The notes beneath the pieces were generated by a model. It ran no database searches. It was not told where the DNA came from and saw only the letters and a program-made list of their open reading frames with translations. A stretch of 29,902 nucleotides of DNA from a virus, in the IMG/VR virus record IMGVR_UViG_3300044675_001458, positions 1 through 29,902 of that record; one strand, 5' to 3'. A program made the translations under genes and the position numbers. Positions 1 through 29,902 of this stretch are shown one piece after another (position 1 is the first letter of the stretch; each line of letters begins with the position of its first letter).

Positions 1-575
1 GTGACACCTTGAATGCCTTGAGAACCTGTTGCACCTGTAACACCTTGAGAACCTGTTGCACCTGTAACACCTTGAGAACCTGTAGCACCTGTGACACCTT
101 GAATACCCTGTTCACCTGTGACACCTTGAATACCCTGTTCACCTGTAGCACCTGTAACACCTTGAGAACCTGTTGCACCTGTGACACCTTGAATACCCTG
201 TTCACCTGTAGCACCTGTAACACCTTGAGAACCTGTTGCACCTGTGACACCTTGAATACCCTGTTCACCTGTAGCACCTGTGACACCTGTGATGCCTTGA
301 GAACCTGTTGCACCTGTGGAACCTGTGATACCATTAGAACCTGTTGCACCAGTTGCGCCCGTAATACCATTAGAACCTGTTGCACCAGTTGCGCCCGTAA
401 TACCATTAGAACCTGTAGCACCAGTTGCACCAGTGGAACCTGTGATACCATTAGAACCTGTTGCACCTGTAGCACCAGTTGCACCAGTGGAACCTGTGAT
501 ACCATTAGAACCTGTAGCACCTGTAGCACCAGTGGAACCTGTGATACCATTAGAACCTGTTGCACCAACGGCTCC
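1..575 (-). repeat. Tandem Gly-X-Y coding repeat in the fibre gene
   Basis: The DNA is built of 9-nt units encoding Gly-X-Y, arranged in higher-order 27-nt and longer blocks. On the minus strand these read [18 protein letters not shown] and GATGSNGIT. Near-identical copies lie side by side, for example the doubled 27-nt block at about 91-144. The repeat is coding and belongs to the fibre stalk. Such near-identical copies can recombine or slip, so unit number may vary between related phages or be mis-assembled. Confidence 0.85.
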
Positions 576-2318
576 TACATTAGTAGGTTGAACCCACTGC
601 TGACTATTACCATCATTCACATAAACATATTCAATACCACTATTGGAATCCATCCAACGGTATCCCACCGTAATACCAGCACCAGTTGGGGCTGAAGATT
701 GATAATAATATGTAATACCAGATCCACCGCCAGAAGAAGCAATAGTAATTGTGTTACCAACTGGAGTAAGAGTAATATTACTTCCGGCTGCAAGAGTTAC
801 ACCACCAGTAAGACCATTAAGAGAAGTTACTGCACCACTTAAAATTTCAGTAATTGCAGTATTGGAATTAATTTGTAAGTTGCTACCAAGCAACATTTTT
901 TGACCGACTAATGTAAATGCATCACTAGGTGGTACTTCTGAATATAAAGACTTAGTAAGATCGTCAACACGAATTCTTACTATTTGCCCCGGAGTATTAG
1001 CGGGAAATCCTTTGCTACGTTCGAGCAATAAGTAATCACTAACAAAAGCAGAAGTAATACCTGTAACTCCTGTTGTTGTAAAATGGGATGAGAAAGAATA
1101 TGTACCACCAGATACAGAATAAGTAATTCCCTTTCCAGCTACAAAATTAATAGCACCTGTCATACCATTAACAGATGCAACATATGGACCGGATACTCCT
1201 CCAGACGTAGAAGTTCCTGCAGATATAGTTACTTCTACACTCTTTCCCTTACGAACAACAGAAACTCCACTGCCAGTAAAATTAATATCATTTACTGATT
1301 TTATTATTTGTGCTTTATTAAACTGAATACCAACAGCACCACCGCCACCAATTGCAGATAGATCTATAGATCCTTTTGCTGCAGAAATATTCTGAATTAA
1401 TTTTTCTATCTTAGTATAATCAAAACTAAGAGACTTTTTCTTTTCATCATAAACAATAGGATAACTTGCAGAGATAACTCCAGAAGATCCTGGCTCACCA
1501 GCATCTCCCTTGTCTCCTTTGTCGCCCTTTACGCCCGCAATTCCATTTGCTCCATCTTTACCAGGCTTTCCTGCAGCTCCTTTGCTACCAGTACTTCCCT
1601 TCTTGCCCTCTCGACCGGTCGCGCCAGTGGGTCCTGCTGAGCCATCAGATCCAGGAATTCCACGATCACCTTTTAGTCCTTGCGGACCAGGCTCACCTTT
1701 TTTACCATTCTTACCGTCTTTACCATTGATGCCATCTCTACCATCAGTACCATTGATTCCATTAACGCCAGCAACACCAGTTTCACCACGTTCTCCCTGT
1801 GGTCCTATTTCACCACGTTCTCCTTGTGGTCCAACAGGACCACCAGCAGGACCAATTTCACCTCTGTCACCTTTTTCTCCACGGGATCCATCCGTGCCAG
1901 GCATTCCTCGATATCCATCCTGACCTCTAGCTCCGCGCTGGCCAGGAGTTCCTTCTTCTACAATTCTCTTTGTAATTGTTTTGTTTACTACAACTACATT
2001 AGGGGTTGGTTTTATTATCTCTGGTTCTGCATAAGAATCAAAACATTCCTGTATGAGTTTAGTAGAACCCTGTAAAGAAACAATACCGATTGGTGTTTCC
2101 ACCAAAACACTAGACAATCCAAAACCAAGTTTAAAAGAATGTTGTGATTCTTTCGTAGACTCTGCTACTGTTACAATCGTTCCTAGTGGTAATCCAAATG
2201 CTTCCTGAACAAGAACAAACTTATCGCCAATATTTGGTTTTCCAATAATAATCTTAGAAGAACCAGTGCGTGGTTCCTCTGGAATTTCATTTTTGGAATA
2301 ATCAAAAAAGCCCTTCAT
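1..2318 (-). CDS. Collagen-like tail fibre protein, C-terminus beyond the window
   Basis: The minus-strand frame is open from an ATG at 2318 to the left edge, giving 772 complete codons and no stop, so the protein is longer than shown. About 122 N-terminal residues form a non-repetitive, probably virion-anchoring domain. Gly-X-Y triplets of mixed, charged type (GEK, GDR, GPQ, GER) run from about residue 123 to 280. A glycine- and threonine-rich, beta-type region follows to about 580. A second, lower-complexity Gly-X-Y tract ([18 protein letters not shown] units) starts near 582 and continues off the edge. Collagen-like triplets are common in phage fibres, where they form trimeric stalks. The gene overlaps the stop of the 41-aa gene (TAATG) and is the last visible gene of a late operon. 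A virion fibre is the likely role; which fibre or which receptor cannot be told. Confidence 0.85.
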
Positions 2319-2443
2319 TACGGATGCAGAATTCTTTTCTTTGTTTTATTCTTTACAATCAATGATATAATTTTATTACCAGCAACAAACACTTGCTTTG
2401 CGCTAGAAATAATTTTATATTTTTCAGTTAATTCTATTTTCAT
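2318..2443 (-). CDS. Small hypothetical protein, 41 aa
   Basis: This short ORF fills the gap between the 134-aa protein and the collagen fibre. It starts at an ATG (2443-2441) that overlaps the preceding stop as ATGA, and ends at a TAA (2320-2318) that overlaps the fibre start as TAATG. The product is basic and starts [17 protein letters not shown]. It has a hydrophobic beta-like stretch ([14 protein letters not shown]) and a basic tail ([11 protein letters not shown]). Precise coupling on both sides is the main argument that it is translated. No family is recognised. It lies in a late structural operon, so a virion-associated or fibre-assembly role is possible but only inferred. Confidence 0.6.
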
Positions 2444-2844
2444 CTAGTCACCTGTGCGGATGAATCAAATCTGCCATCAATTAATCGGACAATATTACCA
2501 CCAGTGATTGATGCTATCTGTAAGTCATAGACAAACTTACCAATAGGCATATTTTTCATTCCTGTACCAGTTCCTGTGAGGAGTATTCCTCCAGTGAATC
2601 CAGTAACTCCTGCGGTGGAGCAATTGAGGGTGATTCCCCCAAATCCTCCTGTCAACCCCACAGTAGCACCTCCAGGGCTTGATGTCCATACTGCAAGAAC
2701 ACCATCCATCTCATATGAACGGCGAACCTGCATCTTTGCGGTATAATTGGTGAGATCTACGGGAACTCCTTCTTCATCCATGTATCGAATATGAAGGAAG
2801 AAATCAGAACCCTGCTCGGCTGGAATATCGTAATTTGCTGACAT
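2440..2844 (-). CDS. Small virion protein, baseplate/collar-type beta-sandwich (putative)
   Basis: This 134-aa protein has an N-terminal pattern (AEQGSDFFLHIRYMDEEG, then VPVDLTNYTAKMQVRRS) typical of small phage structural proteins that resemble the N-terminal domain of upper-baseplate or collar proteins. In that pattern EQG is followed by beta strands, a D-G turn and 'vDLTgYtakmqvR'. The middle is rich in Gly and Thr (GGATVGLTGGFGG), and the end (VRLIDGRF) looks like beta strands. It has no signal peptide or membrane segment. The ATG is preceded by AGGAG, held in the loop of a hairpin. Its stop overlaps the 41-aa gene. It lies between the GT2 gene and the collagen fibre, so it may be an adaptor or companion of that fibre. 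The family match is from memory, so moderate confidence. Confidence 0.55.
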   Translation of the reverse strand: MSANYDIPAEQGSDFFLHIRYMDEEGVPVDLTNYTAKMQVRRSYEMDGVLAVWTSSPGGATVGLTGGFGGITLNCSTAGVTGFTGGILLTGTGTGMKNMPIGKFVYDLQIASITGGNIVRLIDGRFDSSAQVTR

Positions 2845-2867
2845 AGATTAGCTCCTAACTAATCTAT
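2843..2867 (-). promoter_or_regulatory. Start-site hairpin presenting the ribosome binding site
   Basis: On the minus strand ATAGATTAG (2867-2859) pairs perfectly with CTAATCTAT (2851-2843), with a 7-nt loop TTAGGAG. The loop is the Shine-Dalgarno sequence of the 134-aa gene, and the first two bases of its ATG (2844-2842) are in the stem. The hairpin begins 4 nt after the stop of the GT2 gene. It has no U-tract, so it is not an intrinsic terminator. A role in controlling or insulating translation of the structural gene is inferred. Confidence 0.6.
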
Positions 2868-2871
2868 TTAG

Positions 2872-4083
2872 TCAACGGCTAGATCGTTCTTTTTTCTTAA
2901 ATGCTTTAGGCTTTTCTTTTTGAACTTTTTTGACTTCTTGTCGCTTTTCTATCTTCTGATCTACTTGCTTCTTCTGTAGCTCGACGATTCCACGCTCATA
3001 TTCTTTTAGGTTGTTCTTGACTCGTTCGATCTCCGATGCTGGCAATAGATTGCGGTCTAGTAATGCTTTGCATGCATTATATCCAATCTCAATTTTACCC
3101 GCATAGAAGGCAGTGCTTCCGATTTCATCAAGAATTCCATACTTGTAGACATCATTATCAATGAACAGAATGTCTTCCTTTGGATATGGAATATCGGATG
3201 CCATTTTAGCAAACAGATAACACAATGCTGGTTTACCGTTCATACGATATATTCTAGCAATCTGATATAGAGGTTCTGCTCTGCTTGGTCTTGCAGCATA
3301 TGCATCCAAGAATGCTTGTTGGATCTCGATCCAAGGTTTGTTTTGAAGAGCACGGGATATTCCAATCCGGTATATTGAGTAGTAAGCTTCTTCTGGCCAG
3401 CCGCCCATTTCTACTCGTTTTACATATGCTGCTTCTGCCTTATCCCACTGATGTGAATCGAAGTAACTCTGTGCAAGATAGAACTGATATCGAATATTAG
3501 TCGGTTCAGTCAATAGAGCATTCTCTAGAGTCTCTGCATCTCTCTTATACTTCTCAATCGGATCTATGTCCTTATTTCTTGCTCCAAGAGTACGAGCTAC
3601 AACTCTATATCCACCTTCTAGACGAACAATGCTCGGAACCTTTCCTTCTTCTACTGTTGGATATTCATGAAGAACTCCAACGTATCTCCAATTAGTATTG
3701 GCTTTGAATATCTGAGTTCTCCACCAAGAGAAATCCATTCTTCCCATAAGGACAGCATAACCATCTGCATCCTTAATCTGATCTCTTGGGAGCTTACCCT
3801 CTAGATAATCATCTGCATCAATCATGTAGATATAATCTGTTTTACCGTTACATAGTTCTAATGCTTCTGTTCTGTTATGTCCAAAGCTAACCCACGGACG
3901 CTCATGAAGCTCGCCAGGAATGCCTTTTTCTGCGAAATAGTTCTTAATAAATTCTTGAGTTCCATCTGTTGAGCCAGTGTCAACAATAACCCAGTAATCA
4001 ATCTGATCATAGATTGTATCAAAGCACTCTTTAATAATGTGAGTTTCATTTTTGACGATCATAGACAAACATAATTTTGACAT
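2872..4083 (-). CDS. Family 2 glycosyltransferase with TPR-like C-terminal region
   Basis: This 403-aa protein starts with a GT2 fold: LCLSMIVKNE at the N-terminus, VDTGSTDGT at about residues 34-42 and a metal-binding DADD at 89-92. About 130 residues of helical repeats follow (for example YQFYLAQSYFDSHQWDKAEAAY, split around 200-220), resembling TPR units. The protein ends in a lysine-rich tail (KEKPKAFKKKERSSR). GT2 enzymes with C-terminal TPRs usually transfer a nucleotide sugar to protein or lipid-linked acceptors. The ATG at 4083 is chosen over an upstream in-frame TTG (4089) because AAGGAG stands 8 nt before it. An exact late promoter is upstream and the fibre genes follow downstream, suggesting late expression and perhaps modification of virion proteins. 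The target is unknown. Confidence 0.85.
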   Translation of the reverse strand: MSKLCLSMIVKNETHIIKECFDTIYDQIDYWVIVDTGSTDGTQEFIKNYFAEKGIPGELHERPWVSFGHNRTEALELCNGKTDYIYMIDADDYLEGKLPRDQIKDADGYAVLMGRMDFSWWRTQIFKANTNWRYVGVLHEYPTVEEGKVPSIVRLEGGYRVVARTLGARNKDIDPIEKYKRDAETLENALLTEPTNIRYQFYLAQSYFDSHQWDKAEAAYVKRVEMGGWPEEAYYSIYRIGISRALQNKPWIEIQQAFLDAYAARPSRAEPLYQIARIYRMNGKPALCYLFAKMASDIPYPKEDILFIDNDVYKYGILDEIGSTAFYAGKIEIGYNACKALLDRNLLPASEIERVKNNLKEYERGIVELQKKQVDQKIEKRQEVKKVQKEKPKAFKKKERSSR

Positions 4084-4108
4084 ACACAAGACTCCTTAAG
4101 TTCAATTA

Positions 4109-4116
4109 TATTTATA
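4109..4116 (-). promoter_or_regulatory. T4-type late promoter (TATAAATA)
   Basis: An exact copy of the T4 late promoter element TATAAATA lies on the minus strand in the gap between the glycan island and the GT2 gene, 26 nt before the chosen ATG. The Shine-Dalgarno AAGGAG (4097-4092) follows it. gp55 is encoded in this window, so late promoters are expected. It would drive the GT2, 134-aa, 41-aa and fibre genes. Confidence 0.7.
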
Positions 4117-4146
4117 TAAATTCCTTACCACCAGTTATAAGAAATT

Positions 4147-4578
4147 TTATAATATCTGTTTCATTTTAATTGGATAATTTGTGCATACTCCATATATTTT
4201 AGGCATACTTTTATATTCCAACTCAACAGTTACACCAGTTGAAACATAATGACCTGGATAGCACCAAGGAATTCCTTTACTAGTCAAAGTCATAACATCA
4301 GTTTGATGCCAAAACCAATTCAATTCTTTCATAGTACAAAGCCACTCAACTGCTTTTAAATTCTTTGCATGAATCCAAAGATTATTATACATCTTTAAAA
4401 GATAATCTTTAGTAACAGAATGTTCTGGTCTATCGTGTCCAAAATATAATTCATCTTCAAACCAAAGATCCACTTCAACATCAAATCCTACTGAAACACA
4501 TTCATCTATAGCCCATATATGGTTTTCTCTGGATAAATCTTGACCATATAAATTTGCACGGTGTGAAATGATTTTCAA
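4147..4578 (-). CDS. Short glycerophosphodiester phosphodiesterase-like protein
   Basis: The protein carries the motif series of the GDPD family: His-Arg close to the N-terminus (KIISHRAN), Glu-x-Asp (DVEVDLW), His-Asp (YFGHDRPE) and a later lysine strand (WIHAKN). These enzymes hydrolyse glycerophosphodiesters to glycerol-3-phosphate and an alcohol. At about 143 aa it is much shorter than usual members (roughly 230-300 aa), so the barrel is incomplete and activity is uncertain. No ATG precedes the first motif. Two TTG codons are available: 4611, which would overlap the upstream methyltransferase gene by 28 nt, and 4578, just after its stop. The latter gives the common 'MKIISHR' start and is preferred, though no clear Shine-Dalgarno is visible. 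It is the last gene of the glycan island. Confidence 0.65.
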   Translation of the reverse strand: MKIISHRANLYGQDLSRENHIWAIDECVSVGFDVEVDLWFEDELYFGHDRPEHSVTKDYLLKMYNNLWIHAKNLKAVEWLCTMKELNWFWHQTDVMTLTSKGIPWCYPGHYVSTGVTVELEYKSMPKIYGVCTNYPIKMKQIL

Positions 4579-4583
4579 TGTTT

Positions 4584-5279
4584 TTATTTCTGAACTTGGA
4601 ACCAAAGCCAATTTTTGTGATTATCACCAGGTCCCACTGGTCTTAGATCAGATGAATAATTATTAAATCCTATTTGTGTTAGATCATCTATTAAATTTTG
4701 TTCATCTTTAATACTAACATCATGGAATCCATTTGTTCCCCTGGCTTGATATTGATTTTCATGATATTCCGCAACAGCATCGGAATTAGTCTTTCCACCA
4801 TATCCCATTTGAGCGCAAAAATGACCACCTGGCTTTAAAACTCTATAAATTTCTTTCATTATTGAATATCTTATTTCATATACACAAATGTGTTGTAAAC
4901 ATATAACAGAAAAAATTAAATCATATTCTAAAGAATCTCTCGGAATATTATCACCTGATGTTATTAAGTAATTTGGAAAAGATATTCCATGTTCTTTTAA
5001 ATTTATTTCTGCTTTTTGTTTATTAACTTCCGATATATCAACAGCATCAATTCGCACAAATCTATTATTAAATTTGATTAAATTTCTACCAGGCCCAGCA
5101 CCATATTCAAGTGCTATCATATTTTGTGTGTTTATATTTTTAAACAAAAACTCATCATAATCAGTAAAACTATTATGTTGATCATAACTTCCCACAACAG
5201 GATCTCTGTTTTGAAGTGACCATCTATTGGCATCCCAATTATATTGTTTAGCCTGCATTTCTAAATATTGTTCTTTCAT
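4584..5279 (-). CDS. Class I SAM-dependent methyltransferase
   Basis: This 231-aa protein has a Rossmann-type methyltransferase core. Motif I is EYGAGPG (residues 58-64), the acidic end of strand 2 is in AVDIS (79-83), the motif IV region is YDLIFSVICLQH, and the post-motif is YRVLKPGGHF (146-155). This is the Methyltransf_11/25 layout found in small-molecule and sugar methyltransferases. No substrate-specific residue can be named. It begins 3 nt after the nucleotidyltransferase stop, with AGAAAG upstream, and is followed by the GDPD-like gene. Methylation of a sugar or an activated intermediate of the same island is the likely role. Confidence 0.8.
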   Translation of the reverse strand: MKEQYLEMQAKQYNWDANRWSLQNRDPVVGSYDQHNSFTDYDEFLFKNINTQNMIALEYGAGPGRNLIKFNNRFVRIDAVDISEVNKQKAEINLKEHGISFPNYLITSGDNIPRDSLEYDLIFSVICLQHICVYEIRYSIMKEIYRVLKPGGHFCAQMGYGGKTNSDAVAEYHENQYQARGTNGFHDVSIKDEQNLIDDLTQIGFNNYSSDLRPVGPGDNHKNWLWFQVQK

Positions 5280-5282
5280 AAT

Positions 5283-5996
5283 TTACTTTCTTTCCAAAAA
5301 GGAATTTAGATCTTCTGGTGTACCAATTCCATACATTTTATGAACAAAAAAAGGAATTAAAGTTTTACCACTTTCTATAAACTGATTATATACTGGAGCA
5401 ATATAAAATTCATTATTTGCTCTTATGTTTTTATTTATCATTTTTTCAGCACATTCAACAAAATCAAAACCTCGTCTATACCAATAAATTCCACAGGTTG
5501 CTATATTTGATATTGGAGTTTTTTCTGCAACTTCAACAACAACACCTCTTGTGTCTGTTTTAACAAAAGACCATTTTGGGTGAACTGCATTGAAACAAAA
5601 AACTATACCGTCTACATGAGAAAAAGACTTCAAGTATTTAAAATTTTCTGGAGAATATTCAATGATTTGATCTGAATTTGCTATGAGAAGATCGTCATCA
5701 GTATTAATGTAATCTTTTGCTAATAGCGCAGTACATGCGGCACCTTCTGTTAAACAATCAACTTCAACAATTTTAAATCTACCATTTGTTATTCTATCTA
5801 ATGTTAGATTTAATCCTTCATATTTTTGTAAATGTTCTTTTCGAACTAAAAAAATATATTCTGCATCAAAGTCCAAATTTTCAACAACTCGTTGAATCAT
5901 TGGTTTTCCTTCAACATCAATTAATGGCTTTGGGAAGGTATATCCTTCTTTGGAAAATCTACTTCCTTCACCTGCCATTGGTATCAATATCTTCAT
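5283..5996 (-). CDS. Sugar-phosphate nucleotidyltransferase
   Basis: This 237-aa protein belongs to the NTP_transferase family, which makes NDP-sugars or related NDP-alcohols. It starts MKILIPMAGEGSRF, a glycine-rich signature that binds the nucleotide phosphates. PKPLIDVEGKPMI (22-34) holds the catalytic lysine region, and NSDQ (107-110) is the metal-binding position where many members have a Gly-x-Asp. The ATG at 5996 is preferred to an upstream ATG (6023) because AGGAA precedes it by 4-5 nt and the glycine signature starts close to it. This also removes an overlap with the preceding gene. Members of this subtype occur in O-antigen and capsule clusters next to HAD phosphatases, as here. The sugar and the nucleotide cannot be told. 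Confidence 0.85.
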   Translation of the reverse strand: MKILIPMAGEGSRFSKEGYTFPKPLIDVEGKPMIQRVVENLDFDAEYIFLVRKEHLQKYEGLNLTLDRITNGRFKIVEVDCLTEGAACTALLAKDYINTDDDLLIANSDQIIEYSPENFKYLKSFSHVDGIVFCFNAVHPKWSFVKTDTRGVVVEVAEKTPISNIATCGIYWYRRGFDFVECAEKMINKNIRANNEFYIAPVYNQFIESGKTLIPFFVHKMYGIGTPEDLNSFLERK

Positions 5997-6009
5997 AAAT
6001 TTCCTTAAT

Positions 6010-6723
6010 TTAAATTTGAACACTTTCTAGATTATTATTAGAACGAACCAATCCATTTCTATAAGCCTTCAACCAAACAACATCGCTTAAATTAAATTGT
6101 TTTAGATATGCGTGTTTTTTATATTCTTCGGCTGTAAATATTGGAATTTTTTCAGAAATGTTATCAATATAATCTATAACATTAAATGCGGCGTGGTATT
6201 TACTACCACATACAAAAGTAATATCTGTCCAGTGTGAATGATTTTTACCAAATAAATAGAACTTATTTGAATCTAATTCACTCAAATTAGGAAAATTTTC
6301 TAAAAAAGCATCAAATCTAGTTACTAATAAAAAATCATATTGTTGTGACTCTACCAAATTAACCGCGTTCCAAAATGATGTTAAGTGTGATAATAAATTA
6401 TTTTCATTATTTTTGCTATAATACGATAGATTTTTTACCTTTTCTCTGCTGTTGTCGGATAATAAAAATTTTCTAGGTTTCTCAAAAACATGTTTCTTGG
6501 GGCTATACATCTTTAATAATTGTTTAGCAGAATCTTGTTTTTCGTTTAAATTATAACTTAATGCCCAATCAGAAGCATCCATCTTGGCTTCGGTTTCGCT
6601 GATCCAACTGTGGATAAAAACATCGGCGTTATATTGTTCTTTTATATTATTATAAGAAGAATAAACATATTCATTATCTAAAAATCTTGGTTGTCCATAA
6701 AAACATATTGCTAATGAAGGCAT
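6010..6723 (-). CDS. Putative glycosyltransferase-like protein, GQxR family
   Basis: The 237-aa product has no signal or membrane segment. It starts SLAICFYGQPRF, then has ADVFIHSW (33-40), and TRFDAF (135-140) at the end of a strand. The same three blocks (Gly-Gln-x-Arg, Asp-Val-Phe-x-His-x-Trp, Arg-Phe-Asp) appear in the protein at 7332-8009, so the two are paralogues. Such proteins occur in polysaccharide clusters of bacteria and viruses and look like GT-A-type transferases in which RFD could stand for the DxD motif, but I know of no biochemical proof. Its ATG follows the HAD stop directly (TAAATG) with GGAG upstream. It lies between HAD and nucleotidyltransferase genes. Function is inferred from context. 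Confidence 0.6.
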   Translation of the reverse strand: MPSLAICFYGQPRFLDNEYVYSSYNNIKEQYNADVFIHSWISETEAKMDASDWALSYNLNEKQDSAKQLLKMYSPKKHVFEKPRKFLLSDNSREKVKNLSYYSKNNENNLLSHLTSFWNAVNLVESQQYDFLLVTRFDAFLENFPNLSELDSNKFYLFGKNHSHWTDITFVCGSKYHAAFNVIDYIDNISEKIPIFTAEEYKKHAYLKQFNLSDVVWLKAYRNGLVRSNNNLESVQI

Positions 6724-7341
6724 TTAATATTTCTCCAAAAATGAATGATAGTTTTCTATTGTAACATCTTTAGGACAATTTACTGTCCATAAATATTTAA
6801 CTTTACTTTCTTTAGCTGCTTCTATTCCTTTTGGTGAATCTTCTACACAAAGAGATGTATTTGGATTACTATTAAGTTTTTGTATAGCATAATCATAACA
6901 AACTGGATGAGGTTTATTTGGATACACATCTTCATTTGTGACCAATAAATCTATATAATTTAATTGCCCAGTTTTAGATAACATTAATTCCGCAGTTTCT
7001 CTTATAGAATTTGTTACACATGCAATTTTTATATTTAAACCTTTTAAATATTCATGCAATTCTACTTTTTCTTGCATTATTTTTGCATTAACATGTATAG
7101 TGTCTAAAGTATGTTTTTGTTTATTTTTATTAATTTCATCAGATAAATGATCGGGAATACCAAGCATTTTTAATTTAACTTTGGTTGGTAGCCCATTATA
7201 TTTTGCTAAATGATCTTCTGTATTAATTATAGGATATCCCGCATCAGCTAATGCCAAATTTAATGCTTTATAGTGCCAATCACAAGCATCAACTAAAACA
7301 CCATCAAGATCAAATAAAATTGCTTCAATTTTTAATGCCAT
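6724..7341 (-). CDS. HAD-superfamily hydrolase (phosphatase/phosphoglucomutase type)
   Basis: This 205-aa protein contains all HAD motifs. AILFDLDGVLVD carries the nucleophile Asp11 and Asp13, ACVTNS (107-112) is motif II, NKPHP (142-146) holds the motif III lysine, and VEDSPKGIEAA (166-176) is the acidic motif IV. A helical cap lies between motifs I and II, as in the beta-phosphoglucomutase and phosphoglycolate phosphatase group. It is likely to remove or move a phosphate on a sugar phosphate, upstream of the nucleotidyltransferase two genes on. It overlaps the preceding gene by 10 nt. Whether it is a phosphatase or a mutase cannot be settled from sequence. Confidence 0.85.
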   Translation of the reverse strand: MALKIEAILFDLDGVLVDACDWHYKALNLALADAGYPIINTEDHLAKYNGLPTKVKLKMLGIPDHLSDEINKNKQKHTLDTIHVNAKIMQEKVELHEYLKGLNIKIACVTNSIRETAELMLSKTGQLNYIDLLVTNEDVYPNKPHPVCYDYAIQKLNSNPNTSLCVEDSPKGIEAAKESKVKYLWTVNCPKDVTIENYHSFLEKY

Positions 7342-8009
7342 CTTTTCATATCATTTCTAATAAGAGAGTGTTTTCCACAATTATATTCCCCATTCATGAA
7401 TGGAGGATTTAGACTAATATATTTTATTTTAGAAATACCATTATATTTATTTTTTGCTAAATGATACATTAAAAGATCTTCACCATTAACAACACATCCT
7501 TCAGAATGATATGAGTGTATATTGTTGTATACAGAAGAATACACATCCATATCATTTGGTCTTGCAATTGCAAACTGATCATGAACCTCTGTTGCTTCTG
7601 CATTAGAACGAGTATCGCAAAAATACATCTTAGTTCTATCTAATTGGTTAAAATCAATTTTGGTATTTAATGCAAAATCAAATCTGCTTCTAATTACCCA
7701 ATCATATTCTATTTTAGAATGTTTTCTAAGCATATCTGCATATGCAATTGATCTATACATCAATATTGTATTTCTAGCAGGATGACTATCCGAAACTATT
7801 CTGTAATTTGGAAAATTATCAAAAATAGAATCTTCTTCGATCAGTGCATCTTTTGGCTTATATAACTCTATAGCATTTCTGTCCCAATTTTTAGCCCATG
7901 TATGAAAAAATACATCAACATCATAATGATTTAATAAATTTTGTTTGATATATTTGTATCCTTCAGATACAGATCTAAGTTGTCCAGATAAAACTAATGC
8001 TATTTTCAT
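7332..8009 (-). CDS. Putative glycosyltransferase-like protein, GQxR family (second copy)
   Basis: This 225-aa product starts MKIALVLSGQLRSV and contains VDVFFHTW (31-38) and IRSRFDF (106-112), matching the blocks of the protein at 6010-6723. It continues with a conserved-looking stretch (HDQFAIARPNDMDVY) and GEDLLMYHL, a position that in many GT-A enzymes holds an acidic base. The ATG at 8009 is chosen because it overlaps the upstream stop as ATGA. An in-frame ATG at 8021 would add four residues and lacks a clear Shine-Dalgarno. The two copies flank the HAD gene, so they may add successive sugars. Function is inferred, not known. Confidence 0.6.
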   Translation of the reverse strand: MKIALVLSGQLRSVSEGYKYIKQNLLNHYDVDVFFHTWAKNWDRNAIELYKPKDALIEEDSIFDNFPNYRIVSDSHPARNTILMYRSIAYADMLRKHSKIEYDWVIRSRFDFALNTKIDFNQLDRTKMYFCDTRSNAEATEVHDQFAIARPNDMDVYSSVYNNIHSYHSEGCVVNGEDLLMYHLAKNKYNGISKIKYISLNPPFMNGEYNCGKHSLIRNDMKRWH

Positions 8010-8803
8010 GACAAATTCCATTTACTGGTGTCTATACGATCATATTGATGAATGATCGAAATAGAAGTTCCATCAATTTGTGGAATTAATGTTTCATCCC
8101 ATGTTGGCTTTTCTATGAGACTATCTCTAAATTTATGAACACCAACTGTCCCTAAATGAACCATGAGTCCAGCTGAAGGTCTAGTCATGGCAATATTTTC
8201 AGAACCAAATTTTGTTCCCATAATAATATTAAAAGAAGATTGATCAGAAACGCCAGCAGGGTTGTGGTAACACATAGTAAAAATCAGTAAGCAAAGATCA
8301 GCAACTGCTTCTACTGTGCCACAAAGAACACCAACATTACATATTTCATTGTTTTTGAATTCTTCATGAACATAACTAAATCCTTCCATCAGATTGCCAT
8401 TTCCCCAACTTTCATCTTTATAACATATAGATTCGCTGCCGCATACTATATCTTTTTTGGTTTTCTTCATTATAGAAAGAAGTTTAGGAAATGGATCATT
8501 TGCAAAATAAACATCTCTGCTGTCGGTTATAACAACATGAGAATACTTATCTTTCACGGACATCAAGTATTTGTATTGCAACAAAAATCTCATATCGTGA
8601 GGTAATTTATTTGTTTGTAGCTTATAACCAATTCCTGTTATGCCATTTTGTTCACAGCTTTTAATCACATCATCATTAGAATTTAGCAATAAATTGCAAA
8701 CATCGTGTCCTGTATCTTTAGCAGACATATTCCATCGTTTAATTGTATTCCAATCATAACCACTAGATGTTGACAGAAATAGTTTCTTTTTAGTTTCGCT
8801 CAT
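8006..8803 (-). CDS. Putative GT-A glycosyltransferase-like protein (DxRD motif)
   Basis: The 265-aa product shows an alternating strand-helix pattern and the block HVVITDSRDVYFANDPF (89-105). This resembles the DxD strand of nucleotide-sugar-dependent transferases, with Asp-x-Arg-Asp in place of DxD. A later block, FNIIMGTKFG, and a C-terminal MVHLGTVGVHKF with a histidine near a hydrophobic strand also fit this fold. No named family was recognised. The gene starts with ATG after AAGAAAGA. A candidate promoter with consensus hexamers overlaps the end of the preceding FkbM gene. Its stop overlaps the next gene as ATGA. Transferase function is supported mainly by the motif and by the surrounding cluster. 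Confidence 0.55.
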   Translation of the reverse strand: MSETKKKLFLSTSSGYDWNTIKRWNMSAKDTGHDVCNLLLNSNDDVIKSCEQNGITGIGYKLQTNKLPHDMRFLLQYKYLMSVKDKYSHVVITDSRDVYFANDPFPKLLSIMKKTKKDIVCGSESICYKDESWGNGNLMEGFSYVHEEFKNNEICNVGVLCGTVEAVADLCLLIFTMCYHNPAGVSDQSSFNIIMGTKFGSENIAMTRPSAGLMVHLGTVGVHKFRDSLIEKPTWDETLIPQIDGTSISIIHQYDRIDTSKWNLS

Positions 8804-8826
8804 AATAAATCTTTCTTAATGTATAA

Positions 8827-8853
8827 ATTATAGTTCAAATTGTGAAATGTCAA
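8827..8853 (-). promoter_or_regulatory. Candidate sigma70-type promoter inside the island
   Basis: On the minus strand TTGACA (8853-8848) is followed after 15 nt by TATAAT (8832-8827). Both hexamers are perfect, but the spacer is short. It overlaps the last codons of the FkbM gene, and transcription would start about 17 nt before the ATG at 8803. Part of the match is forced by coding sequence, so chance is possible. If active, it would give the second half of the island its own transcript. Confidence 0.4.
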
Positions 8854-9619
8854 TGGAAATTGGAGAATCTTGGTGAATTGCTACTGCATTGTTTCCTTTA
8901 TACTGAACATTATATTTATTCTTAGTTAAAAATAAATGTAGTGCATTTTTATCAGATTTAGAATGTTCAAAGTATATTGTTGGTTTAAATTTGTTGATCG
9001 AATGTTCTGCACCCATAAACACATCTTCTTCCATTCCTTCAACATCCACTTTTAATAGGTCTATTCGTTCAAGATTTAAAGAATCAACAGTTATAAGAGG
9101 AATTGAATATGAGTCTGAATAGTCTATGGCTTGACCTATCCATTCACCATTATCTCTTTTCTTAATCTCTAGACTGCCAAATGAACTATTTTTTGAATAA
9201 TCAACTGTAGGAACATTCATGCTTCCATTTTCTTTTCCTACAGCAACATTTTTAGCAGTAACATTAAAACAATTGTTGAGTGCTATAGATCCACATAAAG
9301 CATAATAAATGTATTCTTGTGCTTCAAATGCATATACATGTCCCCATTCAGACATTAATTGGGCCCACTCAATTGTATGAACACCAATATTAGCACCACA
9401 GTCAAGAGCAATAACACCATCACCAAAAACTTCTTTGTGCTGTGTTAATATCTGTTTAGTTAAATCAATTTCGGGCATATCGTAATAACCTCTTCTCATA
9501 ATTTGACTGCCAACGCCCCAAAATGGCATTAATTCATCAAATTTATTAAGAATAAGTTTTCCATGATGTGTTTGCATTACCTGAAAAGGTTGCATATTTC
9601 TGTTTGTTTTGTTTTTCAT
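8828..9619 (-). CDS. FkbM-family methyltransferase
   Basis: This 263-aa protein has the FkbM layout. Motif I is ALDCGANIGVHT (71-82), the strand-2 acidic end is YAFEAQ (96-101), and the family signature strand LLKVDVEGMEEDVFMGAE (188-205) is present, followed by TIYFEHS (214-220). FkbM proteins are SAM-dependent O-methyltransferases found in natural-product and surface-polysaccharide clusters, where they usually methylate a sugar hydroxyl. The N-terminal 60 residues are an extra segment with no clear motif. It lies between a GT25 gene and a DxRD transferase-like gene, so methylation of the cluster's glycan is a fair inference. The acceptor is unknown. Confidence 0.88.
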   Translation of the reverse strand: MKNKTNRNMQPFQVMQTHHGKLILNKFDELMPFWGVGSQIMRRGYYDMPEIDLTKQILTQHKEVFGDGVIALDCGANIGVHTIEWAQLMSEWGHVYAFEAQEYIYYALCGSIALNNCFNVTAKNVAVGKENGSMNVPTVDYSKNSSFGSLEIKKRDNGEWIGQAIDYSDSYSIPLITVDSLNLERIDLLKVDVEGMEEDVFMGAEHSINKFKPTIYFEHSKSDKNALHLFLTKNKYNVQYKGNNAVAIHQDSPISIDISQFEL

Positions 9620-9632
9620 AAAATATCCATAA

Positions 9633-10289
9633 TTAATTTACAATAGATTCGTCCCAATATTGACCACTTAAAGAAGAAGGATGATTTAAACTTTGTGTTG
9701 CTAGGGGTGGCTGAAACCAATAATTGTTTAAAGAAAATTTCTTTACAAGGTAGTTATAATAGTGGTCTGATGGGAGATATACATTTGAGATTTCATTACA
9801 AACCTTCTGTGCAAATCTATTGCTTATACAAAAAGCATGAGTGCATCTAGAACCTCTGTCTGTTTTATAAACATTTACATTGGGAACTTGTGGTTCTCGA
9901 AGATTAAAACAACTACCGACCCAACCAATATCCCAATCTTCTGCCATTTGAGACTTATATTTGTTAAAATGTTTTATAAAATTTTTGCATAATACTGCAT
10001 CATCTTCTAATACCAATACTGATGAATACTTCTTTTCTAACATATCTTTAATTATCCAGACATGTTTAAGAGTTAAAGATTTCTCAGCAGATGTCATTTT
10101 ATTTTCTGGATGATTAATCATTGGATATTGTATAGAAATTGATAAATTGTCTATAGTATCTTTATCATAATGTTCCACAAACTGATAATTAGTTATACCA
10201 AGATCTTGTAGCTGTTTTAGTATAAATTGTTTTCTATCTGTTAGTTTAGAATAATGGCAAACATAGATTTGATCTACATGCATTTTCAT
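9633..10289 (-). CDS. Family 25 (LPS-type) glycosyltransferase
   Basis: The 218-aa product fits glycosyltransferase family 25. It has an N-terminal strand (QIYVCHYSKLTDRKQFI), the block SAEKSLTLKHVWII (67-80), where the family has G-x-x-x-C/S-x-x-S-H, and VLVLEDDA (91-98) as metal-binding acidic motif. A later LPSDHYYNYLV resembles the family's conserved 'p..D.yl'. GT25 enzymes include LPS galactosyltransferases such as LgtB and LpsA. The ATG overlaps the preceding stop as ATGA. A second GT25 is encoded at 11820-12584, so the cluster may add two similar linkages. Confidence 0.8.
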   Translation of the reverse strand: MKMHVDQIYVCHYSKLTDRKQFILKQLQDLGITNYQFVEHYDKDTIDNLSISIQYPMINHPENKMTSAEKSLTLKHVWIIKDMLEKKYSSVLVLEDDAVLCKNFIKHFNKYKSQMAEDWDIGWVGSCFNLREPQVPNVNVYKTDRGSRCTHAFCISNRFAQKVCNEISNVYLPSDHYYNYLVKKFSLNNYWFQPPLATQSLNHPSSLSGQYWDESIVN

Positions 10290-10972
10290 AAAGAATCTAT
10301 AACTTTCTTTGTTTGTTGTTCATCTCTCCAGTGTTTTTTATCTGTATATAATACATCGGACTCTGGGTGCCTAAAGTGAACATATCCATGATAATCCCAA
10401 AGATATGCCCTTGTCTTTGTTGTATCTTTATTATGATTGATAAATTCATCAGTTTTTGTGTAGATGTCATTATCCTTAAAATATTCTTTAATTGACTGAG
10501 AATATACAACAGGACCAGTTAATTCTAAAATATCATTTGTTGTTTTGTTTGTTATATTGAAGATACACTTTTCAATACAAATTTTTAAAATCTCATGATT
10601 GGGTGGATAAATTAAACACCACTGAGCAAATTTTCCATAGTTTTTTTCTCTACTAATAATTGCACAATCATCGATTATTAATTCATCTAATTTGCCATAG
10701 ATTACAGAATCTATATCCAAATAAACACCACCATGTTTAAATAAAATAAGATATCTCCATAAATCTGCTTTTGCAGCACCAACTGTTAGTGATTTATATG
10801 CCAAATAAATAGTTTGATTAAAGTTACTTTTAATAAACTCATCAATATCAGTATCATCATATAACTGATATGAATAATTAGGATTTTGTTCCATCATCAA
10901 ATTTATAGCATTTTGAATTGGTTCTGGTATATCTTTTTTGTACCAAGTTTGATAAATTATTTTTGGTATCAT
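10286..10972 (-). CDS. GT32/OCH1-like glycosyltransferase with DXD motif
   Basis: The 228-aa product begins IPKIIYQTWYKKDIPEPI, the usual start of the 'glycosyltransferase sugar-binding region containing DXD' family. It carries AAKADLWRYLILFKHGG (66-82) followed by VYLDIDSV (83-90), where Asp-Ile-Asp is the DXD metal and nucleotide-sugar site. The C-terminus has a conserved WRD-type end (KHWRDEQQ). Relatives include yeast OCH1 mannosyltransferase and bacterial capsule galactosyl- and mannosyltransferases. Sugar specificity cannot be read. It overlaps both neighbours by 4 nt, so it is translated as part of the same operon. Confidence 0.88.
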   Translation of the reverse strand: MIPKIIYQTWYKKDIPEPIQNAINLMMEQNPNYSYQLYDDTDIDEFIKSNFNQTIYLAYKSLTVGAAKADLWRYLILFKHGGVYLDIDSVIYGKLDELIIDDCAIISREKNYGKFAQWCLIYPPNHEILKICIEKCIFNITNKTTNDILELTGPVVYSQSIKEYFKDNDIYTKTDEFINHNKDTTKTRAYLWDYHGYVHFRHPESDVLYTDKKHWRDEQQTKKVIDSL

Positions 10973-11817
10973 AGTAATCTACATGCAATTTGTTTGCACA
11001 TTCCTTCCATCGAGAAGTACTCATTATACAATTTATGTGCAGTCTTTACCATTTTTTCTATTTGTTTATCAGAATAGCTGGACAATATTTCTTCTAAATC
11101 ATTTATCTGTTCTGGTTTAATCAATACACAAAATTCTGACCAATCTAATTCATCAGACCATGGTAAATAATGAGAGTCAGAAATATAAACTGGCACAGAA
11201 CCTAATTGCATGGTTTCATATAATCTAAAACTACTTTTTCCATATCCTCGTGGACATAGAGTAAATTTACTTTTACATGTAAGAGTTTTAAATAGTGTTA
11301 AATTCTTTTTTGGAACACTTGCTGCCCAATGCTGCTGAAACGAAAAAATAAAATCTTCATGATTTCCCCATTTTTGTAATAAATTATTTCTTATTGGGTG
11401 TGTCATTGATCCAACAAACGAACAAAGAATTGTCTTAGACTCATTGATAAACTTATCAGTAACCCTAGAACATATTAATGGAATGGGAATAATATTTCCT
11501 TGAGTCCTATTACCACCAGCAGAAAAAATTAATGTATCTGTTGGTAATTTTTCCATAGGTCCATCATCATGTTGGCATATAGTAAAATACTTTTTATTAG
11601 TATCAATACTATTTAAATGTGATTGAATATCTATTGACGCAACTCCATTTGCTGCATTGCAGTAAATATTTGTCCAGAAAATATCGATGTATTCTCTATC
11701 GATGTCTGTTTTATTTTCTTTCCACCAATTAGAAAAATATTCTTCCAAATAAAAACCAGTATGATATGGTGGATATACTGGATATACGGCAGGAGGTCTT
11801 AATTTATCAGTAAACAT
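10969..11817 (-). CDS. Exostosin-type (GT47-like) glycosyltransferase
   Basis: The 282-aa product has the exostosin signature at about residues 186-214: TLCPRGYGKSSFRLYE, then TMQLGSVPVYISD. Here a charged start is followed by a Gly-x-x-Pro-Val strand that binds the nucleotide part. An upstream FVGSMTHPIRNNLL matches the usual 'F.G....(R)' segment of the same family. The N-terminal 80 residues are rich in aromatic residues. In bacteria and phages such proteins sit in capsule or O-antigen clusters, and the sugar is unknown. Its start codon is 2 nt from the preceding stop, and its stop overlaps the next gene by 4 nt. Confidence 0.85.
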   Translation of the reverse strand: MFTDKLRPPAVYPVYPPYHTGFYLEEYFSNWWKENKTDIDREYIDIFWTNIYCNAANGVASIDIQSHLNSIDTNKKYFTICQHDDGPMEKLPTDTLIFSAGGNRTQGNIIPIPLICSRVTDKFINESKTILCSFVGSMTHPIRNNLLQKWGNHEDFIFSFQQHWAASVPKKNLTLFKTLTCKSKFTLCPRGYGKSSFRLYETMQLGSVPVYISDSHYLPWSDELDWSEFCVLIKPEQINDLEEILSSYSDKQIEKMVKTAHKLYNEYFSMEGMCKQIACRLL

Positions 11818-11819
11818 AA

Positions 11820-12584
11820 TTATCCCGTAATAAATTTAATGTTATCAATATATTCAACGAGTTGATCTGGCACATCATAATGAATTTCAGTTTGTACATT
11901 TTCATTTAATTTAACTTGAATGTAGTTTGGACACAGAAAAGTAACTAACCCAGATTGAATACATCTGCCAATAAAATTATCAACGGGATTAAAAAGTTGA
12001 TATTGTTTAACAAGTTCAACTAATTTTCTTGCTCCAGAATTGGTAACAATATATCCAGTTGTTCCCTCCGTTGTTTCCCAATCAAATACTCCAGGTTTCA
12101 TACTAATATTCATTCTATCTGTTGTTTTATTAAATTGTGATTTCCCTTTTGGAAAATTAGGAGAAACGCTTTGACATATTACCATATCGATGTTATCTAA
12201 ATTTTCTTCATTGGCAAATCTTTGTATTTCTTTTCCACTAAAATCTGGATCAGCATCATCTTCCAGTATAAAATATGCTTTTTTATTACTATTAATTAAA
12301 TCTAACCAAAGCAAATAATGGCTAAAGAAACAACCAACTTCACCTATTTTCATCCATCCCCGCACAGAAAACGCATCACCAATTTTCATATTGGTATTTA
12401 AATCAACACACAAATCTTTATAACAAAATGTTTTGTTATTTCTTGTTATATTTGTTTTATCAGCAGCATCAAAAAAATCAAAAGAAATGTTTTTTGATTT
12501 TAAATTGTCTTGTATTTGGTTTCTTCGAGGAGAACCAATTCTACTAATAACTTTAACTTGCAATTCATTATTTAAATAAACCAT
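11820..12584 (-). CDS. Family 25 glycosyltransferase (second copy)
   Basis: The 254-aa product has the full GT25 order. VKVISRIGSPRRNQI is the N-terminal strand with paired arginines, FDFFDAAD (35-42) follows, then GEVGCFFSHYLLW (81-93), the family's G-x-x-x-C-x-x-S-H block, and YFILEDDA (104-111), the acidic motif. A C-terminal TGYIVTNSGARKLV and PVDNFIGRC match the rest of the family. This is a clearer member than the one at 9633-10289. The ATG follows AGGAAAATCT and overlaps the preceding gene by 13 nt. It is likely to transfer a hexose to an LPS-like or protein-bound acceptor. Confidence 0.87.
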   Translation of the reverse strand: MVYLNNELQVKVISRIGSPRRNQIQDNLKSKNISFDFFDAADKTNITRNNKTFCYKDLCVDLNTNMKIGDAFSVRGWMKIGEVGCFFSHYLLWLDLINSNKKAYFILEDDADPDFSGKEIQRFANEENLDNIDMVICQSVSPNFPKGKSQFNKTTDRMNISMKPGVFDWETTEGTTGYIVTNSGARKLVELVKQYQLFNPVDNFIGRCIQSGLVTFLCPNYIQVKLNENVQTEIHYDVPDQLVEYIDNIKFITG

Positions 12585-13252
12585 AGATTTTCCTGTTTAA
12601 ATTTATTTATTTTAGTATCAATACCAACCATATGGTTATTATGAACTATAACTGCATTTAATTTTTCCCCCAGAGTATAATACACATACCCATTTGGAAA
12701 TACTTTTTGGTTCAATAATGCACATTCTTTTGCATATTCTGGTGTGCTTTGAATAATATTATTAATTAAAATTTGATCATCTTCGTCTATATTACTACCA
12801 CAAATACGAACTATAGCTTCACTAGCTGGTGTGTTATTAAACACCATAAATCCAGAACAAATAATAGAACCTGGAATATCACATTGGAATAATGTTTTGT
12901 CACTGTTCTCAATAAATTTCATCGGGTTTTGTATAAAAACAATGTCAGTATCAACCCAGCATAATGACTTATACTGTTCATGAATCTGGGAAATAAGTTT
13001 CCATTTTGACTTAACTATTTTTCTAAAATTACTATTAGGATCAAACGACCAATCTTGATATCCAGTTAGATTATTGTTTTCATAATCTCCATATAAAAAC
13101 GCACCGGGATAAGTTTTTAATCCCTCATATGAATCTTTGTCCAAACATGCAATGATAAAATCATCAGTATTGAGTCCGACAATTTTGGCGGATTTTAACA
13201 TATTCTTGCATATTTCCAAACACCCAGAATTAAGTTGAGTTAAAAATTTCAT
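12572..13252 (-). CDS. Nucleotide-diphospho-sugar transferase (GT77-like)
   Basis: The 226-aa product has the layout of the Nucleotid_trans family. SKWKLISQIHEQYKSLCWVD leads into DTDIVFIQNP (101-110), where Asp-Thr-Asp is the DXD site. GFMVFNNTP lies in the middle, and there is a C-terminal histidine strand (VIVHNNHMVGIDTKINKF) with the usual HxN/G-x-x-x-K shape. The ATG at 13252 is preferred to an in-frame GTG at 13267 because GGAG stands 9 nt upstream and the ATG overlaps the preceding stop as ATGA. A related gene is at 14091-14750. Sugar and acceptor are unknown. Confidence 0.75.
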   Translation of the reverse strand: MKFLTQLNSGCLEICKNMLKSAKIVGLNTDDFIIACLDKDSYEGLKTYPGAFLYGDYENNNLTGYQDWSFDPNSNFRKIVKSKWKLISQIHEQYKSLCWVDTDIVFIQNPMKFIENSDKTLFQCDIPGSIICSGFMVFNNTPASEAIVRICGSNIDEDDQILINNIIQSTPEYAKECALLNQKVFPNGYVYYTLGEKLNAVIVHNNHMVGIDTKINKFKQENLWFI

Positions 13253-14094
13253 TGCATTAGTCTCCACAAAGTATCATCTGCCATTTCTAAGTTCATAACT
13301 CGATTGAAATTCTCATGAACTGCGTTTAGTTTAGACTGATATAGTTCAGTAGTCAAACTATTAATATTAAATTGTGAATCTAAAACTATAATGCCATTGA
13401 TATCAAACACATCACCTATTGTTGGGCTTCCCAAATAAACAGGTATAGTTCCTGTTGCAAAACAATCGGTGATCTTTTCTGTATAGTAGTTGTCGTAGAA
13501 GTCATTCTCAACAACAACAGAAAACATATAATCCTTAAGACCATACATCTTACTCATCCAAGGTTTAGTTGGATCTGTATCAGGAAGACGAGGAGAACCA
13601 CAAGCACCACCAAAAAGGTCTAGATGATCTTTAAATCGTTCTGCATACCCATGACGAATCATATGTCCTTTAGTAATTCGTTTAGCAGACGCAACCATGC
13701 TTACTAATTTAGTTTTAGGGTATACTGAATACTGACTCTCAGGTATCCAAGGTAAATTACTGCCAGCTGAGCAATAGTGAAACACCGAAGACAAACTCAC
13801 TAGCTGTTTATCTGAGACAAATATGCGTTTAAATTTGTTTTCTAATTCTTTATAATTTTTAGCCAAAAAAATTGAAGTATCAGAAACAATAGAACGAGAC
13901 TCACATACCCAGCCATATAGATTATTCACCTCAATAGGAATTGAATCGTAATGAGGTATTGCATTGTCTATTAATACCAATGTATTTAAATTTTGATGTG
14001 GTGGAATTTCCCATTGAAAATTTTTTGGTTTGCGCGTAGAGCAAGAAGAGTGCTGAGGCTCAAACGGAAATCCCAATCCATATAAAATATTCAT
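13249..14094 (-). CDS. Family 10 glycosyltransferase (alpha-1,3/4-fucosyltransferase-like)
   Basis: The 281-aa product carries the GT10 C-terminal donor-binding domain at about 188-222: DYMFSVVVENDFYDNYYTEK, followed by ITDCFATGTIPVYLGSP. This matches the fucosyltransferase signature with FxxxxEN, YxTEK and the G-x-x-P-V/I-Y-x-G loop. An upstream SAKRITKGHMIRH with basic residues also fits. GT10 enzymes such as the Helicobacter pylori FucT use GDP-fucose. No GDP-fucose synthesis genes are visible in the window, so the donor would come from the host or from elsewhere in the phage genome. It overlaps both neighbours as ATGA. Confidence 0.85.
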   Translation of the reverse strand: MNILYGLGFPFEPQHSSCSTRKPKNFQWEIPPHQNLNTLVLIDNAIPHYDSIPIEVNNLYGWVCESRSIVSDTSIFLAKNYKELENKFKRIFVSDKQLVSLSSVFHYCSAGSNLPWIPESQYSVYPKTKLVSMVASAKRITKGHMIRHGYAERFKDHLDLFGGACGSPRLPDTDPTKPWMSKMYGLKDYMFSVVVENDFYDNYYTEKITDCFATGTIPVYLGSPTIGDVFDINGIIVLDSQFNINSLTTELYQSKLNAVHENFNRVMNLEMADDTLWRLMQ

Positions 14095-14750
14095 GAATTA
14101 ACTCGTAAGAAAGAATCACCAGGCGATTGCCACTCGATCAGCTCGTCGTTATATCCCATGCTTTTGAGTACTTCTTTTTTAGATGGCATATCAGATAATC
14201 CCATCATGAGTACCGTATTAGCAGTCTGAGCGCCAGGCCATTGGCAATATTCTTCTCCAAGAATAGCGATCTTCTTTTCTTTGAGATACTTACCCAAGCA
14301 GTGTAAAAAAGTTTCATGATCAAATAGATTGCCCTTAAGTGTTTTGACTTTTTGACATTCATCTATCCATGTTTTAACAAATTGTAAAGTCTCAATATTA
14401 TAATTGAACCAAATAGGAGATGCTTTGATTCGCACCAAATTGTTTACATCAGTAGATGCAACTGCAATGTTTACACCCAAAGTACTCAAGTTCTCAAATG
14501 CAACAGGTGGTTTGCATATGTAAGTGTCGATATCTAACCACATTAGTGGTTTCTTATGTTCCATTAACTTTGAGTATATGAAGCTAGGTTTAATTAGGCA
14601 ATTACTTTGATAACTACCTTGCGATTCGAGATGCACCACATCATATGGCAAAGAAAAACGAGTACATTCTTCAATGAATCGCTTTGCATGGTCGCTGTAG
14701 TATGTTTTTTCGTCTACATCACAAAAATAACTTATCACTTGAGTTTGCAT
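14091..14750 (-). CDS. Nucleotide-diphospho-sugar transferase-like protein (GT77-like)
   Basis: This 219-aa product is the first gene of the glycan island, beginning 11 nt after the regA stop. CLIKPSFIYSKLMEHKKPLM leads into WLDIDTYICKPP (71-82), with Asp-Ile-Asp as DXD motif. TWIDECQ and DHETFLHCL follow, and near the C-terminus there is EEYCQWPG. This is the same general plan as the protein at 12572-13252. The island's tight coupling to regA suggests transcription from the replication operon upstream. No strong Shine-Dalgarno is placed before the ATG. Assignment to the family is good, but the sugar is unknown. Confidence 0.7.
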   Translation of the reverse strand: MQTQVISYFCDVDEKTYYSDHAKRFIEECTRFSLPYDVVHLESQGSYQSNCLIKPSFIYSKLMEHKKPLMWLDIDTYICKPPVAFENLSTLGVNIAVASTDVNNLVRIKASPIWFNYNIETLQFVKTWIDECQKVKTLKGNLFDHETFLHCLGKYLKEKKIAILGEEYCQWPGAQTANTVLMMGLSDMPSKKEVLKSMGYNDELIEWQSPGDSFLRVNS

Positions 14751-14760
14751 AATATAAAGA

Positions 14761-15207
14761 TTACTTTCCGATATGATACTTAGGAATTAATTCCCATTCC
14801 TTTTTTTCCTTATAAGGAATGATTTTCAACTGTGCAATACTAAGCTGATTGTCTTTGTATTTATCTGTCAATGGGGTGAGCAATCCCCATTCTGTTAAAA
14901 GTTTTACAATTGTATTTCGTCTTCCGATATCGCTTTCGCTAGTATCAGTCTCCAACCCATCAAGAGCTAAAAGCTCCTTGAAGTGAAGTATAACATACCT
15001 TCCCCGCTTATGCAAGATATGGCAGCTTTGATATAGTTTTTTTTCTACACGAGAAGAGACACCAATGCGCGTGAGAGTTTCTTTGACTTTAAGAAAGTCA
15101 TCCTCGTGCGCTAAACTGATTTCTACTCCATACCCCTCAAAAATATCTTCCGTGTGTTCCATAGTAAAACCATTTCTATAATAATCTGACCCTTTCATTC
15201 CAGGCAC
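14761..15207 (-). CDS. regA: RegA translational repressor
   Basis: The core from VEISLAHEDDFLKVKETLTR onward matches T4 RegA closely: YQSCHILHKRGRYVILHFKE, then the RRNTIVKLLTEWGLL region, then KKEWELIPKYHIGK at the C-terminus. RegA binds near the start codons of early mRNAs and blocks translation, including that of clamp and clamp-loader genes. The order 45-44-62-regA is the T4 order. The start is unsure. The frame opens with GTG (15207) and ATG (15198), giving about 25 residues before the T4-like N-terminus. ATG 15162 gives about 11. None has a good Shine-Dalgarno sequence. In T4-like genomes gene 43 usually follows; here the glycan island does. Confidence 0.95.
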   Translation of the reverse strand: MPGMKGSDYYRNGFTMEHTEDIFEGYGVEISLAHEDDFLKVKETLTRIGVSSRVEKKLYQSCHILHKRGRYVILHFKELLALDGLETDTSESDIGRRNTIVKLLTEWGLLTPLTDKYKDNQLSIAQLKIIPYKEKKEWELIPKYHIGK

Positions 15208-15224
15208 AGATATGTAGAAAATGG

Positions 15225-15611
15225 CTACTTTTGGATGCCACCTTTGAATGTCTGACTTTTGAGCAGTTCTATGTCCTCTGCTGATAAAAGAGGTAGTACT
15301 TCCTTAGCTCGAATGTGCGAATAGTCATATGCAAGTTTTAGCATATCCAACAACTCGTTCTCTTCGTCTTTCAACCACTTGCTATATCGCTTACGCTGAC
15401 GAACCGACAGACGCAGGTAGTCGAAATGCATTCTCTTTCCAATGGAAGGAAGTTCATTCATCTGATTGCATTGCATAACCGTATCTGGAAAGTACGACAG
15501 ACACCGATTTATGATATACGGTGTATACTCCTTTTCGTTGGGGTTGTTTTCCCCCTCCAATAGGCTTTCCTTTGAGTAATTGATTGCTGTCAGGTAGTCT
15601 GTCAGTTTCAT
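15225..15611 (-). CDS. 62: Clamp loader small subunit gp62
   Basis: The 128-aa product lies exactly between gene 44 and regA, as gene 62 does in T4. It contains the segment INRCLSYFPDTVMQCNQMN, and farther on FDYLRLSVRQRKRYSKWLK, known from gp62 of marine T4-like phages. T4 gp62 is 187 aa; marine relatives have this shorter form. With four gp44 subunits, one gp62 makes the complex that loads the gp45 sliding clamp at primer-template junctions. Its ATG overlaps the gp44 stop (ATGA), so translation is coupled, which sets the ratio of the two subunits. Confidence 0.9.
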   Translation of the reverse strand: MKLTDYLTAINYSKESLLEGENNPNEKEYTPYIINRCLSYFPDTVMQCNQMNELPSIGKRMHFDYLRLSVRQRKRYSKWLKDEENELLDMLKLAYDYSHIRAKEVLPLLSAEDIELLKSQTFKGGIQK

Positions 15612-16546
15612 TTGAACTCACACCCCATCATTAGTTCTACAACACAAGCCATTAGATTAATCTCCTGATCTGCAACAAAAGCCGATTTGTATTGATACTC
15701 TGCTATAACCAGAATGGCATTTGGAATAGAAGCAGACTTTAGATGCTCATACAAACCATCATACAGTTTTCGGAATATGTGTTGAGGATCGTTGTCTAGA
15801 TTAGACACCACCCAAGAACGAACAGAACTGAAGTTCTTATCCTTCATGTGAGTCATAAGATCCTTGACTCGCAACTCTCCTGCTTCGCTCAGAATACCAA
15901 TATCAATTGTTCCTGCAGCAGAATATCGCTGAAGTTCGTTCAAAGTCCTCCTGAAGTCAGGAAAGTGCTTTATAATCAATTGTGGTAGTACCTTCTTGTC
16001 GAATGTAATCTTCTCTTTGTTGAGAATATACTCACAACGAGACAAGAACTGCTTTGCCATCTCTGGCTTTTCCTTGACTGGAATATTGAAGTCAATGCAG
16101 GTGCATCGAGAATGAATCGGCTCGATGATTCGATTCTTGTAGTTACAAGTAATGATGAATCGGCAGTTCTTTGCAAATTCCTCAATCGCTCCACGAAGAG
16201 CTGGTTGAATGGACTGAGCATTTGAATAGTCGAACTCATCAAGAATTACTACTTTGGTATTGCTAGACAAAGAGATGGTAGAAGCAAACTGCCGAATCTT
16301 TGTTCGGAGTGTGTCGATATTACCATCCTCGGAGCAATTGATAATAATCCAATCAGCACCAAGCTCATTGCATAAGGCACGAGCAACACTCGTCTTTCCC
16401 GTTCCTGCTTTGCCAGAAAGCAAAAGATTTGGACATTCACCACTAGTAGCGATCTCCTTGAATGTCTTTTTAAGAGACAATGGAAGAACGCATTCATCAA
16501 TGGTCTTTGGACGATATTTTTCTACAAATAGATTAATTTCACTCAT
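15608..16546 (-). CDS. 44: Clamp loader ATPase subunit gp44
   Basis: This 312-aa AAA+ ATPase has LFVEKYRPKTIDEC at the N-terminus, Walker A GKAGTGKT (45-52), Walker B VVILDEFD (99-106), sensor 1 IITCN (131-135) and the SRC arginine-finger motif (146-148), all as in T4 gp44 and RFC/DnaX relatives. Four copies with one gp62 open and load the gp45 clamp at the replication fork. The ATG is preceded by GGAG at 7 nt. A strong intrinsic terminator lies between gene 45 and this gene, so its mRNA must come from readthrough or from a promoter I could not see. Confidence 0.97.
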   Translation of the reverse strand: MSEINLFVEKYRPKTIDECVLPLSLKKTFKEIATSGECPNLLLSGKAGTGKTSVARALCNELGADWIIINCSEDGNIDTLRTKIRQFASTISLSSNTKVVILDEFDYSNAQSIQPALRGAIEEFAKNCRFIITCNYKNRIIEPIHSRCTCIDFNIPVKEKPEMAKQFLSRCEYILNKEKITFDKKVLPQLIIKHFPDFRRTLNELQRYSAAGTIDIGILSEAGELRVKDLMTHMKDKNFSSVRSWVVSNLDNDPQHIFRKLYDGLYEHLKSASIPNAILVIAEYQYKSAFVADQEINLMACVVELMMGCEFK

Positions 16547-16560
16547 AATAAATCTCCAAT

Positions 16561-16593
16561 AAAAAAGGACGATTGGAAACCCAATCGTCCCTT
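16561..16593 (-). terminator. Intrinsic terminator after gene 45
   Basis: On the minus strand GGACGATTGG and CCAATCGTCC form a perfect 10-bp stem (16590-16581 with 16576-16567) around a 4-nt loop, directly followed by TTTTTT (16566-16561). It lies 20 nt after the gene 45 stop and 14 nt before the gene 44 start. It would lower gene 44-62-regA expression relative to the clamp. Confidence 0.9.
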
Positions 16594-16611
16594 TAAGACA
16601 AAGTTTCCTAG

Positions 16612-17313
16612 TTAAGCAGTATACGAACTAGAGGTTTCAAGTGCAACCCAATACTTCAAAGGAATATCCTTATGAGTAAATTGGCTAATAGCAGACTTTG
16701 CAATCTTGACTTCATATTCGCCAGTCATGAACTTGAGATTTTCGATGCGGAAATCGAACTTGAATGTTGCACTAGTTGAGCAGTCACCAAGAGATACTGT
16801 ATAACTATTGCAGGTTGGATCCATAAGATCACGAACAACTCCGATGATCTTATCACCATCTTCATTCTTAGTAATGGAAAGATGCGGAAGTTGTAGAACA
16901 GATGATGCTCGAACGATCTCATCGAACAGTGCTTCTGTTAGATCAAATGTGATCGCAGCATCTGGCATAGTAATTTTCTTAGTAGGAACCGTAAGAAGCT
17001 TCGGTTCTGAATAATAATACTTCAGAACAGACTTGTTACTGCTACCACACAATGTCAGAAACTTATTGTGGAATTCAAATTCCGGATCTTTGAACAAGGA
17101 TACAGTTCCTAGGAACTTATTCATATCCCAGATACCAAACTCAATATCAAAGATTTCCGAGAGATTTGCTTCTGCCATAATGTTCTTAGCAGGAGCAACG
17201 GTTGCAATGCTACTTCCTGGCTTAACAAGAATGTTAGAATTGATTGAAGTGAAGTTCTTAAGAATCGCCAGTGTTTGTTTTGAAATTTTCATAATGTTTT
17301 TAGTAGTTGTCAT
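16612..17313 (-). CDS. 45: Sliding clamp gp45 (DNA polymerase processivity factor)
   Basis: The 233-aa product matches T4 gp45. MKISKQTLAILKNFTSINSN near the N-terminus aligns with the T4 start. ANLSEIFDIEFGIWDMNKFL, then GTVSLF, is the first clamp-fold repeat, and KYWVALETSS is the conserved end. Three copies form the ring that tethers the polymerase to DNA. In T4 the same ring activates late transcription with gp33 and gp55. The upstream ATG (17313) is kept, although T4 starts seven residues later, because GAGGA precedes it by 6 nt and it overlaps the preceding stop as ATGA. Confidence 0.95.
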   Translation of the reverse strand: MTTTKNIMKISKQTLAILKNFTSINSNILVKPGSSIATVAPAKNIMAEANLSEIFDIEFGIWDMNKFLGTVSLFKDPEFEFHNKFLTLCGSSNKSVLKYYYSEPKLLTVPTKKITMPDAAITFDLTEALFDEIVRASSVLQLPHLSITKNEDGDKIIGVVRDLMDPTCNSYTVSLGDCSTSATFKFDFRIENLKFMTGEYEVKIAKSAISQFTHKDIPLKYWVALETSSSYTA

Positions 17314-17495
17314 GTTTCATCCTCAGTTTCCATTTTATCCATAATATCTTCAATGTCAATAGTTCCATGCTTAAAATCATCCATAAGCCGACGAGTGTCG
17401 TGCCTATCTCCACGAGCTTTCTTCACTCTTGTCTTTTTCACAGTTCGGCGAAAGTCGCTATTATCCGGTTGTTTTCCTTTGTAAAAGTCTGACAT
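17310..17495 (-). CDS. Small charged hypothetical protein, 61 aa
   Basis: A 61-aa protein encoded between rnh and gene 45. The N-terminal half is strongly basic (KKTRVKKARGDRHDTRR) and the C-terminal half acidic (IDIEDIMDKMETEDET), which suggests a nucleic-acid-binding or protein-binding adaptor. The start is supported by GAGG 7 nt upstream and a TAATG overlap with the rnh stop. Its stop overlaps gene 45 as ATGA. In T4 the slot upstream of gene 45 holds rpbA (RNA polymerase binding), but I see no sequence similarity. A candidate promoter for gene 45 lies inside this gene. Function unknown. Confidence 0.7.
   Translation of the reverse strand: MSDFYKGKQPDNSDFRRTVKKTRVKKARGDRHDTRRLMDDFKHGTIDIEDIMDKMETEDET
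17332..17359 (-). promoter_or_regulatory. Candidate sigma70-type promoter for gene 45
   Basis: On the minus strand TTGACA (17359-17354), a 16-nt spacer, then TAAAAT (17337-17332). Transcription would start near 17325, leaving a leader of about 12 nt that contains the gene 45 Shine-Dalgarno GAGGA. It lies inside the 61-aa coding sequence. The spacer equals that of four other candidate promoters in the window. Confidence 0.5.
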
Positions 17496-18334
17496 TAAAA
17501 ATCCTCGATGTTTTCCATTAAGCTTTTGAGTTTCTTTTCAATCATATATGTCATAACCTTAGACTTAGAACCAACAATTGGTTTTTCAAATTCGCTGATA
17601 ATCTTATCTTCAAGATCAGATGGGATACAAGATAGATCGATAACAGTTTTATTTCTGTCGTAGAATGGAAGTTCCTGAATGCGGTCATTCATGATGTCAT
17701 CCATTGCTTTAGACATGACTTTAGTTGTTAGTCTTGTTTGAGACTTATCAACATTAACAAATGTGTCATCATCTGAAAGAATGTTTGGCACTCCATCAGA
17801 AACATCCCCACGAATAATGTGTTCTAAGAGAAACATCTTTGGATTCTCTGTCTTAATGTAAGACTTCTTTAGCGGACTATATTGAACAACATTGTCAAAT
17901 ATACCAAGCTGCATAAAGTCTTTGTCGTTAGACAAAATTAGAATCTCTTCAAGTTTATGATAATGCTTTGCCAACACAAAAACAATATCATCTGCTTCTG
18001 TGGTTTCAACAGTTATGCTTTTATACGGAAAGACTTCACGAATTTCTTCACGAATCTTATGAAGACTAGAATATACAGCATCCCAATCTATATCAGATTT
18101 CTTCTGATTGTTTTTTCGGTTTTGCTTGTATTGTTGAAAGCTTTTCTTTCTCCAACAATTACTAGAATCGTTACAGATTACAAGCTGTCCATACTTTCCA
18201 CGAAATTCTGAATTGTATTTTCGGTAGGTATTGAGAACCATATGCCTAATGGCATCTTCATTTAGTTCTGGAAATTCCTTCATTGATTGAAAGATACTTG
18301 CGAGAATGATCTGATTGTTATCTAAAAGTATAAT
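17495..18334 (-). CDS. rnh: RNase H / 5'-3' exonuclease, probable ATT start
   Basis: The protein matches T4 RNase H, a FEN-type 5' nuclease that removes RNA primers from lagging-strand fragments. Metal-binding acidic motifs, numbered from the ATT start, are LLD5, VICND (52-56), TEADD (112-116), SNDKD (135-139) and GDVSDG (176-181). The first ATG (18283) would cut off the N-terminal strand with its catalytic Asp, the counterpart of T4 Asp19. The frame is open upstream to a TGA at 18352-18350 and holds no ATG, GTG or TTG. An ATT at 18334 stands 6 nt after GAGG and restores the motif, so it is taken as the start (279 aa). A strong promoter lies just upstream. A sequencing error is the alternative. 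Confidence 0.85.
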   Translation of the reverse strand: MILLDNNQIILASIFQSMKEFPELNEDAIRHMVLNTYRKYNSEFRGKYGQLVICNDSSNCWRKKSFQQYKQNRKNNQKKSDIDWDAVYSSLHKIREEIREVFPYKSITVETTEADDIVFVLAKHYHKLEEILILSNDKDFMQLGIFDNVVQYSPLKKSYIKTENPKMFLLEHIIRGDVSDGVPNILSDDDTFVNVDKSQTRLTTKVMSKAMDDIMNDRIQELPFYDRNKTVIDLSCIPSDLEDKIISEFEKPIVGSKSKVMTYMIEKKLKSLMENIEDF

Positions 18335-18353
18335 GTTGCACCTCTTTGTTCAT

Positions 18354-18381
18354 AGTATAGCAAGACACAAACTAATGTCAA
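18354..18381 (-). promoter_or_regulatory. Strong sigma70-type promoter for rnh
   Basis: On the minus strand TTGACA (18381-18376), a 16-nt spacer ending in TTGC, then TATACT (18359-18354), which forms an extended -10. Transcription would start about 18347, giving a 13-nt leader AAAGAGGTGCAAC before the ATT codon. The -35 overlaps the stop of the 110-aa gene. This is the best promoter match in the window. Confidence 0.75.
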
Positions 18382-18710
18382 TAGATATTAACCCATTGTT
18401 CACTGTTACCGTCGCTGAGATACTTGTATGTCTTTGCAGTAGCAAGATCAAACCACTCATCACCAACATTAGCCTTTATTGGTCGTGTGCCACCCCAATA
18501 AAAGCGAACACCCGCAACTCCTCCACCCTGTAGAGAAGTCCAACCACCAACCTCTCCGTGAGCAGGAGAAGTTTCTGTAACCATACGGTTTGCCACATAT
18601 GTGCTACCCTTATAAGTTACAGAATCTCCAATTTTATATTTAACAAGTTTGCCATCGGCATCGTATGCGCGATAAGCACCTTTAAAATTTAAATTATCAA
18701 TTGATGTCAT
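18378..18710 (-). CDS. Small virion-type protein with fibre-tip motif (putative)
   Basis: This 110-aa protein looks structural, unlike its replication neighbours. The first half (NLNFKGAYRAYDADGKLVKY, then IGDSVTYKGSTYVANR) resembles the carbohydrate-binding modules of phage tails and chitinases (CBM5/12-like), with 'G.Y.......Y..GD.V.y.G..Y.a'. The second half (FYWGGTRPIKANVGDEWFD, then AKTYKYLSDGNSEQWVNIY) is a motif common in tail fibres and recurs in the collagen fibre at about 590-710. The ATG overlaps the preceding stop as ATGA and no Shine-Dalgarno is visible, so translation is probably coupled. Placement among DNA-metabolism genes is odd. Role inferred: minor virion or receptor-binding component. 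Confidence 0.6.
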   Translation of the reverse strand: MTSIDNLNFKGAYRAYDADGKLVKYKIGDSVTYKGSTYVANRMVTETSPAHGEVGGWTSLQGGGVAGVRFYWGGTRPIKANVGDEWFDLATAKTYKYLSDGNSEQWVNIY

Positions 18711-19834
18711 TTAATGGATCGTAGAATAAGAGTGTTGGTATTAATTCGACCAGTAGGAATAGATTCTTTTGCCTTTATCGACTTCCATGTATTATTTATA
18801 GAACGAATACCATCTTTCTTCGCTATCTTAATAAATTCTGTTGGCTTACGAATAGACTTTTCTTTAGATAGAGCAGCATCAAATCCAATAATGGTGGAAC
18901 CCTTCACAGAAATTCCTGAAGTGCTTGTGTCTGCGTAGAAAATAGATGCCTTATGTGTCTTTGTATTATATACAATAACCGTAGACGCTCCGATAATCTC
19001 TTCCGGAAGAATTGACTCAGCACCACTTGCAGTATCTTTTACCAAATACTTCAGCTTCTTGACAACTTGTTCTGGCTTCTTCTTTTTCTTCTTGCGCGGC
19101 TTACGATTACTTTTCATAATTGACATATGAAGTTTTAGTTGATCGCAGATTAGTTTGTTAAAGTCGTAGAACTTTCTGAGCTGAGCTTTGCTTAGGTAAT
19201 TATATCCTTCAAGCAATTGTTCATTTTCGCCAAGAAGAGCCATCTTCAATTCTTCTGTCCGATGATCAAATGTCTGAAGCATAAATTCACAATGCATTCC
19301 GCTTGGTTCAGCAGATTTGATCCATTGTTCCATATCAAACTTCTTATAGGAATCACGAGATCCTAGAATATATTCCATATAGTCATCGATCTCTTCTTCC
19401 AATTCAGAAGCCAATATACAAGATTGCTTCATAACACGGCTTCTCACGGAGATAGGTTCATCTGTTTTTTCTTCAACAGAAATACACTTACCACGAGCAA
19501 TCAATGTGAGAATAGTAGAATCTACTATGTCTTGGAATTGCTCAGGAAGAATACAACCTTTATTAGCTGCTTGGCATTTTCCGCCAATGCTTCTAAATTC
19601 ATAGTTGTCTGTGTTTAGCCTATGAACATACTCTCCTTCTTCGATCTTGAGTCGATCAACGTACTCTAACACAGCAATGCGATAGTCGCGTTCAGTATAG
19701 CGAACATTATACCAATTGGCAGCAAGAGCGATAGACCAAGTTACCTTATCGGTATCTTTAAAGTCTTCCGGTGTCCAGTGCTTCCAGTTTGGTTCTTTAC
19801 CGTAGAAAATGTCTTCAGCGTTTTGTTTAATCAT
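18707..19834 (-). CDS. Hypothetical protein, 375 aa, with internal lysine run
   Basis: I do not recognise a named family, although proteins of this kind occur in T4-like marine phages. The 375-aa product is soluble and charged, with no signal or membrane segment. Residues 1-130 hold two cysteines (KCQAANKGC) that might bind metal. The middle is helical and acidic (ELEEEIDDYMEYIL). A run of basic residues (NRKPRKKKKKKPEQ, around 242-255) separates it from a C-terminal beta-rich domain (YLVKDTASGAESILPEEIIG, then STVIVYNTKTHKASIFYAD). The lysine linker could bind DNA or RNA. It overlaps the methyltransferase gene by 8 nt, and its stop overlaps the 110-aa gene. Function unknown. Confidence 0.7.
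   Translation of the reverse strand: MIKQNAEDIFYGKEPNWKHWTPEDFKDTDKVTWSIALAANWYNVRYTERDYRIAVLEYVDRLKIEEGEYVHRLNTDNYEFRSIGGKCQAANKGCILPEQFQDIVDSTILTLIARGKCISVEEKTDEPISVRSRVMKQSCILASELEEEIDDYMEYILGSRDSYKKFDMEQWIKSAEPSGMHCEFMLQTFDHRTEELKMALLGENEQLLEGYNYLSKAQLRKFYDFNKLICDQLKLHMSIMKSNRKPRKKKKKKPEQVVKKLKYLVKDTASGAESILPEEIIGASTVIVYNTKTHKASIFYADTSTSGISVKGSTIIGFDAALSKEKSIRKPTEFIKIAKKDGIRSINNTWKSIKAKESIPTGRINTNTLILRSIK
18793..18800 (-). promoter_or_regulatory. Possible late promoter (TATAAATA) inside the 375-aa gene
   Basis: An exact TATAAATA on the minus strand, about 80 nt before the 110-aa virion-type gene. It would explain late expression of a structural protein among early genes. It lies in coding sequence, is not followed by the usual CTA, and an AT-rich 8-mer can occur by chance. 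Confidence 0.3.
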
Positions 19835-21425
19835 TTGGTTTATAGAATATGAGGATAGGTTCGTATTTTACATAACTTCCGTTGACTTTGCAATAGTTTT
19901 TACACTTAGGCACACCATTTTCGTCTAACCGATTTTGACCAGGCATGGATTCAAGACCCATTTTCAATACGCCTTTAAACTTCATACCAAGGCTTTCTAA
20001 TATATCTTTAGAATCTTGTTCTAATGGCAGATATTCTCCAGAAATTAACAAGTCTGCTATATTCCACAACAGATAACGATCTGCCTTTAGATATGATACA
20101 CAGGTTTCTAGAGTTGGTCGTAAAAAACCATCTCTCCAAGATTCGTATGTACTAAACTTCTTATACGATTGCTCTGCATCTTCCGAATAGGCTTCTCTAT
20201 TAAAATACGGAGGAGAAGTAAAGACTAAATCTAACTTGCCCTTGTATGCCTGAAAGGACTCCAACTTATGAATTTCTTCAGAACCGGATGAGTATACATC
20301 GTATGTGTTTGTGTTGGAGAAGAATGTGTTTGATCTGTATGTTTTGGTGTTGTAAAAATCTGCAAGAGCATGGTACTTTGATGGATAACCATCAGCAACC
20401 CAGTTCTCAGAGTTAGGATCAGTGCCCACATAATGCACACTACGAGCATCACTAAAAGACATAGCGCCAAGAATACGGCCACCCCAACCGCTAGAGGGAT
20501 CATAAATAACCAATCGATCATGTCCTTCAATATGTTCCGTAAATCTTTCATAAATGTACTTTGCTGTTAGTGGAGGAAAGTTAACTGCTACTTGAATATA
20601 ACCAATTCGAAACGAAGCAAATCCGGCTGGAAATACTCGTTCTCCTTTTTTATATATTCTTATAGAGTAAACTCTGTCATCTTTTGTGTTTGTGGTAGTA
20701 TGATCAAATGTAGAATAATGCCTGTAGGACATTTTAGGTTTCCACTTTAGAAATTCATCTTTAGTGATCTGAAGTATGTCACTCTGTTGAATTTGAAAGT
20801 ATCCACTATTCAATCCGGTTCGCAGCATTACTTCTTCAAGCATGAAATCATATCCTTCAAATATAGAAGGATTCTCAAAAAAAGCTTGAATCCATTCTTC
20901 ACCGGAATTTGATTCTATGATTCCATACTTTGTGTTGTTCTTTATGCCAGATAAAGCATGACGATAAAAAGAATCACGACGAAGATGCCTAGTTGCACCT
21001 TTAACTACTCGACCAAGATATGCGTCATCTGCAAATAGATCATAGACAGAATGACCAGTATCTTTTTCTGTGTAGTTGATTCGAGTCTTCATCATGTTGG
21101 AGAACCACTGATCTGCTTCTCCACCAATTCTGGCTTTATTGATTATAACGTCATTCACAGTTCCGTCAGTATTCAACTCATCTGTGTGAGTAAACTGAGA
21201 AACTGGATAGTTCATCATCTTGTTAAACTGATCAATTACATCCGCTTCACTTTTGCCAGTGCGAGGAGGGCAGCCAAAAGTATCCCATGCATAAAGAATT
21301 TCTTTACGCATTTCTTTAACCCACTGTTCAAATTCTATTGGAGTCTTATTTAAAAGATCTTCGAATAAAACATTAACATTGGAAGAAATAACATAATCAT
21401 TTCTCACATAGAAATTACTGCTCAT
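19827..21425 (-). CDS. DNA amino-methyltransferase-like protein, 532 aa
   Basis: The C-terminal half is a SAM-dependent methyltransferase. LVIYDPSSGWGGRILGA (305-321) is motif I, YVGTDPNSE (332-340) the strand-2 acidic end, and LVFTSPPYFNRE (400-411) the catalytic S-P-P-Y motif of N4-cytosine and N6-adenine DNA methyltransferases, with LLWNIADL (452-459) after it. The motif order (I before IV) is the alpha/gamma type. The N-terminal 300 residues have no motif I know and may recognise DNA or fold as a separate domain. T4 has Dam but nothing of this architecture. It likely modifies phage DNA against host restriction; base and site are not readable. The candidate promoter ends 6 nt before the ATG, so the mRNA may be leaderless. 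Confidence 0.75.
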   Translation of the reverse strand: MSSNFYVRNDYVISSNVNVLFEDLLNKTPIEFEQWVKEMRKEILYAWDTFGCPPRTGKSEADVIDQFNKMMNYPVSQFTHTDELNTDGTVNDVIINKARIGGEADQWFSNMMKTRINYTEKDTGHSVYDLFADDAYLGRVVKGATRHLRRDSFYRHALSGIKNNTKYGIIESNSGEEWIQAFFENPSIFEGYDFMLEEVMLRTGLNSGYFQIQQSDILQITKDEFLKWKPKMSYRHYSTFDHTTTNTKDDRVYSIRIYKKGERVFPAGFASFRIGYIQVAVNFPPLTAKYIYERFTEHIEGHDRLVIYDPSSGWGGRILGAMSFSDARSVHYVGTDPNSENWVADGYPSKYHALADFYNTKTYRSNTFFSNTNTYDVYSSGSEEIHKLESFQAYKGKLDLVFTSPPYFNREAYSEDAEQSYKKFSTYESWRDGFLRPTLETCVSYLKADRYLLWNIADLLISGEYLPLEQDSKDILESLGMKFKGVLKMGLESMPGQNRLDENGVPKCKNYCKVNGSYVKYEPILIFYKPND

Positions 21426-21431
21426 GATATT

Positions 21432-21459
21432 AGTATACCGTGTTTGTTGAAAACATCAA
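21432..21459 (-). promoter_or_regulatory. Candidate sigma70-type promoter for the methyltransferase gene
   Basis: On the minus strand TTGATG (21459-21454), a 16-nt spacer, then TATACT (21437-21432). Six bases, AATATC, separate the -10 from the ATG at 21425, so initiation at the usual distance would fall on the A of the start codon. Confidence 0.55.
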
Positions 21460-22220
21460 GCACCAACATTCCAAAACAATGCATCTGCAGAGCCATACTT
21501 TTTCATAAACTCCCATGCCTTTGCATCGTATGTTGGAGCAGAAGGAAATGGCGGAGCATTCTCAGGCTTTATTGGTTTGTTAAAAGGAATATCACACTGA
21601 TATACCTTAGCTCTACCATAATCTCCCTTATGTCCAACAGCCACGACATGAAAGTTAGCATCTGGCCAGGCCATCTGTAATCCTCTTGTCAGAACTCCAC
21701 TTGAACCTACGCTCCATACTTCTTTAGGTCGCATTGTCATATACCGAGCAACCTTAACTATAGAAGCAAGTACTGTCTCATCCTCACCACCAATTGGTAT
21801 TAGGCATCTGGTAGAAGGCGATTTCTTAACATAATCTTTGGCTCGCTTTTCCGTGACACTAAGCATACCATTAGGCACAAATCTCATGTCTGCACCAGAA
21901 TCAATAGCCATTTGTTGGTACTCATGCAGCTTATCCATAGAACGCTCAGCCATAAAGATTACTGCTTTTTTACCATACTTAGAAGCGACTTTAGCGATAC
22001 TTATTTGAGCATAACCTGTCGCGGGGGAACTTCCGTAAACAAACTCCGTATAGGGGAGCCTAGACACCATATAATCAATGAAGCGCATCTTCGACCCCCC
22101 TCCAATGTAGTCATCTCGGACAACAAAGAACTTATCGTGTCTACGAACGATAGGAGCAGCGTTTGGATCGTTCCAATCTGCTATCAACTCCAAATAATCA
22201 TCAGTTGTCATTAGGCTCAT
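21456..22220 (-). CDS. PLP-dependent fold-type II enzyme-like protein
   Basis: The 254-aa product follows the order of ACC deaminase, D-cysteine desulfhydrase and tryptophan synthase beta proteins. VVRDDYIGGGSKMRFIDYM (33-51) would place the PLP lysine at Lys44. VYGSSPATGYAQISIAKVAS (61-80) fits the substrate-carboxylate loop. WSVGSSGVLTRGLQ (169-182) resembles the glycine-rich PLP-phosphate loop. It is shorter than typical members (about 320 aa). A catalytic role, perhaps amino-acid or nucleotide-precursor metabolism, is inferred, and a non-catalytic descendant is possible. The ATG overlaps the gp46 stop (ATGA). Its stop is part of the next gene's -35 element. Confidence 0.55.
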   Translation of the reverse strand: MSLMTTDDYLELIADWNDPNAAPIVRRHDKFFVVRDDYIGGGSKMRFIDYMVSRLPYTEFVYGSSPATGYAQISIAKVASKYGKKAVIFMAERSMDKLHEYQQMAIDSGADMRFVPNGMLSVTEKRAKDYVKKSPSTRCLIPIGGEDETVLASIVKVARYMTMRPKEVWSVGSSGVLTRGLQMAWPDANFHVVAVGHKGDYGRAKVYQCDIPFNKPIKPENAPPFPSAPTYDAKAWEFMKKYGSADALFWNVGA

Positions 22221-23938
22221 GATACGCTCAGCTTGCTAAAGTTCTTTTTCTTCTCTAGACTAATAACCGTGCTAAACTTATCCACAAGAGTGTCTGCGCG
22301 GTGTGATATTACGAATATGTTAGTTTTGGAATCTAATCCTGTCAAGAGTTTCATGAACTCTTCTGCTCCAACGGCATCTAGAGAGGAATCAAATATCTCG
22401 TCTAGAATCAACAGGTTACAGTTTGCGCTGTTCTTGACTCTGGCAACTTCTCTCCATGCCAGTAATAGAGATAGATCTATTCTCATCTTTTCTCCCTCAC
22501 TGAAGCTCATGTAACTAAAGCTATCTCGACTACGGCTTTTAATCGTCTCGTTGAATTCTTCATCTAGACTAAACTGTGCAAAGAAATCCATAGCCGATAG
22601 AAACTTATTAACTGTCTTGTTAATAATTGGAAGATAGTTCTTTATAATCTTTCCCTTGATTCCAGAATCGCGAAGAAGAATTCCTGCTATCTCCATATGG
22701 CGAATACCATCTTGTAGTTGCTTTCTTCCTGCATTGATATCAATCAACTGATTCTCTATAGCTTCTAGCTCTATTGTTTCTGTAGCGACACCATCTTCCG
22801 TTGTATTAGATTGGCTCAATTCAGAAGTGAGTTCCTTTATATTCTTCATCACAGCATCGTATGAAATATTCAACTGTGAGATTGATAATTTAATAGAACG
22901 AATTTCTTCTAATGTCTTTTCATGAATGCTTCGAATCTCTTCTGCTGATTCTAATTTGACATCAATGTCAGTAATGGCTTTGACGTATTCTGTTTCCTTT
23001 ATTTCCTTTTGTTCAATCTGTGTTTTCTTAAAAGAATCTGTAATTGCCTGTTTACACACAGGGCAGGAATCATTGTCGTGGAAAAAACCAATTTCCTTTT
23101 TGCAGTTGTCTGAGTTTTGTTGAATTTGAGTCTTCAACTTCTCTAGTGTCTTAATGGTCTTATCTGTCTTTGATTTTACAGTTTCATCTAACACAATAGA
23201 CGAAAGAGAATTAACATGAGTCTCTTTCTTCTGAGTTATTTCTTCACAGGATACGTTTAGTGACTTTAGCTTTTCATTAATTTTCTCAACAGACTCTTTA
23301 CTCTTTGCCTGTATTGATTTGATAAACTTCTTCTTTAGGTTTATCTTTTCACCCAATAAAGAAATTTCAGTATCGTATGTGTGAATCATACTTTTAGTCA
23401 GAGACATTCTACTCTTTAGTATGGTGTTCATTGTTGTAAACACATTAATGTCAAGAATGTCTTCAATGACGTTTCGTCTATCCGCTGCAGGTAGCTGCAT
23501 GAATGGAACAAACGAAGAACGACCAAGAATTACTACTTGAGTAAATGACTTGTAATTCATTCTTAGAATCTGTTCTTCGAAGAAATCCTGATAATCTTTA
23601 TTCTTTGCAGATTGGTTGATCATTTCTCCATTTTTATAAATCTCAAATAGCTTTGGAGCCAATCCTCGTTTAACAACATACTTATCCATTCCAATCTGAA
23701 ACGACAACTCAACAATACAGTCTTTCTTATTGATCGAGTTGACTAATTGAGGTATGTTGATTTTTCGGAATGGTTTACCGAATAGCGCAAATGTAATGGA
23801 ATCTAGAAACGCAAAAGATTTACCATTGCCATTGATTCCTGAGACAAGAGTATTCTTTCTAGCGTCTAGTACTATTTCAGTAAAATTGTTTCCAAACGAA
23901 CCAAAGTTTTTAAATTTTACTTTTTGAAATATAATCAT
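22217..23938 (-). CDS. 46: Recombination endonuclease subunit gp46 (Rad50/SbcC-like ATPase)
   Basis: This 573-aa SMC-type ATPase has FKNFGSFGNNF at the N-terminus, Walker A GINGNGKS (34-41), long coiled coils on both sides of a zinc hook CPVCKQ (292-297), the ABC signature SFSEGEKMR (478-486), Walker B NLLILDEIFD (508-517) and an H-loop VISHR (543-547). With gp47 it resects DNA ends for recombination-dependent replication and host DNA breakdown, as in T4, where gp46 is 560 aa. It overlaps gp47 and the PLP-like gene by 4 nt each. Confidence 0.97.
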   Translation of the reverse strand: MIIFQKVKFKNFGSFGNNFTEIVLDARKNTLVSGINGNGKSFAFLDSITFALFGKPFRKINIPQLVNSINKKDCIVELSFQIGMDKYVVKRGLAPKLFEIYKNGEMINQSAKNKDYQDFFEEQILRMNYKSFTQVVILGRSSFVPFMQLPAADRRNVIEDILDINVFTTMNTILKSRMSLTKSMIHTYDTEISLLGEKINLKKKFIKSIQAKSKESVEKINEKLKSLNVSCEEITQKKETHVNSLSSIVLDETVKSKTDKTIKTLEKLKTQIQQNSDNCKKEIGFFHDNDSCPVCKQAITDSFKKTQIEQKEIKETEYVKAITDIDVKLESAEEIRSIHEKTLEEIRSIKLSISQLNISYDAVMKNIKELTSELSQSNTTEDGVATETIELEAIENQLIDINAGRKQLQDGIRHMEIAGILLRDSGIKGKIIKNYLPIINKTVNKFLSAMDFFAQFSLDEEFNETIKSRSRDSFSYMSFSEGEKMRIDLSLLLAWREVARVKNSANCNLLILDEIFDSSLDAVGAEEFMKLLTGLDSKTNIFVISHRADTLVDKFSTVISLEKKKNFSKLSVS

Positions 23939-24972
23939 ATAGAAATGCTTTCGATATACAGTTCATGAATCAACATTTTTAGTTTATCTTTATCTTCTGA
24001 GATTTCAAGTTTATCTATCTCATCATTAATAATTGTAATGGTATCTTGAGCCATATCAATTACTTCTTCAGACGTTTCTATTTGGTCTTCGATGATATTA
24101 ATATTGATAACGCCAGCTTGTACCATCTTATCAATGTATTCATCAAATACTACTGGCTTAGTTTTCTTAACAACAATAATCTTCACATATGTGTTCTTAT
24201 AGAGATCAAACTTAGTAGAAAGAACATCAGTTGCATCATTGTACATTATTACATGATACATTCTTTCTGGGTTCTCCACGAATTCTAACTCTCGTGTGTC
24301 CGTATCAAATACATGAAATCCCTTGACTTGTCTTGCGTCAGAGAATGTAATTTGATACTGGGTTCCTAAGTAGTGAACATTTTTCTTAGAAGTCTTACCA
24401 TGAAAATGCCCGGATATGACCATTTCATAACAAGAGAGAATAGTATCATCCATTCCTCCCTCGAAGTTAACTCCATGAATTACTTCATAACCGTTTAATT
24501 CAAAATGACCACAAATAATTGAGGTAGAACAGTTTTTAATAAATGTATGAAACTCTTGTTCATTCTCTTTATTAATCCACGGAACCATAGCAATCTTGAC
24601 ACCATCAAAGTCAAGAATCGTTGGTTTCTCGTGTAGAGTTATTGATTTGTACTTAGTGCAAAACAATTCCTTGATGGAATTGACTTCATTTGTGTTCTTA
24701 AAGAATGTGTCATGATTGCCTAAGATACAATGTAACCTTACATTATTGTTTTCGAACCACTCAATGAACTGAGTTCGAACAATAGACAGTGTGTTGAAAT
24801 TTACAAACTTACGGCGATCTAAAAGATCTCCCAAGTGTAATACTGTGTCTATCTTATGTTCTTTGCAATATGGAAAAAACTGATCATTGAAAAATCGCAT
24901 AAAGTAATCAAGAAATAATGGTGAATCGTTTCTTGCTCCAAAATGCGTATCATTGATGATTGCAATTTTCAC
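23935..24972 (-). CDS. 47: Recombination endonuclease subunit gp47 (Mre11/SbcD-like)
   Basis: This 345-aa metallophosphoesterase carries the five Mre11 motifs: INDTHFG (6-12), GDLLDRR (48-54), GNHDTF (85-90), CGHFE (154-158) and SGHFHGKT (187-194). With gp46 it forms the end-processing nuclease of recombination and DNA repair. The start is a GTG that overlaps the stop of the 96-aa gene (GTGA). T4 gp47 is 339 aa, so this length is normal. The C-terminal 130 residues are rich in acidic and hydrophobic residues and probably hold the gp46-binding region. Confidence 0.97.
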   Translation of the reverse strand: MKIAIINDTHFGARNDSPLFLDYFMRFFNDQFFPYCKEHKIDTVLHLGDLLDRRKFVNFNTLSIVRTQFIEWFENNNVRLHCILGNHDTFFKNTNEVNSIKELFCTKYKSITLHEKPTILDFDGVKIAMVPWINKENEQEFHTFIKNCSTSIICGHFELNGYEVIHGVNFEGGMDDTILSCYEMVISGHFHGKTSKKNVHYLGTQYQITFSDARQVKGFHVFDTDTRELEFVENPERMYHVIMYNDATDVLSTKFDLYKNTYVKIIVVKKTKPVVFDEYIDKMVQAGVININIIEDQIETSEEVIDMAQDTITIINDEIDKLEISEDKDKLKMLIHELYIESISI

Positions 24973-25259
24973 TTCTTATTCTTTCCTCGTTTAATGTTCT
25001 TTGTAGTAATGATAATACGAGCATAGTTTTCTTCTACTACAGTGCTGTCAATCGTAATTGATTCTACGATTACATCATCTACATCATTAACAGTATCAAG
25101 CAGTCTATCTCCAACCATAATACATGGACCGCCTTCGAAGTCAAACATCCCTTCGCCCCCTCTGCTGAACAAAGTACGTCCTTCGATGGTGTATGTTCCA
25201 TCATCGCGCTTTGTTATGATTCGGTCATCCCCATACCTAGATTTGAATTTCTTTACCAT
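24969..25259 (-). CDS. Conserved-type hypothetical protein, 96 aa
   Basis: A 96-aa protein located between gp55 and gp47, where other marine T4-like phages also encode a small unknown protein. It starts basic (MVKKFKSRYGDDRIITKRDD), has GTYTIEGRTLFSRGGEGMFD followed by FEGGPCIMVGD, a beta-rich pattern, and ends basic (TTKNIKRGKNKK). It resembles a small beta-barrel but no family is recognised. It is coupled on both sides: TAATG with gp55 and GTGA with gp47. It may assist one of these two, but this is only an inference from position. Confidence 0.75.
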   Translation of the reverse strand: MVKKFKSRYGDDRIITKRDDGTYTIEGRTLFSRGGEGMFDFEGGPCIMVGDRLLDTVNDVDDVIVESITIDSTVVEENYARIIITTKNIKRGKNKK

Positions 25260-25831
25260 TACGATTTTCTTTTTTTCTTCTTCTTTGGTTCAAACTTCTT
25301 TATGTCATTATCAGAAATTTGGAAATGATCAGATATGGCTTGTTGTACTGTGTCTTTTTCAAAGTAGTTCTCTTTGAACCACCTATGAACAGAACCATCA
25401 TCCATTAGCTCTGTCATTTTAAGTTTAATGTATGACTGTTTCTTTTCCTTTTCAATTCTCCGCAAGAAAGCATAATATATGATTTGAGTGAAATATGAAA
25501 ATGGATTCTTTGATTTTTCTGGGTCGAAGTTATGAGCATACATTAGGCAATTCTCTATGCCGTCTGATACCATCTCTTCTCTATATGGGTAATTGACAAA
25601 ATTACCCTTTCGGGATAGATGCTCAGCAATGTTCATAAAACATTCGCCTATGTAATTGGTTATTGGTGGTCGCTTCTCGTCAGACTCTTCTGCTTCTTTG
25701 CAGAGCTTCTTCCATTCGACCATATCGATATAGAATAGCTTGTTATCAACGTAGTGATCTACTGGCTTTTCTATTCGTTTTATTAGTGGGGGATCCGATG
25801 TAACAGACTTCTTCTTTTTCTTTTTAGCCAT
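25259..25831 (-). CDS. 55: Late-transcription sigma factor gp55
   Basis: The 190-aa product has the sigma region 2 core of gp55. EEMVSDGIENCLMYAHNFDP (87-106) is followed by NPFSYFTQIIYYAFLRRIEK (111-130), whose second part contacts the late promoter -10 element. gp55 replaces sigma70 on host RNA polymerase and reads TATAAATA promoters, several of which are visible here. Both ends are polylysine (MAKKKKKKS, KKKKKRKS). The T4 protein ends in a hydrophobic-acidic motif that binds the gp45 clamp, and nothing like it is seen. The ATG has AGGAG 8 nt upstream and a sigma70-type promoter before it, fitting early or middle expression. Confidence 0.92.
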   Translation of the reverse strand: MAKKKKKKSVTSDPPLIKRIEKPVDHYVDNKLFYIDMVEWKKLCKEAEESDEKRPPITNYIGECFMNIAEHLSRKGNFVNYPYREEMVSDGIENCLMYAHNFDPEKSKNPFSYFTQIIYYAFLRRIEKEKKQSYIKLKMTELMDDGSVHRWFKENYFEKDTVQQAISDHFQISDNDIKKFEPKKKKKRKS

Positions 25832-25852
25832 TGTATAAACTCCTACGTCACT

Positions 25853-25880
25853 AGTATAACCACTAATATGGTAAATCCAA
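25853..25880 (-). promoter_or_regulatory. Candidate sigma70-type promoter for gene 55
   Basis: On the minus strand TTGGAT (25880-25875), a 16-nt spacer, then TATACT (25858-25853). The predicted start near 25846 leaves a leader of about 15 nt holding TAGGAG. It lies in the longest non-coding gap of the window (25832-25970). Confidence 0.6.
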
Positions 25881-25938
25881 AAGAATTATGTTGATTTCTC
25901 TTGACACCATGATTACACTGTCTGTGTATGGTATGAGA

Positions 25939-25954
25939 AAGATATTAGTATCTT
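25939..25954 (-). terminator. Weak hairpin, possible terminator after the Sm-like gene
   Basis: AAGATA and TATCTT form a 6-bp AT-rich stem with a 4-nt loop, 16 nt after the stop of the gene at 25971. Only TTTCTC follows on the minus strand, so termination would be weak. The rest of the 25832-25970 gap holds the gene 55 promoter; I see no gene in it. Confidence 0.25.
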
Positions 25955-25970
25955 AAATATACTCTAAGTA

Positions 25971-26705
25971 TTACTGATATTCATCTGAGAGTGGGTCTGG
26001 GTTCCAGTCTGTCCACTTATTACCAAAACCATCCCGATCCTTTTCGTCTCCAGTGTATCGGTGTTCATTAATCGATTCGCCAGTCTTTCTTTTCTTCTTC
26101 TTCTTAGATTGAGAAAGATTGAAGTGATTAATCATATCCATAATATCGCGGGGGTCAATCAACCCGTCATTAATCATATTGGCTAATACTTGAGGAGAAA
26201 AAACCAGACTCATGTGTATTACGTTTTCCATTTCCTTACTCTTTGGCTTTCTTTTATTAGGCTTAGGAGTCTTTGGAAGTTTGGTTTTCTCTACTTCGTT
26301 AAAAAGATTTTCAAACATATCCTGAATCATATTTTCATATTCAGCAGCATTTAAATCTTGATCATCAGTAACTTTAGGATTGACCAGATCAGCTAATGGA
26401 GTCTTCTCATACATTGGAAGATTTTCTCTATCTTGTTCAGACAGATAATACGACATGACATCAGGAGTTGGTTCTAGAGTAGTGGCTATAAAATCAGTAG
26501 GAATGGTAGTTTCACTCTGCTTACCAAATGATAACCAATTCTTAAGAATTACACCCTCTTTGATATTGCCGTAAGAATCAGGAATAGAAATGGTCTTAAA
26601 TATCATAGGTTTACTTAAAGTAACCTTACCATTTTCTGAACCAGCAATTTCAGCGATTAATTCTTCGCCGCTTCTTAATTTTATTACTCTGAAAATTTGT
26701 GTCAT
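25971..26705 (-). CDS. Sm/Lsm-like protein, 244 aa
   Basis: The N-terminal 80 residues (IFRVIKLRSGEELIAEIAGS, GKVTLSKPMIFKT, GVILKNWLSFGKQSETTIP) have the Sm-fold pattern seen in a protein that sits between uvsW and gene 55 in many marine T4-like phages. That protein is usually described as Lsm- or Hfq-like. The rest is different: a segment with acidic patches, a KPNKRKPKSKE stretch, VLANMINDGLIDPRDIMDMI, a KKKKKRK run and a Trp-rich acidic tail. An RNA-binding role is inferred from the fold and the lysine runs; no function is proven. It overlaps uvsW by 4 nt and has its own stop before the long gap. Confidence 0.65.
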   Translation of the reverse strand: MTQIFRVIKLRSGEELIAEIAGSENGKVTLSKPMIFKTISIPDSYGNIKEGVILKNWLSFGKQSETTIPTDFIATTLEPTPDVMSYYLSEQDRENLPMYEKTPLADLVNPKVTDDQDLNAAEYENMIQDMFENLFNEVEKTKLPKTPKPNKRKPKSKEMENVIHMSLVFSPQVLANMINDGLIDPRDIMDMINHFNLSQSKKKKKRKTGESINEHRYTGDEKDRDGFGNKWTDWNPDPLSDEYQ

Positions 26706-28201
26706 TTATTTTCCTTGAGTTGGAGAGATACTACTCGGTACTTAAACTTCTCTCTAGTATATATTCTTATGCGTTCGTCCATATGATTCAACGAATGATT
26801 TCGATACTTTTTATGACGTAAATCATCCCCAATATCGTATACATGAACCCCTGTTTTAGTTTCACTCTTACGCAACCCTCTTCCGATAGACTGTAGCACT
26901 CGTATTACGGATTTAGAAGGAGAGGCAAATACAATATTGTGAATATTTCTTATGTTTATTCCAGTAGAACATGTTCCATACGAAGCAATTAGAATACTAT
27001 TAGTTTGTTTGTCTACAACATTTCTAATTTCTTCTCTCTGCTGAGCATCTGTTCCTCCATGAATAAAGAATATATCTTTGTCAGTTATATCACGTTTGAA
27101 TGTTTCATATAATGGCTTACCATGAAGCTCTACAAAGTTGAACAGTAATAGAGTATTTCCTTTAAGCCCTGCACAAAGATTTTTAATAAATGCATTTCTT
27201 TTCCGGTTTAAAACTAGCCATTTGATTTCTTCTTTGTATAACATCCTCTTTGACTCTTCAATATCTGCAGGAGTGTATTGCAATAGAAGACAGTCAATAG
27301 AGAGATCTGACAGCAAATTCTTTTTAATGAGTGTAGAGGTTGTTGTAACATTAAGTACCCTTCCAAATAGTCCTTCGATGACTAATTTATGCGTATGTGT
27401 TCCATCTAGTGTGCCTGTTGTTCCTATACGAATAGGACAATCAGTCAGCTTCGACATGAGTGATGATAATGACTTTGCTTTGAATAAATGACATTCATCT
27501 CCGACAACCATTTCAAATTGATCAAAGAATTCTTTAGGCATTTTATAGATGCTTTGCCAAGTAGAAATAACAACACGCTTATGCGTGTCTTTTTCTTTGC
27601 CTGATGATATAGTATAGCAGTGTCTACCAACCGACCATTTGTTTTCTTTTGAATAGTCTTCGAAGTCACTATACATCTGAGAGACAAGACCGACTGTTGG
27701 GACGACTATGAGTATTTTCTTTTCTGGCTTTATGTGATCCAAAAAGAAACGACTAAGGCAATATATTATTAAAGATTTACCACTGCCAGTAGGACAAAGA
27801 AGAAGAGTTCTTTCCTTCTGTATCGCTTCTGTTATCGCTCGTATTTGATAATCATGTGCAGATATTCGTTTTCCCAACGCAGTTGGTTTTATAAACTCTT
27901 CAACGTATTTTGCTATCTGATCTTCGGTGTAGTCCTTATCTACTCGGTTTGGATGCTCAACTGAGTAGTTTCTATCGTTAGCAAATTTAACAACATAATC
28001 AACCAACCCAGCATATATCGTATGCGTGAATAGATTGAATAGCCGTATTTGACCATCCCAGATTTTGTTTTTATATGCTGGTGTAAATTGATGATTCGGA
28101 ACAGCGAACGTGAAGTATTGATTCAATTCCTTAGCAATACCACGTTCGCATGTTATTTTAACGTAAACCGAATTTAGATCTTCAATTACCAGATCGGACA
28201 T
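26702..28201 (-). CDS. uvsW: UvsW superfamily 2 helicase
   Basis: This 499-aa helicase matches T4 UvsW (502 aa). Motif I is LLLCPTGSGKS (133-143), motif Ia VVPTVGLV, motif II VVGDECH (232-238), motif III GTTGTLDG (260-267), motif V TGINIRN and motif VI QSIGRGLRKSE (437-447). A small N-terminal DNA-binding region precedes motif I. UvsW unwinds R-loops and branched DNA, drives fork regression and switches phage replication from origin-based to recombination-based mode late in infection. A late promoter AATAAATA ends 5 nt before the ATG, which fits late expression as in T4. Confidence 0.96.
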   Translation of the reverse strand: MSDLVIEDLNSVYVKITCERGIAKELNQYFTFAVPNHQFTPAYKNKIWDGQIRLFNLFTHTIYAGLVDYVVKFANDRNYSVEHPNRVDKDYTEDQIAKYVEEFIKPTALGKRISAHDYQIRAITEAIQKERTLLLCPTGSGKSLIIYCLSRFFLDHIKPEKKILIVVPTVGLVSQMYSDFEDYSKENKWSVGRHCYTISSGKEKDTHKRVVISTWQSIYKMPKEFFDQFEMVVGDECHLFKAKSLSSLMSKLTDCPIRIGTTGTLDGTHTHKLVIEGLFGRVLNVTTTSTLIKKNLLSDLSIDCLLLQYTPADIEESKRMLYKEEIKWLVLNRKRNAFIKNLCAGLKGNTLLLFNFVELHGKPLYETFKRDITDKDIFFIHGGTDAQQREEIRNVVDKQTNSILIASYGTCSTGINIRNIHNIVFASPSKSVIRVLQSIGRGLRKSETKTGVHVYDIGDDLRHKKYRNHSLNHMDERIRIYTREKFKYRVVSLQLKENK

Positions 28202-28206
28202 ACTAG

Positions 28207-28214
28207 TATTTATT
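28207..28214 (-). promoter_or_regulatory. Late promoter variant AATAAATA before uvsW
   Basis: On the minus strand AATAAATA is followed by CTAGT and then the uvsW ATG. AATAAATACTA resembles the extended T4 late consensus. At usual T4 spacing the first transcribed base would be the A of the ATG. The element overlaps the uvsY stop codon. Confidence 0.5.
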
Positions 28215-28647
28215 ACTGACCACTAGTGAACTTTGTCCAGTCGATAATGGAGCGAATTGTCCATTGTCGATTGTTGATTATCTTGATAACATTTTCTAAG
28301 TAGCTTACCTTTTCTTTTTGGTATTCTACTTTCATCTTTTGACGAATCACTGCGCTATCGGATTCGATTAAACGATCTAAGTCTTGCTTTAGAACGTGTA
28401 GATCAAACTGCTCCCATTCATTTTCTTTGAGTTCATCTGCACTCATTCTTCCACTGTAATATAGCCACTTTTTAGTCTTCAGACTATCTAGTTCTGTATT
28501 CATTCGAGTTAAAGACAGCTTCTCTTCCATAAAGAAAATTAGATACTTATTATGAATTTGAGGTGTTCGTACAGATTCCCTATCGAGTTGAGTCTCGTCT
28601 AGAGAAATGTCTTTCTTAATCATTTCTTTTAATTCATCAAATGTCAT
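28213..28647 (-). CDS. uvsY: UvsY recombination mediator
   Basis: This product of about 144 aa matches T4 UvsY (137 aa) in its start (MTFDELKEMIKKDISLDETQ, against a similar T4 N-terminus), the central KKWLYYSGRMSADE and the overall length. UvsY is a ring-forming protein that loads the UvsX recombinase on gp32-coated single-stranded DNA. UvsX and gp32 are not in the window. An in-frame TTG at 28656 would add three residues, but it overlaps the promoter -10, and the ATG fits T4 better. The gene follows the tail-tube-like gene and precedes uvsW, the usual marine T4-like order. Confidence 0.88.
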   Translation of the reverse strand: MTFDELKEMIKKDISLDETQLDRESVRTPQIHNKYLIFFMEEKLSLTRMNTELDSLKTKKWLYYSGRMSADELKENEWEQFDLHVLKQDLDRLIESDSAVIRQKMKVEYQKEKVSYLENVIKIINNRQWTIRSIIDWTKFTSGQ

Positions 28648-28655
28648 AATATTCA

Positions 28656-28683
28656 ATCATATCACAAATTAAGAAGAAGTCAA
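28656..28683 (-). promoter_or_regulatory. Candidate sigma70-type promoter for uvsY
   Basis: On the minus strand TTGACT (28683-28678), a 16-nt spacer, then TATGAT (28661-28656). The predicted start is 2 nt before the ATG at 28647, so the leader would be almost absent. It gives the recombination genes early expression, separate from the structural gene upstream. Confidence 0.55.
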
Positions 28684-29196
28684 TACCTTGAATTCATAAT
28701 ATGTGTATGTAAAATCTACAGTTGCTAATACTGGAACATTGTCTACTGCCGTTATTGAAAATGGAAGTTCAGATAAAGCTGATGGGTATCCATTTTTAAA
28801 TACTACTTCAAATTTAGCTTTATATGCACTGTTTGTTATGCTTAAAGTTATATCAGAATATTTGTCATGATGTGGTAAATGATTAGTAGAATCTGTGTAG
28901 TTGCCTAACGCTTTAATCCAATTATAGATTTCTTGCCAACTTCGCATACTCTCGTCTACTAAAAACTGCACTCGTAATGGCTGAAACGTATAAGCATTTC
29001 CGGGAACTGGAATATTGGTACTTAATATTGTCGGTTGTCTTAGTTCTGCGATATTAATAGAAGGAAGAGATACTGCTTGAGCAAAGTATGATACCGTTGG
29101 TGCTCTACTAATTGCCAATCTAAAATAATTAGTGCTAAGGTAATTATGTGTAGCTGGTCTACTTGTGTCTGTTAGAAAATCGGTATCTATTGTCAT
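28669..29196 (-). CDS. Tail-tube-like virion protein in the gene 3 position
   Basis: The 175-aa product has the plan of the T4 tail-tube superfamily (gp19/gp54-like): FRLAISRAPTVSYFAQAVSL near the start, IPVPGNAYTFQPLRVQFLVD in the middle, then VVFKNGYPSALSELPFS and TVDFTYTYYEFK at the end. Cyanophages and their relatives encode such a protein directly downstream of gene 23 and before uvsY, where it has been named gp3 (tail completion). I cannot decide between a tube-terminator role (gp3) and a tube or initiator role (gp19/gp54). It follows the gene 23 terminator and has its own late promoter 5 nt before the ATG. Confidence 0.75.
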   Translation of the reverse strand: MTIDTDFLTDTSRPATHNYLSTNYFRLAISRAPTVSYFAQAVSLPSINIAELRQPTILSTNIPVPGNAYTFQPLRVQFLVDESMRSWQEIYNWIKALGNYTDSTNHLPHHDKYSDITLSITNSAYKAKFEVVFKNGYPSALSELPFSITAVDNVPVLATVDFTYTYYEFKVLTSS

Positions 29197-29201
29197 ATTA
29201 G

Positions 29202-29209
29202 TATTTATC
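29202..29209 (-). promoter_or_regulatory. Late promoter variant GATAAATA before the tail-tube-like gene
   Basis: On the minus strand GATAAATA is followed by CTAAT and the ATG at 29196. Spacing and flanks equal those at uvsW (ATAAATACTA-x-TATG). It follows the gene 23 terminator, so the gene needs its own promoter. At T4 spacing, the mRNA would start at the ATG. Confidence 0.6.
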
Positions 29210-29212
29210 CAA

Positions 29213-29243
29213 ATAGAAAGGGGAGAGTCTTTCGACTCTCCCC
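29213..29243 (-). terminator. Intrinsic terminator after gene 23
   Basis: On the minus strand GGGGAGAGTC and GACTCTCCCC form a perfect 10-bp GC-rich stem (29243-29234 with 29229-29220) with a GAAA tetraloop, followed by TTTCTATTT. It begins 29 nt after the gene 23 stop. Strong termination after the most expressed virion gene is expected. Confidence 0.88.
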
Positions 29244-29272
29244 AATCTTCTCCCCAGTTTAGTTACTTAAAA

Positions 29273-29902
29273 TCAGAGTCCGAAACCGGTATTACCATGT
29301 AGGTTAGTTACTTGGAAAATACGGTAGTACTGATTAGAAGCTAGAGCATTGATGTTGGTGCTCTCTGCGAACGGATTGGCTACCATACCGTAACGGGTCT
29401 TGAACCCGATCTTTGGCTGGAAGGTATTCTGATCGACTGCACGAACCATTTGGAGCGGAACGTATGGGCAATAGAAAATACCAGCATCGTATGGTGATGT
29501 ACCACGATAACCAACTACGCAGTAGTTAACGCCAAGCTTGGCATACGGATCAATGTAAACCTTGATTTTGTTATTGAGAACACCGACAAAGGTGTTACCA
29601 GTATCATCAACATCAAGATTTGCAGTCACAGCAGGAGCAAGATTCATAAAACCACCCATTGTGAGTGCGCTTGCAACGTCACTTGAGCAGATCATGAAGT
29701 TACCCTTACCACGACGAGTTTCCTTAGCGATTACGTTGCATTCACGTTCGATTTGGAACATGAGACCACGGAAACGCTCAGCACTCCAACGACCATCAGA
29801 ATCGGTGTTGAGATCGTAAACGCCACCAGTTGAAGCAGCAGTCAGATCTGACTGAGTTGCACCAGTCTTAGCAACACGGTAGATGGTGTGAATTAGTTCG
29901 CG
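29273..29902 (-). CDS. 23: Major capsid protein gp23, C-terminal part
   Basis: The frame is open from the right edge to the stop at 29273, giving 209 C-terminal residues; the N-terminal part lies beyond the window (T4 gp23 is about 520 aa). The visible sequence begins RELIHTIYRVAKTGA and contains GVYDLNTDSDGRWSAERFRG, then LMFQIERECNVIAKETRRGK, the most conserved gp23 block and a common marker-gene target for T4-like phages. IKVYIDPYAKLG and CVVGYRGTSPYDAGIFYCPY follow. gp23 is cleaved by the head protease and forms the hexamers of the capsid shell. The 162-aa stretch from an internal ATG (29761) is not a separate gene. A terminator follows directly. Confidence 0.97.
   Translation of the reverse strand, partial: RELIHTIYRVAKTGATQSDLTAASTGGVYDLNTDSDGRWSAERFRGLMFQIERECNVIAKETRRGKGNFMICSSDVASALTMGGFMNLAPAVTANLDVDDTGNTFVGVLNNKIKVYIDPYAKLGVNYCVVGYRGTSPYDAGIFYCPYVPLQMVRAVDQNTFQPKIGFKTRYGMVANPFAESTNINALASNQYYRIFQVTNLHGNTGFGL

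Follow-up and report, generated by a model that had tools for sequence, protein, structure and literature searches.

A late-type, fibre-linked glycosyltransferase of a T4-like virus and its possible role in decorating collagen-like tail fibres

Amongst the described systems, a close counterpart of the locus analysed here is SgtA of C. difficile, which the relevant sections of the published account present as a GT-A protein of 358 aa with TPRs at its C-terminus. Its gene directly precedes bclA3, and the enzyme is reported to transfer beta-O-linked GlcNAc from UDP-GlcNAc to threonine of collagen-repeat peptides and, in peptide variants, to serine (PMC7157674). Glycosylated virion proteins are also described for mycobacteriophages, where the glycans sit on capsid and tail tube subunits, at their C-terminal ends (Freeman 2023, as cited in a passage of PMC12619734). 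In pelagimyophages and cyanomyophages, tail fibres, collagen repeats and many glycosyltransferases occur together in a variable region, the host recognition cluster, which the corresponding passages of the source interpret as modifying the host O-chain (PMC7029224). Glycosyltransferase islands are a conspicuous, unexplained cargo of aquatic T4-like phages that has so far been read as a set of host-surface modifiers, and a search of open-licence PMC papers returned no report of a phage-encoded enzyme that glycosylates a phage collagen fibre. A further point of comparison is offered by SunS and ThuS, which glycosylate a cysteine of a secreted peptide, not a threonine.

The stretch of DNA analysed here (the window) is a single virus contig of 29,902 bases, record IMGVR_UViG_3300044675_001458, positions 1 to 29,902. 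Its capsid and late sigma factor are T4/cyanophage-like, with a gp23 up to 64.7% identical to those of Synechococcus phages. On the minus strand, T4-type replication genes are followed by RegA, a sugar island, the GT2-TPR gene, a small adaptor-like gene and a collagen-like fibre gene (Table 1); the order from the island to the fibre, together with the exact TATAAATA ahead of the transferase on the same strand, confirms what the original prediction had read from the window. The open reading frame of GT2-TPR extends over 2872-4089 (-), and its conserved start is the ATG at 4083. Judging by its family, the gp55-like sigma factor would be the machinery expected to read TATAAATA.

Table 1. Positions in the window of the features discussed in the text.
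Feature	Position	Strand	Remark
RegA	14761-15207	-	upstream of sugar island
Sugar island, 15 genes	4147-14750	-	between RegA and GT2-TPR
GT2-TPR glycosyltransferase, 403 aa	2872-4083	-	GT-A plus helical TPR-like domain
TATAAATA, T4-type late promoter motif	4109-4116	-	exact match; 25 nt before the GT2-TPR ATG
ACTAAATA, late-like motif	2865-2872	-	20 nt before the adaptor gene
Small beta-rich protein, probable fibre/baseplate adaptor	2440-2844	-	phrog_1084; weak match to L-shaped tail fibre assembly family
Collagen-like tail fibre, 772 aa, gene cut by contig end	3-2318	-	collagen triplet tracts
gp55-like late sigma factor	25259-25831	-	phrog_234, E 1.1e-57

As the SgtA/BclA3 pair is presented in the relevant sections of its description, it resembles this locus in architecture and gene order: both enzymes are soluble and combine an N-terminal GT-A domain with C-terminal TPRs, and both genes precede a gene for a Thr-rich collagen-like protein, with one small gene in between in the window (PMC7157674). 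It differs in being a cellular spore system, whereas the phage enzyme is encoded in a late-type fibre module, with the adaptor gene in between and the sugar island upstream. In the window's fibre, threonine occupies the Y position in 41 of the 63 triplets of the C-terminal part (residues 582-770) and in 4 of the 53 triplets of the charged N-terminal collagen part (residues 123-282). Compared with the mycobacteriophages, virion proteins of a phage are concerned in both cases, and the sites are here predicted on the collagen tracts of a T4-like fibre.

The GT2-TPR protein matches the GT2 family (PF00535) with an E-value of 1.6e-12, while its one TPR match, to TPR_17, falls just below the Pfam cut-off (23.4 vs 24.4 bits); TPR_17 matches at E 0.001 were obtained for 8 of 16 family members. 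AlphaFold2 predictions for these 16 members (pLDDT 88) feature a GT-A domain spanning about residues 1-162 and, C-terminal to it, a helical domain of TPR-like type (175-390), and the residues D35, D89-A-D91 (the DXD motif), W132 and H139-E140 are invariant amongst them. Comparison of the predicted fold with known structures using Foldseek and VIA-align placed SunS and ThuS at the top, aligned over both domains (7msp, Z 22.6, 266 aligned, rmsd 2.7, and 7msk, Z 21.9, 313 aligned, rmsd 7.4, respectively); the next matches cover a single domain only, with Z 16.5. Sequence searches returned ThuS (7msk, 4.5e-8), GmaR (1.9e-7) and SunS (7msp, 1e-5). The likeness to SunS and ThuS (7msn/7msp, 7msk) concerns the whole two-domain fold at Z about 22, but at 16-19% identity to the window enzyme, and no Cys leader peptide or export gene of the SunS/ThuS type was recognised in the ORF list of the window and the family lists, short peptides being covered only as far as these lists include them. 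Since SunS and ThuS are protein transferases, a protein acceptor is likely, and the earlier proposal that TPR-bearing GT2 enzymes can act on proteins is borne out to the extent that the predicted fold is of this protein-modifying type. Cultured phages yielded no close relative of GT2-TPR; the best of 9 weak records is Tunturi_5 at 36.8%, where a tail fibre gene whose collagen tract is Thr-rich lies at a distance of 3.7 kb. In a phylogenetic tree for which every second phage representative was taken, the 51 sampled phage proteins form one clade (support 1.0) with respect to 70 other sequences.

The original prediction rested on the octamer TATAAATA, which occurs twice in the window against 4.1 occurrences expected from shuffles and is thus not enriched. 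As the bare octamer therefore carries no meaning, its position and conservation were tested instead. Relatives were collected from IMG/VR as 16 loci, the best 80 of 463 relatives and 79 loci found via the small neighbour (80 of 121 kept). Dereplication at 95% protein identity reduced them to 102 clusters, and at least 60 nt of upstream sequence is available for 100; the window's own locus is left out of both numbers. Using a strict motif, NHTAAATA ending 8-35 nt before the start, and dinucleotide shuffles as the null, we found the motif ahead of GT2-TPR in 39 of the 100 dereplicated relatives listed, 16 of the 39 being exact TATAAATA, and no strict motif in the other 61; shuffled upstream regions gave a mean of 5.7 and a maximum of 11. 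The commonest gap between motif and start is 18 nt (16 of the 39), and the closest 20 relatives among the matches listed carry the motif in 16 cases. When a single start rule was applied to all genes, the motif preceded GT2-TPR in 38/100 cases, the adaptor in 43/72 and the collagen gene in 10/79, as against 5/96 for the gene at -1 and 20/471 for genes further on the island side. These counts indicate that the motif belongs to the transferase and the adaptor, not to the island. The copy ahead of the window's transferase is credible because of its strand, its distance from the ATG and its conservation in relatives, and the locus thereby combines the two marks of a T4-type late gene, a TATAAATA-type motif just ahead of the gene in the same orientation and, elsewhere in the window, a sigma factor of the gp55 type.

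The claim that TATAAATA splits the transferase from the island and ties it to the fibre operon can be upheld as far as the late-type promoter and the fibre linkage are concerned. A single operon does not follow from this, as the adaptor has its own ACTAAATA. The arrangement of motifs makes GT2-TPR the opening gene of a late-type block. In the surroundings of GT2-TPR, sigma-70-like promoters and terminators are no more frequent than in shuffles. An Rfam search of the window gave no match, so that a tRNA-Val (aac) called by ARAGORN at 4244-4336 (-), inside the ORF 4147-4611, is probably spurious. The window's other exact TATAAATA (18793-18800) lies inside a gene, 82 nt upstream of the following gene at 18378-18710 (-), whose product is small and fibre-like and matches CBM_5_12 weakly.

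To assess the linkage to the fibre more quantitatively, we analyzed the gene neighbourhood in the same relatives. Among 68 loci with at least 3 kb downstream, the adaptor follows in 51, in 44 of them at +1, and a collagen gene lies downstream in 44/68 but upstream in 0/87. Either gene is present anywhere downstream in 81 of the 102 clusters and absent in 12, the sequence being too short in 9. With the adaptor as the query, GT2-TPR lies upstream in 43 of 58 clusters and is the immediate neighbour in 32 of them; it is missing within about 6 kb in 9, and 6 clusters are undecided. For 3 of the 9 (L106, L113, L132) the contig carries GT2-TPR in another locus. For pairs of phages whose GT2-TPR proteins are 70-95% identical, a homologue of the +1 gene recurs on the same side in 107/148 cases and one of the -1 gene in 63/175. 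The nearest relative, L002, shows this at the DNA level: homology to the window begins 18 nt inside GT2-TPR and continues into the fibre over 2,866 columns at 93.8%, with no DNA homology on the island side, which places a recombination junction at the 5' end of the GT2-TPR gene. Judging by gene order and these alignments, GT2-TPR travels with the fibre module, not with the island.

The 12 clusters without the fibre module despite at least 3 kb downstream include L053, L063 and L064, where RegA is directly upstream and non-fibre genes follow; the L053 record has an adaptor and a collagen gene at another place. RegA stands immediately 5' of GT2-TPR in L025, L053, L059, L063 and L064, and in L053, L059 and L064 the fibre is replaced downstream by genes that we take to be dUTPase-like and MazG-like. 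A tblastn search for the adaptor in phage records gave no match. Its fold search returned generic beta-sandwich matches, two of them phage 80alpha baseplate chains, and we assign it to no family.

We compared 15 long records (77-157 kb, picked by length) that carry GT2-TPR with 15 T4-like isolates without a full-length GT2-TPR, taken from a 'spread' list (11 cyanophages and 4 others; one of the 15 has a 21.8-bit partial match). The long records encode the adaptor in 15/15, collagen in 14/15 and a (Gly-X-Thr)4 tract in 12/15, the tract not being found in G005, G008 and G012, which may be fragments; amongst the isolates collagen occurs in 3 and the tract in 2 (Fisher p 1e-4 and 7e-4, respectively, kinship and habitat not corrected for). 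Threonine makes up at least 40% of Y positions in 55/83 GT-linked collagens compared with 26/123 control viral collagens, which were found with a pattern needing GG codons and include 4 loci that matched the GT2 profile. About a quarter of the GT-linked collagens (22/83) have at most 8% Thr at Y, although in most cases the record in question carries Thr tracts at another place. A Lys/Glu-rich collagen type of near-constant length (about 55-59 triplets), with Thr at hardly any Y position, comes after GT2-TPR in about 20 loci (L016, L057, L060, L015, L073 and others). Bacterial collagens in any case commonly carry Thr at Y, at 31.6% on average (PMC8968730), and it is therefore not diagnostic; as the control viral collagens reach such values too, we rejected Thr-richness as sole proof of glycosylation.

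The gene neighbourhoods of the enzyme's cellular relatives provide independent evidence for the collagen link. The 62 cellular GT2-TPR loci analysed (best 48% identity) fall outside the sampled phage clade with full support. Seven of them (L300, L307, L308, L312, L321, L342, L346) have a Pfam-collagen gene on the same contig at a distance of 22-1,715 bp, and 55 have no confirmed collagen neighbour. Taking the chance of such a neighbour as about 0.01 per locus, which is our own estimate and not a fitted null, 0.6 of 62 would be expected (Poisson 3e-6). From the 62 loci, 12 genomes were chosen and searched, 9 for their Gly-X-Y neighbour and 3 as comparisons; in the mycobacterial genomes behind L307 and L308 (6.1 and 6.4 Mb) the neighbour is the only gene above the collagen cut-off. 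PGRS-like Gly-rich mycobacterial neighbours (e.g. L330, L311, L299) and the Gly-Ala-Gln-rich ORFs of L319, L322, L327, L338, L344 and L357 were left out of the collagen count. Mycobacterial GT2-TPR genes, sometimes in tandem, adjoin very Gly-rich PGRS-like or collagen-like proteins (L330, 4248-5981 and 5983-7413; L307, L308, L312), and it is possible that these neighbours are glycosylation targets of GT2-TPR. In L346, around 9482-10333 (G018:C26:93-5499), a collagen-like gene lies between two GT2-TPR genes, one of which has an internal TAA.

The sugar island comprises two GT25 proteins, GT32-type, GT47 and GT10 members and one of a nucleotide-diphospho-sugar transferase family, in addition to FkbM and class I methyltransferases, HAD and NTP-transferase-like proteins and genes of no recognised function. 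It had been suggested to supply the sugar donors. This is doubtful given that it consists mostly of transferases and has a single NTP-transferase-like and a single HAD gene, a content that suits elongation better than donor supply. Membrane segments are predicted in one of the 15 island proteins of the window (one segment) and in 9 of 624 island-side proteins across relatives (one each), with none in the remaining 14 and 615. The predictor is crude, but it assigned 6 segments to the E. coli O-antigen polymerase and 9 to the flippase used as controls; a multi-pass flippase, polymerase or GT-C protein, with at least two predicted segments, was found in 0/624, so that the locus lacks the hallmark of lipid-linked or O-antigen-modifying systems of the gtr/wzx type. 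A purely soluble pathway fits the building of a glycan on a cytoplasmic protein, although it could also be made up of soluble LPS-core enzymes. In other phages the gene at -1 belongs to an epimerase/dehydratase (nucleotide-sugar) family in 37/94 cases, is an aminotransferase in 11/94 and RegA in 5/94, the last meaning that the transferase can stand without an adjacent island. GT25 members occur amongst the collagen-glycosylating enzymes of animals and mimivirus, and the GT25 proteins at 9633-10289 and 11820-12584 (-) are a possible second link to the collagen fibre. As to the remaining island genes, the ORF 4147-4611 (-) belongs to phrog_34507 (function not assigned), with homologues at shifting island positions in L002, L003 and L006, like a mobile cassette gene, while 6010-6723 and 7332-8021 (-) both match phrog_13607, a duplicated family of no assigned function with the HAD gene in between.

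The gene, its fold class, the late-type motif, the linkage to fibre and collagen and the Thr tracts are read directly from sequence and model, and a late-type, fibre-linked protein glycosyltransferase is well supported. On the preferred reading, which we regard as rather probable, GT2-TPR would be produced late in infection along with the fibre proteins. It would act in the cytoplasm as a soluble protein O-glycosyltransferase, priming the fibre's Gly-X-Thr tracts for elongation by the island. Its GT-A domain would bind the nucleotide sugar and, through the DXD motif, a metal, while the acceptor chain would be held in the groove of the TPR domain. The first sugar would be placed on threonines, perhaps serines, of the Gly-X-Thr repeats before or during trimer assembly, and the soluble enzymes of the swappable island could then lengthen or cap it. 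A fibre modified in this way would bear a glycan specific to the lineage, with a more stable triple helix or altered fibre binding as possible effects. By analogy to SgtA, collagen threonine is the probable acceptor, and a role of the island as an elongation cassette is plausible. The idea that fibre or capsid is glycosylated in assembly thereby survives in one half: late-type promoter, fibre linkage, a SunS/ThuS-type fold and the fibre as likely acceptor are supported, and nothing found here points to gp23 or the capsid.

The enzyme would still be a virion-protein glycosyltransferase if its acceptor were the small adaptor or another fibre or baseplate protein in place of the collagen tract, a variant that we consider unlikely. 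The adaptor's presence in all 15 long records and its rank as commonest gene at +1, even next to collagens nearly devoid of Thr at Y, speak for it, as does the habit of SunS-type enzymes of acting on one specific peptide. Yet the 62 cellular loci gave 0 matches to the adaptor while 7 of them have a collagen neighbour, and the SgtA precedent works on collagen repeats.

Quite unlikely, in our view, is that enzyme and island alter the host surface polysaccharide (O-chain or lipooligosaccharide) and so block superinfection or re-adsorption. Such a role has been published, in the passages concerned, for the SAR11 phage host-recognition cluster with its glycosyltransferases and tail fibres (PMC7029224), from which the present locus differs in that promoter, gene order and recombination junction all link one of its transferases to the fibre. 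Island members do belong to LPS-type families such as GT25, and since soluble LPS-core transferases would need no flippase, this role keeps some probability although the 624 island-side proteins include no multi-pass protein. The top fold matches are protein transferases, the collagen association is found in bacteria too, and the promoter is of the late type, whereas exclusion genes would be expected early; modification of the host O-chain thus fits the GT2-TPR gene less well than it fits the island. That late motif and fibre neighbourhood are inherited accidents of a general metabolic or DNA-modifying glycosyltransferase is very improbable: three relatives do stand directly behind RegA and before non-fibre genes, and the single phage clade means that conservation is partly descent, but the motif spacing peaks at 18 nt though the upstream genes differ, and cellular genomes show an independent association with collagen.

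Priming of the fibre's collagen threonines by a late enzyme may extend beyond this virus. We put forward only tentatively that it is part of a widespread phage system, in which a late, fibre-linked SgtA-like enzyme primes the virion's collagen tails at their Gly-X-Thr repeats, and an exchangeable cassette of soluble enzymes builds a strain-specific oligosaccharide on these tails. Compared with the host-surface interpretation of such islands, this would shift the acceptor to the virion fibre and name the residue type, Thr at Y of the collagen triplets. If true, sugars may stabilise phage collagens or redirect them to other targets, and the glycans of the fibre, in addition to its sequence, would govern host range. 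The phage would then alter the sugar coat of its own fibre with a class of enzyme that bacteria use on collagen-like surface proteins. That GT2-TPR is paired with collagen in many of the phage's relatives, and also in a small number of bacteria, hints at a phage that adds sugars to its own fibres.
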